Positions 1 through 64,000 of a stretch of 64,000 nt of DNA are shown here, in pieces. The notes under the pieces are model-generated. The model worked only from the letters and a program-made list of their open reading frames with translations, was not told the origin of the DNA and did not search any database. Numbering within the stretch: the stretch's first letter is position 1; each line of letters opens with the position of its first letter. Source of the DNA: Caryophanales bacterium (lineage in GTDB: Bacteria; Bacillota; Bacilli; JARBTR01). Made by a program: the position numbers and the translations under genes. The stretch is from the NCBI GenBank assembly GCA_029240105.1, contig JARBTR010000005.1, positions 124,001 to 188,000 of the forward strand. Direction: 5' to 3'.

Positions 1-356
1 TTACTTCCCTCTTGTGCTGCTTCCATTGTATGATCAGCTATCTTTTTCGAATTTTCAGTACTAGCAAAGACCTCTTCTGTCAAAACAGAATAGTTTGCGA
101 TTTCACTCGCTACTTTACTAATAGATTCCATTTGTACTTCTACTGATTGAGCGACCTTTTGAGTAATACCTATTAGATTCTCTACTGCAAAACCAGTTTC
201 TTCAATTTTTCCTGATATCCTATCTACAGTAACCTTTTGATTGTATTTCAAAAGCGCAATTTCATTTTCAGTATTGATAGTTTCGAAATCTTCTGAAAAT
301 TTAACATCTACAAAATTGGCATCTTTAAGTTTTTTATTTAATAACCATTTCAACAT
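1..356 (-). CDS. Methyl-accepting chemotaxis-like protein, N-terminal part (runs off the window)
   Basis: The reading frame opens at an ATG (356) behind a good ribosome binding site (AAGGTGA) and stays open to the window edge. The roughly 118 visible residues start MLKWLLNKKLKDANF and show no membrane segment. They turn into a helical, Ser/Thr/Gln-rich stretch (VEVQMESISKVASEIANY) typical of the cytoplasmic signalling part of chemoreceptors. It is probably a soluble receptor that feeds the CheA/CheW array encoded at 42-45 kb. A near-consensus SigD box lies at 403-428. The conserved hairpin tip lies outside the window, so the family call rests on heptad character and context. Confidence 0.7.
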   Translation of the reverse strand, partial: MLKWLLNKKLKDANFVDVKFSEDFETINTENEIALLKYNQKVTVDRISGKIEETGFAVENLIGITQKVAQSVEVQMESISKVASEIANYSVLTEEVFASTENSKKIADHTMEAAQEGS

Positions 357-782
357 GTACTTTCACCTTCAATTGAATTTATTTTTTTAATTTTTCATTC
401 CTATATCGACGTCTTTTGACAAATTTTACATGAAAAAATTCATTTTGACTATATATTTACAACACTTGATATAGGTACAATCATTGTTTTAATCATGATT
501 TTTTAAAATATGAGATTTACTTTATAAACTAGTATCTAAAAATTACGTTTCAGGATTTACTAGTTTTCATTTGTTTTGATAACTTTATATTATTTATTTC
601 TGCTTCCACAGATATAACGGATATTACTTAAAACCCTAATTACTTATGTAGGTTAGTTACTTATTGAAATTTTCCGTATCGACAAATCTAATTTTTCAAT
701 TAAATAAAATTATTTTCATGTTATAATAATTATAATTAAGTATTTTTACCATTAGATATTAGTATTCGTCCAGGAGGTTTAT
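357..782. other. Intergenic region between two divergent chemoreceptor genes
   Basis: This 426-base, very AT-rich stretch separates the two chemoreceptor genes. Besides the SigD-like box at 403-428 it holds two TATAAT-like motifs about 40-60 bases upstream of hemAT (around 720-740), without convincing -35 partners. I see no coding potential and no RNA gene. Confidence 0.6.
403..428 (-). promoter_or_regulatory. Candidate SigD promoter for the partial chemoreceptor gene
   Basis: Read on the minus strand this is TAAA (425-428), a 14-base spacer, and GTCGATAT (403-410). The SigD consensus is TAAA-N15-GCCGATAT, so there is one mismatch and the spacer is one base short. It lies 47 bases upstream of the ATG at 356. 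Chemoreceptor genes are classical SigD targets. Confidence 0.5.
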
Positions 783-2075
783 ATGTTAAAAGTTAAAAAG
801 AGTACTATAAAGGTATTTGATGACCTATCTACCATTGAAAAGGAAGTCATATTAGATACATCACAACTTGAAGATCTTACAAATCAATTGTTGATAATTG
901 GATTAGGAAATAGAGATTTAGCAATAGCTAAAAAGATTCAACCATTTATACAAGAACACTTGGATACAATTACCACTAATTATTACAACGAAATTCAAAA
1001 AGAAGCATCACTTTTAAAAATTATAAAAGACAACAGTACTGTGGATCGATTGAAAAAAACATTAACCAGACATTTATTTGAACTTTTTGATGGCAAAATT
1101 GATCATAATTTTATTAATCAGAGAATCACAATAGCCCATGTTCATGTAAAAATTGGTCTAAAAACAAAATGGTATATGGCTGCCTTTCAGAGTTTGTTTA
1201 GTACATTCGTTGAGATATTAAACAAATACATATTGGATAAAGATGAACTTCTAGAAGCTATACACGTCGTATCTAAACTTTTGAATCTTGAACAACAGTT
1301 GGTTCTAGAGGCGTATGAAGAAGAAGTTGAACGTATTAAAAAAGAAGAACAAGCAAAAAAGCAAATTCGTGAACGAGTAACGCAAAACGTACAAGACTTA
1401 TCTGCTATTGCGGAGGAAACAAGCGTTTCTGTACTATCCCTATCTAAAAAAACAGGGTTATTAGTAGAATTAGCGACATCCGGTGTACAATCTGCTGAAA
1501 AAGTAGAACACCGTTCTAAGGAAGGGAAACTTGGTATAGATGAACAACTAGCTCAAATGAACACAATTTCTGAAAATTCCATCCACATCACAAAAGAAGT
1601 TGAAGATCTACAAAGAATTTCTTCAGAAATTAATGAAGTGGTCATTCTCGTTAAAGAAATAGCTGATCAGTTAAATTTACTAGCTTTGAACGCCTCTATT
1701 GAATCTGCTAGAGCAGGAGTTGAAGGAAGAGGATTTTCAGTAGTGGCAAACGAGGTAAAGAAACTGGCAGAAAAGACCAAATCATCTGTTTCAAATGTAA
1801 GTGATTTAATTAAAAAGACCAATGTACAAATTGAAAATGTTAATTCGATTTCTATTGGAGTTAATGAATTGGTGCAAACAGGATTCCAAAACATGAATAC
1901 AATTGCCCGATTCTTTGATAGTATTTTAAAAGAAGTAGAACATAGTAAATTAGAAAATAAAGAAATGGAATCAGAGCTTCTATCTTTTTCACATCATTTT
2001 GATGAAATTCAACGTACTGTAGGGTATCTTGCTCAAACAACTGATGGAATACGTCTGATCACACAAGATCTCTAA
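783..2075 (+). CDS. hemAT: Heme-based aerotaxis transducer HemAT
   Basis: Soluble oxygen-sensing chemoreceptor of 430 aa (Bacillus subtilis HemAT has about 432). The N-terminal part (about 1-180) is a protoglobin heme domain. The proximal-histidine helix is visible as [15 protein letters not shown], with His121 the likely heme ligand. No membrane segment or HAMP domain follows. The C-terminal part is a coiled-coil signalling domain with the conserved tip [19 protein letters not shown] (about 296-314), which binds CheA/CheW. The start is the ATG behind AGGAGGT (772-778). It is monocistronic on the plus strand and ends at the terminator at 2106-2131. It reports O2 to the chemotaxis system. Confidence 0.93.
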
Positions 2076-2105
2076 TCTTCACAAGTAGAATATTGTATAG
2101 AAATT

Positions 2106-2131
2106 CTGCTCACTCGGTGAGCAGTTTTTTT
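2106..2131 (+). terminator. Rho-independent terminator after hemAT
   Basis: An 8-bp perfect stem CTGCTCAC / GTGAGCAG with loop TCG is followed by seven T on the plus strand, 30 bases after the hemAT stop. Confidence 0.92.
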
Positions 2132-2175
2132 GTTATATACAATTTGCTAGAAAAGTGAAGGTTTTTTTCCATGAA

Positions 2176-2214
2176 AATAGCCATATTTCAATTTTAAATG
2201 AAATATGACCATTT
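2176..2214. terminator. Imperfect inverted repeat between hemAT and sigD, possible terminator of the sigD operon
   Basis: The arms CATATTTCA (2182-2190) and TGAAATATG (2199-2207) are perfect and extend outward with a few mismatches. On the minus strand the following T run is short (ATTTTC), so termination of the operon that ends with sigD is likely by position but not certain. Confidence 0.4.
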
Positions 2215-2317
2215 CTTTAGTTTGTTTAACCCTTAGTTTATATTCATTAATGTAATGTACATAAATTATTCATGAAAAAACCTAACAGTTTACTTACTTC
2301 TAGACCCATTAGCAGAC

Positions 2318-3121
2318 CTATACGAACGAATCAAAGGTATATCCCTTTGATTCAAAACTCTGCCTTAAACGGAGTACAGCTTTGGAATGAATTTGTGAGA
2401 TCCTACCTTTAGTGAGATTCAATATTTCAGCAATTTCAACTTGGGAAATTCCCTCATAGTAAAGCAAAGATATAACGAGTCTCTCTTTTTCAGGCATTTT
2501 ATCAATACTTTCAGCCATTATTTTTTTGAATTCTTTTATTTGCAATTGTTTATCTTGGGAGATAGATTGAACGTCAGCAATTTGGTCCAAACGTTCTTGT
2601 TGCTTTCCATCTTCTTCATTTGTATTGATAGGTTCATTGAGAGATAACAGTGTTGATAAAGTTAAAGTAGCCATGGACTTATCAATTTCCTCAGGAGACA
2701 TATTCAAGAAGTGGCTTAGTTCCTCTTCAGTAGGCACCCTCATTAATGTTTGCTCTAAGTGCTTGATTGCATTATTTAACTCTTTTGCCTTTTCTCTATA
2801 TCCTCTTGGAACCCAATCCATTTTCCGAATTCCATCAAGCATAGACCCTTTAATACGCCAAAGGCCATAAGTTTCAAATTGGAACCCTTTATTATAATCG
2901 AATTTTTTTATAGCATTCAATAAACCGATATACCCTAAACTAATCAAGTCTTCTCTAGGAATAATACTCTGAGGGATACTTGAACTTAGTCGATTTGCCA
3001 TTTGGTCAACTAAATATCCGTATTGTTTTACCAGTGTTTCATGAGAAAGGGAATCTCCATTTTCTTGATACTTTTTCCATAAATGGTTTTGCGGAATTGT
3101 TTCATTAACAGCAGATCTCAC
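2318..3121 (-). CDS. sigD: RNA polymerase sigma factor for flagellar operons, SigD/FliA
   Basis: Alternative sigma factor of 267 aa directing late flagellar, chemotaxis and autolysin genes. Region 2 is visible as DLISLGYIGLLNAIKKFDYNKG followed by FETYGLWRIKGSMLDGIRK (about 60-100). Region 4 with its helix-turn-helix is near the C-terminus (GISQVEIAEILNLTKGRISQ, about 229-248). The best start is GTG at 3121 behind AGGAGGGG. It is the last gene of the fliO-sigD segment, as in Bacillus where sigD ends the fla/che operon. Its partner anti-sigma factor FlgM is at 25782-26048. SigD-type promoters occur throughout the window. Confidence 0.95.
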   Translation of the reverse strand: MRSAVNETIPQNHLWKKYQENGDSLSHETLVKQYGYLVDQMANRLSSSIPQSIIPREDLISLGYIGLLNAIKKFDYNKGFQFETYGLWRIKGSMLDGIRKMDWVPRGYREKAKELNNAIKHLEQTLMRVPTEEELSHFLNMSPEEIDKSMATLTLSTLLSLNEPINTNEEDGKQQERLDQIADVQSISQDKQLQIKEFKKIMAESIDKMPEKERLVISLLYYEGISQVEIAEILNLTKGRISQIHSKAVLRLRQSFESKGYTFDSFV

Positions 3122-3181
3122 TTTTTATCCCCTCCTATATACACATATTCAAAGTATTATTAGATTTCGAGAATTTTTAGG

Positions 3182-3511
3182 TTAATGGTTGCTATCCCCA
3201 TTATGTAATGAACCAAGATTAACCTCTTGAAATAATGGGTCATTCTTTTGATCGATATCAACTATATTTTGAAAATCATTTTGTTCACTTACTTCATCTC
3301 TAGTTTCTTCATTAAGTAAACTTGTACTTTTCTGAGAGGAAATTAGATGAATTAAAATTTGCAAAATATAACCTAATAGGGAGAATAGTAGAAAACCAAT
3401 CCCTGCCCTAAATAAAGACATTTGCCAATTGTTATTTATACTAGTAAACAAATAGGTGAAAAGAAAAGCTATTACTCCTAAAAATAGACCTTCTCGCCAT
3501 CTTGCTGTCAT
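3182..3511 (-). CDS. Small membrane protein of unknown function between flhG and sigD
   Basis: A 109-aa protein with two hydrophobic segments (about 7-25, EGLFLGVIAFLFTYLFTS; about 33-58, SLFRAGIGFLLFSLLGYILQ) and an acidic, Asn-rich cytoplasmic tail. I do not recognise the family. The ATG at 3511 lies behind AAAGGGGAGAG. It is 60 bases upstream of sigD and 161 bases downstream of flhG on the same strand, so it is probably co-transcribed with both. In B. subtilis this interval carries cheB-cheA-cheW-cheC-cheD, none of which is here. The position suggests a flagellar or SigD-related role, but that is inference only. Confidence 0.7.
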   Translation of the reverse strand: MTARWREGLFLGVIAFLFTYLFTSINNNWQMSLFRAGIGFLLFSLLGYILQILIHLISSQKSTSLLNEETRDEVSEQNDFQNIVDIDQKNDPLFQEVNLGSLHNGDSNH

Positions 3512-3672
3512 CTTGCTCTCCCCTTTGGGTTAGGTGTTGATATCTCATTTAGATCTGTTTCAACGGGAACGAATAACAGACGATCTGTGCGTTATACAAA
3601 AGACATTCCCTCCAAATCAACAACTTTCATGTTTGAAATATCAATTTCAGAAATTACCGACCTACGGTCTAT

Positions 3673-4557
3673 TTACAACGATTTACCCTTAGTTAATATT
3701 TTTTCAAAAAATCCACGAATACCTTTTGATGAAACCGCTTGATTCGAATCCATTTCGGTTAAATAGGAACGAACGATCTCCTTAATGTTCTTTGATGCTT
3801 CACAAGTTGGATATGACATATAAAACGGCATTTGCATACGGACTGACTGCCGTACATGTGAATCCTCCATTATATAGCCCAAAATTTTCAAATTGATTTT
3901 TAGAAATTTATTGCAGGCGCTGTTTAAAGCCCGAGATGTTTCTAATGCTTCACCAAAGTTTTGTGCACGGTTTACCACTAAACGAAATTTAGGTTGCTGT
4001 TGTTCATATTGGAAAACTGTTTTCAGCACGGCATAAGAATCTGCAATAGATGTTGGTTCAGGTGTAGTAACAATAATTGTTTCATCAGAAGCAAATATAA
4101 ATTCCATTAGTTCCTCTGAAATACCAGCACCAGTATCAAGCAAAATAAAGTCTGCATATGTTTGAAGTTTTTGAATTTGATCCCAAAAATAAGCGAGTGT
4201 ATGTTGATCAAAGCCCCTAAGATCTTGAATATCAAGATCTCCAGCAATGTATTCGATTCCACCAACACCCATTTCTAGTACATCCCAAATGGTATTTCTT
4301 TGATTTAGAACGTCCGTTAAATTGAACTTTGGAGTGACCCCCATAAGAATATTGATATTAGTTGTTGTAAAATCTAAATCTAACACAACTACTTTTTTTC
4401 CTGATGATTTCAAAGCAAGGGCAAAGTTAAGTGTGAAATTCGATTTACCAACCCCACCTTTTCCACTTGTTATTGTAAGCACTTTACATTTTTTATTATT
4501 TTCCTGCTGACCTTGAAGGCGATGCATGTATTCTCGAAGACTTTGCGCTTGATCCAT
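3673..4557 (-). CDS. flhG: Flagellar number regulator, MinD-like ATPase FlhG (YlxH)
   Basis: ParA/MinD-type ATPase, 294 aa. The N-terminal DQAQSLREYM motif (2-11) is the element that stimulates the FlhF GTPase in this family. The deviant Walker A KGGVGKS follows at about 31-37, then a Walker B-like ILLDTGAG (about 138-145). It works with FlhF and the C-ring proteins FliM/FliY to set flagellum number and place. It overlaps flhF by one base (TAATG). The reading frame continues past its stop codon into an unexplained 160-base interval (see findings). Confidence 0.94.
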   Translation of the reverse strand: MDQAQSLREYMHRLQGQQENNKKCKVLTITSGKGGVGKSNFTLNFALALKSSGKKVVVLDLDFTTTNINILMGVTPKFNLTDVLNQRNTIWDVLEMGVGGIEYIAGDLDIQDLRGFDQHTLAYFWDQIQKLQTYADFILLDTGAGISEELMEFIFASDETIIVTTPEPTSIADSYAVLKTVFQYEQQQPKFRLVVNRAQNFGEALETSRALNSACNKFLKINLKILGYIMEDSHVRQSVRMQMPFYMSYPTCEASKNIKEIVRSYLTEMDSNQAVSSKGIRGFFEKILTKGKSL

Positions 4558-5894
4558 TAGTCTTTCACTCCTAACAAATCTCGAGTAAGAAGAGCTGCAT
4601 CAACTGTAGTGATATCTTCAGGAACACTCTGTCCATTTGCAATATAAGCTATTTGATATGGGTACTTAATAGCAATATTAAGTATAGAACCATAGCTTGA
4701 TGTCTCATCAAGTTTTGTTAAAATAAGTTTTTTAACTGGGCTAGATTTAAATTCATCAAGTAAAATTTGCATATCATCATATTTTGTCGTTAAGCTTAAA
4801 ACAAGATAATTGTCGCTTTCAATTGGGTAGTTTAAGTATTCGTTTATAGATTCAACGTTCTTAACTTCCTTGTAATTACGACCAGTACTATCCATATAAA
4901 TAAGATCGTAATTTTCCAGTTTGTTTAACGCCTTCTCTAAATCTTCCGTAGAACGAACTACCTCAATTGGCACATTTAAAATACCAGCATACGTTTTAAG
5001 TTGTTCTACAGCAGCTATACGGTAAACATCTGTTGTTATCATAGCTACTTTACGTTTTTGTTTTAAAACTTGTTCAGTTGCTAGCTTTGCAATCGAAGTT
5101 GTCTTTCCAACACCTGTTGGGCCAATTACGTTAATCAAGCGCGTATTTTCATGAATTGCAATGGACTTTGGTACTCTCTTTTTAATAATCGCTTCAATTA
5201 TAGAAAAGAGTTCGTCTCTAATAATCAAATCGTCCAAGTTGTTCAGGGATTCATGCTTTTTTAATAGTTTTTTAATAATAAATTCTACTGATTTCTCATC
5301 GACTCCCTGTTTTTTCAAACGGTCTATCCATTTGCCTAAACTTGGGGGAATCGAACTACCTTGTTTGTCATTCATGATGAAATTTACCATCATTTTTTTC
5401 ATACTCTGAAGTTCATCAAGGAGTTGGTTATCATTTTCTTGTTCCAACTTTTGAGATGTAACAACAGCTAATTCATCAAACTTTTCTACATGCTTTTCCT
5501 CATGCTTTTCTGCATGTTTTTCTTCATGCTGTTCTTCATGTTTTTCTGCTGCATCTGTTTGTTGTGAATAATAATTATAAAGTTTTTGTGGTTTTTTATG
5601 AAAAACGGAAACCTCTTTTGCCTCTTCATTGTTAGATTTGTATAAATGACTCTTATTCAAAACAGTATTTCTATCATTTACTTTTAAATCTAAAGGAGCA
5701 TTTCGGTCTTTATATGAATCATTATCTTCTAGAGAATAGGCTGTCACTTCATATTTTTGTTTAGCAAATAATCCAAATAGACCGCCTGTTTTTATTGCTC
5801 TAGTATTTACGATAATAGCATTTTCCCCAAGTTGCTGGCGTACCATTTTTAATGCTAGGGGCATGCTCTCTGCAATTATTTTTTTTGTTATCAT
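4557..5894 (-). CDS. flhF: Signal recognition particle-type GTPase FlhF
   Basis: SRP-family GTPase of 445 aa that positions the basal body. The C-terminal NG domain carries the P-loop GPTGVGKTT (about 255-263), the DVYRIAAVEQL switch and the TKLDET guanine-specificity motif (about 390-396). The N-terminal B domain starts KKIIAESMPLALKMVRQQLG. A charged linker around 117-141 consists of repeated (E)KHE units, nine histidines among mostly Glu and Lys, encoded by a roughly 12-base DNA repeat at about 5490-5550; this is unusual. It overlaps flhA by 4 bases and flhG by 1, indicating translational coupling. Confidence 0.94.
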   Translation of the reverse strand: MITKKIIAESMPLALKMVRQQLGENAIIVNTRAIKTGGLFGLFAKQKYEVTAYSLEDNDSYKDRNAPLDLKVNDRNTVLNKSHLYKSNNEEAKEVSVFHKKPQKLYNYYSQQTDAAEKHEEQHEEKHAEKHEEKHVEKFDELAVVTSQKLEQENDNQLLDELQSMKKMMVNFIMNDKQGSSIPPSLGKWIDRLKKQGVDEKSVEFIIKKLLKKHESLNNLDDLIIRDELFSIIEAIIKKRVPKSIAIHENTRLINVIGPTGVGKTTSIAKLATEQVLKQKRKVAMITTDVYRIAAVEQLKTYAGILNVPIEVVRSTEDLEKALNKLENYDLIYMDSTGRNYKEVKNVESINEYLNYPIESDNYLVLSLTTKYDDMQILLDEFKSSPVKKLILTKLDETSSYGSILNIAIKYPYQIAYIANGQSVPEDITTVDAALLTRDLLGVKD

Positions 5895-7924
5895 AGGTTC
5901 ACCACTCCTATACTTTGAATTTCAATATCCGGCTCCAACTCGGTATAGGCGAGGACTGGTACAGTCGGCATGATTTTATCGACAAATTGCTTAAGATACA
6001 TACGTATTGATGGAGAAGTTAAGAAAATAGGCTGCCCACCAGCTTTGACAACACGTTCAATTTCACCTTGAAGTTCTTCGGTAATTCTTTTTGAAATTTG
6101 AGGGTCCATTGATAGATAGTATATTCCCGCTTCTGATTGATGAATAGAGTCGGATATCCCCTTTTCCAATGTAGCCCCTGCAGTTAGTACCTGGATAACT
6201 CCATTTTCAGCATATTGTTCTGTGATTTGTCGAGTCAGGGACTGACGAACATATTCCGTTAGAACCCTAGGCTCTTTTGTATAGGTTGCATAGTCAGCCA
6301 ATGTTTCAAAGATTGCTGATAAATCTCGAATTGATATCTGTTCTCGAAGTAAATTTTGCAATACTTTTTGAATTTCTCCCACGGACATTAGGTTCGGAAC
6401 AAGTTCCTCAACTAGGTTAGGATTTGATTCTTTCAAGTTGTCTACTAATTCTTTTGTTTCTTCCCTACGTAGTAACTGATGTGCGTATTGTTTTAATACT
6501 TCTGTTAAATGTGTTGCGATTACAGAAGAAGGATCAACAATCATATACCCTAAAAGTTCAGCTCTTTGTTTTTCTTCTGTATTTATCCATACAGCCGGAA
6601 GTCCAAACGCTGGTTCAATTACTCGAATACCATCTAACTCACCGCCATCGAGGCCTTGACTCATCGCAAGGAAGTGGTCTAAATATACTTCTCCTGAAGC
6701 AATTTTATTTCCACGGAATTTCAGTACATAATTGTTAGGCATTAATTGCAGATTATCACGAATACGAATTGTAGGAATGACCAAACCAAGCTCAATTGCA
6801 AATTGTCTTCTTATCATAACAATACGATCTAGAATATCTCCGCCCTGTTTTTGGTCAGCTAATGGGATTAACCCATATCCAATTTCAAGTTCTAGAGTGT
6901 CAAGCTGAAGTAAATTTATTACTTTCTCAGGTCGTCTAATTTCTTCATCAGCTTCTGCTTCAACTGCTTTTTCCTGTGTTAGAGCGTCCTTTTTAATGGA
7001 CTTCTGCATCGAGTATGCGCCAGCTGCTAGTAGTATAGATATTGGAACAGTCACCAATAAACCAATCGGTGTTAAAAGTCCCAGTAAAAAAACGATAGCC
7101 GAAACAATATATAACAAACTAGGATGTCTGAAAACTTGGTTAGTTATATCTGAACCCAAATTTCCTTCTGATGCTGCTCGTGTAACAGTAATAGCAGTCG
7201 CAGTGGAAATAAGCAATGCTGGAATCTGACTCACTAAGCCATCCCCGACGGATAATAGCGTATACGTGCTCAACGATTCAGCAAATCCCATTCCATGTAT
7301 CGCAATCCCTATTGCGAATCCACCAATAACATTTATGACAAGGATGATTATTCCAGCTATAGCATCACCCTTAACAAACTTACTGGCTCCGTCCATAGCC
7401 CCGTAAAAATCAGCCTCTTGCTCAATTTTCTTTCTACGCACGCGGGCATCTTGCTCACTAATTAGCCCTGCGTTCATATCAGCATCAATACTCATTTGTT
7501 TTCCAGGCATAGCATCTAGGGTGAATCGAGCTGCAACTTCGGCTACCCTCTCTGCTCCTTTTGTAATAACAATAAAGTTAATTACGACAAGGATTAAGAA
7601 AACAACAAAACCAACTACTGGGCTTCCTCCAATAACAAAGGAACCAAATGCCTCAATAACTTCCCCGCCGTCTGCTTTTGATAAAACAGAACGTGTCGTT
7701 GAAACGTTCAAAGCTAAACGGAATAATGTTGTAAGCAATAAAGCGGTTGGAAAAATGGAGAAATCCAAAGCTTCCTTCGTATTCATTGCGACCAACAAGA
7801 TTAGAATGGACAGTGAAATATTTATTATTAATAAAAAATCTAGTAAGATAGTAGGCATAGGAATGATCATCATTGCAACAATCACTATGACAAAAATCAA
7901 AACAGACATATCTTTTAATTTCAC
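5891..7924 (-). CDS. flhA: Flagellar type III export gate protein FlhA
   Basis: Integral membrane core of the export gate, 677 aa (B. subtilis also 677). The N-terminal half has about eight hydrophobic segments (from MSVLIFVIVIVAMMIIPMP). The family signature lies at about 137-165 (FTLDAMPGKQMSIDAD). The C-terminal half (from about residue 330) is the soluble docking domain for chaperone-substrate complexes such as FliS-flagellin. It sits between flhB and flhF with 4-base overlaps on both sides, the classical Bacillus order. Confidence 0.97.
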   Translation of the reverse strand: MKLKDMSVLIFVIVIVAMMIIPMPTILLDFLLIINISLSILILLVAMNTKEALDFSIFPTALLLTTLFRLALNVSTTRSVLSKADGGEVIEAFGSFVIGGSPVVGFVVFLILVVINFIVITKGAERVAEVAARFTLDAMPGKQMSIDADMNAGLISEQDARVRRKKIEQEADFYGAMDGASKFVKGDAIAGIIILVINVIGGFAIGIAIHGMGFAESLSTYTLLSVGDGLVSQIPALLISTATAITVTRAASEGNLGSDITNQVFRHPSLLYIVSAIVFLLGLLTPIGLLVTVPISILLAAGAYSMQKSIKKDALTQEKAVEAEADEEIRRPEKVINLLQLDTLELEIGYGLIPLADQKQGGDILDRIVMIRRQFAIELGLVIPTIRIRDNLQLMPNNYVLKFRGNKIASGEVYLDHFLAMSQGLDGGELDGIRVIEPAFGLPAVWINTEEKQRAELLGYMIVDPSSVIATHLTEVLKQYAHQLLRREETKELVDNLKESNPNLVEELVPNLMSVGEIQKVLQNLLREQISIRDLSAIFETLADYATYTKEPRVLTEYVRQSLTRQITEQYAENGVIQVLTAGATLEKGISDSIHQSEAGIYYLSMDPQISKRITEELQGEIERVVKAGGQPIFLTSPSIRMYLKQFVDKIMPTVPVLAYTELEPDIEIQSIGVVNL

Positions 7925-8988
7925 TTCATCATCCCCTTGTATCGGCCATTTTGATAATAAACATAGGCCAAAATCTCTCCTACTGCGTTAAACAACTCTT
8001 CTGGGATTGAATCCCCTATTTCAACTGAAGCAAATAGCGCTCGAGCTAAAGGTTTATTTTCAACAGTCATAATTTTATGCTGTTTAGCTACTTCTTTAAT
8101 TTTCAAAGCAACATGATCCTGACCTTTGGCAATCACCACCGGTGCATCCATCGTGTTAAAATCATAACGGACTGCAACAGCAAAGTGAGTTGGGTTTGTA
8201 ATAATTACATCTGCCTTAGGCACATCTTGCATCATTCGTTTCATTGCAATTTCTCGTTGCTTTGCTTTTCTTTTTCCTTTGATGAAAGGATCTCCATCCA
8301 TCTTTTTAAACTCTTCTTTAATTTCCTGTTTAGACATTCGTAACTTTTTTTCATATTCAAATCTTTGATATGCGTAATCAGCAGCAGCAATAACCACCAA
8401 ACTTGCTGAAACTGAAATCCCGATTTGTAGAATAAGGGAACCAATAAATCCTGCTGCATCCCAAATGTTTTTTTGTCCGAGTGTAAATAATACGGTCTTT
8501 TTGTTCCAAATAACCAAAAAAGCAACTAGTGATGTAATGAGAATTTTCAGGACTGATTTAATGAGCTCTGCAACTGCACGGAATGAAAAAATGTTTTTCG
8601 CACCCTGAATAGGGTTGATTTTTCCAAAATCCATTTTTAATAGTTCCGTATTAAACATAAAGCCTACCTGTCCGATGTTGGAAATTAGCCCAGCTGCTAT
8701 GGTAACAGCAAAGATTGGCGCAATTAATTTTGCAGATTCCAATAACAGTTGTTCATAAATCACTTGAGTATTTGAAACAGACACATCCCACAATAAATAT
8801 TCCTGAAAACACTTACGATATATATTAAAACATCCCTCAACGAAACTTTTCCCGCCAATCATTAGGCAGAAAAAAGAAAATAGCAGCGTTAGAGCAGTCG
8901 ATACTTCATTACTCTTTGCAACTTGCCCTTTATCCCTGGCTTCCTTTCGTTTATGTGGGGTGGCTTTTTCCGTTTTCTCTCCTGACAT
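7921..8988 (-). CDS. flhB: Flagellar export switch protein FlhB
   Basis: Export gate component of 355 aa that changes substrate class from rod/hook to filament. It has four hydrophobic segments in the N-terminal 210 residues. The C-terminal cytoplasmic domain bears the self-cleaving NPTH motif (ITNPTHFAVAVRYD, about 265-278). Its partner, the hook-length ruler FliK, is at 52378-53688 in another operon. It overlaps flhA by 4 bases and is 1 base from fliR. Confidence 0.96.
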   Translation of the reverse strand: MSGEKTEKATPHKRKEARDKGQVAKSNEVSTALTLLFSFFCLMIGGKSFVEGCFNIYRKCFQEYLLWDVSVSNTQVIYEQLLLESAKLIAPIFAVTIAAGLISNIGQVGFMFNTELLKMDFGKINPIQGAKNIFSFRAVAELIKSVLKILITSLVAFLVIWNKKTVLFTLGQKNIWDAAGFIGSLILQIGISVSASLVVIAAADYAYQRFEYEKKLRMSKQEIKEEFKKMDGDPFIKGKRKAKQREIAMKRMMQDVPKADVIITNPTHFAVAVRYDFNTMDAPVVIAKGQDHVALKIKEVAKQHKIMTVENKPLARALFASVEIGDSIPEELFNAVGEILAYVYYQNGRYKGMMK

Positions 8989-8989
8989 C

Positions 8990-9760
8990 TTAAGCCCCCA
9001 TAATTTTTAAAATAGAACTCATTGAATCAATCATGTTTTCAACAAGAATTTTCAGTAAATAAAAGAAGCTCGGTAGCACAAAAATGTATAACAAAAAAAA
9101 CAACAATATTTTGATTGGGGGAGCAATAACAAAAATATTCATTTGCGGCACGGTTTTGGCAATAATACCCAGTGTAATATCCACTATCAAAAGTGTACCG
9201 AAGATCGGTGCTGCCATCATAAAACCCAGTAAAAACAGCTGCTTTAAACACAATAAGAAAAAAGTAGATATACGACCATCCATCCATGCCGGCACAGAAG
9301 CGTTTACAGAAACCCAATCAAAGCTAGCTAAAATTCCTTGGATTAACATATGATGGGCATCTATAGCAAAAAAGAATAAAATTGCTAATATATTCTTAAA
9401 TCGACCTGTCAATTGCATACTTGTTTCTGATGTTGGATCAAAAAGTGTTGCCATTGAGAAGCCGGTTTGGGTATCTATCAAAGTACCTGCAAGTTGTACT
9501 GAGTAGAGTAGAATATTCGCAACCATCCCTAGAACGAGCCCGACTAGAAACTCTTTAAGAATTAAAAGAACCAAGACCCCACCTGATACTGAACTGACCT
9601 GGTCTTTTATCACACCAGCACATAGAATCGTTAATATCCCACTTAAACCTATTTTAACTGGAGCTGGTATTTGCCGTCCTGAGAAGATAGGTGCTGATAC
9701 AAAAAATGTTGAGATTCGGACAAAAATCAATAGTGAAGTCCACCCGTCAAAAGGAATCAT
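8990..9760 (-). CDS. fliR: Flagellar export apparatus protein FliR
   Basis: Membrane protein of 256 aa with six hydrophobic segments, part of the FliP5-FliQ4-FliR1 export channel. It begins MIPFDGWTSLLIFVRISTFF and contains the conserved SGRQIPAPVKIGLSG and QLAGTLIDTQTGFSMA segments. It lies between fliQ (8-base gap) and flhB (1-base gap). Confidence 0.95.
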   Translation of the reverse strand: MIPFDGWTSLLIFVRISTFFVSAPIFSGRQIPAPVKIGLSGILTILCAGVIKDQVSSVSGGVLVLLILKEFLVGLVLGMVANILLYSVQLAGTLIDTQTGFSMATLFDPTSETSMQLTGRFKNILAILFFFAIDAHHMLIQGILASFDWVSVNASVPAWMDGRISTFFLLCLKQLFLLGFMMAAPIFGTLLIVDITLGIIAKTVPQMNIFVIAPPIKILLFFLLYIFVLPSFFYLLKILVENMIDSMSSILKIMGA

Positions 9761-9768
9761 TTCATCAC

Positions 9769-10038
9769 CTATCCTATATATTGAGCAAGATTTCCTAGCA
9801 ATCGTTGGGTGAAATCTACAACATGGTTAAGCATCCACTGACCGAAAAATAATATAGAAAGTAGAACGGCCAGGATTTTCGGTACAAACGCAAGAGTTTG
9901 CTCCTGAATTTGCGTTGTTGCTTGAAAAATACTGACCAATAAGCCTACTACTAAAGCGACACCGGCAACTGGTGCAATAACGATCAGAATGGTATATATA
10001 GAATCTTGTGCGACTTTCGCTATCATTTCTGGTGTCAT
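9769..10038 (-). CDS. fliQ: Flagellar export apparatus protein FliQ
   Basis: Small protein of 89 aa (B. subtilis 89) with two transmembrane helices (about 14-40 and 47-75), including VAGVALVVGLLVSIFQATTQ. It is one of the staves of the FliPQR channel. It is separated from fliP by 102 bases, longer than the other gaps in this segment; no separate promoter was recognised there. Confidence 0.94.
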   Translation of the reverse strand: MTPEMIAKVAQDSIYTILIVIAPVAGVALVVGLLVSIFQATTQIQEQTLAFVPKILAVLLSILFFGQWMLNHVVDFTQRLLGNLAQYIG

Positions 10039-10140
10039 GGCAAATAATCCCTTTCTAAGGCATCAGTAGTAGTCGTGCTTTTAACCATTTCTTGATCCGA
10101 TTTTTATATAAGGTACTTGAAACTCATGCTTATGCCTAAT

Positions 10141-10884
10141 TTAAAAACTCATAAGTAATGATTTAACAATTAAACTCCAGCCATCAACTAAAATAAATAA
10201 TAATATTTTAAATGGAAGTGAGATCATTACCGGTGGAAGCATCATCATCCCCATAGACATCAATACACTGGAAACAATCATATCGATTACAAGAAACGGG
10301 ATAAAAATCATAAAACCCATTTGAAAGGCTGATTTTAATTCACTAATTGCATATGCAGGGACAAGCGCTGTTAATGGAATATCTGTAATGTTTTTAGGTT
10401 GTTTTATTTTTGCATAGTCCAGAAAAATCTGTAAATCCTTCTCACGGGTTTGTTTTGCCATGAATTCTTTTAATGGGGAAGCAGCTGCTTTGAATGCTTC
10501 TTGTTGCCCCATTTTCCCATCCATAAATGGCTGAAAGGCATTTTGATTAATTTGTGAAAAGGTTGGTCCCATAATAAAAAAGGTTAGAAACAATGCTAGT
10601 CCAATTAAGACCTGATTTGGTGGAGATTGCTGGGTTCCAAGCGCGGTACGGACAAAACCCAAAACCACTATGATTCTAGTAAAACAAGTCATTAAGACTA
10701 AAATTGCTGGCGCTATAGACAATATAGTTATAAAAAGGATAATACTTAATGAATTTGATACACCTGCTGGATCATTGGAACCCAAATCAATACCCGGTAT
10801 AATGGGCGTAGTGCTAGTTGCATGCACAATGGAAATGAATCCAAATAATAAAAGAGGAGTGAGAATAGACAATTTACGAAACAT
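10141..10884 (-). CDS. fliP: Flagellar export channel protein FliP
   Basis: 247-aa channel subunit with a cleavable-type N-terminal hydrophobic segment (MFRKLSILTPLLLFGFISIV) and four later membrane segments. Family landmarks are LMTCFTRIIVVLGFVRTALG (about 63-82) and PPNQVLIGLALFLTFFIMGP (about 87-106). It starts 2 bases after the fliO stop, with AGGAGAG as ribosome binding site inside the end of fliO. Confidence 0.96.
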   Translation of the reverse strand: MFRKLSILTPLLLFGFISIVHATSTTPIIPGIDLGSNDPAGVSNSLSIILFITILSIAPAILVLMTCFTRIIVVLGFVRTALGTQQSPPNQVLIGLALFLTFFIMGPTFSQINQNAFQPFMDGKMGQQEAFKAAASPLKEFMAKQTREKDLQIFLDYAKIKQPKNITDIPLTALVPAYAISELKSAFQMGFMIFIPFLVIDMIVSSVLMSMGMMMLPPVMISLPFKILLFILVDGWSLIVKSLLMSF

Positions 10885-10886
10885 AG

Positions 10887-11219
10887 TTATCTCTCCTCTT
10901 CACTTTCCTGCTGTATTTTTTGCATATGCTTCTGGAACACAGAATCCCACATTTTTTTTTGATCCATAGGAATCCACTTTTGCGTCTGTTCTTCTCCCTG
11001 GTTTTGGTTCTTTAAGCTACCTAATTCATCCTGTATGTTTTGCAAATCTTTTTGGAAGATAGAATTCCAGATTTTTTTTGTATTTATTGGAAACCATTTT
11101 TGCGGAAATTTTTCTCGTTGACTTTGATTTTCATAGTTTCCTAATCCATACTGATTATTTTGTAAATCTTGTCGGAAAATAGAATTCCATATTTTTTTTG
11201 TATCTATTGGAAACCAATT
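10887..11219 (-). repeat. Tandem 120-base repeat inside fliO
   Basis: Three consecutive units, 11219-11100, 11099-10980 and 10979-10887 (partial), encode near-identical protein repeats beginning (N/K)W(F/I)P(I/M). At DNA level the AATTCCA(T/G)ATTTTTTTTGTAT segment recurs in the first two units. The period is a multiple of three, so unit gain or loss keeps the frame. Confidence 0.9.
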
Positions 11220-11711
11220 TTGTGACAATCCTTCAATTTTTCCTTGATTTTCAAGATGTTCCAGTAAATGCTCGTATTCGTCTCCTTCTGATATCGTCCT
11301 CATTAACGAAACAGAATCACCAACACCAACTATATAAATGGTTTTACCAACTAGCAGGATTTGCATAGACTTATTGTTTCCAAGCGGTTGACCACCCAGT
11401 GAAAGAATGGGGCCGTTTGATGGCAATAGTCGATTTCTTTTGGACAAAAATTGCAGTACCATATAAAGCAACCCAATAACTAATAGAAAGTAAAATACAA
11501 ATTTAATTAATAAAAAGAATAGTGAAGGAGATTGACTCTCAGAAGTTGATTGACTACTCGTATCTTTTTTCTCAGATTTCGTAGTCGTTTTTTCATTTTT
11601 TTGGAGTTTGTCATAGACAGACTGATTTTTAGTAGAACCCGCGGCATAAATAGGAGATTGAAATGAAATTATATAAAAAAATAATATAGATAAAGAAATA
11701 AAACGTTTCAT
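10887..11711 (-). CDS. fliO: Flagellar assembly protein FliO (FliZ) with an unusual repeat tail
   Basis: Chaperone-like membrane protein for FliP assembly, 274 aa versus about 219 in B. subtilis. It has a signal-like N-terminus (to about residue 23), a Ser/Thr/Lys-rich stretch, one membrane helix (about 63-90) and the FliO core (about 95-160: SLGGQPLGNNKSMQILLVGK). It then carries a C-terminal array of two full and one partial 40-residue repeats (165-204, 205-244, 245-274), each with a WFPI(D/N)TKKIWNSIFxxDLQ core. The array explains the extra length. The start is the ATG behind AAGGAGAA. A strong hairpin (11863-11898) separates it from fliJ. Confidence 0.88.
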   Translation of the reverse strand: MKRFISLSILFFYIISFQSPIYAAGSTKNQSVYDKLQKNEKTTTKSEKKDTSSQSTSESQSPSLFFLLIKFVFYFLLVIGLLYMVLQFLSKRNRLLPSNGPILSLGGQPLGNNKSMQILLVGKTIYIVGVGDSVSLMRTISEGDEYEHLLEHLENQGKIEGLSQNWFPIDTKKIWNSIFRQDLQNNQYGLGNYENQSQREKFPQKWFPINTKKIWNSIFQKDLQNIQDELGSLKNQNQGEEQTQKWIPMDQKKMWDSVFQKHMQKIQQESEEER

Positions 11712-11862
11712 AAGTTTCTCCTTCCTTGGAGTTTGTACTAGTTGTTAAATTTGCATTTAATTTTCACAATACCCACTAATAAAATTTATATAAAATAATA
11801 TTATTAGGTATCTTACTTGGTAACTATTAAATTTATAAGTGGTGTTTGATGGAAATAGGACA

Positions 11863-11898
11863 TAATCAAAAAGAATAGTAATCTATTCTTTTTGATTA
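11863..11898. terminator. Strong inverted repeat between fliJ and fliO, likely terminator
   Basis: The 16-bp arms TAATCAAAAAGAATAG (11863-11878) and CTATTCTTTTTGATTA (11883-11898) are perfectly complementary around a 4-base loop. The inner stem followed by TTTTTGATT can act as an intrinsic terminator on either strand. It overlaps the fliJ stop codon and would separate the flgB-fliJ transcript from fliO-sigD. Confidence 0.6.
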
Positions 11899-12330
11899 CA
11901 TTTTATTTAAATAACGAGTAACAGCCAATTCATCTAACATAGCTTGTTCTTTTTGTTGCATTTGCAATTGAAACGCCACAAGGGATTTTGATTTCCATCG
12001 ATTCCACACTTTTGTTTCTTGGTTTTTCTCGATGAGTATTTGGTGTTTTTGCTCCACCTCTAGATGAACTTTTTTTGATTGATCCTCTAAAAGTTTCATT
12101 TTATGGTTTATATATTCTATTCCTTGTTGAAACTCCAACATTTCCCAAACAGTTTTACGGTCCACGTCGTTATATTGTTTATAAGCGTTTTCCTGAACTA
12201 TCTCTAGACCATCAATTTGCTCCTGAAGTTCTAAAGCACGAGTTTTAATTTGACCAAACTCCTGCTCGGCCAATTCTTTTTCTTTTTCCTTAAAGTCTAG
12301 TACCTTCTGAAAAGTAAATTGAAATTTCAT
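11896..12330 (-). CDS. fliJ: Flagellar export protein FliJ
   Basis: 144-aa, almost fully helical coiled-coil protein (MKFQFTFQKVLDFKEKEKEL, typical FliJ opening). It acts as the central stalk of the FliI ATPase ring and as a chaperone escort. It overlaps fliI by one base (TAATG). In B. subtilis fliJ is followed by ylxF-fliK-flgD; here the transcript ends at a hairpin and those genes are 40 kb away. Confidence 0.9.
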   Translation of the reverse strand: MKFQFTFQKVLDFKEKEKELAEQEFGQIKTRALELQEQIDGLEIVQENAYKQYNDVDRKTVWEMLEFQQGIEYINHKMKLLEDQSKKVHLEVEQKHQILIEKNQETKVWNRWKSKSLVAFQLQMQQKEQAMLDELAVTRYLNKM

Positions 12331-13649
12331 TACACCATCGCTCCAAATTGAGAGATTAAAAATGTTTGAGCATCTTCAAGTTGTGATTCCTCAAATATTT
12401 CCTGTCGCAAAAAATTGTCCATTATAGGTTTAAGTCTAATAGCTGCATCAACTTCTCGATTAGAACCCTTTTTGTAGGCACCGATATTGATTAAATCTTC
12501 CGCCTCACTATAATGAGCCATCATTTGCTTAAAGGCACGAGCGGCATGTTGATGGTTATCAGGTGTGATATCCGTCATGACACGACTTACACTATTCAAA
12601 ACATCTATTGCAGGGAAGATTCCTTTTCCTGCAATATTTCGATTTAGAACAATGTGTCCGTCCAGAATTCCTCTTACTGCATCAGCAATCGGCTCATTCA
12701 TGTCATCCCCATCCACTAGAACTGTATAAATAGCAGAAATAGAACCCTTTGGTCCAGTACCCGCTCTTTCTAAGAGTTGTGGGAGCATTGCAAATACAGA
12801 AGGTGTGTATCCTCTAGTTGTAGGTGGTTCTCCAATGGCTAACCCTACTTCTCTCTGTGCCATCGCAAAGCGGGTAACCGAATCCATAACAAGTAGTACG
12901 TCTTTACCCTGATCACGAAAATACTCGGCGATTGAAGTTGCTGTTAAAGCACCTTTAATTCGACTTAGTGCTGGCTGGTCTGAAGTAGATACAATAACAA
13001 CAGACTTTTTTAACCCTTCTTCGCCAAGGTTTTGTTCTATGAAATCAAGTACTTCTCGGCCTCGCTCTCCTATTAAGGCAATTACGTTCACTTCAGCAGT
13101 AGTATTACGGGATATCATCCCTAGAAGGGTACTTTTCCCCACACCACTTCCTGCAAAAATACCTACCCTTTGACCCTTTCCCATTGTCAGTAAGCCGTCA
13201 ATTGACCGCACGCCGACACCTAAGGGCGATTTGATCCTTGGTCTTGACAAAGGATTTGGAGGACTTGCATGAGTTGGTACTTCTTCTAATCCTAGAGGTA
13301 AAGGTTTTCCATCAAGAGGTTGACCTAATCCATCCAAGATTCTACCAAGTAACTGAGCGCCTGCCTTAACCATCATAGGCTTTCCGCTTGCAACCACGTC
13401 GCAACCAGGGCCTATGGAGCGAAGTTCTCCAAGAGGCATTAGTAGCACTTTGTTTTCCTTTATTCCAACAACTTCAGCCTGAATAGGAACTTTTGAATTG
13501 ATAGGATAGATTGAACAAAGCTCCCCTATCCGAACATCTGGACCCTGTGACTCAATAGTGAGTCCAATTATTTGGGTTATTTTTCCATTAACTCTGACAG
13601 GATCAAAATTTTGAATCAGCTTCACGTAATTTTCAGCATTTAATTCCAA
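12330..13649 (-). CDS. fliI: Flagellum-specific ATPase FliI (TTG start)
   Basis: Export ATPase related to the F1 beta subunit. Landmarks are the Walker A GIFAGSGVGKSTLLGM, the GERGREVLDF segment and LLVMDSVTRFAMAQREVG. An upstream ATG (13721) would give 463 aa, but its first 24 residues are a shadow of the fliH 3' end. TTG at 13649, behind AAAAGGGGA, gives 439 aa, almost the B. subtilis length (438), and begins (M)ELNAENYVKLIQNFDP. It overlaps fliH by 17 bases. Confidence 0.93.
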   Translation of the reverse strand: MELNAENYVKLIQNFDPVRVNGKITQIIGLTIESQGPDVRIGELCSIYPINSKVPIQAEVVGIKENKVLLMPLGELRSIGPGCDVVASGKPMMVKAGAQLLGRILDGLGQPLDGKPLPLGLEEVPTHASPPNPLSRPRIKSPLGVGVRSIDGLLTMGKGQRVGIFAGSGVGKSTLLGMISRNTTAEVNVIALIGERGREVLDFIEQNLGEEGLKKSVVIVSTSDQPALSRIKGALTATSIAEYFRDQGKDVLLVMDSVTRFAMAQREVGLAIGEPPTTRGYTPSVFAMLPQLLERAGTGPKGSISAIYTVLVDGDDMNEPIADAVRGILDGHIVLNRNIAGKGIFPAIDVLNSVSRVMTDITPDNHQHAARAFKQMMAHYSEAEDLINIGAYKKGSNREVDAAIRLKPIMDNFLRQEIFEESQLEDAQTFLISQFGAMV

Positions 13650-14466
13650 TTTCCTGTCCCCTTTTTTGCACTTCAAGAATGAGTTTTTTAATTTCCTCAA
13701 TTTGAATATCAATCCGTGCATCTACACTCCCGTATTCGGTCCTGATGACACAACCTTTTGATGATACTGTGGGATCCGGAATAATTTTAATTTCCGTCTC
13801 TCCATTAACAACAGCAACGAGCTGAGCTCTTTGACTTTGCATAAACTCGTAATCATCAGGATGAATACACACGGAAACACATTCCCTTTCTTTAGCACGA
13901 AGAATATGTTGTTTAATTAAGCCTACAAATTTATCGGGATAATCTGTTAATTCCTGTTTTATAATTTGCCTAGCAATTGCAGTGCTAAGCTCTAGTAAAA
14001 ATGGTTCTGCCTCTGAAATAATAACTCTCTTTTGTTCATAGGCTTGTTCCATCATTTTTTTTGCCTGATCAATTATCTCTAGATATTCCTGTTTGATTAA
14101 TGCTTCTGCTTCTTGTCTACCAACTTCAAAACCTTCTTGAAACCCTTGTTCTTTTGCTTCTAGCTTTAGAGTTTCTGACTCTTCCCGAAATGTTGCCCAC
14201 AACTTATTTACTTGTTGTTGAGCAACCTCTTTAATAGAAAAGGCTGACTCTTCAGCACTTTCGATGATGGATTGTGCTTTCTCGTTCGCCTCTCGAATAA
14301 CCTCGTAATTTAAATGGCTTTCGCCGCTCTCAGTTTCTGTATTACTATAACCTTCCAAAGAACTTATTGAATTTTCTTTGTTATAGGCGTTGGGTAGACT
14401 GATGATTTTCACTTCCTCTAACATTGAAAGATTAGAGGCTTTAAATACTCTAGAGTAAGATTTCAT
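13633..14466 (-). CDS. fliH: Flagellar export regulator FliH
   Basis: 277-aa stator-like partner of FliI. It has a variable N-terminus, a long helical middle (about 70-140, rich in Glu/Gln/Ala) and a V-ATPase E-like C-terminal domain (SSKGCVIRTEYGSVDARIDI). ATG 14466 is preferred over an upstream ATG (14502) because GAGGTGG lies 5 bases ahead of it and the extra 12 residues only mirror the fliG end. It overlaps fliG by 17 bases. Confidence 0.88.
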   Translation of the reverse strand: MKSYSRVFKASNLSMLEEVKIISLPNAYNKENSISSLEGYSNTETESGESHLNYEVIREANEKAQSIIESAEESAFSIKEVAQQQVNKLWATFREESETLKLEAKEQGFQEGFEVGRQEAEALIKQEYLEIIDQAKKMMEQAYEQKRVIISEAEPFLLELSTAIARQIIKQELTDYPDKFVGLIKQHILRAKERECVSVCIHPDDYEFMQSQRAQLVAVVNGETEIKIIPDPTVSSKGCVIRTEYGSVDARIDIQIEEIKKLILEVQKRGQEIGIKC

Positions 14467-15460
14467 CTGTTCCACCTCGTGAAATGACAATCTCTCCAAC
14501 ATCTTCTAAACGGCGGATAACAGATACGATTCTTCCTTGGGCATCCTCAACATCTTTAACACGAACTGGCCCAAGATATTGCATTTCTTCTTCGAATGTT
14601 TCGACCATACGCTTGGACATATTTGACATGATAACTTTTTTGACTTCCGGGCTGGCAGCCTTTAAAGATAGGAGTAAATCCTGGTTCTCAACTTCTTGAA
14701 TAACACACTGAATAGCTCGACGATCCAAGTTAATGATATCTTCAAAGACAAACATCCGCTTTTTAATTTCTTCAACCAATTGCAGGTCCTTCGTTCCTAA
14801 ATGATCTAAAATGCTTCTCTCTGTTCCGCGATCAACACCATTTAGAATACCTACAATAGAATCGATTCCTCCAACGACAGTAAAATCCTGACGGATGGTA
14901 GACGCCAACTTCTTTTCTAATATTTGCTCCACTTCAGCTATTACTTCGGGAGAAGTCTGTCCTAATAAAGCAATTCTTCTCGCAACATCCGACTGAAGTT
15001 CAGCAGGAAGCGAGGATAGTATAATTGAGGCTTGAGATGAATCCAAATGAGCTAATACTAATGCAATTGTTTGTGGATGCTCACCTTCTAAAAAATGGTA
15101 AATTTGCAACGGGTCTATGCGTCGTGCAAAATCAAAAGGCTTAACTTGAAGTTGTGTCGTTAAACGCATAATGATTTCATTTGCCCGATCCTTACCCAGA
15201 GCAGATTCCAATACATCTTGAGCGTAGGTAATTCCACCCATAGCTAAATAATCCTGCACAATGCACATTTCGTGAAATTCATTTAATACTGTATCTTTTT
15301 CTGCAGAATCCACTTTACGAGTATTGGCAATAGCAAGCGTTATCTGCTCGATTTCCTCTTCAGATAAATGTTTGAAGATTTTTGAGGAAGCATCTTTTCC
15401 CATAGAAATAAGCAAAACCGCAGCTTTTTGTCTGCCATTCAATCTAGTTGCAGATACCAT
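14450..15460 (-). CDS. fliG: Flagellar motor switch protein FliG
   Basis: C-ring rotor protein of 336 aa that contacts the MotA stator. The N-terminal domain (LNGRQKAAVLLISMGKDASS) binds FliF. The middle domain carries the EHPQ motif (EGEHPQTIALVLAHL, about 126-140). The C-terminal charged torque helix is near 285-300. The strong ribosome binding site GAGGAGG lies 8 bases upstream of the ATG. It lies between fliF and fliH. Confidence 0.96.
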   Translation of the reverse strand: MVSATRLNGRQKAAVLLISMGKDASSKIFKHLSEEEIEQITLAIANTRKVDSAEKDTVLNEFHEMCIVQDYLAMGGITYAQDVLESALGKDRANEIIMRLTTQLQVKPFDFARRIDPLQIYHFLEGEHPQTIALVLAHLDSSQASIILSSLPAELQSDVARRIALLGQTSPEVIAEVEQILEKKLASTIRQDFTVVGGIDSIVGILNGVDRGTERSILDHLGTKDLQLVEEIKKRMFVFEDIINLDRRAIQCVIQEVENQDLLLSLKAASPEVKKVIMSNMSKRMVETFEEEMQYLGPVRVKDVEDAQGRIVSVIRRLEDVGEIVISRGGTDEILL

Positions 15461-15465
15461 GAGTA

Positions 15466-17079
15466 TTAAACCTCCTCTTCATTTAGCCAAGTTCTAATCA
15501 CTTTAGAAAAATCTTCTGGTCTTTGGTTAAGTAATTTTTCTAATTGCTTATCCACTGTCATTTCCTGTTCTGCAAAATAGTCTGACTCATTGACTTGTTT
15601 AGAAGATGGTAGAATGGATACAAAAGAATCTTCAATTTCTTCTTCTTCTTTTCTTCTTCTTCGAGCTGTCATCCAGTATAAACCGCCGACTAGCAACAGA
15701 ATGCCACCAGCAATCGCACTACCAATCAGATACCAACTATTTTGCAATCCACTGCTTTCCTCAAACTGATTCGTCGCAAATTTTTGCGGAAAAATTGTAA
15801 TCCGTTGGTCAATTTCACTTTCCGTTAATTCGGGATGTCCTAATGCTGTACGCACTGTATTAGATAAGATGCTTCGAATGTTATCTAATGTTTCCTGTGA
15901 CAATTTATTAGATTTAGGGTCATCAGGCTGTACACCAACATTAACGGTAATATCTTCTAAAACATATGGACTTCTTGTAATCTCGTTTTTAATACGATTT
16001 ACTTCATAATTCACCTTGCTATTTGATTCATCATAAGTTGTATCTTCACTTGGTGAATCAGCAGGATATGATGGGGGAACATCCTCAGATCCAGTTCCAA
16101 CTACTCCACCCTCAGTTTTTTCTCCACCCTTGGATGATATGGTATGATCTTCTTTACTAATAACAATCCCGTTATTATCCTTATCCGTAGGTTTGACTAA
16201 TTGCTCTTCAGTTTTTATTTTGTCAAAATTCATTTTTACAAATGTCTGAACATACACATTGCTAGTTCCAAGAACTGTACCTAATAAACTTTGTAAACTT
16301 TGTTGAATATTACGTTGTACATCCTGTTGAACACGCTGTTGTTGTTCATATTTATTTAGATTGAGCTCGTCACTTTCCTCGGTGTTATCCATAGTCAATT
16401 CCTGACTATACTGGTTCATTATTGTAATGTTTTGCTTAGGTAGGTTCGGGACACTGTGAGAAACCAATGTATACAATGCACGAATTTGACCTGAACTTAA
16501 TTGTGTACCAGGCGCAACTTTTACCATTACAGATGCTGTAGCTTTTTGTTGATCGTCTTGACTCACAAAGACTGAATTACTTGGTAAAGTCAAGATAACA
16601 TTGGCATCCTTGATTCCATCTACATGCTTCAAAATATCTTCAACTTGAGTTTGCATGGCTTGACGTTCAAGAATATCATATTGTCGGTCTGTTGCTCCGA
16701 ACGATAGATTACTACTAAAAACATCGTAATTTATGCTGTTATCTTTCGGGTATCCCTTAGATGCTAAACTAACCACTAAATCTGGCGCATCCTTTTGTGG
16801 AACAAGTAGCATAGTCCCATTTTGGGAGATTTTATAATTAGTAAAACCTTCCTTATCAAGTTCTGCCTTTATATTCCCTACTTCCTGCTGGGATAATTGT
16901 CCCGAATACAGGGGAACAAATTGCGGGCGGGAAGCAAAATATATAAACACCGAAAGGAAAATGACTAAAAATAAAAATGTTCCAATAACTAACCATTTTT
17001 GCTTAGAGGTACGTTCCTTCCAATAACTTCCTAAAAGCTCGAATTTTTGCTTGATTTGATCTGTCCATGATCGATTCAT
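15466..17079 (-). CDS. fliF: Flagellar MS-ring protein FliF
   Basis: 537-aa ring protein with two transmembrane helices (about 29-49, and about 443-463 WYLIGSAIAGGILLLVGGLY). The periplasmic-side ring-building motifs lie between them, including FVPLYSGQLSQQEVGNIKAE. The short C-terminal cytoplasmic tail binds FliG. It is flanked by fliE (36 bases upstream) and fliG (5 bases downstream). Confidence 0.96.
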   Translation of the reverse strand: MNRSWTDQIKQKFELLGSYWKERTSKQKWLVIGTFLFLVIFLSVFIYFASRPQFVPLYSGQLSQQEVGNIKAELDKEGFTNYKISQNGTMLLVPQKDAPDLVVSLASKGYPKDNSINYDVFSSNLSFGATDRQYDILERQAMQTQVEDILKHVDGIKDANVILTLPSNSVFVSQDDQQKATASVMVKVAPGTQLSSGQIRALYTLVSHSVPNLPKQNITIMNQYSQELTMDNTEESDELNLNKYEQQQRVQQDVQRNIQQSLQSLLGTVLGTSNVYVQTFVKMNFDKIKTEEQLVKPTDKDNNGIVISKEDHTISSKGGEKTEGGVVGTGSEDVPPSYPADSPSEDTTYDESNSKVNYEVNRIKNEITRSPYVLEDITVNVGVQPDDPKSNKLSQETLDNIRSILSNTVRTALGHPELTESEIDQRITIFPQKFATNQFEESSGLQNSWYLIGSAIAGGILLLVGGLYWMTARRRRKEEEEIEDSFVSILPSSKQVNESDYFAEQEMTVDKQLEKLLNQRPEDFSKVIRTWLNEEEV

Positions 17080-17115
17080 TTCTCACCCTGCCACGCTTTC
17101 TATCATTCTCTAAAA

Positions 17116-17415
17116 CTAAATCTGCATCCGCATGACTTCCTGATATGCTTCAACCGCTTTATCACGTATAGTAACTGTTAATTCCAATGCTAACTTTGCT
17201 TTTTCTGAAGCAATCATTACATCATGTACATTATCGATTTCTCCGGTTGCTAATTTGGTTGATAAAACTTCAGCTTGCTTGACGGTATTATCAACATTTT
17301 GCAAATATCCTTGAAGTACATTTGCAAACGATGCACCAGAGTTTTCAGATTCTATTTTTTGAAAAGGATTTTGTTTCAATTGGACGGGATTGGTGCCGAT
17401 ACTGGAGATATTCAT
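17116..17415 (-). CDS. fliE: Flagellar hook-basal body complex protein FliE
   Basis: 99-aa adaptor between MS ring and rod. The C-terminal pattern DNVHDVMIASEKAKLALELT, ending YQEVMRMQI, is diagnostic. It lies between flgC and fliF. Confidence 0.95.
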   Translation of the reverse strand: MNISSIGTNPVQLKQNPFQKIESENSGASFANVLQGYLQNVDNTVKQAEVLSTKLATGEIDNVHDVMIASEKAKLALELTVTIRDKAVEAYQEVMRMQI

Positions 17416-17426
17416 TTACTTTCCTC

Positions 17427-17876
17427 CTATCTACCTATTTCTAAAGCTTTTAGTACCATTGATTTTCCTGTATTGAATGCAGTAACATTTTCTTCATACG
17501 CCCTAGAGGCCGAGAGTAAATCCACCATTTCCTTCGATATATCTACATTTGGCATCATTACATAGCCACTTTCATCTGCATCGGGATTCGAAGGGTCATA
17601 AACTCTATTAAAAGGTGTTGAATCACTGATAATTCCTGTAACTTTTACACCTTGTAAATTATTATTGGATTGCTTAACCATAGCCCCTTGTAAAACTTGA
17701 TTAAACGATTTCCCATTTGGCTCCATCACGACCATTTTGCGGCGATAAGGTTCCCATTTTCCATTTACTAATTTTCCTCGAGTCGTTTGGGCATTAGCTA
17801 TGTTTGAAGAGACAACGTCCATTCGCAGTCTTTGAGCAGTTAGAGCTGATGCACTAGCATTTAACGAATTAAACAT
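17427..17876 (-). CDS. flgC: Flagellar proximal rod protein FlgC
   Basis: 149-aa rod protein. The conserved N-terminal motif (LNASASALTAQRLRMDVVSS followed by NIANAQTT) and the C-terminal motif (VDISKEMVDLLSASRAYEEN) are both present. It starts 5 bases after flgB. Confidence 0.96.
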   Translation of the reverse strand: MFNSLNASASALTAQRLRMDVVSSNIANAQTTRGKLVNGKWEPYRRKMVVMEPNGKSFNQVLQGAMVKQSNNNLQGVKVTGIISDSTPFNRVYDPSNPDADESGYVMMPNVDISKEMVDLLSASRAYEENVTAFNTGKSMVLKALEIGR

Positions 17877-17881
17877 TCTAT

Positions 17882-18277
17882 CTATCTCCTTCTACCATTA
17901 ATAGCAATCGATAATTCTTGAAATTGGTTATTCAGTTGCTGCGTCAAAGAATTGTACCAAAGTGCATTTTTTCCCATGTTAGTCATTTCTTTGTCCACAT
18001 CAACATTATTTTCATTATTTTGCATGATAGTTTCATTGTCTTCGAGGACTTGCGCTGATGGCATTCTAGAAGAATCACCAATGAAAAAATGGCGGGAATC
18101 AGTGCGCTTCCCCTCAAAACTTGATTGATTGGATAATTTTTGTTTTAGAATACTCTCAAAAGCTACCTTTTTTGCTTTATAACCAGGGGTTTCAGCATTC
18201 GCAAGATTATTAGAAATAACTTGCTGACGCATACTTGAGGCATTTAATGCCGATTGCAGGAGGTTGATTGTGTTCAT
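17882..18277 (-). CDS. flgB: Flagellar proximal rod protein FlgB
   Basis: 131-aa rod protein and first gene of the flgB-flgC-fliE-fliF-fliG-fliH-fliI-fliJ operon. The motif ISNNLANAETPGYKAKKVAF (about 21-40) is typical. The roughly 150 bases upstream are AT-rich. I could not pick one SigA promoter with confidence, and no SigD box is present, as expected for an early operon. Confidence 0.95.
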   Translation of the reverse strand: MNTINLLQSALNASSMRQQVISNNLANAETPGYKAKKVAFESILKQKLSNQSSFEGKRTDSRHFFIGDSSRMPSAQVLEDNETIMQNNENNVDVDKEMTNMGKNALWYNSLTQQLNNQFQELSIAINGRRR

Positions 18278-18428
18278 TAAAATTTCTCCCCTATCCAGTA
18301 TTTTTTATCAATTTTTATCAAAATATATAAAAATAGTTCAAAATAATATTCCCTATATCATACGATAAAAAAGTGACGAATTCTATTTCCATCATTTAGA
18401 AGTTACGCAACCCCCTATGATAGATACC

Positions 18429-19241
18429 TTATTTAAATTTAAGTTGATTATAGTAATGGTTAACTCCATTAACCCAGTGATTGTTTAGTCCTGTGGGGTC
18501 ATTGGAAGCACCGATTGGAGCATACTTGGCACCTATTTTGGAGATATCTGATAGGCCTTTTCCTAAATAGTTATTACTAATATTCCTTGCCATATCCATT
18601 ATGCTCGCTTCTACTGAGGGGTATGACTTTAAACCATCAGGCCCCATCATGCCAGCAACATTATTTTTCTCATTAGCTGCTTGAGATTTCCCATTTCCCG
18701 TCTCATGTTGAGAAATTGCTGCAAGAAGTGCTGGATCAACATTATAGATTTTTCCAGCTTGATAGAATACTTGTCCCATCCCTTGTAACTTTCCATCCAA
18801 TTCTTGGTCCAGTATTTCCGGGCTAATTTGATTAAAACTTAATGGCTGATTATTGTTTACCCCTAGGTAATCATTTGATGTATTGGTAGAATACGCGCTT
18901 AAAAAAGTACTTCTGGAGCCTGAGTTAGACAAATAACTGTCTGTTGCTAAGCTACCTAAAAGTGAATAAAGTGCAGGTGAGTTTAAACTTGTGTTAGCGA
19001 TGAATGATTCTAACCCATTATTGTTACCCATCAAATTTCCAAATTGCGGATTCTGTGTATTAGAAAATACAGAAGATTGATCAGAAGTTTGTGTGCCTGT
19101 TTCTAACAACAATTGATTTATCGCAGATGCAAGTAAATTATCAAATTGCACTGTACTGGCGCTTTGTACCTGTGGTTTTTGAGATGATTTGATTGCATTT
19201 AATTGATCAATATTAGATACGAAATGATTACCAATTTTCAT
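18429..19241 (-). CDS. FlgJ-like endo-beta-N-acetylglucosaminidase domain protein
   Basis: 270-aa protein when started at ATG 19241 (AAAGGGGATG just upstream); an upstream start at 19322 adds 27 residues without a better ribosome binding site. The N-terminal ~130 residues are low-complexity Ser/Asn/Gln. The C-terminal part (about 140-270) is a glucosaminidase domain: VDPALLAAISQHETGNGKSQ with likely catalytic Glu180, followed by NNVAGM, and the NNHWVNGVNHYYNQL end. There is no signal peptide, so, like FlgJ, it may leave through the flagellar export channel and open peptidoglycan for the rod. It lies downstream of a c-di-GMP riboswitch and just past flgB. Confidence 0.8.
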   Translation of the reverse strand: MKIGNHFVSNIDQLNAIKSSQKPQVQSASTVQFDNLLASAINQLLLETGTQTSDQSSVFSNTQNPQFGNLMGNNNGLESFIANTSLNSPALYSLLGSLATDSYLSNSGSRSTFLSAYSTNTSNDYLGVNNNQPLSFNQISPEILDQELDGKLQGMGQVFYQAGKIYNVDPALLAAISQHETGNGKSQAANEKNNVAGMMGPDGLKSYPSVEASIMDMARNISNNYLGKGLSDISKIGAKYAPIGASNDPTGLNNHWVNGVNHYYNQLKFK

Positions 19242-19356
19242 CAATACATCCCCTTTTAATTTTAATAAATCTACTTTATTCATTCGTTTTGTATATAAAT
19301 CTGTGTAAAGGCATAGTCGCAATATCTCATTAAATAATTATTTGTTTAAGTGATAG

Positions 19357-19683
19357 TTATTGATTTATCGATAACGATTCGGCAAACAATCCGCTAACTT
19401 CACCTAACTGTTCATTTGAAAGCATAGATATATTTTTTAGTTGCCCGTCCATTATTTTTGCTTCTACTAAAAAAATCGTATTTGAATCCATTTCCTTTTT
19501 CAAAGCAAGGATTTGATTTCCCTTATAAACAACATTTTTTACCATGTAATAGGTATCGAAAGTTGGTGTATCCACATGTATTTTTATCGGTTTTTGGTAG
19601 AAAGGTCTTTTTTCTTTATATTTTGTAAATTCAATTATTTTGTTAGTAGATAACTGTTTTTTTGCAATATATTCTCTGACCAT
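19357..19683 (-). CDS. Unknown small protein directly under a c-di-GMP riboswitch
   Basis: A 108-aa, probably soluble alpha/beta protein without signal peptide or membrane segment. I do not recognise it. The ATG at 19683 has AGGGGGAA 5 bases upstream. It is the first gene after the riboswitch and its terminator (19750-19880), so its expression should respond to c-di-GMP. The glucosaminidase gene follows 115 bases later on the same strand and may share the transcript. The C-terminal half (VVYKGNQILALKKEMDSNTI) reads like a beta-rich domain. A role in the motile/sessile switch is an inference from the riboswitch. Confidence 0.75.
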   Translation of the reverse strand: MVREYIAKKQLSTNKIIEFTKYKEKRPFYQKPIKIHVDTPTFDTYYMVKNVVYKGNQILALKKEMDSNTIFLVEAKIMDGQLKNISMLSNEQLGEVSGLFAESLSINQ

Positions 19684-19749
19684 ACATTTCCCCCTACCTC
19701 ATAAAATAGAATCATTGAATTATAAAGTTATACTTTCTGAGCTTAATTT

Positions 19750-19788
19750 AAAAAAAAAGAGCAACCTCTAAGAAGAGGTATACTCTTT
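19750..19788 (-). terminator. Riboswitch expression-platform terminator
   Basis: Read on the minus strand: AAAGAG-tat-ACCTCT, loop TCTT, AGAGGT-tg-CTCTTT, then nine T in a row. A competing 7-bp pairing exists between 19794-19800 (GAAGAGG on the minus strand, abutting the aptamer 3' end) and 19772-19778 (CCTCTTC), which would break this hairpin. Confidence 0.9.
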
Positions 19789-19799
19789 AACATCCTCTT

Positions 19800-19880
19800 C
19801 GGCAGTCCGGCTACCTTAGAGTTCGCCTTAGGCCCGTGACTTTGCGTCCCCGAATTTCTTACAGGTTTGCTTTTTCAAAA
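19800..19880 (-). ncRNA. Cyclic di-GMP-I (GEMM) riboswitch aptamer
   Basis: The minus strand carries the class I conserved blocks in order: GCAAACC, a short P2 stem with a purine loop, GGGGACGCAAAGTCACGGGCCTAA, and later AAGGTAGCCGG followed by CTGCCG. These match the known aptamer core (GACGCAAAG, GGCCU, GGUAGC-GG). The terminator at 19750-19788 makes this a transcriptional switch ahead of the 108-aa gene. The direction of control cannot be decided by eye. Confidence 0.93.
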
Positions 19881-19919
19881 GTCTTTATAAAAAACATTAA
19901 AAATTCAATCTTAGTACTA

Positions 19920-19947
19920 ATATTACACACTTCGACATATATTGCAA
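19920..19947 (-). promoter_or_regulatory. Candidate SigA promoter of the riboswitch transcript
   Basis: Minus strand TTGCAA (19942-19947), 16-base spacer, TAATAT (19920-19925). Predicted transcription would begin about 30 bases before the aptamer. The -35 lies inside the inverted repeat at 19931-19969, so that repeat could be an operator. The match to consensus is moderate. Confidence 0.4.
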
Positions 19948-19969
19948 TATAATTGCAATATATGTCGAA
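19931..19969. repeat. Perfect 18-bp inverted repeat upstream of the riboswitch
   Basis: The arms TTCGACATATATTGCAAT (19931-19948) and its exact complement (19952-19969) are separated by 3 bases. Neither side has a T run, so a terminator is unlikely. A protein-binding operator overlapping the -35 of the riboswitch promoter is a reasonable reading. Confidence 0.85.
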
Positions 19970-20057
19970 AGATTCAATACATCTGCATCCGAACTTCCTC
20001 TTACCTTTGTAACCTTGAATCCAAACATATCCTTTTTAATTTCATGTCTTATTTTCC

Positions 20058-20101
20058 ATAAAAAAATGCGTGATCACGCAATATTTCAGCGGACTCACGC
20101 A
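20058..20101 (-). terminator. Terminator after fliS-fliT
   Basis: The palindrome TGCGTGATCACGCA (20067-20080) is followed on the minus strand by seven T. An upstream GCGTGA (20095-20100) can pair alternatively with the same TCACGC. Confidence 0.75.
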
Positions 20102-20111
20102 AAAGTCTTAT

Positions 20112-20462
20112 TTAATTCTTCCTGTCTATAAATGCACCGTTCATTTGTTTCGAATAGGGTTGATATTTTTTAGTAAATTCTTTTGTTGTTCTAAGTTGAT
20201 TTAGATTCGAGCGAGCTATATCCAGGTGCTTATTCAATTCTGGAGCTAAACCTTCATCAATTCTAATAATCTCTTCCAACACCATCTTTTCTTGAGTTGA
20301 ATATTGGAATTCTGGAACAATTTTTTTATACTCATCCACTTTATCCATTAACGCTTGACGAGTATTTAGTAATTCTTCAAAGTCTGAAAAATCTCCATCT
20401 GTTACTGATTGTGACATGGAAAGGGTTATTTCATAAATAGTATTTAATAAATCAATTATCAT
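20112..20462 (-). CDS. fliT: FliT-like flagellar chaperone
   Basis: A 116-aa helical protein directly after fliS, the Bacillus position of FliT, the chaperone for the filament cap FliD. The start is chosen at ATG 20462 (AAAGGG 9 bases upstream, 8 bases past the fliS stop). A longer form from 20504 would only duplicate the fliS end. Sequence conservation of FliT is weak, so the call rests on position, size and helical content. FliD itself is encoded 6.4 kb away (26889-28466). Confidence 0.75.
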   Translation of the reverse strand: MIIDLLNTIYEITLSMSQSVTDGDFSDFEELLNTRQALMDKVDEYKKIVPEFQYSTQEKMVLEEIIRIDEGLAPELNKHLDIARSNLNQLRTTKEFTKKYQPYSKQMNGAFIDRKN

Positions 20463-20467
20463 ATTTT

Positions 20468-20845
20468 TCAACCCTTTACACTTGCCTTCATTGCTTCTGA
20501 CCACGTTTCTGTCAAATCGATCGCAAATCTTTCAATTTCCTCCAATATTTCTATACTCTTTTTTAAATTAGCCTCTATTAAGCGTCGTTTCATATAATCA
20601 TATATAGGAAGTAAAGTCTTAGAAACTGCGTATTCCTTGTTAAGTGATACGATCAATTCATTAAGTATATCTTGTGCTTTAACATTGTTTTGATGGCTAT
20701 CTAGTAATTTATTATTTTCAATGGATTGTTTTGATAATCGAATAAATTTCACTAATCCCTGGTATAACATAAATGTAAGATCTTCAGGTTTAGCGGTGGT
20801 AACAGATTGTTTTTGGTAGGTCTGATAAGGATTTATATGAGCCAT
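20468..20845 (-). CDS. fliS: Flagellin export chaperone FliS
   Basis: 125-aa helical chaperone that keeps flagellin unfolded and delivers it to FlhA. It begins MAHINPYQTYQKQSVTTAKP (family: NPYQxYQ..V.TA.PxEL), followed by LTFMLYQGLVKFI, and ends with an amphipathic helix. In B. subtilis FliS also helps the CsrA-FliW-flagellin circuit. A SigD-like box lies 42-68 bases upstream. Confidence 0.93.
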   Translation of the reverse strand: MAHINPYQTYQKQSVTTAKPEDLTFMLYQGLVKFIRLSKQSIENNKLLDSHQNNVKAQDILNELIVSLNKEYAVSKTLLPIYDYMKRRLIEANLKKSIEILEEIERFAIDLTETWSEAMKASVKG

Positions 20846-20886
20846 AAAGATAACCCCTTTCTATTTGAATCTCTAATTCATTTTTA

Positions 20887-20913
20887 TTATCGACCAATTT
20901 TTAAAAAAGTTAA
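20887..20913 (-). promoter_or_regulatory. Probable SigD promoter of fliS-fliT
   Basis: Minus strand TTAA (20910-20913), 15-base spacer, GTCGATAA (20887-20894). One mismatch in each box relative to TAAA-N15-GCCGATAA. It lies 42 bases before the fliS ATG. Confidence 0.65.
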
Positions 20914-20965
20914 ATGGGAATTTATTTTCTATTAAAATAAAAAGCTATCCCCAATGGAATAACTT

Positions 20966-21799
20966 CTAACTTCCTACTTTATGTATCAATCCGAATCCAT
21001 CAATTATAAAGTTTAGTTTTTGATTGTACGATTTCAAATTTTGAATTTTTGCAGTGTCTCCCAACTGATTAAAAGCCCTAATCTCCTCAGCTAACTTCGA
21101 AAACTCCAGCTGCAATTCATCGTTGCGCTTTTTTTCCTGTAATAATCGTTGGTCTATATTTGCTAACTTTTTCTGTAGGGATTTTTTTCCACGGATATCT
21201 TCTGAATGTACACCCTCAATTTCATGGTAATCGTTTTTGTTTTGAAGAGCCATATTGGTAAGCTGATATAAATTTCTTAAAAGTTCATTCAAATTGATCC
21301 CCGGTAATTTCTGTACATTTGAGAGCAAACCTGATAAAACTTCTAATAAATCATCATTTCCTAAAGAAATATCCTTATGATTAGTTCGTTGCAAATCTTG
21401 TACATCAGGAGCATCTTCAGTATATAGTACCGGAATGCTTTTTTGACTAATAGTCTTTATTTGGTATAGATTATGATTGTCTATCTTATGCTCTTGATTT
21501 GATTTGATAAGTGAATAATATTTATAGTTTACTGATTGGTATCCGCGATTTAAAAGTACAGCCACTTCATTCAAAGTTTCAGTAATATTAACTCCCCATT
21601 CTTCCTGGCGTTCATTAATATACCTTAACATAAAACTAGTTTCGTTTTTGCTCCATTTACGATTGACTTTTTTTAAATCACCCTGTTGATACTTTTCAAG
21701 ACTTTTACTATGCTTATCGATCATCTTTAATTGATTAAAATAAAAATCAAGGCAGCCATCCCTAAGGTCATTTTTTGTCTTTGATTCTTTTAAAATCAA
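20966..21799 (-). CDS. SANT/Myb-like (RsfA-type) putative DNA-binding protein with coiled coil
   Basis: 277 aa if started at TTG 21799; ATG 21724 (252 aa) is an alternative and neither has a strong ribosome binding site. Residues about 45-105 (RKWSKNETSFMLRYINERQ followed by LNEVAVLLNRGYQSVNYKY) have the tryptophan-spaced helix pattern of the Myb/SANT fold seen in the sporulation regulator RsfA. The C-terminal third (about 205-260: KKLANIDQRLLQEKKRNDEL) is a coiled coil suited to oligomerisation. It lies between fliS and the PilZ gene, and I know no standard flagellar gene of this type. A 16-bp palindrome lies 4 bases upstream of the TTG. It could be a regulator of this cluster. Confidence 0.6.
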   Translation of the reverse strand: MILKESKTKNDLRDGCLDFYFNQLKMIDKHSKSLEKYQQGDLKKVNRKWSKNETSFMLRYINERQEEWGVNITETLNEVAVLLNRGYQSVNYKYYSLIKSNQEHKIDNHNLYQIKTISQKSIPVLYTEDAPDVQDLQRTNHKDISLGNDDLLEVLSGLLSNVQKLPGINLNELLRNLYQLTNMALQNKNDYHEIEGVHSEDIRGKKSLQKKLANIDQRLLQEKKRNDELQLEFSKLAEEIRAFNQLGDTAKIQNLKSYNQKLNFIIDGFGLIHKVGS

Positions 21800-21802
21800 A
21801 AT

Positions 21803-21818
21803 AGTAGAAGCTTCTACT
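21803..21818. promoter_or_regulatory. 16-bp perfect palindrome at the start of the SANT/Myb-like gene
   Basis: AGTAGAAGCTTCTACT lies 4-19 bases upstream of the TTG start. One such palindrome could occur by chance in 64 kb; the position makes it a candidate operator, possibly for the gene's own product. Confidence 0.35.
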
Positions 21819-21974
21819 TTCTATTACTTAAACAAAACTGTAACTATCATCAAAGTTTTTTAATATCAGGTACCCTAGCTTTTATTCTATTTAAATAGTC
21901 TTGCCAATCAAAACGAATGCACATTTTCCTAAATTATACAGTCCCACAGATGAACTGTAAAATGAAGTGCACCA

Positions 21975-22008
21975 AGAAAAAAGTGACTCACCATTTAGCG
22001 AGTCACTT
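21975..22008 (-). terminator. Terminator after the PilZ gene
   Basis: A 9-bp stem AAGTGACTC / GAGTCACTT with a 10-base loop is followed by a run of T on the minus strand, 54 bases after the stop at 22062. Confidence 0.88.
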
Positions 22009-22061
22009 TGGTACTATCTATTTAATTTTTAAAATAATAGAATTTTCAAATCTTAAAATGA

Positions 22062-22694
22062 TTAAACCATCCGTTCCTTCAACCTTAGTTGTCGTTGTTT
22101 TTCAATACAATATTGTATAATTTTCTTTTGATCTAGATTGTCTATCTCAATAAATTTTATAGCAATCTGATATCGTTCAAGATCTTTTAAGAAATTAATT
22201 CGTGTAATCTTACATTGGAAAGAAATAGTCGCTTTTTTTTCACTTGAGAAACCAGGAAGAAAAATGCTACCCGAAACTGTTTCACCCTCAATTAACCCAA
22301 AATCTGAAATGCTAGAACATAATAGTCCACCAGCACTTAGATTGATAGTACTTACTTCTTTATCATTCAATAAAAGTGGTATGTTCACATTTACCCTGAA
22401 GTCTTCTCGTAATTGAACTTTCATAATTTCTTTTTCTTCTGGTTTTTTCAGAATAAGAAGAGGGATATTTTCAATTTTTTTACCTATTATCTCTGTTAAA
22501 AATTTGTATCTACTTACGTCTGAAGTGTATGTTACCTCAATTGCAGTTCCAACTTGTAACATACCGAAATTAGATAGGTCCATTGGAAGACCAATTAGAA
22601 TTTCCCCTTCATTAACGTCGGAAACGATTGATTTCCATGACTTGTCCTCATTATTTACATTTATGATTATATTCTGATTTATTTTTGGAAACAT
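22062..22694 (-). CDS. PilZ-domain c-di-GMP receptor (YcgR/MotI/DgrA-like)
   Basis: 210-aa protein with an N-terminal YcgR_2-type beta domain (1-90) and a C-terminal PilZ domain. The c-di-GMP-binding motifs are intact: RxxxR as REDFR (96-100) and NxSxxG as NLSAGG (118-123). In B. subtilis such a protein (MotI/DgrA) acts as a clutch on MotA when c-di-GMP rises. The ATG at 22694 follows GGGGTGGG. A TATAAT (22734-22739) lies 40 bases upstream with a poor -35. It has its own terminator, so it is likely monocistronic. It and the nearby riboswitch form two c-di-GMP inputs. Confidence 0.9.
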   Translation of the reverse strand: MFPKINQNIIINVNNEDKSWKSIVSDVNEGEILIGLPMDLSNFGMLQVGTAIEVTYTSDVSRYKFLTEIIGKKIENIPLLILKKPEEKEIMKVQLREDFRVNVNIPLLLNDKEVSTINLSAGGLLCSSISDFGLIEGETVSGSIFLPGFSSEKKATISFQCKITRINFLKDLERYQIAIKFIEIDNLDQKKIIQYCIEKQRQLRLKERMV

Positions 22695-22800
22695 CTGACT
22701 GACCCACCCCTATTTACCGAACTCTCGTATTTCATTATAGTAAAAAACGACCGTGTTTTACACTAAAATTTATAAAACTTTCAATTAGAGCACTCATAAA

Positions 22801-22830
22801 CAAAAGAACTGCTTCACAAAAAGCAGTTCT
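22801..22830 (-). terminator. Terminator of the flgM-flgN-flgK-flgL operon
   Basis: A 10-bp perfect stem AGAACTGCTT / AAGCAGTTCT with a 6-base loop and a short T tail on the minus strand, 17 bases after the flgL stop. Confidence 0.85.
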
Positions 22831-22846
22831 CTATAAATCATTATTT

Positions 22847-23731
22847 TTATCTCAAGAAATCAACTAAAGTAGGTTGGATTATTCTCGCCCCGACTGATAA
22901 AGCTGAGTTATAGACACTTTGTTGTTCGGTAAGTTGAGAATATGCTTGGGCAACATCCACAAATAATATATTTGACATCAATTCGGTAGTCGAATTTTCT
23001 AACCCTTCTAAACGGGAACTGTTTAATTCCATCCGATTCATTCGGGCACCTATATCAGAGCGAATTGCAAGTACATTATCAATATGGTCATCAATAGTAT
23101 CCAAACGATTCCCCGGATTAATACCAGAAGCAATATCATCAGTAATGTTTTTCAACAATTGAAACATTCCGCCGTTTTGATTAAATACTCGATCACCTGA
23201 CACATTGATTTGAACAGTTGAACCCTTACCAATTTGATAATTGATGGCTTCATTATTATTAATTACTTCAATAGGTGTCTTTGTTTTATCACATGGCGCT
23301 GATTGGGTTTCTGTACCAGCAAAAATATACCTTCCGCCAATATCAGAATTAGCTACATCTCCAAGCTGTTCACTCAATTGTTTAATCTCATCTGCAATCG
23401 CTTTAAATGCAGAAGAATCATTCGTATCACTTCCAGCTTTTACAGTTAGTTCACGAACACGATGCAGCACTTGTGTAACTTGATCCAAAGATTCATCAGT
23501 TGCTTGCAACCAACCAGTTGCATCGTTGGCATTCCTTTTATATTGATCTATTTCATTCAAAGTAGACTTAAAGAACATTGTTCGAACAGCAGCAATTGGA
23601 TCCTCTGAAGGTTTGTTAAACTTTTTACCAGATGCTATCTGCCGCTGTATTTTATCTAGCTTAGAATAATTTAGTTGTAAGTTTGTTAATAATGATTGGC
23701 TCATCATATTTTGGGTAATTCGAGAACTCAT
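22847..23731 (-). CDS. flgL: Hook-filament junction protein FlgL
   Basis: 294-aa flagellin-like junction protein. The N-terminus (MSSRITQNMMSQSLLTNLQL, then QRQIASGKKFNKPSEDPI) and the C-terminus (AYSQLTEQQSVYNSALSVGA) form the D0/D1 helices. It lies 38 bases after flgK in the usual flgM-flgN-flgK-flgL order. Confidence 0.95.
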   Translation of the reverse strand: MSSRITQNMMSQSLLTNLQLNYSKLDKIQRQIASGKKFNKPSEDPIAAVRTMFFKSTLNEIDQYKRNANDATGWLQATDESLDQVTQVLHRVRELTVKAGSDTNDSSAFKAIADEIKQLSEQLGDVANSDIGGRYIFAGTETQSAPCDKTKTPIEVINNNEAINYQIGKGSTVQINVSGDRVFNQNGGMFQLLKNITDDIASGINPGNRLDTIDDHIDNVLAIRSDIGARMNRMELNSSRLEGLENSTTELMSNILFVDVAQAYSQLTEQQSVYNSALSVGARIIQPTLVDFLR

Positions 23732-23769
23732 ATGACACCTCCTGAAATAAACTTAGGAATTTAATTTTA

Positions 23770-25242
23770 TTATCTTGTCGAACCCATTCCATTTATCATT
23801 TTATCAAGTATCTCGTCCATGACCGTGACAACTCTTGCTGCAGCATTATAAGCTTGCTGATAACGAATCATATTTGTCATTTCCTCATCCAACGATACAC
23901 CTGAAATGGACTGACGTTGATTATCTACTTGATCGACGAGCATCTGGGTATTATTCTGCATTCGTTTTGCTTGCTGAGAATCAACTCCCATTTGCCCAAT
24001 GATATTTTGATAGTAATCGTCTACTGTAGTACTTGAACCATTGATTGTTAGAATTGTTTTTTTGATATTGGCAATAAGCGTTGCATTACTACCATCACCA
24101 GCATTTTGCGTAGTCGCAGCAGCAATTTTATTTAAGTTAGTCACTATATTGGGATTTACAACCCATTTAGTAGAAGCTGATGGGTCAGCATCCACAAAGA
24201 AATTTAATCCTTCACCTGTTGCTGCAGAATTACGAATATCGTCCAAATTGTAAGCACTGCTCGAACTATGAATCTGATTCACCTGACTAACAAATTCATT
24301 TTCCATACTTGTTAATTTAGATTTAATATTTGGAATAATTTGTGTTAGAGCCTCAATTCTACCAAGCAGTTCCCCTGAATCTAGTGTTATTGGATTGCTA
24401 GGAGTAGTAACCGGTGCAGGTCCATTATCAATCGATATTTGATTCGCACTACCGCTGCTTGGATACGTTACAACTTTTGCTGTTTTACCTAGAACGAGCG
24501 CCTGTGTAGGAGTTTGGTTACTAACATACACATCAACCATTCCATTACCACTAGTCGATGGTCTAACGTCAATATTGATTAGTTTTGATAGCTGGTCTAT
24601 TAAATTATCCCGTTGATCATACATTTGATTCGGTTGAAAATTATTTGGGACTAGCCGTGCAATTTGATCATTTAAAATTCCAATTTGTTCCGTAAGGGAA
24701 TTAATATTACTCACTTCAACTTGAATCACCCTATTTAAATCAGTCGACATTTGATCTAACTGATTATTGGTGTATTGAAACGTTTCAGCTAACGCTACTC
24801 CACGTTGAGCGAGGACAGCGCGTGTTGCGGCACTGTCAGGAGTTTTTGAAAGTTCTTCCCAACCTTGCCAAAACTGATCCATCGCATGAGCTATTCCAAT
24901 TTCAGATGGCTCATTAAGCAATCCTTCTACTCTCGCGTAAGTATCTGCACGAGCCTCAAAATAGCCTAAATCTTGATTTTGGTTACGAAATTGCAGATCT
25001 AAAAAACCATCTCTTAATCTTACAATCTTATTAACTTCAACACCCGTTCCTAATTGAGCAGCACCTACTTCATTACTCATTCCTATATAAGGAATTTCTT
25101 TAGTAGCCTGAAATTCAGCACGCTGTCTAGTATAACCATCAGTGTTTGCATTGGAAATATTATTTCCAGTTGTATTTAAGGCTGCACGTTGGGCGTAGAG
25201 GGCTCTCTTTCCCAATTCCAATCCCATAAATGTAGAACCCAT
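23770..25242 (-). CDS. flgK: Hook-associated protein FlgK (HAP1)
   Basis: 490-aa junction protein between hook and filament. The N-terminal motif KRALYAQRAALNTTGNNISN (about 12-31), with ANTDGYTRQR after it, and the C-terminal LDEEMTNMIRYQQAYNAAAR (about 452-471) are diagnostic. The start is ATG 25242 behind GGAGGG. It is 29 bases from flgN, its chaperone gene. Confidence 0.95.
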   Translation of the reverse strand: MGSTFMGLELGKRALYAQRAALNTTGNNISNANTDGYTRQRAEFQATKEIPYIGMSNEVGAAQLGTGVEVNKIVRLRDGFLDLQFRNQNQDLGYFEARADTYARVEGLLNEPSEIGIAHAMDQFWQGWEELSKTPDSAATRAVLAQRGVALAETFQYTNNQLDQMSTDLNRVIQVEVSNINSLTEQIGILNDQIARLVPNNFQPNQMYDQRDNLIDQLSKLINIDVRPSTSGNGMVDVYVSNQTPTQALVLGKTAKVVTYPSSGSANQISIDNGPAPVTTPSNPITLDSGELLGRIEALTQIIPNIKSKLTSMENEFVSQVNQIHSSSSAYNLDDIRNSAATGEGLNFFVDADPSASTKWVVNPNIVTNLNKIAAATTQNAGDGSNATLIANIKKTILTINGSSTTVDDYYQNIIGQMGVDSQQAKRMQNNTQMLVDQVDNQRQSISGVSLDEEMTNMIRYQQAYNAAARVVTVMDEILDKMINGMGSTR

Positions 25243-25271
25243 TTTTATCCCTCCATCAATGAATAAACCAA

Positions 25272-25757
25272 TTATATTTTTGCATCCAAAAGCTTTGCCG
25301 AGTGACGTGCTGTATCTTTTCCATAACCAATCGTTGGTTCTTTTGGAAGTAAGATGTTGATGGAATACTGAATATATGACAAGTTCATTTGAATAAGTTC
25401 CTGATTATTTTTGTTTAATAGGCTAAGTTCCTGAATAACATCCCTTAATTGTCTAGTTTTGTCTATAAACCATTGTTTTACCTCGGGTTCAACCATCTTA
25501 TCTATAAATTGATCCATAGTTAGTGGAGTCTCCGTAGAACCCTTTTCTACTAAGAACTCTTTCATTGCTTGTTCCCGGTTCTCATCAAGTTTCACAACAA
25601 GGTCAATATTTTTACTTTCCTTTATAATGATGTTTTGCAGTTCCAAAATCTTTCCATTAACAAGAATGATTTGTTTTTGCTTAGCTAAATCTAGTAGTTC
25701 CCGATGAGTTTCTATTAAATTAGTCAACGTTTGTTTCAGTTCTAGTATAGATCCCAT
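25272..25757 (-). CDS. flgN: FlgK/FlgL export chaperone FlgN
   Basis: 161-aa all-helical protein in the FlgN (YvyG) position between flgM and flgK. The chosen start is ATG 25757, 6 bases after AAAGGTGA; a GTG two codons upstream is also possible. FlgN keeps FlgK and FlgL export-competent. Confidence 0.85.
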   Translation of the reverse strand: MGSILELKQTLTNLIETHRELLDLAKQKQIILVNGKILELQNIIIKESKNIDLVVKLDENREQAMKEFLVEKGSTETPLTMDQFIDKMVEPEVKQWFIDKTRQLRDVIQELSLLNKNNQELIQMNLSYIQYSINILLPKEPTIGYGKDTARHSAKLLDAKI

Positions 25758-25781
25758 CTTCACTCACCTTTAGGGGTAGAT

Positions 25782-26048
25782 TTAGTTTTTCCAGAAGTCA
25801 ATCATCGTTTCAGTCAATTTTTGACTGTCAACTTTGTATGTCCCAGCTGACACTTGTTGTTTCAATTGTTCAATTCGTTTCTGACGGTCAGCTTGATCCG
25901 ACTTCATTGCTTCATAAATTTCTTTTCCGTTTGTTGAAATATCAACAACAACACCACTTACGTTTTTATTTGAATTCGTTTTATTACGATTTATTTGATT
26001 TTGGTTTTGATATGGATATAGTCCAGATTTTACATCATTAATTCTCAT
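25782..26048 (-). CDS. flgM: Anti-sigma-D factor FlgM
   Basis: 88-aa protein that holds SigD inactive until it is exported through the finished hook-basal body. The C-terminal half has the FlgM pattern (VDSQKLTETMIDF, preceded by an amphipathic helix QADRQKRIEQLKQQVSAGTY). The ATG follows GGAGGTCG. A near-perfect SigD promoter precedes it, giving negative feedback on SigD. Confidence 0.93.
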   Translation of the reverse strand: MRINDVKSGLYPYQNQNQINRNKTNSNKNVSGVVVDISTNGKEIYEAMKSDQADRQKRIEQLKQQVSAGTYKVDSQKLTETMIDFWKN

Positions 26049-26081
26049 AATTGTTCGACCTCCATTGCTTCGTTTTTATTA

Positions 26082-26108
26082 GTATCGGTAATTTATAAAT
26101 AAAGTTTA
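26082..26108 (-). promoter_or_regulatory. SigD promoter of flgM-flgN-flgK-flgL
   Basis: Minus strand TAAA (26105-26108), exactly 15 bases, ACCGATAC (26082-26089). It lies 34 bases before the flgM ATG. The -10 is the same ACCGATAC as at fliD. Confidence 0.88.
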
Positions 26109-26204
26109 ATTATCGACAATAATCAAACCAAGTAATTTCACTATCCTAACATTATACTCTATGTACATCTGATTTTTCATCTTCATTTTCTAAAAAAGAT
26201 ATGT

Positions 26205-26240
26205 AAAAAATAGAAAAGAGGGATATTGACATCCCTCTTT
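26205..26240 (-). terminator. Terminator downstream of flaG
   Basis: A 10-bp perfect stem AAAGAGGGAT / ATCCCTCTTT with a 6-base loop is followed by TTCTATTTTTT on the minus strand. It lies 143 bases beyond the flaG stop, leaving a long 3' untranslated region. Confidence 0.85.
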
Positions 26241-26382
26241 CCCCTTATTATTCCAAGTTATATCGATTTTTTATAGCACATTGTTTGAAGGTTTTTCAGC
26301 ACACTTCAAAACCTTCCATAAATGGAGCACTTTTGATGGTAATGTTGAAAAGTATGTATCCGAAAATAGTAACCAGTCAAAA

Positions 26383-26724
26383 CTATGCTTTTTTATCTAA
26401 TAATAAACCAGTATATTCTGTCATTGCTGCAAAAATATCAAGAAGCTTTTTGGAAGGAATTTCACTTACCACCTGATTAGTGTTTTCATCAACTACAACA
26501 GCATAGTACTCATTCAATCCTTCATGAAACTTGTAGGCAAGTTGCGTACTGGTTCCTTTTAGGAACTCATTTACACTTTTAACCACTTTTTCCGCCTGTT
26601 CCTTTGACAAATCTGAATTGGGTTGTTCTTGCTCTCTTTCGGAGTTGACTTTAATATTTCGAACACTATCAATTTGATCTACTTTCAAATCTGGCATTTG
26701 ATTCGTTACACTTGATAACTTCAT
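26383..26724 (-). CDS. flaG: FlaG family flagellar protein
   Basis: 113-aa protein. The FlaG domain is at about 50-110 (YKFHEGLNEYYAVVVDENTN, then VVSEIPSKKLLDIFAAMTEY). FlaG proteins influence filament length. The ATG follows GGAGGT and a perfect SigD promoter lies 40-66 bases upstream. It is separated from fliD by a terminator, so it is a single-gene SigD unit. Confidence 0.92.
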   Translation of the reverse strand: MKLSSVTNQMPDLKVDQIDSVRNIKVNSEREQEQPNSDLSKEQAEKVVKSVNEFLKGTSTQLAYKFHEGLNEYYAVVVDENTNQVVSEIPSKKLLDIFAAMTEYTGLLLDKKA

Positions 26725-26763
26725 AAATTACCTCCTCAAAAATCTTTTTTTAATTATCGGCAA

Positions 26764-26790
26764 ATGGAAAAAAAAGTTTAATTTTCCAAT
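26764..26790 (-). promoter_or_regulatory. SigD promoter of flaG (exact consensus)
   Basis: Minus strand TAAA (26787-26790), 15 bases, GCCGATAA (26764-26771). This is the best SigD match in the window. Confidence 0.92.
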
Positions 26791-26800
26791 AAAAAAATAC

Positions 26801-26830
26801 CACAGTAGAGGTTACTGTGGCAGAAAATAT
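26801..26830 (-). terminator. Terminator after fliD
   Basis: An 8-bp stem CCACAGTA / TACTGTGG with a 5-base loop is followed on the minus strand by TTTTTTT after one A, 59 bases past the fliD stop and just ahead of the flaG promoter. Confidence 0.88.
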
Positions 26831-26888
26831 TAATATTTTTAAAAAATTACTTTTCATCAATGAAATGCGATTCAAACAAGTTAATCAA

Positions 26889-28466
26889 TTAATAGCCTTG
26901 CCCACTTGACATTTGCGAGCCTAACCACGAACTTTGAGAACTGTATTTTTGAAATGCCTTTTCCATAGCGGCAAATTGTCTATAATACCGATCTTCCAAT
27001 AGCTGGAATTTACTGGTTTCAGAGCCGATCTTTGTTTGAAGTCCAGTCAGTAATTTACCAATTGTACTTTGATCATATTGAGACGCCCCGCCAGCCCCAG
27101 CTTTAGTTGTTAGATTTTTAGCCACTTGAGAGATATGTTCAGTGATCGTGTTAAGCAAACCGCTCGTCCCATCAGTTGTTGTACCCGATTGATTAAATAA
27201 CTTTTGTACTCCATCAGGATCAGCTTGAATTGCTTCCTTTAACTTCTTTTCATCTACAGTTAATTTACCTTTATCTAAGTAATTCTGCGAAGAAATACCA
27301 ATCGAAGACAGAGAGTTATAAACACTTCCCGTGTTTACTTTAGAGTTCATAGTATTTCTTAAATTGTTTAAGAGATTACCAAGTATACTGTCACCACGTA
27401 ATAATCCACTTTTAGCCTTTGATTCCCATTGATCAATCTGTTTTTCACTCATCTCTTCCCGCTGTTCATCAGTAAGCGGAAGGTAGTCCTTATAGACTGG
27501 TTCATTAATTGATTTATTTAACTTACTTAAAATATCATTATAACTAGTAATGATGTCCTTGATATTTTTTACTACTGCATCATTATCTTGAGAAACATTA
27601 ACTGTTGCAGTAGTTGGCACCCCATTAGAATCAACGGTTGGACTTTTAAATGTCCAACTAATCCCCATAATTGTTGCAGTGTTTGAAGTTAGGGAAGTAA
27701 TTGGATTGCCATTAAATAAGATATTTGCATTTTGTCCACTTGCTGAACAAGTAGTAGTGGTACCTGCAGGCTGCCCGAGATACTTCTCTAAGAAAGTCTG
27801 CGCTGAAGCTGCATCTGAACCAGCTTGTACACTTACTCCAATCTTCTCCGTTACACCAGTGTTTTTAGTTTTAATAATAAGTTGCTTCAAATTAGAATCA
27901 TAAATTGCCTGCAAACCTAAGCTTTTACCAGAAACCGAATCTATTGCACTATTAATCTTGCTGACAATATCACTAATTTTATCTGTTGTAGGATTTATAT
28001 CTAACTTATAAGTCTTCGCAGGGTCATCATTAACCATTAAATTAAGACTAAAACTACCCGTCAGTGAAAAAGCACCTTGAGTATCAAGAGTTTTTGTAGA
28101 ATCAACAATTAAGTCTTTTCCAGTGAAGCTAGCCGATTGCGCTAACTGGTTAACTTGAATATTATAGGACCCGGCAACGGCGCCACCACTACCTGTTGCA
28201 GATATAGCATTAGGTTGGCTAGAATTAGTCGCAAAGGCATTAAATGTTGATGACAACTTTGCGTTAAATACAGTGGATCGGAAAGCAAATAAATCACTAT
28301 TCCATTGTCGATAACTTTCACTAAGCCACAAATTCTTTTGCTGCTTCTGTTTGATTTGATCGATTTTAGCCTGTTGACCAGCCATTAATTTTTTGACTAA
28401 TGTATCTGTATCCATTCCGGAAGCTATACCGGTTATTCTATTCAGTGAAGACGGATTGATTGACAT
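26889..28466 (-). CDS. fliD: Filament cap protein FliD (HAP2)
   Basis: 525-aa cap protein. The N-terminus (LNRITGIASGMDTDTLVKKL, about 8-27) and the C-terminal helix (QFAAMEKAFQKYSSQSSWLG) are characteristic. FliD folds flagellin monomers at the filament tip. It is transcribed alone from its own SigD promoter, unlike the fliD-fliS-fliT operon of B. subtilis. The ATG follows GGAGGAAA. Confidence 0.95.
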   Translation of the reverse strand: MSINPSSLNRITGIASGMDTDTLVKKLMAGQQAKIDQIKQKQQKNLWLSESYRQWNSDLFAFRSTVFNAKLSSTFNAFATNSSQPNAISATGSGGAVAGSYNIQVNQLAQSASFTGKDLIVDSTKTLDTQGAFSLTGSFSLNLMVNDDPAKTYKLDINPTTDKISDIVSKINSAIDSVSGKSLGLQAIYDSNLKQLIIKTKNTGVTEKIGVSVQAGSDAASAQTFLEKYLGQPAGTTTTCSASGQNANILFNGNPITSLTSNTATIMGISWTFKSPTVDSNGVPTTATVNVSQDNDAVVKNIKDIITSYNDILSKLNKSINEPVYKDYLPLTDEQREEMSEKQIDQWESKAKSGLLRGDSILGNLLNNLRNTMNSKVNTGSVYNSLSSIGISSQNYLDKGKLTVDEKKLKEAIQADPDGVQKLFNQSGTTTDGTSGLLNTITEHISQVAKNLTTKAGAGGASQYDQSTIGKLLTGLQTKIGSETSKFQLLEDRYYRQFAAMEKAFQKYSSQSSWLGSQMSSGQGY

Positions 28467-28546
28467 CTGATTTCCTCCATTCGACCTAACTATATATAAA
28501 AAATTACTAAAAGTTAAATTAAATCTTTAAATCTCTAATATAGATA

Positions 28547-28573
28547 GTATCGGTAAATACTTGTGAAAGTTTA
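28547..28573 (-). promoter_or_regulatory. SigD promoter of fliD
   Basis: Minus strand TAAA (28570-28573), 15 bases, ACCGATAC (28547-28554). It is 81 bases upstream of the fliD ATG. Confidence 0.88.
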
Positions 28574-28631
28574 GATAGTAATAGTGTAACTTATTTTATA
28601 GGTTTGAAATGATAAATTTTACTAACTTATG

Positions 28632-28667
28632 ATAAAAAGAAAAAAGATCGCTTTTTTTACGATCCTT
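28632..28667 (-). terminator. Terminator of the glycosyltransferase gene
   Basis: The stem GATCG / CGATC (plus flanking A-T pairs) with a 9-base A-rich loop is followed by TTTTTTCTTTTT on the minus strand, about 100 bases after the stop at 28770. Confidence 0.7.
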
Positions 28668-28769
28668 CTCATGAAACTTCACTTTTGTATTTCTTTTTAT
28701 ACCTACAATTGCGACGAGTATTCTCAAGGTATTCTAACCGGATTTTTTGGAAGTATTAAAGAAATTCTC

Positions 28770-30698
28770 TTAACTCTGCATACTTTTCAACCATTTACAG
28801 TCTGGGAAGTGATGCAACGCAAGATTTACTATTAAAGACTTTTTCTCAACCTCAAATTCTTTTTTATTCATTATTTCAACCGCATATTTAAAGAATCTAA
28901 AATCGTATTGTTCCTTTTCTAGCGCTAATAAAATGTATTCTATAGCATCTTCTAAATACTCACATTGCATGAAACCAACAATGATATTTAAATACGCTTC
29001 GGAGTCAAGTTGATTTACATCACATTCATTATATAAGTCTATTGCTAAATCAGTAAATTCATATTGATAAAGTAGGTTCCCTATTCCTAAATTAATAGAA
29101 GTGTCAAAGTTGTTCTTTTTTAAAAGTAGTTTCTCAAACAGTTCATATCTTTGTAAATGAATACATCGCTCCAATAAAGCAATATAGAGTTTTTCATTTG
29201 GTTTAGAAGAAATGGAGTCTTTAGCTAAGAGCTCAAAAAATATCTTAGCTTCCTTATCGGGTACTAGATTATATAAAGTAACCAAAAAGTCTTTATTTGC
29301 TTCTAAAGCATAGATTGTTAAATCATACAAATCTATAAACCCAGTTTTCAACACCCCATCAAGATTTGTAATAGTTTCTACTTTTATAAAATCAGATAAT
29401 AGACTATAGTTTCCTATTAATTGACCAATTTTTATTTCTATAGATTTTTTTACAGTGGTTTCATCTTTAAGTTTTTCTAAATACTTTTGAGCTAAAAAAG
29501 CTTGATTTAATTTGGTTGAAACCCAAATCATATTAATAATATCTTGATGATCCTTTATCCACATTTTATCTTCAATGAATTGATAGATCTCCTCAACCGA
29601 TACGGATTTCAACATTATTTCTATGACTTTGTAAAGAATTTCTCTGGATTTGGTATTTATATTTAAAGCTTTTACGTAATGGTAAATTGCTTTATTAAAC
29701 TCTTTCTGTTCAAAATAAATTTTCCCAAGATACTGATGAGGATGAAATTCTGAAAAATCAATACTGGTAATGGTCTTAGAATAATAATCTTTATTATTCA
29801 GCAGATCCTCAAATTCTTCAATTGCCTCATCATATCGATGTTGCAGCATATATACATTTGCTTTTAAACATTTAAAGTCTGGTGAATGTGTAAAGTTTTT
29901 CCCCTTTTTATAAATCATATCCAGCGCTTCCTTATATCGTTCTAATGCTATTAAACAATTAACCGTTAGTACAATACAAAAGGGAACCCATGTAATTTGA
30001 ATATTTGGTTGTTTCTTATGAGCGGTTACATATGATTCTAAGGCTTTATTAACTTCACCAGCTGAAAAATATTCATTGCCCAGATTAAAATAATCAAAGG
30101 CAGTTCGAGCTGCAAGACTACTCTGTTTCTCAATTAAATCTTTATTTCTTTCACCTTTATTTTTTTCTTTTACCGTATTTTTGAGGTAACCTGAATGATA
30201 AAGAATTAAATTGGAACTACCTACAAGTAAATCTCCATTTTCTTTTTTTAATTGTTCATGAATTGTCCGAAAGAAATGAATGGAGGGGTTATTTTTATAA
30301 ATTCTTATACTTTTATGCTGTACGATTCTCTCAGCGTTCTCCCCAGTAAAATTATATATATTCACTTCAAAAGCATCGATAGTTTGTTTAATTTTCTTGA
30401 GCTCTTCTATTGCATTTTTTAGATTGTCTCCATCAACATATTCATCTGCATCAAGAACTAAGATCCATTTACCTGAAGCCTTAGATTGTGCAAAGTTACG
30501 TGCATCAGAAAAACTATTAGTCCACTCGAAATTGTATACATGACTAACATAGTTCTGTGCAATTTCTTTCGTTCTATCAGTTGAACCTGTATCTACAACA
30601 ATTATTTCATCTACTATATTGTGAACAGAATCTAGACAGCGTTTAAGCACCAGCTCTTCATTTTTTACAATTAAACACAATGATAAAAACGGTTTCAT
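28770..30698 (-). CDS. Glycosyltransferase family 2 with TPR repeats, candidate flagellin glycosyltransferase
   Basis: 642-aa cytoplasmic protein. Residues 1-200 form a GT-A domain of the SunS/GT2 type (SLCLIVKNEELVLKRCLDSV, DTGSTDRT, DxD as DAD at 83-85). The rest is helical tetratricopeptide-like repeats (for example AAYL/FNLGNEYFSAGEVNKALE). Enzymes of this layout glycosylate proteins or peptides. It lies directly behind hag and before fliD, which makes flagellin its likely acceptor. The start is the ATG after AAAGGGGAAA. No promoter is visible between it and the hag terminators, so it may depend on read-through. Confidence 0.82.
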   Translation of the reverse strand: MKPFLSLCLIVKNEELVLKRCLDSVHNIVDEIIVVDTGSTDRTKEIAQNYVSHVYNFEWTNSFSDARNFAQSKASGKWILVLDADEYVDGDNLKNAIEELKKIKQTIDAFEVNIYNFTGENAERIVQHKSIRIYKNNPSIHFFRTIHEQLKKENGDLLVGSSNLILYHSGYLKNTVKEKNKGERNKDLIEKQSSLAARTAFDYFNLGNEYFSAGEVNKALESYVTAHKKQPNIQITWVPFCIVLTVNCLIALERYKEALDMIYKKGKNFTHSPDFKCLKANVYMLQHRYDEAIEEFEDLLNNKDYYSKTITSIDFSEFHPHQYLGKIYFEQKEFNKAIYHYVKALNINTKSREILYKVIEIMLKSVSVEEIYQFIEDKMWIKDHQDIINMIWVSTKLNQAFLAQKYLEKLKDETTVKKSIEIKIGQLIGNYSLLSDFIKVETITNLDGVLKTGFIDLYDLTIYALEANKDFLVTLYNLVPDKEAKIFFELLAKDSISSKPNEKLYIALLERCIHLQRYELFEKLLLKKNNFDTSINLGIGNLLYQYEFTDLAIDLYNECDVNQLDSEAYLNIIVGFMQCEYLEDAIEYILLALEKEQYDFRFFKYAVEIMNKKEFEVEKKSLIVNLALHHFPDCKWLKSMQS

Positions 30699-30734
30699 CC
30701 TGTTTTTCCCCTTTTGATTAAATCTATAAATCTT

Positions 30735-30776
30735 TAAAAAAATATCGTGTCACCGTACAACAGGTGACACGATATT
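30735..30776 (-). terminator. Second terminator between hag and the glycosyltransferase gene
   Basis: A 14-bp perfect stem AATATCGTGTCACC / GGTGACACGATATT with an 8-base loop and T run on the minus strand. It ends about 40 bases before the glycosyltransferase ATG. Confidence 0.92.
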
Positions 30777-30784
30777 TTTTTAAA

Positions 30785-30805
30785 CCAACCCTCTAAGAGG
30801 GTTGG
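30785..30805 (-). terminator. First terminator after hag
   Basis: The stem CCAACCCTCT / AGAGGGTTGG lies 9 bases after the hag stop. The downstream tract is TTTAAAAAAA, so this hairpin may mainly stabilise the abundant hag mRNA, with the next hairpin terminating it. Confidence 0.75.
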
Positions 30806-30813
30806 AAGAAATA

Positions 30814-31641
30814 TTATCCACGAAGTAATTGAAGAACTTGTTGTGGTTGTTGGTTAGCTTGAGCCAACATAGCTTGAGCAGCTTGAGAAAGGATACTAGC
30901 TTTAGATTGTTGCATCATTTCTTTCGCCATGTCTACGTCACGGATACGTGATTCAGCATTACTGATGTTTTCAGAAGAAGCATCAAGGTTATTTACTGTG
31001 TGCTCTAAACGGTTTTGAGTAGCACCCATTTGAGCGCGCTCATCGTTAACCAATTTAATAGCTGCATCAATTGTTGAAATAGCTGCAGTAGATACTGAAC
31101 TGCTTGTTGATAAGTTCACAGCATTAACTCCTAATGCAGTTGCATCCATATCAGCAAATGTTACTGTTAAAGTTTGAGTAGTGTTTGCACCAATTTGGAA
31201 TGTGAATGCACCAGTTGTACCACCAGTTGCATCAAGTAAGTTTTGTGTATTGAATTGAGTAGTTGTTGCAATTCTATCGATTTCAGCGATTAAGCTTGCG
31301 TTTTCTTTTTGAATCTCAGAACGATCTGCTCCTGTATTTGTATCATTAGAAGATTGAACTGCTAATTCACGCATACGTTGTAGGATAGAAGTTGTTTCGT
31401 TTAATCCACCTTCTGCTGTTTGAATCATAGATACAGCGTCTTGTGCGTTACGGCTAGCTTGATCTAAACCGCGGATTTGTCCTCTCATTTTTTCAGAGAT
31501 TGCAAGACCTGCTGCATCATCTCCTGCACGGTTGATACGAAGACCAGAAGATAATTTCTCCATAGATTTAGCTTGTGCTGCGTTGTTAACACCTAACTGA
31601 CGAAGTGAATTTGATGCCATCAAATTGTGATTGATTCTCAT
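30814..31641 (-). CDS. hag: Flagellin (Hag)
   Basis: Filament subunit of 275 aa. The conserved D0/D1 N-terminus (MRINHNLMASNSLRQLGVNN, then KLSSGLRINRAGDDAAGLAI) and the C-terminus (MLAQANQQPQQVLQLLRG) are intact. The short central region is Thr/Ala/Ser-rich and could carry O-glycans. The very strong AGGAGG lies in the loop of a small hairpin at 31646-31663. No SigD promoter is visible in the 98 bases between csrA and hag; the two SigD promoters upstream of csrA are the only good candidates. Confidence 0.97.
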   Translation of the reverse strand: MRINHNLMASNSLRQLGVNNAAQAKSMEKLSSGLRINRAGDDAAGLAISEKMRGQIRGLDQASRNAQDAVSMIQTAEGGLNETTSILQRMRELAVQSSNDTNTGADRSEIQKENASLIAEIDRIATTTQFNTQNLLDATGGTTGAFTFQIGANTTQTLTVTFADMDATALGVNAVNLSTSSSVSTAAISTIDAAIKLVNDERAQMGATQNRLEHTVNNLDASSENISNAESRIRDVDMAKEMMQQSKASILSQAAQAMLAQANQQPQQVLQLLRG

Positions 31642-31645
31642 AATT

Positions 31646-31663
31646 AATTTTCCTCCTAAAATT
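31646..31663 (-). promoter_or_regulatory. hag leader hairpin with the Shine-Dalgarno sequence in its loop (candidate CsrA site)
   Basis: Minus strand AATTTT (31658-31663), loop AGGAGG (31652-31657), AAAATT (31646-31651). CsrA dimers bind GGA in hairpin loops and block ribosome access; in B. subtilis a CsrA site overlaps the hag Shine-Dalgarno sequence. The stem is all A-T and therefore weak. Confidence 0.6.
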
Positions 31664-31739
31664 GTTTTTAGTTAATTATTTATTAAAAAGCCTATGGCTG
31701 TTTAATCTGATTAAAAATTGTGAATTTAACAAGAATGAC

Positions 31740-32114
31740 TTAACTGGTAAACCTTAATGATTTGTGAGTTATTTGACGCTTTAAAGAATGATCAATCTGT
31801 TTTCCCTTAGGATATATTTCTTCACGAAAAACAGAAATTTCTTTTGGAGCATCAATCGCGAACCGTATTAAACCTGTCTCGGTCTGGATAACGCTAACTT
31901 TTATTGATTCACCAATTTGTATGGTTTCACCAATGATTCGAGCCTTTTTTTTAAATTTCTCCAAATTATTTGGAATTTGTTTGACTCTATTAAATTCAAT
32001 ATCCAAAGGAGCATCTATAGCAATCTCTAAGTTTGAACCTTTTTGGAGGAGGGTGATTTTAATTTCATCCACAATAATGACGGATTCCCCAACATCTCTG
32101 CCTATGATCAGCAT
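31740..32114 (-). CDS. csrA: Tandem-duplicated CsrA, single-chain translational regulator
   Basis: 124 aa from ATG 32114 (GGGGGAAG 7 bases upstream; a start at 32138 is less likely), against 61-75 aa for ordinary CsrA. Residues 1-48 are one CsrA unit (MLIIGRDVGESVIIVDEIKI and IAIDAPLDIEFNR). Residues 54-103 are a second (IIGETIQIGESIKVSVI, FAIDAPKEISVFREEIYPKG). A basic 20-residue tail follows. Unit 1 keeps strand 1 with the Arg6 equivalent but lacks the EE after the Arg44 equivalent. Unit 2 keeps REEI but its strand 1 is replaced by Lys-rich linker. CsrA normally acts as a homodimer that represses hag translation and is antagonised by FliW. It is transcribed from two SigD promoters and ends 98 bases before hag. 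Confidence 0.9.
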   Translation of the reverse strand: MLIIGRDVGESVIIVDEIKITLLQKGSNLEIAIDAPLDIEFNRVKQIPNNLEKFKKKARIIGETIQIGESIKVSVIQTETGLIRFAIDAPKEISVFREEIYPKGKQIDHSLKRQITHKSLRFTS

Positions 32115-32238
32115 TTTTGACTTCCCCCAAATCTTCATTCAGTGTTGCGATGAACCTTTACCGAGGTCTAACTTATGAAAAGTACTCTGTTGTTAAATGC
32201 CACTTCCTTACTTACAAGATAATTCTTGGTATTAGGTA

Positions 32239-32265
32239 TTATCGGATTTTGTTGAATTTTGTTTA
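32239..32265 (-). promoter_or_regulatory. Proximal SigD promoter of csrA-hag
   Basis: Minus strand TAAA (32262-32265), 15 bases, TCCGATAA (32239-32246). It lies 125 bases before the csrA ATG. Confidence 0.85.
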
Positions 32266-32379
32266 GCGTTTTTAAAAAAAAGTTTTTACCCAGAATTTCT
32301 TGTTTATTTTATTGGCAATTCAAGAATTGGTTTAGTAGTAAACTATTTTTTAGTTTTACGACCAACTTCTTACTAAATC

Positions 32380-32406
32380 TTATCGGTGGTATCAAAATAT
32401 AGTTTA
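32380..32406 (-). promoter_or_regulatory. Distal SigD promoter of csrA-hag
   Basis: Minus strand TAAA (32403-32406), 15 bases, ACCGATAA (32380-32387). It lies just after the terminator of the sugar operon, 141 bases upstream of the proximal promoter. Confidence 0.85.
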
Positions 32407-32421
32407 GTAATTTTTCAAAAA

Positions 32422-32457
32422 AAATAAAAAAGAGACGAAATTATTCGTCTCTTTTTG
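32422..32457 (-). terminator. Terminator of the CDP-sugar/glycosyltransferase operon
   Basis: A 9-bp stem AGAGACGAA / TTCGTCTCT with loop ATTA, flanked by A and T runs on both sides, so it may work in both directions. It lies 139 bases after the rfbG stop. Confidence 0.88.
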
Positions 32458-32595
32458 TAAAAACTATTGAGAATTTAATAGTCTCACACTAGTTTTTGAT
32501 TTATTTTGATTTAATTTTAATTTGTACAGTATTAGCTCAACTCTTTTATCATTAGGCTGATTTGAATGTAAAAACTCGACACAGTCTTCTGCTTG

Positions 32596-33666
32596 TTACA
32601 TGTAAACTAACTGCTTATTGATTATATCAAGAATTTGGTTTTCCATTACTTCTTTAACTTTGCCACTTTCAAACGCATGTACAAATTCGATGGTTTTATA
32701 AACCGCTTCATCAAGTGTGGTGGATGGTTCCCATCCAAGCTCACTTTGAATCTTTTCAATACTTAACATCAGAAGTGGGTTTTCATGGTATACATTCATA
32801 CTTGTATCCACTTCCCATGATAACCCTTTTCCCCAGTGCTTGCAGAACAAATCGACTAGTTGATAATTTGGTAAACAATCGTTAGGTAATGGACCAATAT
32901 TATAACTAGTAAATACCTTAGGCAGATTATAATGTTTTTCGATCATAAATAAATAAGCATGAACTGCGTCTAAAACAAACTGATAAGGACGTACTGCGTG
33001 TGGATTTCGTATAATAATCGGTCCACCATTCTGAGCAAACCGAATACAGTCCGGAATGATTCTGTTTTCTGAAACATCTCCTCCACCAATTACATTCCCA
33101 CTTCTAGCTGTAATGACTGTTAAATCTCTTGAATGAAAAAAAGAATTATAATAGCTACTAGTCACTAACTCTGAACAGGCTTTACTGTCAGCATAAGGAT
33201 CATGCCCACCCAATTTTTCATCTTCCAAAAAGGCGTGCGACCCACAAACTGGCTTGTAAACTTTATCCGTTGTTACATTTAAAAAAAGCTTAGTTGAAGT
33301 GTTTTTTCTGATACATTCCAGAACATTTACAGTGCCCATGACATTTACTTCATAAGTTTCTCTTGGCCGATGGTAACTTTCAATAACTAGTGGTTGAGCA
33401 GCCATATGAATAACAATTTCAGGTTCAAACTCTATAAACAATTTTTCCAAACTAGCTATATCTCGTATATCACCTATAACATGTTTTTCTAGTAAATTCA
33501 CACTATCAGAAATGTAGAAAAGCGAATCACTTCTTTCAGGAAATAGAGAATATCCTGCTATTCTAGCACCTTGCATCGAAAGCATCTTACACATCCAACT
33601 TCCCTTAAATCCTGTGTGACCTGTTACTAAAACCTTTTTATTTTTAAAAAAATCCATCAACATCAC
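32596..33666 (-). CDS. rfbG: CDP-glucose 4,6-dehydratase
   Basis: 356-aa short-chain dehydrogenase that converts CDP-glucose to CDP-4-keto-6-deoxyglucose. The Rossmann motif VTGHTGFKGSW (about 14-24), the catalytic region NVTTDKVY (about 130-137) and the YADSKACSE (YxxxK) motif at about 158-166 match the RfbG type; TGHTGFKGSWL is characteristic of CDP-glucose dehydratases. It is the last gene of the operon started by rfbF, its substrate supplier. The ATG at 33666 follows AAGGAATG. Confidence 0.9.
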   Translation of the reverse strand: MMLMDFFKNKKVLVTGHTGFKGSWMCKMLSMQGARIAGYSLFPERSDSLFYISDSVNLLEKHVIGDIRDIASLEKLFIEFEPEIVIHMAAQPLVIESYHRPRETYEVNVMGTVNVLECIRKNTSTKLFLNVTTDKVYKPVCGSHAFLEDEKLGGHDPYADSKACSELVTSSYYNSFFHSRDLTVITARSGNVIGGGDVSENRIIPDCIRFAQNGGPIIIRNPHAVRPYQFVLDAVHAYLFMIEKHYNLPKVFTSYNIGPLPNDCLPNYQLVDLFCKHWGKGLSWEVDTSMNVYHENPLLMLSIEKIQSELGWEPSTTLDEAVYKTIEFVHAFESGKVKEVMENQILDIINKQLVYM

Positions 33667-33706
33667 ATTCCTTGAATTTAGTCATCACAGTCACGCATTA
33701 TCAATT

Positions 33707-35503
33707 TTACATTTTCACAAATAGACTATTAATTTTTGAACTCGTTAGCCTTAAATCTAATTGATCCACAGGTAGCTCTGGGAATATCCTACTCCAACTT
33801 TCAACTTCCGTTTCACTTAAATTCAATGCCTTAGAAAAAATATTTCCTTGGAGTACAAATCCTGCATTAATAATAGTCTGAATAATTCCCTCTGCATTTG
33901 ATCCATTCATATAACTCAATCGATTCATTGTGTTACGAATATTCTCAATAAATCCAGGATTGTCAATTGCAATAGCTAGACTTGCTCCTTTTTTAGCGAG
34001 TTGATAGATACTCTTAAAATACTCATCAAGCCCTTGCCCATTTAAAGAAGGAATTTGTTCAATCAGAATATAATCAAAAATATCTTCCTTAAAAACGTCA
34101 ATGATCGTTTTATTTTTATCTGCTAAGTGTATGTCATCTGAAATATCTTTCAGATCTTTTAAATACTTTGCTTCCTCAGTCCAAGCATGCACATGACATT
34201 TCACCTGGGAAAGATTTTTAAAACGGTTCATTATATATTGCGGTGTACAACCACATTTCGAATTAACCGCAAGTAAATGTTTGTCTCCACTATCACTAGG
34301 GGTACCCAAAATATTTGCCAAGTTAACCTCTGGGCGAGCATCATTCCATGCATCAATACCCCATTTTTCATTAAAAATCACACGGCCTTTATTAATTGAA
34401 TCGTGGTTGACGTGTTCAGCCCCAGTTGTAACATGACCATAATGATAGACAAACGTATCATTGCAAAATATGAGTTTATATCCTGCTCTTCTTATTTTAA
34501 ATGAAATATCATCATCCGCAAATTCACCAAAATAATAGCGAGGATCATAATAACCGATGTATTCAAGAAGTTTTGTATATGAGCACAAAACATTTGGTAG
34601 TAGAACTTGTCTTTCTTCCCACTTCAAAGGATTAGAAACATTATAACTTTCCGCAAAAGCTTGCATTTCTCCCATGTCTTCAAACTGGACATTTACCTGT
34701 TGAAAGTTCGAAATGAAGTTACTTGCCGGTGAAACATATCCATAATTCGGATTACTTTCAATACAATTCATTAAATTCGATAGCCAATTTTTTGTAAAAA
34801 TAAAATCATTACATAGAACAGCTGTATATTTACCTTGCGCAGCAGCGATTCCAATATTCATTCCAACGCCTGCACCGCAATTATATGGCAAATAAAATGC
34901 CTTAGCACCTTCAATACTCTCAAAATATTCTTGCGTTTCATCCGTTGAACCGTTGTTTACTAAGATTAATTCATACTCAACATGATCAGTGTACTTCAAT
35001 ACACTTTCAACACATTGTTTTGTGTATTCGAGTTTATTGTAGGCGAGGATAACAATACTTACTTTGCAACGGTAAGAATGCTGATCTATGCTTCCCTTAT
35101 CAAATTCCTTCATTTCCGGGTAAAGAATAGGTCGCATTTGACTACTTGTATGCTTTTCAAACGTTACAAGTAGTGTTTTTATTAATACATCTATTAAAGG
35201 TAGTGTGTATTCTATGAAAATAGGAAGCTTAAATTCTGAGTTACTTTCATCTAAATTTCTTTCAACCCAATAAGAAAGGTTTCCGAAAACATCCTTACAA
35301 CGGTTCATCGAAAATAGGTATTGATTTGCCTCAATAAAATAAACAATTTCCTCTGAAAGAGATAAAAAATCTTCTAATAGGAAATCGTGTAATACACCCG
35401 TATTTGCCTGTTCTTTTAGATAATTGGCGCATTCTAAAAGAGATTCAAGTGCATCAAATTTAGGTTGAAAATCTACATGTTCCGTGTTGATCAAAAGTAC
35501 CAC
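33707..35503 (-). CDS. Glycosyltransferase family 2 with N-terminal helical and C-terminal Rossmann-like regions
   Basis: 598-aa protein. Residues ~1-140 are helical and unrecognised. About 147-390 is a GT2 catalytic domain (KVSIVILAYNKLEYTKQCVE, NNGSTDET, LCNDFIF as acceptor/metal site, FADDDISFKIRRAGYKL). About 405-598 looks like a partial methyltransferase-type Rossmann region (FDYILIEQIPSLNGQGLDEY) without a recognisable SAM motif. It lies between the acyltransferase and rfbG genes, so it probably transfers the CDP-linked sugar; flagellin is the likely acceptor by location. Confidence 0.8.
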   Translation of the reverse strand: MVLLINTEHVDFQPKFDALESLLECANYLKEQANTGVLHDFLLEDFLSLSEEIVYFIEANQYLFSMNRCKDVFGNLSYWVERNLDESNSEFKLPIFIEYTLPLIDVLIKTLLVTFEKHTSSQMRPILYPEMKEFDKGSIDQHSYRCKVSIVILAYNKLEYTKQCVESVLKYTDHVEYELILVNNGSTDETQEYFESIEGAKAFYLPYNCGAGVGMNIGIAAAQGKYTAVLCNDFIFTKNWLSNLMNCIESNPNYGYVSPASNFISNFQQVNVQFEDMGEMQAFAESYNVSNPLKWEERQVLLPNVLCSYTKLLEYIGYYDPRYYFGEFADDDISFKIRRAGYKLIFCNDTFVYHYGHVTTGAEHVNHDSINKGRVIFNEKWGIDAWNDARPEVNLANILGTPSDSGDKHLLAVNSKCGCTPQYIMNRFKNLSQVKCHVHAWTEEAKYLKDLKDISDDIHLADKNKTIIDVFKEDIFDYILIEQIPSLNGQGLDEYFKSIYQLAKKGASLAIAIDNPGFIENIRNTMNRLSYMNGSNAEGIIQTIINAGFVLQGNIFSKALNLSETEVESWSRIFPELPVDQLDLRLTSSKINSLFVKM

Positions 35504-35535
35504 TCCAATTTTGCTATATCTTTATTTTTATCTAT

Positions 35536-36234
35536 TTACCAATTTACCTTAGGCAAATCGGTGCTGATTGGCACATTAAAATACTGCTGTGTATATGGTG
35601 GTTTTTCATGTAATTTCATACAAAGTTTTCCTTCATCGTTTGTAAATACAACATGGTTATCCAAGATGTTTTTTTGGTAGACAAAGCTTCTCGCACCAAC
35701 TGAAACACCATCTCCAACAGTACAATCCCCTATTATACTAGCACCTGATAGAATTCCGAATCCTTTGCCGATTTTAGGATAAACATATTTTTGCGCACCA
35801 ACAGTAGTATTGTGAGCCGCGACAAAAAAGTTATCGATTTGAGCTTTTCCAATCACTGTTCCAACGCAATGAAGAAACATAAACACATCTGGTAACTCGG
35901 TATTATACATGCAACACAACGAATTCAATGTTTTATTTAGTGAAAATAATTTATTGCAGAGTGGTTCATTTTTAGAAACACGCCACAATGAATTAGAAAG
36001 TAACCAAATAAATTGTGCGTATTGATCTGAATGCAGATGATTAAAATTAGGCACACCATCCTTGTGGTATCCATTATAAGAAATAAATGAAAAACAGTAT
36101 TCAAGACGGCTTAACGCCATATCAAACGCAAGATCCACATCTGAACCTTCTAACACAAACTTATCCGGAAAGAAGTGGTTAAGCTGTGTAGATACAAAAC
36201 TGTGCAACTCATTTTTTGATAGCGAAATCTGCAT
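35536..36234 (-). CDS. Left-handed beta-helix (hexapeptide) acyltransferase
   Basis: 232-aa protein with an N-terminal helical part and a C-terminal hexapeptide-repeat helix (about 130-200: VGTVIGKAQIDNFFVAAHN, IGKGFGILSGASIIGDCTVG). It resembles serine O-acetyltransferase-type enzymes, but its operon contains sugar genes, so O- or N-acylation of a sugar is more likely. The acceptor is unknown. Confidence 0.75.
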   Translation of the reverse strand: MQISLSKNELHSFVSTQLNHFFPDKFVLEGSDVDLAFDMALSRLEYCFSFISYNGYHKDGVPNFNHLHSDQYAQFIWLLSNSLWRVSKNEPLCNKLFSLNKTLNSLCCMYNTELPDVFMFLHCVGTVIGKAQIDNFFVAAHNTTVGAQKYVYPKIGKGFGILSGASIIGDCTVGDGVSVGARSFVYQKNILDNHVVFTNDEGKLCMKLHEKPPYTQQYFNVPISTDLPKVNW

Positions 36235-36256
36235 AAATGTCTACCCCTATATTTCA

Positions 36257-37312
36257 TTAATCAACTTTTGATTGGTTTTCATAATAGTGAACTGTATCAA
36301 CAACTGCGTCTCGGAAGATCGTTTGAGGCTTCCATCCTAATGAAGCTAATTTTTCAATCCCATAATACTTCTGACAATCCAAATTTTGTTTTTGAGGGAG
36401 TGAATCAATTCCTTTTAAGTTTCTGTCAGAAAAAATTTCAACAAGTTGGTGTGCAAATGCACCGATTGTCATTGAATTCGAGGGGTCAGCAACGTTGTAA
36501 GCTTCTGCCGGTTTCCCGTGTAACAAAACATGCAAGCATCCTAAAACAGCATCCATGATATATAAAAATGATCGCACTGCTTTACCATCTCCATTTAATT
36601 TTGGAGCATCACCTTTGAGAATATCGGAAACAAAATCAGCTTGCGCCATTTTTGTATCTAAATTCATACCTGGTCCAAAAACATGAGACAACCTTGCAAT
36701 TTTAGCTGGGACGCTCTTTTGACGTGCATATGCAACACACAATGCCTCCCCAGCTCTCTTTGCTTCTATATAGCACGCTCCTACTTCAGTTGGGGAAATT
36801 CCCTCAAAAGCAGACTCATTAGAGCCGGCATTAGCAGCCGTTCCTGGTTTTCCATATACGCCTGTACTACTTATATATAAAAAGGAATGACATCCTTTTG
36901 CAGCGAATTCCAATAGATTTCTAGTCCCAATTATGTTGGCATCTAAAGTCTCAATAGGATTTAATTGATGAAAAACAGGACTCGAAGGACTTGCTGCATG
37001 AATAATGTAATCTACATTTTGTAAATTTTCCAATGAACTTGTAACTTCAAAATCAAGAAACGTATGGTTTGGGTCGTTTAAAAAAGTAGTATATAGATGC
37101 TGAATACGAGTACAATCTCTAGCGGCAGAGATTACTTTTATTGAGCTTTCATTTTTAAGGTCGTTCATTTCATTATAAGCCAATAAAAATTTACTTAATG
37201 TAGACCCTAGATGACCTCCTGCCCCAGTAATGAGAACACTTCTCCCATGTAATTCTGGATGCAACCCCCAACTCTTAACCGTTTCTCTTATCTGCTTTTC
37301 AAAACTTCTCAA
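36257..37312 (-). CDS. NAD-dependent sugar epimerase/dehydratase family protein
   Basis: 351-aa extended short-chain dehydrogenase. The nucleotide motif VLITGAGGHLGS (GxxGxxG) is at about 26-37, SSTGVYG at about 147-153 and the catalytic YIEAKRAG (YxxxK) at about 181-188. With CDP-4-keto-6-deoxyglucose made by RfbG and a 3,5-epimerase next door, it could be the 4-ketoreductase or a C-4 epimerase that finishes the sugar. The exact reaction cannot be read from sequence. It overlaps the epimerase gene by 4 bases. Confidence 0.8.
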   Translation of the reverse strand: MRSFEKQIRETVKSWGLHPELHGRSVLITGAGGHLGSTLSKFLLAYNEMNDLKNESSIKVISAARDCTRIQHLYTTFLNDPNHTFLDFEVTSSLENLQNVDYIIHAASPSSPVFHQLNPIETLDANIIGTRNLLEFAAKGCHSFLYISSTGVYGKPGTAANAGSNESAFEGISPTEVGACYIEAKRAGEALCVAYARQKSVPAKIARLSHVFGPGMNLDTKMAQADFVSDILKGDAPKLNGDGKAVRSFLYIMDAVLGCLHVLLHGKPAEAYNVADPSNSMTIGAFAHQLVEIFSDRNLKGIDSLPQKQNLDCQKYYGIEKLASLGWKPQTIFRDAVVDTVHYYENQSKVD

Positions 37313-37848
37313 TTCTTACACTCTCCAATATATTGCCAGCTTCTATCTTTTTCTGAGATTATTTTTATCTTATTAGGCCATACAATTCCGATGGATGGAT
37401 CATCAAATCGCAAGCCTCCCTCAGAACCTGGAGTATACACTTCCGTAACTAAATAATGAATCTCAGCATGATCTGTTAAAGTTAGATAGCCATGCGCAAA
37501 GCCTTTTGGTACGTAAAGCATTCGGTAATTGTCTGCACTTAATTCGTACCCGACCCATTGAAGATAAGTTGGAGATTCTTTTCTTAAATCAACAATCACA
37601 TCATAAATGGATCCACGTGTACAGCGAATAAGTTTATCCTCAGCGTGAGGCTGTTTCTGAAAATGTAGACCCCGCAAAATACCCTTGTAATGATTATGTG
37701 CAATATTTGACTGAACAAAATCCGAACATAAACCGTACTCTGCAAATTCAGAATAATCTGTTAGTCTTGAAAAAAAACCTCGATCATCCTTCTTAAATTC
37801 TGGTGTAATTAAGTAAGCTCCCTCTAAGGCTAACTTTTCAAATATCAT
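37309..37848 (-). CDS. RmlC/RfbC-like 4-keto-6-deoxyhexose 3,5-epimerase
   Basis: 179-aa cupin enzyme. The conserved block (GILRGLHFQKQPHAEDKLIR, about 56-75), with its catalytic His, and YVPKGFAHGYLTL (about 111-123) are intact. The usual substrate is dTDP-4-keto-6-deoxyglucose. Because no dTDP pathway genes are present and CDP-glucose genes flank it, a CDP-linked substrate is more likely here. Confidence 0.88.
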   Translation of the reverse strand: MIFEKLALEGAYLITPEFKKDDRGFFSRLTDYSEFAEYGLCSDFVQSNIAHNHYKGILRGLHFQKQPHAEDKLIRCTRGSIYDVIVDLRKESPTYLQWVGYELSADNYRMLYVPKGFAHGYLTLTDHAEIHYLVTEVYTPGSEGGLRFDDPSIGIVWPNKIKIISEKDRSWQYIGECKN

Positions 37849-37911
37849 TTTTACTCTCCTTAGATGTTTGTCTAAACGTCATGCGTAATCCAAAATTAAC
37901 TTCTTAAAGTT

Positions 37912-38691
37912 TTACTTCCAAACTTTCCATGGTGCTTTTCCTTTTTTCCAAATTTCATTCAACTGCATTTGATCACGCTGTGTATCCATACTTGCAAAGA
38001 AATCATTATGCATGTACGCACGTACCTCGCCCTGTCTAGTTAAACGTTCCATAGGACCAGTTTCCCAGACAGTCAGGTCATCTTCTATTTCTTCAATAAC
38101 ACTTGGTTCACAAACGAAGAATCCAGCACTAATTAATCCATCTCCGCCAATTTTCTTCTCCATGAAACCAGTAACTTCACCATTATTTCCAACCGAGATA
38201 CTTCCGTACCTACCAGCCGGATTTACTGCGCTTACTGTAACTTTTTTACCATGACTTTTGTGGAATTCTACTAATTTATCAATTGGAATATTTGACACAC
38301 CATCCCCATAGGTAAGCAAAAATGGTTCATTATTCAAATATTTAGAGATTCGTTTTATACGACCACCCGTCATCGTGTTTAACCCAGTGTCTGCCAGAGT
38401 AACATTCCAAGATTCTGCGCTTGTATTTAAAATGTTTCTTGAAACCGAAGTGCCACTAAAATTGTATTGAACATCCGAATGGTTTAAATAATAATGGTCG
38501 AAATACTCTTTTATAATTACCCCTTTATAACCTAAACAGATAACAAAATCATTAAAGCCATATGAAGAATAAATTTTCATAATATGCCACAAAATTGGGT
38601 TATCTCCAATCTCAACCATAGGCTTAGGTTTCAAATGACTTTCCTCACTTATTCTTGTACCAAATCCACCAGCTAGAATGACAACTTTCAT
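37912..38691 (-). CDS. rfbF: Glucose-1-phosphate cytidylyltransferase
   Basis: 259-aa nucleotidyltransferase making CDP-glucose from glucose-1-phosphate and CTP. The N-terminal signature VVILAGGFGTRISEESHLKP (about 3-22) with KPKPMVEIGDNPILWHIMK, and LTYGDGVSNIP (about 124-134), define the RfbF type. It is the first gene of the operon. The upstream 130 bases are AT-rich without a SigD box, so expression may be SigA-dependent. Confidence 0.93.
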   Translation of the reverse strand: MKVVILAGGFGTRISEESHLKPKPMVEIGDNPILWHIMKIYSSYGFNDFVICLGYKGVIIKEYFDHYYLNHSDVQYNFSGTSVSRNILNTSAESWNVTLADTGLNTMTGGRIKRISKYLNNEPFLLTYGDGVSNIPIDKLVEFHKSHGKKVTVSAVNPAGRYGSISVGNNGEVTGFMEKKIGGDGLISAGFFVCEPSVIEEIEDDLTVWETGPMERLTRQGEVRAYMHNDFFASMDTQRDQMQLNEIWKKGKAPWKVWK

Positions 38692-38820
38692 TTTTCAACT
38701 TTCCTCTCAAGTTATAAATCTATCATAATAAATTTTAAATAGCCTTCTATAATAAAACTACATTTTGCTAACTAAACAAAAACCTTTATCTGCTTTTGAG
38801 CTAGATTATACTTCTTAATT

Positions 38821-38852
38821 TTAAGAAAAGGGACGAGTATAATTCGTCCCTT
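38821..38852 (-). terminator. Terminator of flhO-flhP
   Basis: A 9-bp stem AAGGGACGA / TCGTCCCTT with a 7-base loop, followed by TTCTTAAAATT on the minus strand, 11 bases after the flhP stop. Confidence 0.82.
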
Positions 38853-38862
38853 GATATAACTA

Positions 38863-39720
38863 TTATTTAACTATATTATTAGCAATTCCCAACATTTCAT
38901 CTGCAAAAGAAACCGCTCTGGCATTCATTTGGAAGCCTCTTTGAGTAGTGATCAAATCTGTCATTTCTCGTCCCAAATCCACGTTTGAACCCTCGAGGAA
39001 ACCAGAGGTAACTTGAGACTCATCTTGTGTGAGGTTACGCACAAAATTCGCGAGATTTGCACCAGGTGTTAGCGCCCCAGTATTAATTGAATATTCATTA
39101 CCGCCAAGATTTTGTAATAGACTCGGATTTTGAATTTCTACAAGTCCAACTCTTTGAGCAGATGTGTATGTATCCCCTAACCCGTTTTTGTTCTTTAGAA
39201 GTATTTGACCATTTGCCCCAATCTGAACTTCATTGTTTTCATTCAATCTAATGGGCGTCCCGTTTTGGTCTAGCAACAGACCACCATTTGCATTAACTAA
39301 ATGATAACTACCTGGCTGATTTGGATCTGGACTTAAATGGAAGTTCCCATCACGAGTAAAACGAATTTCTCTAGCTCCACCCTCTGTTGATGAAGGGTAA
39401 CTAACCTGAAAAAAGCCGCTTCCATTAATCATTAAATCGAACGGGTTTTTAGTTTCTAATAACTGGCCCTGTTCCATGTTAAGCTTAGTAAGACCAGTAC
39501 GACTACCGTATCCTACTCTCAGACCGTTAGGTGTTAACCTTCCGACTTCTTGGTCAGCACGTGATTGATTATTAATTTGATTAGTTAGAAGTTCCGAAAA
39601 ACTTTGGTCACGTCGCTTATAACCCGTTGTATTAACATTGGCAATATTGTTTGCATTTGTATCCAATTTTTGCTGAAATGCACGCAAAGCTCCTGTGGAG
39701 ATGTATAAAGATGTACTCAT
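38863..39720 (-). CDS. flhP: Flagellar rod/hook-basal body protein FlhP (FlgF/FlgG family)
   Basis: 285-aa distal-rod protein. N-terminal LDTNANNIANVNTTGYKRRD (about 18-37), the FlgF/G middle domain with FDLMINGSGFFQV, and the C-terminal SNVDLGREMTDLITTQRGFQ are all present. It follows flhO by 27 bases, the B. subtilis order. Confidence 0.9.
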   Translation of the reverse strand: MSTSLYISTGALRAFQQKLDTNANNIANVNTTGYKRRDQSFSELLTNQINNQSRADQEVGRLTPNGLRVGYGSRTGLTKLNMEQGQLLETKNPFDLMINGSGFFQVSYPSSTEGGAREIRFTRDGNFHLSPDPNQPGSYHLVNANGGLLLDQNGTPIRLNENNEVQIGANGQILLKNKNGLGDTYTSAQRVGLVEIQNPSLLQNLGGNEYSINTGALTPGANLANFVRNLTQDESQVTSGFLEGSNVDLGREMTDLITTQRGFQMNARAVSFADEMLGIANNIVK

Positions 39721-39747
39721 TTCCTATGACTCCTAATCTTCACAAAT

Positions 39748-40638
39748 TTATTGGTTAATCGAGCCTGTACTGTTTAATTTTTGTAGTGATTCGTCGTAGA
39801 CTGAGATCACCTTTTGATTGGCTGCATAGGCTTTAACTGTCATCATCATATCCGAAATCGTTTGCCCAGCGTCAACGTTAGATTGTTCGATATAACCATG
39901 CTCTAACGAAACCCCTGGATTGGTTTGTCCAGCATCTTGAATAAATGGAACTGGAGTAGCCGATTGATAGACATTTCCACCCATTCTAATTAGTTGTAAT
40001 GGATTTTGAACGACAACAATTCCAATTTGCCCAGCCATTCTTGTATTGGATTGATCATTTGCTTTGACCATTAAATGGCCAGTAGGAGTTATGCTAAAAT
40101 TCTCCTTACTAATTTCATCTGAAATAGTGATTGGTTGGTGATCAGCCCCTAATACTCGATAGCCATCAGCAGTTACTAGATTGTTGTTTGCATCCAGATC
40201 AAATTTACCATCCCTGGTATATCCAACTGTACCATTTGGAAGTTGTACAGCAAAGAAAGCAGAGGGTTTCACTTGACGCCCATTAACAATTTGCACTGGT
40301 ATACTCTCGTCATTAATCGCAATATCCAAAGGGTTATTCGTTTCTACAAGCTGACCCTGAGAAAAATTCGGGACACGCTCTTGTGCATATACACCAGTAG
40401 TTAACTCTCCAATCGGAACTCCAACCGAAGTGGCTTTACCCATTGATTGACTAGATGAGATGCCACCTGATTTAAAACTTTGAACACGATTAAGTAATAG
40501 GTTTGGAAAAGCACGCATTTGCGAATCATCTTTCTTAAATCCCGGTGTTTGTACGTTTGCAAGATTATTCGACAATGTTGCTTGTCTACGTTCTAAAGAA
40601 AACATTCCTGAAGCCGCAGTATATAAACCTCTTATCAT
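39748..40638 (-). CDS. flhO: Flagellar rod protein FlhO (FlgF/FlgG family)
   Basis: 296-aa rod protein beginning MIRGLYTAASGMFSLERRQA with the NNLANVQTPGFKKDD motif and the C-terminal SNVDAGQTISDMMMTVKAYA. It pairs with FlhP. A TCCGATAA -10-like motif lies at 40727-40734, but the spot where a SigD -35 should be does not match, so the promoter is unsettled. Confidence 0.9.
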   Translation of the reverse strand: MIRGLYTAASGMFSLERRQATLSNNLANVQTPGFKKDDSQMRAFPNLLLNRVQSFKSGGISSSQSMGKATSVGVPIGELTTGVYAQERVPNFSQGQLVETNNPLDIAINDESIPVQIVNGRQVKPSAFFAVQLPNGTVGYTRDGKFDLDANNNLVTADGYRVLGADHQPITISDEISKENFSITPTGHLMVKANDQSNTRMAGQIGIVVVQNPLQLIRMGGNVYQSATPVPFIQDAGQTNPGVSLEHGYIEQSNVDAGQTISDMMMTVKAYAANQKVISVYDESLQKLNSTGSINQ

Positions 40639-40759
40639 AGTAACACTCCTTTGCTTAGGTGCTGTGACAAGCCATTAGAATAAAGGAAAAAGTGACGCAT
40701 CTATCCTACTTGCTTGTTATGGAACATTATCGGAGTTCCTGCCTATCGAAGATCGAATT

Positions 40760-41182
40760 TTATTGACTAGTTTGAGAAGCTAATTGAAGTATAAATTCTA
40801 CTTCTCCTAAACCCCTGTCAAGTTTTGCTGCTATTTGCTCTGCAGTTAATCCTTTTTTTTGTAACTCAAAAATTTCCATATAACGATTGTTTAATAACAA
40901 GTTTTGCTCGCTTTTTGATTCAATTGGCGTTTGTACTTTTACGGTAGCGAATTTTATTTCTTCACGTAATTGACTTATCTCTTGCTGAGCCAAATTTTTT
41001 TGATAATCGATTGCCCTTTTTAGTTCTGTAATTTCACGGAATAAAATGTTTTGATTTTCTAAAAATCTTTGATACATCTCTCGATCTTGTGTTGCTTTCC
41101 ACTTAGTAAAACTTTTTAAAATCAAGATCAAAATGGGAATGATAATTAGAACTAAAATTGTTAAATCTAAAAGAGTTGGCAT
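40760..41182 (-). CDS. SwrB/YlxL-like (DUF6115) membrane protein
   Basis: 140 aa from ATG 41182 (AAAGGAAGAG upstream; an ATG at 41200 overlaps that ribosome binding site). One N-terminal membrane helix (about 2-22, LLDLTILVLIIIPILILILK), a coiled coil (about 30-80), and a C-terminal helix-turn-helix-like segment (YMEIFELQKKGLTAEQIAAK, then LDRGLGEVEFIL). This is the architecture of SwrB, which promotes basal body maturation and SigD activity in B. subtilis, where it follows sigD; here it is next to fliL and flhO. Confidence 0.78.
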   Translation of the reverse strand: MPTLLDLTILVLIIIPILILILKSFTKWKATQDREMYQRFLENQNILFREITELKRAIDYQKNLAQQEISQLREEIKFATVKVQTPIESKSEQNLLLNNRYMEIFELQKKGLTAEQIAAKLDRGLGEVEFILQLASQTSQ

Positions 41183-41227
41183 TAGTTCTCTTCCTTTCAA
41201 GTATCAAAGGGACAATCACTTTGAACC

Positions 41228-41665
41228 TTATTGAATCAATTTTTCTACCAGATAGACTTCAGTAATTAATCCCTTACCTAAAGCTTTGTTGAGTTCAACT
41301 TTCACATTGTCTTCAATTAATGTAAAACCCTTTGGTCCAACCGCATCTGCCATTTTAATTTGGTTAATTGTTTGGATAATCGCACCTTGCGTCTTAAAAT
41401 TAAGTTTTTTGATTTCTTCTGCACTGGTTTCTGATTTTGCAATCAACTTAAATTTCATTTGAATAAAATGGCCATCTGAAAAGTTAGCAGTTATAGCCTC
41501 AGTATCTATAGATGCTTTTACTAAATTATCCACTGTTACCAGTTCTTGCTTTGATTTAGCCTCAGGTTTTTTAGGAGCAGTTACGTGTTTCCAGACGAAA
41601 TATCCAGAAACTCCAATAACAGTGATAACGACTAGAATTAGGATAGTTTTTACATGTAATTTCAT
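41228..41665 (-). CDS. Second FliL-family protein
   Basis: 145-aa single-pass membrane protein (helix about 7-27) with the FliL-type external domain (IDTEAITANFSDGHFIQMKF, ending VELNKALGKGLITEVYLVEK). A paralogue is encoded at 50525-50947. FliL proteins ring the stator. This copy lies beside yaaR and the SwrB-like gene; the two may have divided roles. Confidence 0.85.
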   Translation of the reverse strand: MKLHVKTILILVVITVIGVSGYFVWKHVTAPKKPEAKSKQELVTVDNLVKASIDTEAITANFSDGHFIQMKFKLIAKSETSAEEIKKLNFKTQGAIIQTINQIKMADAVGPKGFTLIEDNVKVELNKALGKGLITEVYLVEKLIQ

Positions 41666-41694
41666 TCAACAATAACCCCTTATTTATATCAAAT

Positions 41695-42138
41695 TTAAGA
41701 ATATAAATTGATTAACAAACCTTTGATTTCGCCTATACGGTCCAAGAGGGACAGCCCATTTTGTTGTTGGTTTAGGACATGATCTGTCAATTCAATTAAT
41801 TTTCGGTCTAATATTTGCACTGTTTTCAATGTTTTTGAACCACCATATGGATCCCAAGTATCGGTTTGATACAACCCCAACCCATTTTTGTTTACTTCAC
41901 CCATAAATTGTTTTACTAAATTTTTATATTTGCGCAGCTCGGTAAAAGTTGGACTATTACTTAATGCCTGGCCTTGTTGGTCAATGTCCTGCAGTAGTTG
42001 TTGAAGGCGTTCCTGCGTGAGACCTTTTGAATATGAGCTGACAATTTTTTGAAATGATGTTTGATTATCGGTATTTTTCTCAGTTTTTAACTTCCAAGTG
42101 TCAGAAAGATTAACCCTGAGCGTATCTTGTATTTTCAA
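41695..42138 (-). CDS. yaaR: YaaR family protein (DUF327)
   Basis: 147-aa soluble helical protein with the DUF327 pattern (GQALSNSPTFTELRKYKNLV, then FMGEVNKNGLGLYQTDTW). The family often lies near flagellar or DNA-replication genes and has no settled function. It begins a likely yaaR-fliL-SwrB-like unit that may continue into flhO-flhP. Confidence 0.85.
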   Translation of the reverse strand: MKIQDTLRVNLSDTWKLKTEKNTDNQTSFQKIVSSYSKGLTQERLQQLLQDIDQQGQALSNSPTFTELRKYKNLVKQFMGEVNKNGLGLYQTDTWDPYGGSKTLKTVQILDRKLIELTDHVLNQQQNGLSLLDRIGEIKGLLINLYS

Positions 42139-42451
42139 ACGAAATCAACACCTCATTCATATCAAAATAAATAATTCATTGTATCAAAAATAATCAAAAT
42201 AATGTAGTAATTATACACTATCAATTTATAAATTTCATTAGCGATAAAAAAATTTATAAAATAAAGTAAGTGCAATCTTTACCAAAATAAAAAATGCCCC
42301 TGAAATGTTGTGCAACCAACAGTTAGTCTACACTAACATTTGGAGTGCACTTCAATACAAGTGGCAATTTATCTTGATAAAAAAGGATGGCATGTACCGT
42401 TTAACGTCATTAAAAGAATAGGATTTTAAAAACCCTTATTTTAACACTATT
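42139..42451. other. Intergenic region between yaaR and cheW, with an inverted repeat
   Basis: 313 bases, no convincing coding sequence. It holds a TATAAT-like element near yaaR and a conspicuous imperfect inverted repeat at 42310-42350 (GTGCAACCAACAGTTAGT / ACTAACATTTGGAGTGCAC, loop CTAC). The style resembles two insertion-sequence ends placed head to head. Confidence 0.55.
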
Positions 42452-42934
42452 CTAATCTAGTTTGTTTTTAAGATCTTTCAATTCATCTAAGTTCGTTATA
42501 TCTTCAAGTAGTTTTTCAATATCTAATAAGATAATGACTCGGTCATCGAGTTTTGAAATCCCATTTAAATACGAAACATTTTTCGCTTCAAATAATTTAG
42601 GATATTGAATTGTATCCAAGCTAATATCCGTTACATCTGTTGCATCATCAACAATTAGACCTATTTCTTTGTCTTTAACTTGAACGATGATCATTCTTGT
42701 ATCATCTGTGTTATTAAAAGATAGACCAGTTAAAGCAGACCTTAAATCAATAACAGGTGTCACGATTTCTCGTATAGTAGTTACACCAAGGACATGCGCT
42801 GGGCGGTTAGGATATGAAGTAATCGCTTGCATTCGTTCAATAGATACTACTTGTGTAATATCTATTCCGTACTCCTCTTGAGCAATTTTAAATATAAGCG
42901 CTTTATAATCTTTTATTACTTTTTGGTCTAACAT
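42452..42934 (-). CDS. cheW: Second CheW-type chemotaxis coupling protein
   Basis: 160-aa CheW-domain protein (ALIFKIAQEEYGIDITQVVS, VLGVTTIREIVTPVIDLRSA, IGLIVDDATDVTDI). It links receptors to CheA. Compared with the other CheW (42986-43414) it has an extra charged C-terminal helix (DLKNKLD). It is the last gene of cheA-cheW-cheW. Confidence 0.9.
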   Translation of the reverse strand: MLDQKVIKDYKALIFKIAQEEYGIDITQVVSIERMQAITSYPNRPAHVLGVTTIREIVTPVIDLRSALTGLSFNNTDDTRMIIVQVKDKEIGLIVDDATDVTDISLDTIQYPKLFEAKNVSYLNGISKLDDRVIILLDIEKLLEDITNLDELKDLKNKLD

Positions 42935-42985
42935 CTGGCACCTACTTTTTGGTATTGTTTACTGGTTTGCTTTACTTGTTTTTCA

Positions 42986-43414
42986 TTAGCTAGCAATATC
43001 TTTCGATAATTCTGATAGCTTTAATAGAATAATCAGACGTTCTTCTAACTTCGCAATCTCTGAAAAATATTCACATTTATTTACTGAAGAAGATGAAGTG
43101 GTTTGAATCATTTCTGGCTCTAAGTCGATAACATCACTTGTTTCATCAACAATCCAACCCAGTTCGACGTCTTCATCCATTGTAATTAAAATACGGGTTG
43201 TATCTGTGAATTCAGTTTCTCCCATATTTAACTTATTTCTAAGATCAATGATTGGTGTAACATGACCTCTTAAATTGATTACGCCTTTGACATATGAAGG
43301 AGCGTTTGGAACCCTTGTGATTGGTAGGATTCGTTCAATAGACTGGACTTGATTTATGTTTAATCCATACTCTTCATTTCCGATTGTGAAGGCGACTATT
43401 TTTAGTATACTCAT
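42986..43414 (-). CDS. cheW: Chemotaxis coupling protein CheW
   Basis: 142-aa single-domain protein (VAFTIGNEEYGLNINQVQSI, VKGVINLRGHVTPIIDLRNK, LGWIVDETSDVIDL). The NLRG motif for receptor binding is intact. It starts 17 bases after cheA. Confidence 0.93.
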   Translation of the reverse strand: MSILKIVAFTIGNEEYGLNINQVQSIERILPITRVPNAPSYVKGVINLRGHVTPIIDLRNKLNMGETEFTDTTRILITMDEDVELGWIVDETSDVIDLEPEMIQTTSSSSVNKCEYFSEIAKLEERLIILLKLSELSKDIAS

Positions 43415-43431
43415 TGTTTAGACGTCCCTTT

Positions 43432-45426
43432 CTATTGAATTAGCTGATTAGGATCAATAATTAATGCTACTTCACCATTACCTAGAATAGTAGCGCCAGA
43501 TATTGCAAGTAAATTATTTAGATATCCACCAAGAGACTTTAAAACTATTTCTTGTTGTCCTATAACAGAGTCAACAACTAGTGCTGTAGATTGATTGCCC
43601 TTTTTAACGATTACAATAAACATGTCTTCGTTGCTGTTATTACTATTATCTGTCGGTACCTGAAAAACTTCTTTTAAGAATACTAATGGTACTACCTGTC
43701 CGCGGAATTGAATAACTCTTTCTCCATGAATTGTAGTTTCCTGTTTTTTTGAAAACTTTGTTATTTCAACAATTGAAGTAAAAGGAATTGCATACGTCTC
43801 TTTCGCAACTTTAACCAACATTGAATAAATGATTGATAACGTTAGAGGAAGTTGGATACTGAATGTTGAACCTTGTCCAAAAGTTGAATTAATTGAAATA
43901 GAACCACCCAATGATTCAATTTTCGTTTTGACTACATCGAGGCCAACACCACGGCCGGAAATATCCGAGATTTTGTCTGCTGTACTAAATCCTGAAGATA
44001 AAATAAGCGAATATACCTGCTGGTCGCTAAGATTTTTTGCTTCTTCTTTTGAAACAACACCGCGCTCAATTGCTTTATTGAGTACTTTTTCTCGATCGAT
44101 ACCCTTTCCGTCATCTGAAACTTCGATAAAGACATTGTTGCCACTATGATATGCTTTTAATGTAACCTTGCCTTCTTCATCTTTTTTTGCTGAAATTCTT
44201 TCCTTAGTGGATTCGAGTCCATGATCTAAGGCATTTCTTAGCAAGTGTACAAGTGGATCACCTATCTCATCTATCACAGTGCGATCTAATTCTGTGTCTT
44301 GGCCTTCTACAATTAGTTGAACCTTTTTGTCCAGATCTTTCGCTATATCTCGTACCATTCTTGGGAATCGATTAAACACTTGTTCTACAGGGACCATCCG
44401 CATATTTAAGATTAGACCTTGTAAATCTGTTGAGATACGCGTCATATGTTCAACTGCTTCTGTCAGTTGGGTATTTTGTGACTCGCGAGATATCTGTTCC
44501 ATTCTTCCTCTGTCAATGATTAGTTCACTGAATAGATTCATTAATTGATCTAGTTTATCAATATCAACACGAATCGTTTTGGAGCGCTGCTTTTTCTTAC
44601 TAGCATTTAATTCCTCTTGATCTATTGATTTATCATTCTTCAGATTATCAACTGACGAATTACTAGCGCAATCTTCTAAGTATTGCATTGTTTTCTCTGA
44701 AACATATACATCTTTAATCTCTGAGATATTTAACAGTTGCTTTTGAATTTCTTGCATACTTCTATCACTCAATAATAAAAGGGATATAGAATGTTCAAAA
44801 TTTTCTTCCTCAATTTGCTCGACTGGTGGACTTGATTGGATAATTTCTCCAAACTCCTCCGCTGTTTGAAATACGATAAAAGCTCTCACCGATTTCATGA
44901 CACATTTTTGATCCAGGGTAACTTTAATTTGATAAACGCTATTTCCTGTCTTTTTTGCCTCATGGATTACAGATAGTTGAAATTCATCAAGCACAAGTTC
45001 CGCTTCGTTATTAACTTTAGGTTCATAGTTATCTAGAATAGATTCTGATGGATCTTGTATCAAAGTCAGTTTCATTACAACGTCCTTTACATCCGCCTTA
45101 CCGTCTCCACCTTGCTCAATTATGTCTACCATTTTTTCGATTAAATCCACACATTTAAAAATGACATCCATAATTTCAGAATTGATTTTCAATTTAGAAT
45201 TACGTAGCATATCTAAAACGTTTTCCATTTCATGGGTTAACGAAGCTAAATCTTCAAAACCCATCGATCCTGCCATGCCTTTAAGAGTATGCGCTGAACG
45301 AAAGATTTCGTTTATTATCGTTAGGTTCTCTGGTTCTGTTTCCAAATTTAAAAGTTCGTTGTTTATTGTCTGAAGATGCTCTTTTGATTCTTCGATAAAT
45401 AACTCCAAGTAATTATTCAAATCCAT
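43432..45426 (-). CDS. cheA: Chemotaxis histidine kinase CheA
   Basis: 664 aa from ATG 45426 (AGAGGGGGG upstream; a TTG eight codons earlier is inferior). Domains: P1 Hpt with phospho-acceptor His46 (FRSAHTLKGMAGSMGF), P2 CheY-docking (about 140-250), P3 dimerisation (about 290-350), P4 ATPase (LVHLLRNALDHGLE N-box, SDDGKGID, ISGRGVGLDVV) and the CheW-like P5. It phosphorylates CheY (47985-48344) and CheB (55785-56858), both in another operon. Confidence 0.96.
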   Translation of the reverse strand: MDLNNYLELFIEESKEHLQTINNELLNLETEPENLTIINEIFRSAHTLKGMAGSMGFEDLASLTHEMENVLDMLRNSKLKINSEIMDVIFKCVDLIEKMVDIIEQGGDGKADVKDVVMKLTLIQDPSESILDNYEPKVNNEAELVLDEFQLSVIHEAKKTGNSVYQIKVTLDQKCVMKSVRAFIVFQTAEEFGEIIQSSPPVEQIEEENFEHSISLLLLSDRSMQEIQKQLLNISEIKDVYVSEKTMQYLEDCASNSSVDNLKNDKSIDQEELNASKKKQRSKTIRVDIDKLDQLMNLFSELIIDRGRMEQISRESQNTQLTEAVEHMTRISTDLQGLILNMRMVPVEQVFNRFPRMVRDIAKDLDKKVQLIVEGQDTELDRTVIDEIGDPLVHLLRNALDHGLESTKERISAKKDEEGKVTLKAYHSGNNVFIEVSDDGKGIDREKVLNKAIERGVVSKEEAKNLSDQQVYSLILSSGFSTADKISDISGRGVGLDVVKTKIESLGGSISINSTFGQGSTFSIQLPLTLSIIYSMLVKVAKETYAIPFTSIVEITKFSKKQETTIHGERVIQFRGQVVPLVFLKEVFQVPTDNSNNSNEDMFIVIVKKGNQSTALVVDSVIGQQEIVLKSLGGYLNNLLAISGATILGNGEVALIIDPNQLIQ

Positions 45427-45679
45427 TATAAATTCCCCCCTCTTAATCAAACTTTTTGAAAATACACATTATAATAAACTCTTACAATTTCTTTTTTTTA
45501 AGCTAAAACTATTAAATGTTATGTTGGGATTATCAGTATCTAGTTACTAAATTGACCTAATAATTCCTTCAAAGTCCAATCAAAATTCATCAAACAATTC
45601 ATTGTTTTATGTTTGATTATCAAATACAATATATACGTTAATACTTTTTTTATCAATACTATTTTAAGGGGGAATTAGT

Positions 45680-46483
45680 ATGAAGGAACCTTCATCTATC
45701 ATAGGAGTTATCTTAGGCCTTTTGGCAGTTGGAGTTGGGATGATGTTGAAAGGAGCCAGTTTGACTTCTTTAGTAAATCCTGCGGCTTTTCTCATTATCA
45801 TCGTTGGAACTATCGCAACATTATTTGTTAGTTTTCCAATGTCTGAAGTTACTAAGTTTCCAAAGTTACTAAAGATTATTTTCTCTGGACCTCCGAATAT
45901 GATATCAAAAATAGAAGTTATTGAAATATTTTCCAAATGGTCTGTTCAAGTACGTAAAGAAGGACTATTAGGACTTGAAAATGAGTTAGATAAGATTGAA
46001 GATCCTTTTTTAAAAAATGGATTAGAACTTGTTATCGATTCAAATGATTCTGAATTTACACAGGATGTTTTATTAGAAAAAATCAATGCAATGCAAGAGC
46101 GCCATCGAAAGGGCGCATTAATTTTTTCACAGGCAGGAACGTATGCTCCAACATTGGGAGTATTGGGCGCGGTAGTTGGACTTATTGCAGCATTAGGAAA
46201 TTTATCCGATACTGAGAAATTAGGACATTCGATAGCTGCAGCCTTTGTTGCCACCTTATTAGGTATCTTTACTGGATATGTTTTATGGCATCCTATGTGT
46301 AATAAACTGAAATTAATCTCTAGAAAAGAAATAGAAATTCGCCAAGTTATGGTGGAAGGTCTTTTGGCACTGCAAGTTGGGATGAATAGCCGTCAATTGG
46401 AACAAAAATTATCTGTTTATCTTACACCTGCAGAGGTAGAGGCGAAAAGAAATCTAGCAAATCCGGAGGTTTCCCGTGGCTAG
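45680..46483 (+). CDS. motA: Flagellar motor stator protein MotA
   Basis: 267-aa four-helix membrane protein (SSIIGVILGLLAVGVGMMLK at the N-terminus; TLGVLGAVVGLIAALGNL for helix 3). The cytoplasmic loop that pushes FliG lies between helices 2 and 3. The ATG follows AAGGGGGAAT. It overlaps motB by 8 bases and is one of the few plus-strand genes in the cluster, divergent from cheA. No SigD box was found upstream. Confidence 0.95.
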   Translation: MKEPSSIIGVILGLLAVGVGMMLKGASLTSLVNPAAFLIIIVGTIATLFVSFPMSEVTKFPKLLKIIFSGPPNMISKIEVIEIFSKWSVQVRKEGLLGLENELDKIEDPFLKNGLELVIDSNDSEFTQDVLLEKINAMQERHRKGALIFSQAGTYAPTLGVLGAVVGLIAALGNLSDTEKLGHSIAAAFVATLLGIFTGYVLWHPMCNKLKLISRKEIEIRQVMVEGLLALQVGMNSRQLEQKLSVYLTPAEVEAKRNLANPEVSRG

Positions 46484-47231
46484 GCATAAGCGTCATAGTA
46501 ACCATCATGAAGAAGAACATATAGATGAAACATGGCTAATCCCCTACGCTGACTTGCTTACACTTTTACTTGCCTTATTTATAGTTTTGTTTGCTATGCG
46601 ATCTGAAGATTCGAGTAAGATGGACGCAATGATGAAATCTCTTTACAAAGCATTTAATACGGTTTCTGTATTCGATACCGATAGCGGGGGACAGACACCT
46701 TCTAATAATAGTAGTACACCTAAACCAAAACCTGAACCTGAACCTGATCCTGATTCTGATACAGATCAAGTAAGTGAGGATGAAAAAAATCTGCAGGAAT
46801 TTATGAAAAACATGCAGCAATATATTGATGTAAATAATTTAGAAGCTGAAATTTATCTAACCGATATGCAAGAAGGTATTCAAATCACACTTAAGGATTC
46901 GATTATTTTCGATTCAGGTAGTGATAAGCTTTTAGCCAACTTTACACCTATATTAGATAACATTGCTAATATGTTACAAACTATCGATAATTCTATTATT
47001 GTAGAAGGTCATACTGATAATAAACCAATTAGCACATCTCAGTTTCCATCCAATTGGGAATTATCAGGTGGCAGGGCATTATCAGTCGTTCATTATTTGC
47101 AGTCGAAAAACATTGATCCAAATCGACTTCGATATACTGGCTATGGAGAGTTTAAGCCGATTTTCCCCAATGACACAAATGAACATAGGGAAGCTAATCG
47201 TAGGGTGAATTTCATTGTTTTACGGAAATAG
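46476..47231 (+). CDS. motB: Flagellar motor stator protein MotB
   Basis: 251-aa protein with a positively charged N-terminus, one membrane helix bearing the ion-carrying Asp26 (WLIPYADLLTLLLALFIVLF), a Pro-Glu/Asp-rich linker (KPKPEPEPDPDSDTD, about 85-100) and an OmpA-like peptidoglycan-binding domain (DSIIFDSGSDKLL, VEGHTDNKPI, RRVNFIVL). It is translationally coupled to motA. Confidence 0.96.
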   Translation: MARHKRHSNHHEEEHIDETWLIPYADLLTLLLALFIVLFAMRSEDSSKMDAMMKSLYKAFNTVSVFDTDSGGQTPSNNSSTPKPKPEPEPDPDSDTDQVSEDEKNLQEFMKNMQQYIDVNNLEAEIYLTDMQEGIQITLKDSIIFDSGSDKLLANFTPILDNIANMLQTIDNSIIVEGHTDNKPISTSQFPSNWELSGGRALSVVHYLQSKNIDPNRLRYTGYGEFKPIFPNDTNEHREANRRVNFIVLRK

Positions 47232-47300
47232 GATAGTTTCCTAATTCCTACTTGTACTGAACATACTTTGTTAAACTTTATTATCAATACTACACACTTA

Positions 47301-47337
47301 AAAAAATGATTTCTGTTTCCAGCAGAAATCATTTTTT
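47301..47337 (+). terminator. Terminator of motAB
   Basis: A 12-bp stem AAATGATTTCTG / CAGAAATCATTT with a 7-base loop, flanked by A and T runs, 70 bases after the motB stop. Confidence 0.9.
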
Positions 47338-47409
47338 ATTTCAATTATCGTACTAAAATATACTAGGATTCTATTCAAAACTAAGCAAAGCCTTACATTA
47401 AGAAGCATT

Positions 47410-47457
47410 AAAAAAGATAGACACCATATTCATTGTTCATGGTGTCTATCTTTTTTT
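47410..47457. terminator. Bidirectional terminator between motB and the fliK...cheY-yvyF operon
   Basis: A stem of about 17 bp (AAAAAGATAGACACCAT / ATGGTGTCTATCTTTTT) with a 9-base loop and T runs on both strands. It lies 96 bases past the yvyF stop. Confidence 0.9.
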
Positions 47458-47552
47458 AGTATATTTGGGGCAGGATTTAATGCCATTACTTATTAAATAA
47501 ATAATCAATAGATTATATATATTTTGTATACATTGTAACCTTTAGCCTAAAA

Positions 47553-47957
47553 TTACAAATTACGTGTAATATAACCACTGGACTTTCCCGATTTCTCAAC
47601 TTCACGATGAGGAGTCACTTCTTGCGTCACTTGTTTTGCTAGTTTATTTATAGTTTGCAAGCAGTTTGAACATAATTTTCCTGATTGAATCTTTGAACCG
47701 CAAGATTCACAAGAATAAGATAGGTTACTAAAATTACTTGATAAAATTCTTTCAGCTAAAATAAACTCACGAATCTGTGTAGCAGAAACCTTTGTTTCCT
47801 CGACTAATTCATGAATCGTACTACCAGGAAATTCCCTTAAATAGTCTGTTACCTTTTTAAAATCTTCTTCTTGTTTATTATAACAATCTTCACAAATTTG
47901 CTTGACACGGAGAAATAGCTTACCACATTTTCTACAATTCATTAATTGTGCAGCCAT
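47553..47957 (-). CDS. Flagellar operon protein YvyF (zinc-ribbon type)
   Basis: 134-aa protein with paired CxxC motifs at both ends of a helix-turn-helix-like middle: CRKCGKLF...CEDC (about 8-26) and CESCGSKI...CSNC (about 83-99). This is the TIGR03826/YvyF pattern, in B. subtilis found before flgM. Here it ends the cheY operon. The four-cysteine clusters suggest zinc binding; the function is unknown. Confidence 0.82.
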   Translation of the reverse strand: MAAQLMNCRKCGKLFLRVKQICEDCYNKQEEDFKKVTDYLREFPGSTIHELVEETKVSATQIREFILAERILSSNFSNLSYSCESCGSKIQSGKLCSNCLQTINKLAKQVTQEVTPHREVEKSGKSSGYITRNL

Positions 47958-47984
47958 AAAGTACTCTCCTTTTTCGTTAATAAA

Positions 47985-48344
47985 TTATCCCAAAACTTTT
48001 TGAATTGAATCCATAACACGGTCTGCCTGGAATGGTTTTACGACAAAATCCTTTGCACCAGCCTGAATCGCCTCTAATACCATTGGTTGTTGTCCCATTG
48101 CAGAACACATGATAATCTTCGCCGCAGGGTACATTGCTTTAATTTCTTTAACAGCAGAAATTCCATCCTTTTCAGGCATTGTGATATCCATGGTAACTAT
48201 ATCCGGTTGAAGTTCTTTGTATTTTTCTATTGCGTCAACACCATTGACAGCCTCTCCTACTACTTCTAGGCCATTTTTGGTTAAAATATCTTTCAGCATC
48301 ATTCTCATAAATGCAGCATCATCAACGATTAAAACTCTTGCCAT
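47985..48344 (-). CDS. cheY: Chemotaxis response regulator CheY
   Basis: 119-aa single receiver domain. Acidic pocket VDD (7-9), phospho-acceptor Asp53 (DIVTMDITMPEKDG), conserved Thr/Ser (MCSAMG) and Lys (VKPFQ) are present. CheY-P binds FliM/FliY to change rotation. It lies 31 bases after fliY. Confidence 0.96.
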   Translation of the reverse strand: MARVLIVDDAAFMRMMLKDILTKNGLEVVGEAVNGVDAIEKYKELQPDIVTMDITMPEKDGISAVKEIKAMYPAAKIIMCSAMGQQPMVLEAIQAGAKDFVVKPFQADRVMDSIQKVLG

Positions 48345-48375
48345 ATTCTTTACCCCCCAAATATTTAAATGAAAA

Positions 48376-49521
48376 TTACTTTGTCATTTTCGTAAGTCTA
48401 TCAATTGGACTAATGATATCCACAATACGCACACCAAAATTCTCTTCAATTACTACAACTTCACCTCGAGCAATTAGCTTTTGGTTCGCTAGTATATCCA
48501 CAGGCTCTCCAGCTAATTTATCCAGCTGAACTACTGCACCAGGTCCAAGTTCAAGAATTTTACGAATTGGCATTTGTGTTCGGCCTAACTCTACTGTAAT
48601 TGAAAGCGGAATATCATATAACAAATCAATATTACTTTCTTGTGCACTGCTAGCTTGGTGATCTGTAAAATTCGTAAACTCAACCTTCTGTGCATTCGTA
48701 CTTTCTGTAGCTTGAGTTTTGAATTGTGAATTGGCTTGGCTCTCAACTCGTAGTGTTGGTTGAGTTTGCATTGGTGAAGTGTGATTTGAAATCACTGTCG
48801 GTGCTTCCTTTACAGGGCTTGCAACCGGTACTTCTTTAACTTGGCTTGTAACTGAGACTTGTTCCGGATAGAGAATTTTCTTTGCCATATTTTGTGCAAA
48901 TGATAATGGAAGATATTGAATCATATCTGAATCAATCAGGTTACCCACTTTAAGACGAAAAGAAACTTCTATTAAAATTTCTTCACTTAAGTCAGACACT
49001 CTATTAGGCGGATTACCAAGTACATCTATTCTTGGTGGTGAAATATCCACTTTTTGATTAAAGATTGTTGACATTGACGTTGCTGCAGAACCCATCATCT
49101 GGTTCATTGCTTCTTGAACAGCACTTAGGTGAAACTCAGTAAGTTCAGCATCAAGATCTGTCCCGTCGCCACCCATCATCAGATTTGCAATAATTTTTGC
49201 ATCACTTTCTTTTATAACTAGAAGGTTTTTCCCTTGGATTCCTTTTGTATAATCCACGTGTACAGCAACAGACATTCCTAGGAGGTTTTCTTCCAACTTT
49301 TTCTTTTCAATTGCTGAGAGAGTAGGAGTTGTGATTTCTACCCGTTGATTCAGTAGTGTAGATAATGCAGTAGTTGAACTTCCTAATGAAATATTTCCAA
49401 TTTCCCCTAATGCATCTTGCTCCATCGTGCTTAAATAATTACTTATTGATGGTGCTTCGGCACCTTTATCTTGATTAAAAAGTGCATTAATCTCATCCTG
49501 AGATAATAAGCCCTGATTCAT
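48376..49521 (-). CDS. fliY: Flagellar motor switch phosphatase FliY
   Basis: 381-aa protein replacing FliN in Bacilli. It has an N-terminal CheY-P-binding peptide (LLSQDEINALFNQ), a CheC-type phosphatase domain (DALGEIGNISLGSSTTALST and VQEAMNQMMGSAATSM), a Thr/Gln-rich linker and a C-terminal FliN domain (IPLSITVELGRTQMPIRKIL). It dephosphorylates CheY-P at the C-ring. It overlaps fliM by 29 bases; AAGGAG lies 11 bases before the ATG. It may be the only CheC-class phosphatase here, as cheC is absent from the window. Confidence 0.95.
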   Translation of the reverse strand: MNQGLLSQDEINALFNQDKGAEAPSISNYLSTMEQDALGEIGNISLGSSTTALSTLLNQRVEITTPTLSAIEKKKLEENLLGMSVAVHVDYTKGIQGKNLLVIKESDAKIIANLMMGGDGTDLDAELTEFHLSAVQEAMNQMMGSAATSMSTIFNQKVDISPPRIDVLGNPPNRVSDLSEEILIEVSFRLKVGNLIDSDMIQYLPLSFAQNMAKKILYPEQVSVTSQVKEVPVASPVKEAPTVISNHTSPMQTQPTLRVESQANSQFKTQATESTNAQKVEFTNFTDHQASSAQESNIDLLYDIPLSITVELGRTQMPIRKILELGPGAVVQLDKLAGEPVDILANQKLIARGEVVVIEENFGVRIVDIISPIDRLTKMTK

Positions 49522-50497
49522 TATTTAAATCATCTCCTTCCACGTGTATCACTTGATCTATCTGAACTGCGTATCGTCCTTTTTTTGTTCCAGGATTGCC
49601 AAGAAATCTTGTAAGATCTCCAACTTTAACTTGAATTTTCCCTGTTTCTATTCCAATTACATCTCCAACTTGAAGGTTGATTAGTTCAGAAATAGGAATC
49701 GTAGCTCTACCTAGTTCGGCATGAACAGGAACTCGCACTAAATCAATGTTTTTTACGATCTTTTCATGTTGAGAAGCATTCTTTTTTCCCAAAGATGAAA
49801 GCATTTGATGGGAAGTAAGCTTTGGTAGCACTGGCTCTACAATTAAATGCGGTAGACACAGTGTCATTCTCCCATCAGTTTCACCAATTTTCGTACGAAA
49901 CGCAATGATAATTACAGTGTCATTTGGCGATGAAATTTGGATGAATTGCGGATTCGTTTCAATTGTGTCCAATCTCGCTTTAATATCTTCGATGTTTTTC
50001 CATGCCTCTTGATATAAGTCAAAGCTCTTATCAAATACCTTCTGCATTAACACCATTTCAATTTCCGTTAACGAGACATCTCTAACCGAAAGATCTCCCT
50101 GCCAACCTAATAGACGCTCAAGAATGGCATAAGCCAATTGAGGATTTATTTCTAATGCCATTTTTTCATCAAAAGGTTTTACATCGTATACAGATAAAAT
50201 TGTTTTGGCAGGTATTGATGCAATAAACTCTGAATAGTTTACTTGGTCAACAAGGTCAATTTCAATTTGAACGTATGTTCGAAGATACGATGATAGGTAC
50301 GTCGAAAGCAATCTCGCAAAATTTTCGTGAATTCTCGATATTGTGCGTAATTGATCTTTGGAATAACGCATCGCACGTTTGAAATCATAAACTTTAATTT
50401 TTTCGTTTTTCTCTTGTACATCGGATGCTTGAAGCTCGCCATTATTTAAGGCTGATAAAAGCGCATCGATTTCTTTTTGAGATAATACATCCGCCAA
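49493..50497 (-). CDS. fliM: Flagellar motor switch protein FliM
   Basis: 334-aa C-ring protein: CheY-P-binding N-terminus (LSQKEIDALLSAL), the middle FliG-binding domain (RISRIHENFARLLSTYLSSY-like, about 52-72) and a C-terminal FliN-like domain (VPVHAELGRATIPISELINL). It lies between fliL and fliY. Confidence 0.96.
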   Translation of the reverse strand: MADVLSQKEIDALLSALNNGELQASDVQEKNEKIKVYDFKRAMRYSKDQLRTISRIHENFARLLSTYLSSYLRTYVQIEIDLVDQVNYSEFIASIPAKTILSVYDVKPFDEKMALEINPQLAYAILERLLGWQGDLSVRDVSLTEIEMVLMQKVFDKSFDLYQEAWKNIEDIKARLDTIETNPQFIQISSPNDTVIIIAFRTKIGETDGRMTLCLPHLIVEPVLPKLTSHQMLSSLGKKNASQHEKIVKNIDLVRVPVHAELGRATIPISELINLQVGDVIGIETGKIQVKVGDLTRFLGNPGTKKGRYAVQIDQVIHVEGDDLNNESGLIISG

Positions 50498-50524
50498 AGG
50501 GCAACCCCCTAACTCTTCCGTGAG

Positions 50525-50947
50525 TTACTGAATCATTTTATTTGTAGTATAGACTTTTACAACTTTTCCTTTTTGCATTAAATTATTGATTTCGTTCTTC
50601 ATTTCAGTTTCAAATTTTCCCATTTCGACTGGGTTTTTTACTTGCTCTTCATTCATACCCGATAGTAGTCGAATAGCTATATTTCGCACTTGAAAATCAC
50701 GTTTCGTCAATTCTTCTTTTGCATCAGTAGAGTTTGCTTGGATTTCAAATCCAATTTGAATATACCCTCGTGAAATTAAATCAGTAGTTATCGTTTCTGT
50801 TTTCACCATATTTTCTATTATTTCATCTGGTGTCACGTCTTTAGTTTTTCCTTTAGACTGTGATAGACCTAAGAAATACGATGTTCCTACTAATAGGAGG
50901 ACAAAAACTACCAATATAATCGTTGTTGGTTTAAATATTGCTTTCAT
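50525..50947 (-). CDS. fliL: Flagellar basal body-associated protein FliL
   Basis: 140-aa single-pass membrane protein (helix about 7-27, TTIILVVFVLLLVGTSYFLG) with the FliL domain outside. It lies in the classical flgE-fliL-fliM position. A paralogue is at 41228-41665. Confidence 0.9.
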   Translation of the reverse strand: MKAIFKPTTIILVVFVLLLVGTSYFLGLSQSKGKTKDVTPDEIIENMVKTETITTDLISRGYIQIGFEIQANSTDAKEELTKRDFQVRNIAIRLLSGMNEEQVKNPVEMGKFETEMKNEINNLMQKGKVVKVYTTNKMIQ

Positions 50948-50998
50948 TTATAACCCTGCCTTTAATTAGGAAGATGTAAGCCTACCTGTTAGTACCTA

Positions 50999-51889
50999 CT
51001 AACGCTTAAGGTTTACTACTTCTTCAAGGATGGAATCTGAAGTTGTAATTGTTCTTGCATTCGCTTGGAATCCACGTTGAGCAACAATCATCTCTGTAAA
51101 TTCTTCCGTTAAATCAACGTTTGACATCTCAAGAATACCAGCAGCGATTTGTCCACCGCTGTTGTTTTGAATTCGATCAGCAGTTACCACACCAGAGTTT
51201 CCAGTTCCAGCAAACATCGTATTTCCAACTTTTTTCAAACCACCAGGGTTCGTCACTACCGCAGTTGCTAATGAAATTTGTTCATTAAGGGTAGCTGGTG
51301 TTAATCCATCATTCAGATAATAATCAGTACCATCATAAGCTAATTTTCCACTATTTCCATTTTCATCTACTACGTTAATATAACCATTAGAATCTATTGA
51401 AAAAGAAGTGAATTTTGCATTAGTAATTCCATCATTTGAGATGTTAATAGGAACTGTAACGCCGTCTGCAATACCTTGTACAAAATAACCATTTGAGTTA
51501 ACAAAATTTCCATTAGCATCTAAATCGAAGTTCCCAGCCTTTGTCAAAAATTGATTTTGACCAGTTGCATCTGGAGAAACCATAAAATATGCATCTCCTT
51601 CGATAGCTAAATCTCTTCCTAGATTTGTTGACATTGGGCTACCTGGAGTATGCATTGTATCAATAGACGCGATTTTCGTTCCAAGACCAACTTGGCGTAC
51701 ATTTATACCGCCGCTTTGTGCAGTTGGTGCAGTGGCACCCGAAATATTTTGATTGATAATATCTTGAAACATAACACGACTTTTCTTGAAGCCAACTGTA
51801 TTAACGTTTGCAATATTGTTACCAATGACATCAAGTTTTGTTTGAAACCCTTTCATTCCAGAAACGCCTGAGTATAGAGATTTTAACAT
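50999..51889 (-). CDS. flgE: Flagellar hook protein FlgE
   Basis: 296-aa hook subunit. N-terminal SGVSGMKGFQTKLDVIGNNI and ANVNTVGFKKSR, the FlgE/F/G domain GRDLAIEGDAYFMV, and the C-terminal SNVDLTEEFTEMIVAQRGFQ are present. It lies 30 bases after flgD. Confidence 0.93.
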   Translation of the reverse strand: MLKSLYSGVSGMKGFQTKLDVIGNNIANVNTVGFKKSRVMFQDIINQNISGATAPTAQSGGINVRQVGLGTKIASIDTMHTPGSPMSTNLGRDLAIEGDAYFMVSPDATGQNQFLTKAGNFDLDANGNFVNSNGYFVQGIADGVTVPINISNDGITNAKFTSFSIDSNGYINVVDENGNSGKLAYDGTDYYLNDGLTPATLNEQISLATAVVTNPGGLKKVGNTMFAGTGNSGVVTADRIQNNSGGQIAAGILEMSNVDLTEEFTEMIVAQRGFQANARTITTSDSILEEVVNLKR

Positions 51890-51919
51890 GATATTTTCCC
51901 CCTTAAGTCTTGTTTTAGT

Positions 51920-52363
51920 TTATAAAAGATTTGAATTTGTTGAATTATACTGAATTTGCGAGACTTGTTCCATAGGAACCTTCTGGTTACCTACCATGTA
52001 GAAAAAATTACCATTATCCTTTGAAATCCCAGTTACTACTCCAGTTGTAGGTTCTGTCGATCCATCCGGTGTCCATTTAATTTCTTTCCCAATCGTAGAA
52101 GCATATTGTCCCATTTGTAAACTGGAAAATTTTTCGAACATCTTGTTTAAGTTTGTCATTTGTTCCAAACTACTGAAGGTTGCCATCTGCGCAATAAAAT
52201 CTTTATCATTCAGCGGGCTGGAAGGGTCCTGATTTGACAGCTGTGTAGTAAGGATTTTTAGAAAATCATCTTTTCCTAACGTAGACTTAGGTGTAGAAGT
52301 CTGAGAATTATTGTTTACAGAACTGTTATTTGACGCATTCGAAACATTAGTCCAACTAGTCAT
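51920..52363 (-). CDS. flgD: Hook scaffolding protein FlgD
   Basis: 147-aa hook cap, short as in B. subtilis (about 140). The Asn/Ser-rich export N-terminus precedes the conserved STLGKDDFLKILTTQLSNQD followed by PSSPLNDKDFIAQMATFSSL. It lies between fliK and flgE. Confidence 0.94.
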   Translation of the reverse strand: MTSWTNVSNASNNSSVNNNSQTSTPKSTLGKDDFLKILTTQLSNQDPSSPLNDKDFIAQMATFSSLEQMTNLNKMFEKFSSLQMGQYASTIGKEIKWTPDGSTEPTTGVVTGISKDNGNFFYMVGNQKVPMEQVSQIQYNSTNSNLL

Positions 52364-52377
52364 CTTTTTGTTCCTTT

Positions 52378-53688
52378 CTATGCATTAAAATCAATACTTG
52401 ATGTTGCTTTTGATGTAGTAGCCCAGTAAGACAGTTGAGGGCTTTCTTTTTCAGTTTCGCTTTGATTATACTTACTTGAATCCTTTGATGATTCATTTGG
52501 AGCAGAATGGTTTCGCTGCTCATTTGATGAATTCGTACCATTTTGGAAGGTAGAAAGATTTGATTCATTCGATCCGGTTGTCGACTGTGGTTGATATGTA
52601 ATTTCCAACTTTTGAACGACAATTCCTTGCTGTTGTAAAACTTCCCTAAGTTGCTGCAATTGTCCTTCTAAAGCATCTTTAGCAACAGATGTATTGGTAA
52701 TGATTTGAGCAGAGACAAGTCCTTGCTGCGTAACAATTTTCACTTCAACCGGACCTAAATGATCTGGATATAATGAAAACTTAGCCTCAGTACTCCCCGA
52801 TCCACCATTCGTTATTTTGAAATAACGTCCGATCAATTCGCTCACTTCCGGAGTAAATTCAGAAATGGATACGGTAGGTGAAGTCTGCACTGTTTTAGTT
52901 TCATTCAGTCCCCCATGAACTTGAACACTAGGTACAATCACTGGCGGCTGACTATCAATTTTTGTTTGAATTTCTAGTTGAACAGTTGCTGTTCTAATCG
53001 CGTTCTTAACGCTTTTCCCAGTTGGTTCCTTTATATTTGAAAAAATCACTTGATTTTTATCCAAGATCAATTCTGTAGGAATGGTAATAGGATTATTTTT
53101 TAACTTATCACCTGATGAAACTGGATCTTTTGTATGATTAATAGAGTCGATAATTTTTTGGAGTTCACTTTTAATATTTGGTACTAAATCTGATAGATTT
53201 TTATCTTCTTTAGTAGACACTTCATTAAGCAACTGTGTAAGTTCATGAATCAACTGTTTGGGGTCCATTTGATTGGCCCCTTTATTCATTTGAATCCCAT
53301 GAACGAGTGAGTCATTTTCCTCTTGGAATGAGTCAACTACACTTGTAGCAGTTTGCAATAATGGTTGATTTTGCAAATGTTCTATTGAATTTGGAGATTG
53401 CTGCATCGCTATCAATAAGGATGCCAAAATAGCCTCTAATTTTTCCATGTCCTCCGGACTTAGATTTCCAGTAGCTAATTTGCTAAGATCTTGCATAACG
53501 GGATCATTTTCCGTTGCAAGTGCTTCCAACTCTCCATTTGTATTACCTGATTGGTGAATCGAATAAATCATCGCAAATATCTGATCAAATGAGCAATCCG
53601 AGAAATTGGATTGAACGTTTGGCTTAGTTTTCCCACTAATTGGTTGTGGTGTTTGATTTATTTTGATAGAAATTTGAGATGCATCCAA
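52378..53688 (-). CDS. fliK: Hook-length control protein FliK
   Basis: 436-aa secreted ruler. The N-terminal two thirds are low-complexity Gln/Asn/Ser. The conserved C-terminal Flg_hook domain is at about 290-385 (AKFSLYPDHLGPVEVKIVTQ, then LEGQLQQLREVLQQQGI). It interacts with FlhB to end hook growth. It opens the fliK-flgD-flgE-fliL-fliM-fliY-cheY-yvyF stretch. A possible SigA promoter lies at 53734-53763. Confidence 0.9.
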   Translation of the reverse strand: MDASQISIKINQTPQPISGKTKPNVQSNFSDCSFDQIFAMIYSIHQSGNTNGELEALATENDPVMQDLSKLATGNLSPEDMEKLEAILASLLIAMQQSPNSIEHLQNQPLLQTATSVVDSFQEENDSLVHGIQMNKGANQMDPKQLIHELTQLLNEVSTKEDKNLSDLVPNIKSELQKIIDSINHTKDPVSSGDKLKNNPITIPTELILDKNQVIFSNIKEPTGKSVKNAIRTATVQLEIQTKIDSQPPVIVPSVQVHGGLNETKTVQTSPTVSISEFTPEVSELIGRYFKITNGGSGSTEAKFSLYPDHLGPVEVKIVTQQGLVSAQIITNTSVAKDALEGQLQQLREVLQQQGIVVQKLEITYQPQSTTGSNESNLSTFQNGTNSSNEQRNHSAPNESSKDSSKYNQSETEKESPQLSYWATTSKATSSIDFNA

Positions 53689-53733
53689 ATATATTTCTCC
53701 TCTCCAGTCAGTAATTTTGATAAATCATTTCTT

Positions 53734-53763
53734 ATTATAACCTATTAAAATAGTTTTCGTCAT
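53734..53763 (-). promoter_or_regulatory. Possible SigA promoter ahead of fliK
   Basis: Minus strand ATGACG (53758-53763), 18 bases, TATAAT (53734-53739), 46 bases before the fliK ATG. The -10 is perfect and the -35 matches 4 of 6. It would let hook and C-ring genes be made before SigD is active. Confidence 0.4.
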
Positions 53764-53905
53764 GGAAAATTGATGATATTGTTCATTTTTTTGAATCGAA
53801 AAGTGTCAAACTTTTTGCAACAAAAAATATGCTCCCTTCAAAATAGACAGATAAATTAGAAATATCCGTTGATTTAAGGGGAACATAGTATCATATAATG
53901 CTATT

Positions 53906-54679
53906 TTATTTTTTTCGATAAAAAAAAGAGCCTACCATTTCGAGATTGTATTTCTCCGGCCTGAAAATTTGCTCAGTGCTACCCACAAACAGCACTCCAC
54001 CAGTCCTAAGAGCATCACTAAGTTTTTGATAGAGGTAGTTGTTTGCCTCTTCTGTAAAATAGATCATGACATTTCTGCATATGATCAAATCGTAGTTTGA
54101 GTCAAAGGCATCATGTAACAAATCAAGCTTCTTAAATTTCACATTCCTCTTAATGGTGTTGGATATTTGAAAGACTGAATCCTTTTTATCTAAATACGTG
54201 TCTATATACTTTTTGGGTAAGTCCTTTAAGGAACGTTCACCATAGATACCTAATTGCGCTTTAGATAACACAACCTCATCCAAATCCGAAGCCACAATTT
54301 CATAGTTCGTTATTCCCAGTTCGTGGAATATCATCGCTAGTGTATAGGGTTCTTCTCCTGTTGAACAAGCAGAACTCCAGCATGTTATCTTTCTTTTCTC
54401 ATTAAGATATTGAGGGATAATTTCATTTTTTAATACTTCCCAAAGAGATGGATTACGGTAAAATTCCGTTACATTTATCGTTATTTGGTTGAGAAACTCA
54501 AGGTACATTTTGCTATCTATTTGAATACTTTTGAAGTATTGATCAAAGTTCGCAAACCCATTTTTAATATAAAGAGTTGTTAACCTGCGTTTCATTTGAT
54601 CCTCTTTATATTTGGATAAATCGATACCTGTTTTCTTTTTTACATTGACTATAAAATTGGAAAATTCATTATCTACCAT
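53906..54679 (-). CDS. cheR: Chemotaxis receptor methyltransferase CheR (copy 1)
   Basis: 257 aa from ATG 54679 (AAGGGTGA upstream), matching B. subtilis CheR (256). It has the N-terminal CheR_N domain (YKEDQMKRRLTTLYIKNGF), the SAM site CWSSACSTGEEPYTLAMIFH and LIICRNVMIYF. It transfers methyl groups to receptor glutamates. It lies after the MotE/YlxF-like gene and is the copy most like the B. subtilis enzyme. Confidence 0.93.
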   Translation of the reverse strand: MVDNEFSNFIVNVKKKTGIDLSKYKEDQMKRRLTTLYIKNGFANFDQYFKSIQIDSKMYLEFLNQITINVTEFYRNPSLWEVLKNEIIPQYLNEKRKITCWSSACSTGEEPYTLAMIFHELGITNYEIVASDLDEVVLSKAQLGIYGERSLKDLPKKYIDTYLDKKDSVFQISNTIKRNVKFKKLDLLHDAFDSNYDLIICRNVMIYFTEEANNYLYQKLSDALRTGGVLFVGSTEQIFRPEKYNLEMVGSFFYRKK

Positions 54680-54784
54680 TTCTGTTTCACCCTTACTAAT
54701 AAGCTCTGTCATACATAAATTTGATGAATTCCACTCGCCTTCCTAGGACGACTGGAATCGAACACATTGTCTTAGGCAAAATGG

Positions 54785-55540
54785 TTATGGTTTTAGTTGC
54801 GTCACAATCCACCCAGCAACTTCAGGTTTAAGCTGAGAGATTACTTTTGATGCCGTATTTGGATCCATCTGTTTAATCTGATATAAAACTTCTTCATTGT
54901 TTTTGATTCCATTTAGTACGGAAGCAATTTGCTCCGGCTGCATTTGCTGATACAACTGAATAGCTGTAGTCGTAGAAGTTGCAGGCTCGTATCCGCTCGC
55001 TAATGCTTCTGTAATTCTAGCTCCTTCGTCCGATGGCAATTCTGCGATAATTGCTGACTGCACTTCTGGATCTAGTAGTTTAAAAATCTTTAAGGCATTA
55101 GCTTCTTTCATATAACTGATTAATTTCGCTGCAGTACCTGGGTCCATATTTGACAAGGACTCAGCTGCCGAAGAAGCCTCTTTATTTTTTGAAGGTCCAT
55201 TTTGTTTCGTTTGAGAATCAGTTGTCGTTTGTTCTGTTTTGGTTTTATCACTATTCTTAGATGTAGCTGCTGTTTCTTTCTTATCGGTTGAAGTACTAGT
55301 TTTTGAGGCTTCTTTTTTCTCGGGTTTATTTATAGTACTATACAAATCTTTTGTAAGGTTTTGTATCACCTTAAACTGTGAAAGGAAACTCACACCTGTA
55401 AAATTCAGAATAATTGACCCTAGAACAATTGCATATATGAAAGGAAGAACCCACAAATGTAAGAGTTTCGTAAAAAAACCTGGATTTCCTTCTTCTAGAA
55501 CTTCTTCCATTTCTACTGAACTATTATTTATATTCGTCAC
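54785..55540 (-). CDS. MotE/YlxF-like flagellar protein (GTG start)
   Basis: 251-aa protein with one membrane helix (about 31-50, LWVLPFIYAIVLGSIILNF), a Lys/Thr/Ser-rich linker (about 75-120) and a C-terminal MgtE-N-like helical repeat domain (MDPGTAAKLISYMKEANALK and MDPNTASKVISQLKPEVAGW). This is the layout of YlxF/MotE, normally between fliJ and fliK. The start is GTG 55540 behind AAGGAG. A SigD-like box with a 16-base spacer lies about 200 bases upstream. Confidence 0.85.
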   Translation of the reverse strand: MTNINNSSVEMEEVLEEGNPGFFTKLLHLWVLPFIYAIVLGSIILNFTGVSFLSQFKVIQNLTKDLYSTINKPEKKEASKTSTSTDKKETAATSKNSDKTKTEQTTTDSQTKQNGPSKNKEASSAAESLSNMDPGTAAKLISYMKEANALKIFKLLDPEVQSAIIAELPSDEGARITEALASGYEPATSTTTAIQLYQQMQPEQIASVLNGIKNNEEVLYQIKQMDPNTASKVISQLKPEVAGWIVTQLKP

Positions 55541-55741
55541 GACCTTACTCCTTATCTAAACGTCGCATGCATTAAAGCACTCACGCATTTCTTTCAGCTT
55601 TATGTTTCAGCATAGGCGCTACCTTTGTTGTTGCTAAGCCACTTTAATCTTACGATTTACTCCGTTTAATCTACATTGAAATAGGCGGATATAATCTTGT
55701 AGTTTAGCAGCTTCAGCTTTTATTCATGTTGTTCTTCTACT

Positions 55742-55769
55742 TTATCGGAACACTTGCAAATAAAATTTA
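55742..55769 (-). promoter_or_regulatory. Possible SigD promoter between cheB and the ylxF-like gene
   Basis: Minus strand TAAA (55766-55769), 16 bases, TCCGATAA (55742-55749). The spacer is one base longer than consensus. It lies partly beyond the cheB stop and 202 bases before the GTG at 55540. Confidence 0.45.
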
Positions 55770-55784
55770 GCAAGAACCCATTGC

Positions 55785-56858
55785 TTATTTTTTTACAAAA
55801 GAAATTATTTCATGAACCATTTGCGAAAGAACATACTGACCATCTGCATAACCAGCTTCTTTTACCGCTTTGGGCATTCCATAAACGACGCATGATTGTT
55901 CAGCCTCTACAAATACCGTACCTTTGTTTTCTTTCACTAACCCGCAACCTTGCATACCATCTACGCCCATACCAGTTAAAATCACAGACAACAACCGTTC
56001 CTTGAAAATTGGCGCTGCTGAATTAAGAGATATATCGACGCATGGCTTATATAACGCTTGTGATTCTGTTTCAACTTTAAAAACGACTCTTCCATCATGT
56101 TTCTTTTCGAATCGAGTTTGGAAACCAGCCGGGGCAATATACATGTTACCCACTTCCATGACTTGCCCATCTTGCAACTCGCATACCTTAAGATGACACA
56201 ACGTATTAAAACGATCCGCCAGAGCCTTTGTAAAGCCTGCAGGCATATGTTGTGCAACGACTACCGGAGCTGGAAAATCTTTAGGAATATGTGGGAGAAT
56301 TGCTTGCAACGCTGATGGTCCTCCAGTTGAGCATCCAATGAACACCAAATCGATAGGACCACTTTTTATTTTTCTTGGTTCTACTATTTGAGGTCGAACA
56401 ACAGGTTTTTCAACTGTCTGTGGACGCGTAACCGAAACTGGTGTGCTGCTTAACGGTTTCGCTTGAAGGATTCCTTTAAGTCGCATGAAAAATTCTTGAA
56501 CCTGTTTATTAGAAACATCGGAGTTAATCAAGGTGTCTTTCAAAAAGAAATCAATAGCCCCAATTTCAAGTGCTTGAATTGTATCTTTAGCACCTTCCTT
56601 TGTCCGTGAACTTAACATGACCACGGGCACAGGAAAGTCCGTCATAATTTTTTCTAATGCCTCAATCCCGTTCATCTTAGGCATTTCGACATCCATAGTC
56701 ACGAGGTCAGGCTTGAGTCGCTTTATTTTCTCTATCGCATCTACACCATCTCTTGCTATACCGATTACAGAAAAGCTCGGGTCCTCTTCAAGCTTTTGAG
56801 TAATAATCTTCCTCATAAAAGCCGAATCATCGACTACCAATATATTGTATTTTTTCAT
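55785..56858 (-). CDS. cheB: Chemotaxis methylesterase CheB
   Basis: 357-aa response regulator-esterase. The receiver (1-120) has DDSAFMRK and phospho-acceptor Asp56. After a linker, the esterase domain shows the catalytic Ser in IGCSTGGPSALQ, His in VVAQHMPAGFT and Asp in ILTGMGVDGMQG. It removes methyl groups or deamidates receptors and overlaps cheR copy 2 by 32 bases. Confidence 0.95.
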   Translation of the reverse strand: MKKYNILVVDDSAFMRKIITQKLEEDPSFSVIGIARDGVDAIEKIKRLKPDLVTMDVEMPKMNGIEALEKIMTDFPVPVVMLSSRTKEGAKDTIQALEIGAIDFFLKDTLINSDVSNKQVQEFFMRLKGILQAKPLSSTPVSVTRPQTVEKPVVRPQIVEPRKIKSGPIDLVFIGCSTGGPSALQAILPHIPKDFPAPVVVAQHMPAGFTKALADRFNTLCHLKVCELQDGQVMEVGNMYIAPAGFQTRFEKKHDGRVVFKVETESQALYKPCVDISLNSAAPIFKERLLSVILTGMGVDGMQGCGLVKENKGTVFVEAEQSCVVYGMPKAVKEAGYADGQYVLSQMVHEIISFVKK

Positions 56859-57669
56859 TTGTAACCGTTTCCTTTCGATAATAAAAAGTTCTATCAGAGT
56901 CTACTTTATGAAATCCCAAGTCCATATCTGTAATAGATTCAGCATGTCCAAGAAATAAGTATCCCCCCGGCACTAGATTTCGATGAAAACTTTGAGCAAT
57001 CTGTCTGATCGTTTCTCGATCAAAGTAAATCAACACATTTCTGCAGAATATCACATCGAACTTTCCTAATTGACTGACACGTGCATTATCAAGAAGGTTT
57101 AAATGTTGAAATTTAACCATGTTTTTTATTGCCGGAACAATTTGATATCCATCATTTTCTGTTGAAAAGTATTTTTTTAACATATTTTGAGGCATTCTTC
57201 TAAAAGAAAAAGATCCGTTAGAATACCATCCTTTTTCCGCTTTTTGAAGAACTTTCTTGTCAATATCTACACCAACGATTTCTATTGAACCGGGTGGGAA
57301 TTTACCCGATTCCAGAAGCATCATGGCTAACGTATAAGGCTCCTCACCTGTTGAACAAGCTGCACTCCAAATACGAAGAGGTCTAACTTTATTTTGCTCT
57401 TTTAATTTGGGCAAAACATGTGAAATACATTCAATCAATTGATTTTCTTCACGAAAGAAGTAGGTTTCATTGATTGTAAGTAATTCCACTAGAGTATCCC
57501 ATTCACTTGGTGACCCTTTTAGGCGCTGACAATATTCCCAGTGGGAAAGTCCCAGTTCTGCAATTCTCCTAGCGATTTTATCTCGAAGAATTTCTTGTCG
57601 CTCCATAAATTTCAAACCACAGTGATCATAAACCATCTGACTTAACATTGCTAAACCATTATCTTGCAT
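56827..57669 (-). CDS. cheR: Chemotaxis methyltransferase CheR (copy 2)
   Basis: 280-aa CheR paralogue (IWSAACSTGEEPYTLAMMLL SAM site, VIFCRNVLIYFDRETI). It is more like the CheR2-type proteins of other phyla than copy 1, with FLGHAESITDMD near the C-terminus. It is the first gene of the cheR-cheB-ylxF-cheR-fliK operon and has an exact SigD promoter 186 bases upstream. Confidence 0.92.
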   Translation of the reverse strand: MQDNGLAMLSQMVYDHCGLKFMERQEILRDKIARRIAELGLSHWEYCQRLKGSPSEWDTLVELLTINETYFFREENQLIECISHVLPKLKEQNKVRPLRIWSAACSTGEEPYTLAMMLLESGKFPPGSIEIVGVDIDKKVLQKAEKGWYSNGSFSFRRMPQNMLKKYFSTENDGYQIVPAIKNMVKFQHLNLLDNARVSQLGKFDVIFCRNVLIYFDRETIRQIAQSFHRNLVPGGYLFLGHAESITDMDLGFHKVDSDRTFYYRKETVTNEKIQYIGSR

Positions 57670-57854
57670 ACTATCATCCTTTTTATGCTACACCATGCTT
57701 GACAATTAATACATTGTCTGTTGCAACACATTATTTACCGCTTTTTGAACTGAATTACTAGTTAAACAATGTGAAATAAAAACGTTAAATTAAAATGATT
57801 ATTAAATTATAATTATAATAGAGTTGCTTATCTATTGCTACTCTATTTATATCA

Positions 57855-57881
57855 TTATCGGTTGATTTGAATAATTGTTTA
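57855..57881 (-). promoter_or_regulatory. SigD promoter of the cheR-cheB...cheY operon
   Basis: Minus strand TAAA (57878-57881), 15 bases, ACCGATAA (57855-57862). It lies 186 bases upstream of the cheR (copy 2) ATG. Confidence 0.85.
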
Positions 57882-57887
57882 AGACGA

Positions 57888-58020
57888 AGGTGCTGAGCCG
57901 ACTGCCCTGACCCGAAGATACTTGTCCGAAAATCCGCGGAAGTAGGCTTGCGAAGCAAACCTCAAGGATTTTTGGAAAGTAGTTCGAGGGTCAAAGAGGC
58001 GAAGCCCGTTTACCATTCCC
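57888..58020. repeat. Structured GC-rich element, possible small RNA or dispersed repeat
   Basis: The element stands out by its base composition. It has nested complementary arms: TGACCC 57908-57913 with GGGTCA 57988-57993; CCGAAAATCC 57926-57935 with GGATTTTTGG 57966-57975; AGGCTTGC 57944-57951 with GCAAACCT 57955-57962. These form one long hairpin in RNA of either strand. I do not recognise it as a known RNA family. A terminator follows on the plus side. Confidence 0.6.
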
Positions 58021-58047
58021 CGACCAACTCATTAAAAGTTAAACAGT

Positions 58048-58085
58048 AAAACGCATCCAGCTATTTTAACTGAATGCGTTTTTTG
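58048..58085. terminator. Terminator between the structured element and the small membrane protein gene
   Basis: The stem AAAACGCAT-CAG / CTG-ATGCGTTTT with an internal mismatch and 9-base loop has six T on the plus strand and four on the minus strand. It can end the small gene (minus) and any transcript of the structured element (plus). Confidence 0.8.
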
Positions 58086-58119
58086 TGTTAAATAATTTAT
58101 GAATTCCCATTTATGAAAG

Positions 58120-58278
58120 CTAATTATCTCCATTTTCATCTTTAAAAAGATTGTAGTAAATAAAATGTTTTTTATCTAAATTTTTAGAACAGGAATTAGA
58201 AGAGCTTGGAGAATCGCCAAAAGTATATATAAAAATGAAAAGCACAATAATTGGTAAAAGAAAAAAGAACACAGCCAT
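58120..58278 (-). CDS. Small single-pass membrane protein (52 aa)
   Basis: Short open frame starting at ATG 58278 with AAAGGGGTG well placed upstream. The first 20 residues are strongly hydrophobic (MAVFFFLLPIIVLFIFIYTF). The rest is polar (GDSPSSSNSCSKNLDKK). It is followed by a terminator 35 bases later. I do not recognise it; the ribosome binding site, hydrophobic pattern and terminator together argue that it is real. Confidence 0.6.
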   Translation of the reverse strand: MAVFFFLLPIIVLFIFIYTFGDSPSSSNSCSKNLDKKHFIYYNLFKDENGDN

Positions 58279-58435
58279 AACGATTACACCCCTTTATTAA
58301 ATTATACAACTATATGTATATATATAAAATTATATGAATGTTGTTCATTTTTGGCCATTCCATCTTTAGTTATATTAAATACCTTTTGATGTGATATTGC
58401 GTTTATCTATTTTCATATATGCTTTTCTATAATTT

Positions 58436-59899
58436 TTATCCTAATATATCTTTTATATATGTATTATTCAGCCAATAACATTGTTTCGTTATTCTTCTTC
58501 CATCTGGCAATAAAACTTTGTCACTTCCATCTCTTGCTTTTGGTCGTATATGTGCAACACCATTGAAACCACTTTTAGGTAGATTGTTAGATTCTATTAA
58601 CTTTCCACCTTTTTCTATGTACTTTATCTCTAAGCTTTTTTCTAATTTTTCTCTTAGGTCTACCCAAAGTTGTTTTATCTCTTTTTCAATTGTTTCTATT
58701 GGCATATTCCACAGTTTCACACCTTTGAAATAAAGTTTTCTAATTGAATTTTGGAGAACTGTCTCCTTATATTCAAAAATTACGAATAGAAATTTCGTTT
58801 CAGCAAATCGATATCGGATAAAACTATTTTCCCATTCTTCATTTACTAACTCATCAAACTTTATAGTTTCAAAAGACATGTGTTCTTTTGGTTTTCCATT
58901 TGGTTCTAATCTAATTGTTTTAAATTGTATATTAGCTTTTGAGAATTCTTCTATTTTCTCGAGTTTTGTTCCTTTAATTCCTAACAATGCACTAATCAAT
59001 TCCGGAACAAATCCCTTTGATTTAACATTTAGATTAACACCTATTTTTTCGGCTATTTCATAATCTGTTTGCCCCATATATGGTTCGAATTTATCTAATA
59101 AAATATTATCCAGTGTTTTACTTTTTAGTTCATTTGCATTGGTAAAACTAATCAGTTTTTCTTTGTATATGTTCTGTCTTACTAAAGATGTCATATAAGA
59201 CTGTTTCAGTGAATACGCCCTTTGCATTGCTTTAATATTTGAAAATGGTTGACCCCTTAAAGATTCTTTTGTTGCACCTTTAGTACAAGCCCCCAAATAG
59301 TTCGTATCACCTTCTGAAATTTCATGGGCCTTTCCAATCCTTATCTTTGAAACTATTGTTTCCCAATCTTTCTTAATAACCTCAAGGTCACTAGTTGAAA
59401 ATCTATGTAACATTGTATAAGTAATAGGATATTCCTCTTTATTTACATCAGGTATCCATTCATAGAAAAATAGCATCAACTTCTCGTTTTTCTTCCAAAA
59501 ACTTGATGAATAAAACTCAGTGTTAGCTTCTTTCATATAATCTATAATATTTAATACAAGCCTTTCTTTAGCCGAGAGACTTCCATTTTTATTTCTTTTA
59601 AAAGGAGTTACTTTTAGTTCAACTCCAAGTTCTTCAAAATCTGGCCTTGCCTGAGAATTAATTTCATAACCAAAATAACTTTCTTCAATAAATTGTCCTA
59701 ATCCACCTTTATTTCCTAAATTTAATAATCTGTCTGATTTGCCTAGTTGACCAAAGGTTTTCCCTACTGCTCCCTTAGAAAAAGCAACTAACTCTTCTTC
59801 TGTTCCAAACTTCACTGATATCACATCTTTCAAATAATTTCCAACAAGCTCATTATAATCTATAAGAAAAATACTGCCTAGGATAATACTAGGCAGCAT
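58436..59899 (-). CDS. Type II restriction endonuclease, Sau3AI family (GATC)
   Basis: 487-aa protein homologous along its length to R.Sau3AI (489 aa). The MutH-like active site is visible as RPDFEELGVELKVTP (Asp87, Glu94, Lys96). Shared blocks include SAKERLVLNIIDYMKEAN, GKAHEISEG, AYSLKQSYMTSLVR and the C-terminal KQCYWLNNTYIKDIL. R.Sau3AI cuts before GATC, so GATC is the expected target. The ATG at 59899 overlaps the methylase end by 22 bases, has a poor ribosome binding site and is followed at once by a hairpin, so a later start is possible. Confidence 0.92.
   Translation of the reverse strand: MLPSIILGSIFLIDYNELVGNYLKDVISVKFGTEEELVAFSKGAVGKTFGQLGKSDRLLNLGNKGGLGQFIEESYFGYEINSQARPDFEELGVELKVTPFKRNKNGSLSAKERLVLNIIDYMKEANTEFYSSSFWKKNEKLMLFFYEWIPDVNKEEYPITYTMLHRFSTSDLEVIKKDWETIVSKIRIGKAHEISEGDTNYLGACTKGATKESLRGQPFSNIKAMQRAYSLKQSYMTSLVRQNIYKEKLISFTNANELKSKTLDNILLDKFEPYMGQTDYEIAEKIGVNLNVKSKGFVPELISALLGIKGTKLEKIEEFSKANIQFKTIRLEPNGKPKEHMSFETIKFDELVNEEWENSFIRYRFAETKFLFVIFEYKETVLQNSIRKLYFKGVKLWNMPIETIEKEIKQLWVDLREKLEKSLEIKYIEKGGKLIESNNLPKSGFNGVAHIRPKARDGSDKVLLPDGRRITKQCYWLNNTYIKDILG
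59874..59896 (-). promoter_or_regulatory. Hairpin at the methylase/endonuclease junction
   Basis: The 8-bp perfect arms CTGCCTAG (59874-59881) and CTAGGCAG (59889-59896) have a 7-base loop. On the mRNA the hairpin begins right after the candidate endonuclease ATG and includes the methylase stop codon region. It could limit endonuclease translation. Confidence 0.5.
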
Positions 59900-61164
59900 T
59901 CATTTTTAACTGTATCTTTTTCTAAGTTTTCTATTTCCAGCAATCTTTTTCCCATTTTCGTTATTAGTCCAACTACTAAAGCATTACCCATACAGAAATA
60001 TCTCATCCTATTAGGCATACCTTCCGTCCACCCTTTTGGGAATCCATTTAATTGTTCACATTCTTCTGGAGTTAGGAATCTCCATCTATCTGTTCCCGGA
60101 TGAAAAACAACGTGTGTGCTTCTATTTATAGTTCCTTCACTTGTTAACATAGTTCTTGCTGGTTTACTTACATCATCTGGACACGACATTCCGCCCTCTG
60201 AAAATGTGTATTTATGACCACTCTTTGAAGTTCGTTCGATTTTTTTTGCGCTTTTCATAGCAAAAATCTTTCTCTTTTGATCATCGTTCAGAAATAACTT
60301 TTCATCAATCTTATTAATATCTTTTTCTAATATAGTTTCTAATGGTGTCTCTTTTTGTTTCTCAGGAACTGCTTCTACTGTAGTAACTTCCCCATTTAAC
60401 ATAACTCCAGAATTATAAAAATTATTAGAAAAACTTTCGGAAATTTCTACTATGTCTTCTGGCAATATAAATTGGGCACTTTTATTTCCTTTTTGAATTT
60501 TTGTTTTTTCTATTTCGCCGGTTTTAAAAACATCTCTTAGAACTGGAAATATAGGTGCAAAAAAACCAGTAAATTTTAATTGGGTTTCTGGATAGAATTC
60601 ATTTACATTTTTAAAAATACTGTCTTTTTTATATGCAAATATAAACACACGTCTTCTGCGTTGTACAAAACCGTAGTCAGCTGCATTTATTACTCGCCAT
60701 TCAACGTTATATCCTTCATCTCTAAATGTTGCTAACATAATTGCAAAGTCACGACCACGTTGTTTGGATGGAGATTTAAGTAATCTATCAACATTCTCTA
60801 ATAGAACATATTTTGGTTTATATTGGTTTACAAAACGTTTAATTTCCCAAAAAAGAACTCCTTTATGTCCTTCAATACCCTTTTCACCAGATAAACTGCG
60901 TGCTACTGAATAGTCTTGACACGGAAACCCACCCACAATTAAATTTGGCGAATCTGGTATATCATTAAAATCGACTTGTGCTATATCCTGATTCGAATGG
61001 AGACTTGGTTTTACAAATTTAGTTGAGTAACAATTAAAAGCATGTTGCACCTTTTTAGAGGGCTCCCATTGATTTCCCCATATTATATTAAATTCATCGC
61101 TAGCATTTTCTAGGCCAAACCTAAATCCGCCTACACCTGCAAATAATTCAACAACTTTCATCAT
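59878..61164 (-). CDS. DNA (cytosine-5) methyltransferase, M.Sau3AI type
   Basis: 428-aa C5 methylase. Motif I ELFAGVGGFRFGLE (6-19), motif IV with catalytic Cys82 (GGFPCQDYSVARS), motif VI ENV (123-125), motif VIII QRRRR (168-172) and the C-terminal motifs IX-X (ERTSKSGHKY onward; GNALVVGLI). With the adjacent Sau3AI-like endonuclease it should protect GATC by cytosine methylation. ATG 61164 or 61161 can serve as start (AAGGATG upstream). Its promoter carries GATC sites. Confidence 0.93.
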   Translation of the reverse strand: MMKVVELFAGVGGFRFGLENASDEFNIIWGNQWEPSKKVQHAFNCYSTKFVKPSLHSNQDIAQVDFNDIPDSPNLIVGGFPCQDYSVARSLSGEKGIEGHKGVLFWEIKRFVNQYKPKYVLLENVDRLLKSPSKQRGRDFAIMLATFRDEGYNVEWRVINAADYGFVQRRRRVFIFAYKKDSIFKNVNEFYPETQLKFTGFFAPIFPVLRDVFKTGEIEKTKIQKGNKSAQFILPEDIVEISESFSNNFYNSGVMLNGEVTTVEAVPEKQKETPLETILEKDINKIDEKLFLNDDQKRKIFAMKSAKKIERTSKSGHKYTFSEGGMSCPDDVSKPARTMLTSEGTINRSTHVVFHPGTDRWRFLTPEECEQLNGFPKGWTEGMPNRMRYFCMGNALVVGLITKMGKRLLEIENLEKDTVKNECCLVLS

Positions 61165-61193
61165 TTTTCATCCTTATATTTATTTATACCTTT

Positions 61194-61222
61194 ACTATAT
61201 CAGATCACTATGGAAAGATCAA
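61194..61222 (-). promoter_or_regulatory. SigA promoter of the methylase gene, overlapped by GATC sites
   Basis: Minus strand TTGATC (61217-61222), 17 bases, TATAGT (61194-61199). One GATC lies in the -35 (61217-61220), one in the spacer (61203-61206) and a third directly upstream (61223-61226). Methylation or endonuclease binding there could feed back on expression. Confidence 0.75.
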
Positions 61223-61272
61223 GATCATTTTTTAAAAAATAAAAAAGTTTTAAGAGTAAAATCTGGAAATAA

Positions 61273-62130
61273 CTAATATAAATACTTCCCTAAAATAAGC
61301 TTCAATTCTTTATCTGAAACAGGAGCAACACCGCCTCCCTTACTTGCCTTCATCAGAATATCAGAAAACTTTGTTTCACCAAGAATAAAACCAATAATGT
61401 TTATATGAGTTAATAGAGTATTAATTCTACCAATGCCTTTTGCTATATATGTAAATCCATCTGTATCTTCTTTGTAATTTTCACCATAATAAAAATATTT
61501 ACAGTCTTCATTAAATGCTAAGAAATCATTATAAGCTAGAAATGCTTCCCAAGATATATCTAGAATCATAGGGATTTCTTTAGTAAGACAGTCAACTATA
61601 TCATGGTTTGGTTGATAGATTAATATTGGTTCTGTTGATATATAAATCTCATATTGAGTGTATTCTTCTGTATTAATGTTAATATCTCTAATTTCAAATT
61701 TAGAATCTTTATGTATGGTTATGTAATCAATCATGAAAGCAATTCTATAAAATTCTGTAGCTAGCAATCTTAATAACTTTTCTTTATTGGTTACGTTATT
61801 AAATGAATCAAATATCGAGTTCCAAATAGCACCTAAACTTAAATCATTTATATATTCCCCATTATTTTTTAGTAATTTTGGTCTAAAATCCCAAGGTTTA
61901 GATTGTTTTTTCAGAGTTTCCTTGCCTGGATACTGAATGAATAATTTTTCCCCTTGGCTAGTTGTGTACAATAGTAATTGTCGTTCTTTTTGTTTATATA
62001 GTAGACCTTCTCTTGTTATAGATTCGCAAAATTTAATATTTAATAATCGATTATTAGTTGCAAGAGAAGTCTTACCCCTTCCTTGTAATTGAATCTTATA
62101 ATTATATAGCTTATCTAATAAATCACTCAT
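61273..62130 (-). CDS. Unknown protein upstream of the Sau3AI-like restriction-modification genes
   Basis: 285-aa soluble protein without recognised domains; I cannot assign it. The N-terminal part is basic (YNYKIQLQGRGKTSLATNNR). The remainder is rich in Tyr, Ile and Asp and probably alpha/beta. No PD-(D/E)XK or HTH motif is evident. The ATG at 62130 follows GGAGGT, with a TATAAT promoter and an inverted repeat upstream. Same strand, similar AT-rich composition and no terminator before the methylase promoter suggest it belongs to the same acquired unit. Confidence 0.7.
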   Translation of the reverse strand: MSDLLDKLYNYKIQLQGRGKTSLATNNRLLNIKFCESITREGLLYKQKERQLLLYTTSQGEKLFIQYPGKETLKKQSKPWDFRPKLLKNNGEYINDLSLGAIWNSIFDSFNNVTNKEKLLRLLATEFYRIAFMIDYITIHKDSKFEIRDININTEEYTQYEIYISTEPILIYQPNHDIVDCLTKEIPMILDISWEAFLAYNDFLAFNEDCKYFYYGENYKEDTDGFTYIAKGIGRINTLLTHINIIGFILGETKFSDILMKASKGGGVAPVSDKELKLILGKYLY

Positions 62131-62162
62131 ATTAACCTCCGTTTATCAAATATAATTTAAAT

Positions 62163-62207
62163 ATTATACTAGTTATTAAAGTAGTTGTTAGTAAAATGCA
62201 ACTACTT
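62163..62207 (-). promoter_or_regulatory. Promoter of the unknown restriction-modification-linked gene with overlapping inverted repeat
   Basis: Minus strand CTAACA (62186-62191), 17 bases, TATAAT (62163-62168). The -35 sits inside a 9-bp inverted repeat AAGTAGTTG (62179-62187) / CAACTACTT (62199-62207) with an 11-base gap, a possible operator. Confidence 0.5.
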
Positions 62208-62693
62208 AAGTAGCTGAGGAATGACAATAAATAGGTCTTTTCTTAAATCAGGACAGCATTAAGAAAAATACATAAGTTAAAATTAGAATGAGGTGATTAA
62301 GAGCAACTAATTTTAGTAAATAGAAATCTTAAAATATATTACTGCATTAACACTTCACCCCAAACAAAGCAGAACTCCTCGTTAATTACACAAATCGAAC
62401 AATTTTTTATCATATAATTAAAATCAGAAAACATTTTATTCTTTATAAGAGACGACATTACCATTTAATCGCATCTCCCCTCTTTTCCAAACCATAACAA
62501 AACTGACCAAGCAAAATAATTAAATGATTATAACATTTGTTAATTTTGCAATATTTTCAATATATTATTATTAAAAAAATGACCAATCTAACATTCTCAT
62601 ACAAATGGATTATGTTATGATACACAAAGAACTTTTCCACTTTTCTAGGAAAGTAGAATGACTTACAAAGTACTTATCGAAAGTTGAGATATA
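62208..62693. other. Intergenic region between the restriction-modification island and the Fe-S protein gene
   Basis: 486 bases, AT-rich. The only candidate is a 41-codon minus-strand frame at 62339-62464 (with a CxxC, ends VWGEVLMQ) whose GGGGAG lies 10 bases from its ATG; I do not regard it as established. A TATGAT-like -10 at about 62616 may serve the plus-strand gene. No trace of a larger oxidoreductase subunit is visible. Confidence 0.5.
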
Positions 62694-63434
62694 ATGGCCG
62701 CTTCTGAATTAATAAAATTTGTAGATGCTACAAAATGTCATGGTTGTAGGGCATGCATGGTTGCATGTAAAAACTGGAATGACCTTCCGGCAGAACCCGA
62801 AGAATTTAACGGTTACAATTCACACGAAAAATTAACAGCGTCGACTTGGAATTTAGTTACTTTTAATGAAGTTGAAAGTGAAACAAGTCCGAACGGTTTC
62901 GAATGGCTAATTGCACCAATGTCTTGTTTACACTGCGAAGTTGCTGCATGCGAAATCTCTTGTCCAAAAGAAGCGATGTATCACACTCCATTTGGTTCTG
63001 TTCTTACAGACCCTGAAAAATGTACTGGTTGTGGCATTTGTGTAAAAAGTTGTGGATTTGATGTTATAAGACTTGGAAAGAAAATGGTGAATGGTGTAGA
63101 GAAAACCATATCGATGAAGTGTACACTATGTACCGATCGATTAGCAGAAGGAATTCTCCCAGCGTGCGTAACAACTTGTTCTACAGACGCTATAAAATTC
63201 GGATTGCGTGAAGAAATGATGCAGTATGCGGAAGAAAGACTTGAAGTTGTAAGAGATCGCTTTCCAAATGCCCAAGTTTACAATACGGAGAAAATCGGTT
63301 CCGGTGCCATGGTTTACCTTTTAGCAGATAAACCATCCGTTTACAACTTACCAGAAGATCCTGAGTTATTGCCTCGTTTGCAAAGAATGCTTGCTAAAAA
63401 AGCAGAAAAAGCACAACAACAAGCTGAGCAATAA
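62694..63434 (+). CDS. 4Fe-4S electron-transfer subunit, formate dehydrogenase/DMSO-reductase beta type
   Basis: 246-aa polyferredoxin with cysteine clusters CHGCRACMVAC (15-25), CLHCEVAACEISC (about 82-94), CTGCGICVKSC (about 109-119) and CTLCTDRL...CVTTC, the four-cluster pattern of FdnH/DmsB-type beta subunits. The opening (LIKFVDATKCHGCRACMVA) is most like formate dehydrogenase beta subunits. There is no Tat signal, and no catalytic or membrane-anchor gene is next to it; a terminator follows. The partner must be encoded elsewhere. Confidence 0.85.
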   Translation: MAASELIKFVDATKCHGCRACMVACKNWNDLPAEPEEFNGYNSHEKLTASTWNLVTFNEVESETSPNGFEWLIAPMSCLHCEVAACEISCPKEAMYHTPFGSVLTDPEKCTGCGICVKSCGFDVIRLGKKMVNGVEKTISMKCTLCTDRLAEGILPACVTTCSTDAIKFGLREEMMQYAEERLEVVRDRFPNAQVYNTEKIGSGAMVYLLADKPSVYNLPEDPELLPRLQRMLAKKAEKAQQQAEQ

Positions 63435-63460
63435 TTAATCCTTAATGAATCCTATAAAGC

Positions 63461-63496
63461 AAAACGACTGTCATCTTGAATGGCAGTCGTTTTTTA
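63461..63496 (+). terminator. Terminator after the Fe-S protein gene
   Basis: The stem AAAACGACTG / CAGTCGTTTT, with one mismatch and further CAT/ATG pairing, is followed by six T, 27 bases after the stop. Confidence 0.9.
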
Positions 63497-63546
63497 GTGT
63501 ACAAATTTTTTGATTATGAATAGTGTAAAAAAATATATATAAACTC

Positions 63547-63798
63547 TTAACCTTGTAACCCATTCGCTTGTCGTTCCATGTTTTCAACGACAACATCATG
63601 TATATCGCCCAATGAAGCACAATATTCAAGTACTTTCCAAGGAGTATTTGTGTGAAAATGAATCTTTATCAATTCTTCATCTCCAACTGCAAGCAAACTG
63701 TCTCCCTCTATGTTTTTAGTAATATATTCGTTTATTTCATTTTCTGAAAGATTTTCGCCCTCAATTAATAACTGAACATCAAATTTATATTCAAGCAT
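63547..63798 (-). CDS. Stand-alone FakA/YloV middle-domain-like protein
   Basis: An 83-aa protein resembling the middle segment of the fatty acid kinase FakA (YloV): KFDVQLLIEGENLSENEI, GDSLLAVGDEELIKIHFHTN (FakA: GDSLVVxGDDxLVKVHVHT) and WKVLEYCASLGDIHDVVVEN. FakA itself is about 550 aa, so this is a free single domain rather than a fragment; the ATG at 63798 has a weak GGGGA ribosome binding site. Its function is unknown. Confidence 0.7.
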   Translation of the reverse strand: MLEYKFDVQLLIEGENLSENEINEYITKNIEGDSLLAVGDEELIKIHFHTNTPWKVLEYCASLGDIHDVVVENMERQANGLQG

Positions 63799-63858
63799 AA
63801 GTTCCCCGTCCCCTTTTTACAAATCCCTATTTATATAGTAGAAAAGTAAAAACTTTTC

Positions 63859-64000
63859 CTATTTATTCCTGAAAAAAGCCTCTCGCACTTCTTTAACCAA
63901 TTGAAGCGATCCAACAACTACCGTCACATCCGCCTTCTTTTCAGAAAATTTTAATTGCGTTAAATCTTTAACGAGTTTCTTTCTACTAGACTTAGATAGC
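63859..64000 (-). CDS. C-terminal end of an unidentified gene (runs off the window)
   Basis: Open frame of 46 codons reaching the window edge, ending ADVTVVVGSLQLVKEVREAF then FRNK and a TAG stop. The VGSLxLVxEVR ending resembles the C-terminus of folylpolyglutamate synthase-type ligases, but the piece is too short to be sure. Confidence 0.45.
   Translation of the reverse strand, partial: LSKSSRKKLVKDLTQLKFSEKKADVTVVVGSLQLVKEVREAFFRNK

Follow-up and report, generated by a model that had tools for sequence, protein, structure and literature searches.

A tandem CsrA with one predicted complete RNA site, encoded directly ahead of flagellin in relatives of Bacillus

The prevailing view is that CsrA requires a pair of RNA sites, with which one dimer can link a high-affinity hairpin to the ribosome-binding site of its target. 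In the CsrA-FliW-Hag system of Bacillus subtilis, CsrA is a homodimer with two RNA sites that faces two sites in the hag leader; FliW is its antagonist, and CsrA carries a C-terminal FliW-binding helix (PMC6529632, PMC7652899, PMC7829508). In the solved homodimer, strand 1 of one monomer and strand 5 of the other run in parallel and together form each RNA surface, in which L4 and R44 are critical (PMC7652899). The nearest precedent for a CsrA dimer with a single working RNA site is provided by laboratory heterodimers with R44A in one subunit, which, as Mercante et al. (2009) are cited in PMC7652899, showed bridging and dual-site repression.

Here, we analyzed a flagellin-linked csrA gene, csrA2, in a 64,000-nt stretch of DNA from a Caryophanales bacterium (referred to below as the window). 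It shares with the B. subtilis system the CsrA domains, the linkage to flagellin, and a GGA at the flagellin Shine-Dalgarno sequence, and differs from it in encoding one chain with one predicted site and in having neither FliW nor an upstream GGA hairpin. The R44A dimers, as described in that citing paper, were laboratory-made and consisted of two chains, whereas csrA2 encodes a natural single chain, predicted to have one site, and the second site has disappeared from the leader of its target as well. An earlier note on this DNA knew of no described flagellar CsrA of this form, and no account of a natural tandem or fused CsrA was found in open-access papers.

The fused gene, its product, and its spread

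The csrA2 gene occupies positions 31740..32114, as the earlier note had correctly given, and lies on the minus strand, as do all features of the window located below; the plus strand of 31740-32114 contains many stops. The longest open reading frame at this place (31740-32138) would code for 132 aa. Since the ATG at 32114 (MLIIGR..., 124 aa) is preceded by the Shine-Dalgarno-like sequence GGGGGAAG, and the tandem CsrAs of relatives begin at the same residue, the 124-aa protein is the likely product. That two CsrA domains are fused in one chain, as the note had claimed, was borne out by two separate PF02599 (CsrA) matches within this single reading frame, each above the cut-off of 27 bits: unit 1 (residues 1-46; 31977..32114) with 30.6 bits and unit 2 (residues 54-103; 31806..31955), which also matches solved CsrA chains, with 50.7 bits. 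They are connected by the linker IPNNLEK (31956..31976), which varies among homologs. The whole protein matched the CsrA profile with E=1.9e-20, and the curated NCBI models NF002469 (87.7; cut-off, 73) and TIGR00202 (75.5; cut-off, 70.1) name it CsrA. Because it scores above these cut-offs for ordinary CsrA, annotation conceals the tandem form.

AlphaFold models computed with 9 and 13 sequences reached a mean pLDDT of 70 and 77.5, respectively, and both repeated the CsrA strand order twice. Foldseek searches of the PDB with either model retrieved no CsrA; since a single CsrA chain is half of the swapped fold, and dimers of this swapped type are poorly suited as Foldseek queries, we read this outcome as uninformative.

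When the csrA2 product was used to scan 84,980 species genomes, eight relatives of full length were obtained, which bear the names Neobacillus (vireti, jeddahensis, paridis, mesonae, and muris) or Bacillus sp. By whole-genome searches, a fused csrA was found in 21 of 62 genomes of the N. vireti genus and in 28 of 194 genomes of its family. These 28 homologs, 48-64% identical and all intact open reading frames, make up, together with the window, the set of 29 tandem proteins compared below, all of which carry two domains per chain instead of the one domain of a canonical chain (about 60-75 aa). A 400-genome sample of the window's class contained no further full-length match to the csrA2 product. 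Phages and plasmids had no place with at least 80% query coverage, and viral contigs gave no match with the same protein, so that an origin of csrA2 from a phage or plasmid was rejected on these searches. Three Neobacillus genomes (loci L122, L123, and L124) have reading frames of about 141 aa with weak PF02599 matches (about 22 bits) and no match to the tandem profile.

As adjacent short csrA genes do exist elsewhere (see below), a frameshift or an assembly error might have fused two neighbors, and the earlier note had named such a sequencing error as a reason to abandon its reading. Intact fused genes in 28 of 194 family genomes, which bring the total to 29 intact reading frames from independent genomes with a conserved joint, refute this explanation, and we regard its probability as negligible. 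The tandem CsrA is a real, clade-wide CsrA variant among Bacillus relatives.

In a maximum-likelihood tree of the individual units (52 columns), all unit 1s grouped together (support, 100/98), as did all unit 2s (99/97), and the window paired with the same relative (G418/L110) in both groups. Since unit 1s and unit 2s each form one supported group, the tree is consistent with one old fusion; its deeper order, including the source of the fusion, was without resolution at 52 columns. Elsewhere, genome G301 (L138, 4728-5201) carries a pair of neighboring short csrA paralogs, both lacking the FliW tail, before a second flagellin gene, where the pair adjoins a normal fliW-csrA-flagellin set, and genome G319 (L137) has one short paralog of the same type. 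Like csrA2, these short genes (csrA-S) are adjacent to flagellin, and in one genome they occur as two neighboring copies; their raw identity to the tandem units of locus L024 is about 35-45%. Unlike csrA2, each of them codes for a single-domain protein of its own, and they lie next to a canonical fliW-csrA pair. The adjacent pair is plausible as a precursor-like arrangement, and the csrA-S paralogs are a possible source of the fusion.

Residue pattern of the two units

The 29 tandem proteins were aligned with 33 single CsrAs and compared in E. coli numbering. Strand 1 of unit 1 (MLIIGR; 32097..32114) had M1, L2, I3, V/I4, and R6 in 29/29 proteins, and strand 5 of unit 2 (ISVFREEI; 31815..31838) likewise retained R44, E45, E46, and I/L47 in all 29. 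The two remaining strands were altered. In strand 5 of unit 1 (IEFNRVKQ; 31977..32000), the R44 position was Arg in 10/29 and Lys in 8/29, E46 had changed to Lys in 28/29, and I47 was lost. Strand 1 of unit 2 (FKKKAR; 31938..31955) was lysine-rich, with K/R replacing L2 in 27/29 and I3 in 28/29 proteins and with L4 lost, while its R6 position was Arg in 20/29 and Lys in 7/29. The losses were clearest for the hydrophobic residues L2-I3-L4 in strand 1 of unit 2 and for E45-E46-I47 in unit 1. In a MAFFT alignment of single CsrAs to the tandem proteins, the MLVL of the single proteins was placed on unit 1 and the remainder of their sequence on unit 2.

Since each RNA site combines strand 1 of one unit with strand 5 of the other, the two retained strands would together form one site (site A), and the two altered strands the other (site B). 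Mapped by sequence onto the published swapped dimer, one composite RNA site comes out complete and the second one altered; judged by residues, the tandem proteins do not possess two equivalent sites, each combining L4/R6 of strand 1 with R44 of strand 5. The linker joins the two altered strands and would cross the altered site.

The earlier note had described the strand elements accurately (MLIIGR and RVKQI in unit 1, FKKKAR and REEI in unit 2), but both of the arginines that it counted as lost are present in the window: the R of RVKQI in unit 1 occupies the R44 position, though this residue is not conserved among the relatives, and the R of FKKKAR in unit 2 occupies the R6 position. Because the window in part keeps both arginines, the case for asymmetry rests on the 29-protein comparison, and since the corresponding positions of site B are often R or K, residual RNA binding there is possible. 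The note's picture of a single-chain CsrA with one good and one degenerate site held with respect to the complementary retention, which was found in 29/29 proteins; "degenerate" is too simple a term, since site B has conserved lysines of its own.

These lysines, K46 of unit 1 and the basic residues at positions 2 and 3 of unit 2, raise the alternative that the altered site has been repurposed as a basic patch for the RNA backbone or for an antagonist that replaces FliW. The absence of FliW from the tandem genomes (see below) would fit, since another release mechanism would be needed if control has been retained. However, the lysines may serve only the solubility of the crossing linker, and a partner gene was not found: the search beside csrA2 for a dedicated antagonist gene yielded nothing new. 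A conserved 191-aa neighbor was rejected as a candidate, as it resembles the usual yviE gene in position and size, and so was the gene after flgL, which encodes a PilZ/YcgR protein. We consider such repurposing rather unlikely, though the strongest of the alternatives.

Flagellin leaders, promoters, and the absence of FliW

The flagellin gene (hag; 30814..31641; Pfam Flagellin_N and Flagellin_C) is separated from csrA2 by an intergenic leader (31642..31739). At single-CsrA loci, a GGA-loop hairpin was located upstream of the flagellin Shine-Dalgarno sequence in 21/21 leaders, and 18/21 of them, versus 0/28 tandem leaders, had the motif in its strict form, ANANGGANGT with C, G, or T as its second letter, counts which, like those for FliW below, ignore shared ancestry. 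Only 1 of 28 tandem leaders had a GGA-loop hairpin, and a weak one. In contrast, the GGA of the Shine-Dalgarno sequence (AGGAGG; 31652..31657 in the window) was kept in 28/28 tandem leaders and is the only GGA conserved there. Where the upstream GGA hairpin is missing, the tandem leaders have a conserved hairpin without GGA, TAATAGACCCA-N-GGGTTTATTATA (31683..31705), with 97% standard pairs and compensatory changes; comparison with curated RNA families returned none at the gathering threshold. The flagellin leaders of two csrA-less Neobacillus loci (L126 and L127) keep the promoter and the same hairpin, which is therefore not specific to CsrA2.

The missing upstream hairpin bears on a further alternative, in which two tandem chains swap units in trans and form two intact sites that still bridge two GGA sites. 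With the retention pattern of the 29 proteins, a dimer of this kind would equally have two good sites, and canonical CsrA is bivalent (PMC7652899). Yet the upstream GGA hairpin needed for bridging is missing from the tandem flagellin leaders, and we consider swapping in trans unlikely, more so than a repurposed site.

A GGA is also found in front of csrA2 itself. Its Shine-Dalgarno sequence (GGGGGAA; 32122..32128) contains a GGA and is a possible autoregulatory site: the ribosome-binding site had a GGA in 29/29 tandem genes, and it reads AGGATG in 12/29 of them versus 1/34 single csrA genes. This pattern hints at autoregulation.

Mapping of the neighborhoods, which the earlier note had proposed, placed flagellin directly downstream of csrA2 in 28/29 tandem loci, with a gap of 82-236 nt; likewise, 28/29 have sigma-D promoters ahead of csrA2. 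In the window, sigma-D-type promoters are located at 32239..32266 (CTAAAC-N15-CCGATAA) and at 32380..32407, the motif having 2 matches compared to 0 expected by chance. Farther upstream, an intrinsic-terminator-like hairpin (32427..32456; 1 found versus 0.8 expected) would end the preceding sugar operon. Most tandem loci have two or three sigma-D-type promoters in series upstream of csrA2, and two (L150 and L152) have an additional one between csrA2 and flagellin. At one locus (L151, genome G482), the tandem csrA is followed by a reading frame of about 730 aa in place of flagellin. Sugar-nucleotide and glycosyltransferase genes flank the csrA2-flagellin pair of the window on both sides (32596-38691 and 28770-30698), which suggests flagellin glycosylation. 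The PilZ/YcgR-type gene (22062-22694) lies directly after flgL, the usual position of yviE-fliW-csrA in single-CsrA relatives.

FliW was found in none of the 62 genomes of the Neobacillus genus, and in 0/28 tandem genomes versus 106/166 non-tandem genomes of the family (Fisher p 1.5e-11, relatedness ignored). The loss of the upstream site and the loss of FliW may each have been one event in one clade, so that these associations are not independent. The window's own genome (85% complete) likewise had no FliW, and the tandem csrA was its only CsrA. All CsrA-bearing Neobacillus genomes (21/21) had the tandem form and none had a free-standing CsrA above the cut-off, nor did the 28 tandem genomes contain any other credible CsrA. 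The lack of FliW and the status of the tandem form as sole CsrA are two points that the earlier note had missed. In Campylobacter CsrA, V51 and N55 are among the FliW-contacting residues (PMC7829508). The FliW-contact residue I51 was present in 31/33 single CsrAs; neither this position nor N55 was conserved in either of the tandem units, and a conserved I-x3-N tail was not found in the tandem proteins.

Neither CsrA nor FliW was found in 24 of 45 Neobacillus genomes with flagellin-domain matches. The tandem protein might accordingly be a decaying relic of CsrA/FliW control with little function, given that more than half of these genomes do without any CsrA and that two such loci (L126 and L127) keep promoter and hairpin without csrA2. 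However, the site A residues are invariant in 29 diverged proteins in which those of site B vary, which indicates selection, and csrA2 has dedicated sigma-D promoters. We therefore consider a relic improbable, the more so when compared with swapping in trans.

Proposed mechanism and implications

Taken as a whole, we think it probable that csrA2 encodes a natural single-chain, one-site CsrA pseudo-dimer that represses flagellin without FliW. The lack of FliW and of any other credible CsrA, the placement of the gene between sigma-D promoters and flagellin, and the disappearance of the upstream GGA hairpin are all in keeping with a regulator that has one site. One old fusion would have joined two CsrA units head to tail, leaving site A, to which unit 1 contributes the free N-terminus, as an intact predicted GGA-binding site and site B, made from the two strands that the linker connects, altered and lysine-rich. 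Produced together with flagellin from the sigma-D promoters, the csrA2 product would repress the translation of flagellin by masking its one GGA-containing Shine-Dalgarno sequence, and neither FliW nor a bridge to a second hairpin site would be involved. Since the csrA2 ribosome-binding site carries a GGA as well, negative autoregulation may set the level of the protein. We infer its three-dimensional arrangement, RNA binding, repression, and autoregulation from these comparisons, among which one-site function and flagellin repression are well-motivated predictions. A wider version, in which a FliW-independent module combines the single-site CsrA with an altered site that has turned into a basic surface binding RNA or a partner replacing FliW, is more tentative and somewhat doubtful. 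We know of no antagonist for the tandem CsrA.

Judged by sequence, CsrA and its likely target would both have been reduced from two sites to one, with FliW being lost as well. The tandem CsrA would thus be a natural case in which to test whether bridging is indispensable and how a CsrA switch operates without FliW or a sponge RNA. It may also illustrate the evolution of a swapped homodimer into an asymmetric single chain.

Follow-up and report, generated by a model that had tools for sequence, protein, structure and literature searches.

A putative flagellin glycosylation island with predicted CDP-6-deoxyhexose genes in the flagellar cluster of a Caryophanales bacterium

Introduction

Most known flagellin glycans are built from nonulosonic acids or from dTDP-, UDP- or GDP-activated sugars. 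The closest described systems with CDP sugars come from different backgrounds. In Enterobacteriaceae, flagellin glycosylation island (FGI) type 23 holds the genes for CDP-4-keto-6-deoxy-D-glucose, and GT2 enzymes with methyltransferase domains have been reported in the same work (PMC4875605, partial text). The island of Clostridium butyricum DSM 10702 leads via RfbH and RfbS to CDP-paratose, and a GT2 enzyme with TPR has been put forward as its flagellin glycosyltransferase (PMC13317340, partial text). CDP-6-deoxy sugars are also known parts of capsules: Campylobacter jejuni HS:41 makes CDP-6-deoxy-L-altrose/D-fucose, and all enzymes of this pathway have been assayed (PMC12369002, partial text).

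Here we analyse a six-gene operon within a flagellar cluster, located in a 64,000-nucleotide stretch of a Caryophanales bacterium genome (hereafter the window). Like the C. butyricum island it combines rfbF and rfbG with transferases in a flagellar region, but it has an RmlC-type epimerase and another short-chain dehydrogenase/reductase (SDR) and no RfbH (compared with the partial text of PMC13317340). FGI type 23 is Gram-negative, and the term 'rmlC' does not occur in the main text of PMC4875605. The HS:41 set, comprising a cytidylyltransferase, a CDP-glucose 4,6-dehydratase, a 3,5-epimerase whose substrate is the CDP sugar and a C4-reductase, can be likened to the enzymes predicted for this operon; it serves the capsule, however, not flagellin, and its pyranose-furanose mutase is missing from the six ORFs described here (PMC12369002, partial text). 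The dTDP-L-rhamnose pathway RmlABCD follows the same four-step logic and includes an RmlC-family enzyme, whereas the present operon uses CDP instead of dTDP and an SDR instead of RmlD. Compared with the published CDP islands, the differences are an epimerase branch that replaces RfbH and a swapped terminal SDR; no description of a flagellar island with rfbF, rfbG, rmlC and an acyltransferase was found in the open-licence literature searched. We propose, with a probability of about 0.78, that the operon is a flagellin glycosylation island in which a CDP-6-deoxyhexose route supplies two GT2 enzymes acting on flagellin.

Results

Operon structure and flagellar setting

The six ORFs are intact, lie on the minus strand and span positions 32596-38691, with spacings of -4 to 63 bp including one 4-bp overlap. 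From rfbF the order is RmlC-type epimerase, SDR, acyltransferase, GT2 and rfbG. A strong intrinsic terminator with a 13-pair stem and a T-rich tail follows rfbG at a distance of 140 bp (32427-32456, minus strand, found by scan). A terminator-like stem upstream of rfbF (38828-38852, minus strand), seen by eye and absent from the list of the scan, sets the island apart from the flagellar genes that precede it. The island is one transcription-unit-like run between terminators within the flagellar cluster, flanked by flagellar rod/hook-type genes on one side and by csrA-hag on the other. Both csrA and hag, identified by profile matches, come next on the same strand, in agreement with the initial annotation, which had described a six-gene, one-strand operon ended by a terminator directly before csrA-hag. 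Its sugar-nucleotide and glycosyltransferase genes lie amid flagellar structural genes, as in a flagellin glycosylation island. The base composition lends no support to a recent foreign insertion, with a G+C content of 0.34-0.38 for the six genes, 0.29-0.39 for their neighbours and 0.344 for the window.

The sigma-28-type pattern TAAA-N13..17-CCGATA occurs 8 times in the window compared to 0.83 expected matches. Such promoters precede csrA-hag, fliD, flaG and flgM, with two of them in front of csrA-hag (32240-32265 and 32381-32406, both minus strand). No match precedes rfbF in the window scan, which counts against the flagellar reading.

Predicted CDP activation and epimerisation

The gene rfbF (37912-38691, minus strand) encodes a glucose-1-phosphate cytidylyltransferase of 259 aa (TIGR02623, 364.6 bits, cut-off 300.25; solved relative 1tzf, E 1.6e-90), and this is the nucleotidyltransferase of the operon, in the place of the RmlA of dTDP-rhamnose synthesis. 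The gene rfbG (32596-33666, minus strand) encodes a CDP-glucose 4,6-dehydratase of 356 aa (TIGR02622, 368.4 bits, cut-off 278.45; solved relative 1rkx, E 1.9e-82). With both proteins above the curated equivalog cut-offs, the origin from CDP-4-keto-6-deoxyglucose claimed earlier is supported. The absence of RfbH, also claimed earlier, holds for the operon and for the three strong proteins among 11 PF01041 (DegT) matches of the genome (84.9% complete), which were scanned and scored 154, 116 and 141 bits, far below the RfbH cut-off of 423. Because RfbH is missing, a CDP-3,6-dideoxyhexose product was rejected. The six ORFs also contain no NeuB/PseI-type synthase, as would belong to a nonulosonic-acid and Maf system.

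The epimerase (37309-37848, minus strand, 179 aa) is an RmlC-type NDP-4-keto-6-deoxysugar 3,5- (or 3- or 5-) epimerase (TIGR01221, 192.7 bits, cut-off 155.75). His62, Lys72, Tyr132, Tyr138 and Asp168, which we take to be the catalytic residues of RmlC-type enzymes, are invariant in 7/7 aligned proteins. A second RmlC of the genome, 45% identical by alignment and 48% by BLAST, is located in a polysaccharide locus on contig C12 and scores higher (258.9 bits); its neighbours, which apart from rmlC itself we presumptively name from their protein starts, are rml-like. With this better-scoring copy among rml-like genes, the operon RmlC was rejected as the sole dTDP-rhamnose epimerase of the genome. 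In the pathway proposed here it would act on CDP-4-keto-6-deoxyglucose, inverting C3 and/or C5.

The SDR as a probable C4-reductase

The extended SDR enzyme (36257-37312, minus strand, 351 aa; PF01370, 129.7 bits) is a probable C4-reductase, a role assigned from sequence and context. It is not RmlD (18.8 bits, cut-off 224.05), and none of the equivalog models was reached, the best being TIGR01181 with 92.4 of the 365.1 bits needed. Its motifs are ISSTGVYG and YIEAK. In the alignment to 2b69, a Gly of the SDR takes the position of a Glu that presumably has a role in UDP-glucuronate decarboxylase, and assignment as such a decarboxylase was rejected on this replacement. With the SDR as query, matches were obtained in 6/398 genomes including its own, and the 4 kb loci of the five others contain no rfbF, no RmlC and no strong rfbG match.

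An unlikely alternative, though the one that deserves the most weight, keeps the island for flagellin and gives the SDR a different activity, such as that of a 4-epimerase or of an enzyme for a different sugar, with the reduction taking place elsewhere or a 4-keto sugar serving as donor. It draws on the missing equivalog match, on UDP-glucuronate decarboxylases being the nearest solved relatives, on the SSTGVYG motif without the Glu aligned in the decarboxylase and on a lack of orthology, in the SDR alignment, between this enzyme and those of four comparable islands described below. This non-orthology makes the last pathway step a guess. However, an SDR belongs to the same gene group in every one of these islands (4/4), and a CDP-4-keto sugar is generally expected to need a reductase or a transaminase to become a usual donor.

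Glycosyltransferases and flagellin

The operon GT2 (33707-35503, minus strand, 598 aa; PF00535, 79.6 bits) has a helical N-terminus. In an alignment of six members two carry Methyltransf_23, the operon GT2 not being one of them; its C-terminal domain may be methyltransferase-like. The structural model is of low confidence (pLDDT 59.0) and its fold matches merely restate GT-A. Between hag and fliD (26889-28466, minus strand; FliD_N and FliD_C) lies a second GT2 enzyme with TPR (28770-30698, minus strand; PF00535, 86.6 bits). A GT domain with TPR beside hag fits a flagellin glycosylation island, and the enzyme is presumed from these domains to be the flagellin-binding transferase. The flagellin Hag (30814-31641, minus strand, 275 aa; PF00669 and PF00700) is the presumed glycan acceptor, and by composition 22 of the 85 residues between 131 and 215 are Ser or Thr. 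Flagellin_N has two matches in the genome, hag and a FlgL-type ORF at 22847-23731.

Comparable islands in other Bacillota

Islands with GT2, rfbF, rfbG and RmlC inside flagellar clusters are found in four other Bacillota genomes, L167, L171 and L184 from the same class and L195 from another part of the phylum, with BLAST identities of 38-47% for GT2 and 48-51% for RmlC. Both hag and fliD are present at L167, L184 and L195, while L171 has fliD and its hag is on the overlapping stretch L199. The acyltransferase family is shared by L167, L171 and L195. All four carry SDRs different from that of the present island. A Methyltransf_13/14 C-methyltransferase is found in L167 and L195 by profile and in L184 by protein start, and L171 has another methyltransferase; the present island has no C-methyltransferase, unlike L167, L184 and L195, which counts against the flagellin reading.

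It is improbable that the CDP sugar goes into a polymer of the wall, capsule or S-layer and that the operon sits among flagellar genes by chance. For such a destination speak the capsular CDP-6-deoxy sugars noted above (PMC12369002, partial text) and the distribution of rfbG in other genomes of the class, where 39/43 copies examined lack a flagellar gene in the surrounding sequence, taken to about 10 kb in each direction. Since only 4/43 loci have a flagellar gene, rfbF and rfbG alone are no sign of flagella. A GT2 match above 300 bits, in contrast, occurs at 3/43 of these loci, all three flagellar, and at L195, flagellar as well. Moreover, flippase, polymerase and transporter are all missing from the operon, and the genome has separate polysaccharide loci with the second rmlC and its rml-like neighbours. 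A 40% identical GT2 of Fonticella tunisiensis, accompanied by rfbF, rfbG and RfbH, counts against a strict flagellar association; flagellar genes were not recognised within the 21 kb seen there.

The role in flagellin glycosylation is favoured because of the position of the operon and the four comparable flagellar islands. The filament glycan suggested by the initial annotation is thereby partly supported, whereas its 'unusual CDP origin' stands for CDP and less so for unusual, as genes for CDP-4-keto-6-deoxyglucose and CDP-paratose in flagellin islands have been published (PMC4875605 and PMC13317340, partial texts).

The acyltransferase

The acyltransferase (35536-36234, minus strand, 232 aa) is a serine-acetyltransferase-like protein with a left-handed helix (Hexapep, 27.4 bits, Pfam cut-off 27). 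The best 50 fold matches of its model (pLDDT 79.6) are all serine acetyltransferases. Its family was found in six of the genomes searched, four of them with a copy in a flagellar island, this one counted: 3/398 class genomes including this one, 3/3 in flagellar islands, and, in a draw of 398 genomes across the phylum, three more, namely L195 and two with islands that by protein starts resemble the nonulosonic-acid type. A single-sequence search matched 12/61 genomes including its own, all others with distant proteins. The enzyme perhaps O-acetylates the sugar. A function outside the glycan route, such as serine acetylation for cysteine, is the least probable reading; in its favour, the model shares the serine acetyltransferase fold over most of its length, but the CysE score is far too low (35.4 bits, cut-off 210.65), the His of the CysE His-Pro-Lys motif is Tyr in 6/6 members and the five relatives elsewhere all lie among sugar genes, including those in the two islands of apparent nonulosonic-acid type.

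Discussion

The genes with their order and families, and the recurrence of the set in other flagellar clusters, are observations; from them the enzymatic steps, an acylation, a sequence of sugar transfers and an acceptor can be sketched as follows for the proposed flagellin glycosylation island. RfbF would convert CTP and glucose-1-phosphate to CDP-glucose, from which RfbG would form CDP-4-keto-6-deoxyglucose. The RmlC-type enzyme would invert C3 and/or C5, the SDR would reduce C4 to give a CDP-6-deoxyhexose, and the acyltransferase would probably O-acetylate the CDP-derived sugar. The exact sugar is not readable from the sequence. The GT2-TPR enzyme beside hag may recognise flagellin and transfer a first sugar to Ser/Thr in the exposed central region, to which the operon GT2 would then add the CDP-derived sugar, all steps being cytosolic and prior to flagellin export.

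More tentatively, and short of an even chance, the recurring gene set may represent an undescribed class of Bacillota flagellar glycan, a CDP-activated, RmlC-epimerised 6-deoxyhexose that receives its O-acyl group from a new serine-acetyltransferase-like family, in which CDP activation, epimerase and GT2 are fixed and the final tailoring steps (C-methyltransferase, SDR type) are swapped between lineages. If so, the filament glycan would be modular, its diversity arising from the exchange of tailoring enzymes while the CDP core stays constant. The recurrence of a CDP-epimerase module for the filaments of Bacillota would open a further way to rare 6-deoxyhexoses, supply a defined enzyme set for assay and connect flagellar glycans with an acyltransferase family that has received little study, while the overall view of flagellin glycosylation would stay unchanged.

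The genome yielded no FliW. The csrA gene next to hag is present as annotated, but its product has two CsrA domains, a tandem protein of 124 aa (31740-32114, minus strand) with two CsrA stretches and a likely start at 32114, where start codon and ribosome site are found.

Operon content and flagellar setting

On the minus strand of the flagellar cluster, from 38691 down to 32596, six ORFs with intergenic gaps of -4 to 63 bp encode, in transcription order, RfbF, an RmlC-type epimerase, an SDR, a hexapeptide-repeat acyltransferase, a GT2 of 598 residues and RfbG. Curated models recognise RfbF (TIGR02623, 364.6 bits versus a cut-off of 300.25), the epimerase (TIGR01221, 192.7 versus 155.75) and RfbG (TIGR02622, 368.4 versus 278.45), and the SDR matches no equivalog model. 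For both RfbF and RfbG, the closest relative with a solved structure is the CDP-glucose enzyme of the same name. A terminator with a 13-pair stem lies 3' of rfbG (32456-32427, minus strand). ORFs, curated scores and stem thus bear out the initial annotation, which had described a six-gene, one-strand operon ending in a terminator before csrA-hag. A terminator-like stem, read by eye, is located 5' of rfbF (38852-38828, minus strand). Upstream of the island, the ORFs at 38863-40638 are presumably of flagellar rod/hook type, as named from their sequence starts; downstream, the island is followed by csrA, hag, a gene for a GT2-TPR protein and fliD, then by FlaG, FlgM, FlgN and FliS. A flagellin-recognising role would fit the GT2-TPR protein adjoining hag, by analogy with the role assigned to such proteins in an excerpted study (PMC13317340).

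The window contains eight matches to the sigma-28-type promoter TAAA-N-CCGATA versus 0.83 expected, all on the minus strand (26083, 26755, 28548, 32240, 32381, 42066, 55743 and 57856). Such promoters precede flgM, flaG, fliD and csrA-hag, the last with two in tandem; the search of the window found none before rfbF, which speaks against a flagellar link. At the edge of the cluster (58436-61164, minus strand) we observed a Sau3AI-family restriction endonuclease (572.9 bits) with an adjoining DNA cytosine methyltransferase.

The csrA gene (31740-32114, minus strand) encodes a single 124-residue chain with two CsrA domains, perhaps a natural single-chain pseudo-dimer. This tandem CsrA matched 178 of 329 class genomes, the present one included; among the matches listed, only that in the present genome is full-length, and those elsewhere cover a single half or a stretch with gaps. 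A search of this genome (84.9% complete) did not recover FliW, which usually partners CsrA; in L195, a locus from another part of the phylum, fliW adjoins csrA. The phrase tandem CsrA was not found in the literature searched.

Sugar and transferases

The epimerase residues His62, Lys72, Tyr132, Tyr138 and Asp168, which are RmlC active-site residues, are kept in all seven aligned members. Both the Rossmann motif and YxxxK are present in the SDR, which carries Gly at the position of the aligned decarboxylase's Glu. In C. jejuni HS:41, according to the excerpted report, a CDP-specific 3,5-epimerase and a C4-reductase are proven to act after RfbF- and RfbG-type enzymes, and the product varies with the epimerase (PMC12369002). 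By analogy, the operon sugar could therefore be 6-deoxy-L-altrose-, L-rhamnose-, 6-deoxy-L-talose-, 6-deoxy-D-gulose- or 6-deoxy-D-allose-like, among which sequence cannot choose.

The operon was rejected as the dTDP-rhamnose pathway, since a second, higher-scoring RmlC (258.9 bits; contig C12, 318737-319255) sits in a polysaccharide locus among ORFs whose starts resemble, as we read them, rmlA, rmlD and rmlB. The two RmlC proteins are 45% identical by alignment and 48% by BLAST. Also on C12, a 515-residue ORF (L034:6690-8237) has a LegC/PseC-like aminotransferase at its rear, while its front is weakly matched by EPS_sugtrans and looks like the membrane portion of sugar-phosphate transferases; it is possibly a fusion protein.

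A 3,6-dideoxy sugar was rejected, as the operon has no RfbH and the three strong DegT proteins among 11 family matches, which were scanned for RfbH, reach only 154, 116 and 141 bits versus 423 (assembly of 2.48 Mb in 15 contigs, 84.9% complete). As a control, RfbH was readily detected in Clostridium gasigenes (613), Halanaerobium saccharolyticum (735) and Fonticella tunisiensis (616 bits).

The predicted structure of the acyltransferase (pLDDT 79.6) is matched by serine acetyltransferases along most of the chain (E 3.9e-6). His122, the counterpart of the first active-site His of CysE, is conserved in 6/6 members, and in all six Tyr replaces the His preceding Pro-Lys; in CysE both positions are occupied by active-site His residues. 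The replacement argues for an acceptor other than serine. The operon GT2 has a GT-A domain with a DDD stretch invariant in six of six members, two of which match Methyltransf_23; GT2 proteins with a methyltransferase domain are described in the excerpted account of enterobacterial flagellin islands (PMC4875605).

Recurrence in other genomes

None of 60 relatives compared is nearer to this genome than the same class. That class is probably the one containing Alicyclobacillus, as the rfbG locus of one class member shares 86% identity over 1.4 kb with an Alicyclobacillus tolerans record. Of 398 class genomes, 42, counting the present one, encode a protein above the RfbG cut-off. From other genomes we fetched 43 rfbG places with about 10 kb on each side where the contig allowed, 42 above the cut-off and one below (genome G206); six more below it, each with an internal stop codon, were left out. 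Flagellar genes (hag, fliD, flgL or flgK; tblastn) occur in four (L167, L169, L171, L184); the other 39 show none in the stretch fetched, which speaks against the flagellar link. RmlC matches are present in eight places and acyltransferase matches in two (L167, L171); GT2 matches above 300 bits occur in three (L167, L171, L184), every one flagellar.

L167 comprises, in order, hag x3, GT, GT-TPR, GT2, rfbF, rfbG, C-methyltransferase, rmlC, SDR, methyltransferase, acyltransferase and flaG-like, fliD and fliS-like ORFs. L171 runs rfbF, acyltransferase, SDR, methyltransferase, rmlC, GT2, rfbG, flaG-like, fliD, fliS-like, and the overlapping L199 adds hag x3 and GT-TPR. L184 has flgK, flgL, hag and fliD, then GT2, rfbF, rfbG, a C-methyltransferase-like ORF and rmlC. 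L169, another flagellar island, carries rfbF and rfbG, and nothing in it matches the operon RmlC, GT2 or acyltransferase.

An acyltransferase profile built from the members of three islands (the present one, L167 and L171) matched, among 398 class genomes, those three source genomes and no others; a 398-genome phylum draw that again contained the present one added three further genomes. Of these, L195 represents a complete flagellar island (fliW, csrA, GTs, GT2, rfbF, rfbG, C-methyltransferase, rmlC, acyltransferase, SDR, hag x2, fliD); the remaining two, L196 and L197, look, by protein starts, like nonulosonic-acid-type islands. The operon SDR matches those of the four sister islands (L167, L171, L184, L195) at only 19-30% over partial length (E 6e-12 to 3e-7), so that the terminal step seems to be exchanged between islands.

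Evidence against the flagellar link also comes from single loci. In the 21 kb of the Fonticella tunisiensis locus L091, a 40% identical GT2 adjoins rfbF, rfbG and RfbH, but flagellar genes were not recognised; L155 carries GT2 (168 bits), rfbF, rfbG and RmlC with no flagellar genes nearby. In a further set of 80 named loci, of widely differing lengths, hag matches occur in two (L083, L100), both with RfbH accompanying rfbFG.

Relation to published islands

Excerpts of published work describe CDP-4-keto-6-deoxyglucose genes in flagellin islands of four enterobacterial strains (PMC4875605) and CDP-paratose genes in that of Clostridium butyricum (PMC13317340); the open-licence literature searched yielded no account of an epimerase-type CDP island. 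For one strain of C. gasigenes, the latter study predicts a flagellar region devoid of glycosylation genes (PMC13317340). In another strain, DSM 12272 (L083), rfbF, rfbG and RfbH lie at most about 9 kb from hag. The same three genes lie at most about 9 kb from flagellin genes in Halanaerobium saccharolyticum (L100), and both loci are likely CDP-3,6-dideoxyhexose flagellar islands.
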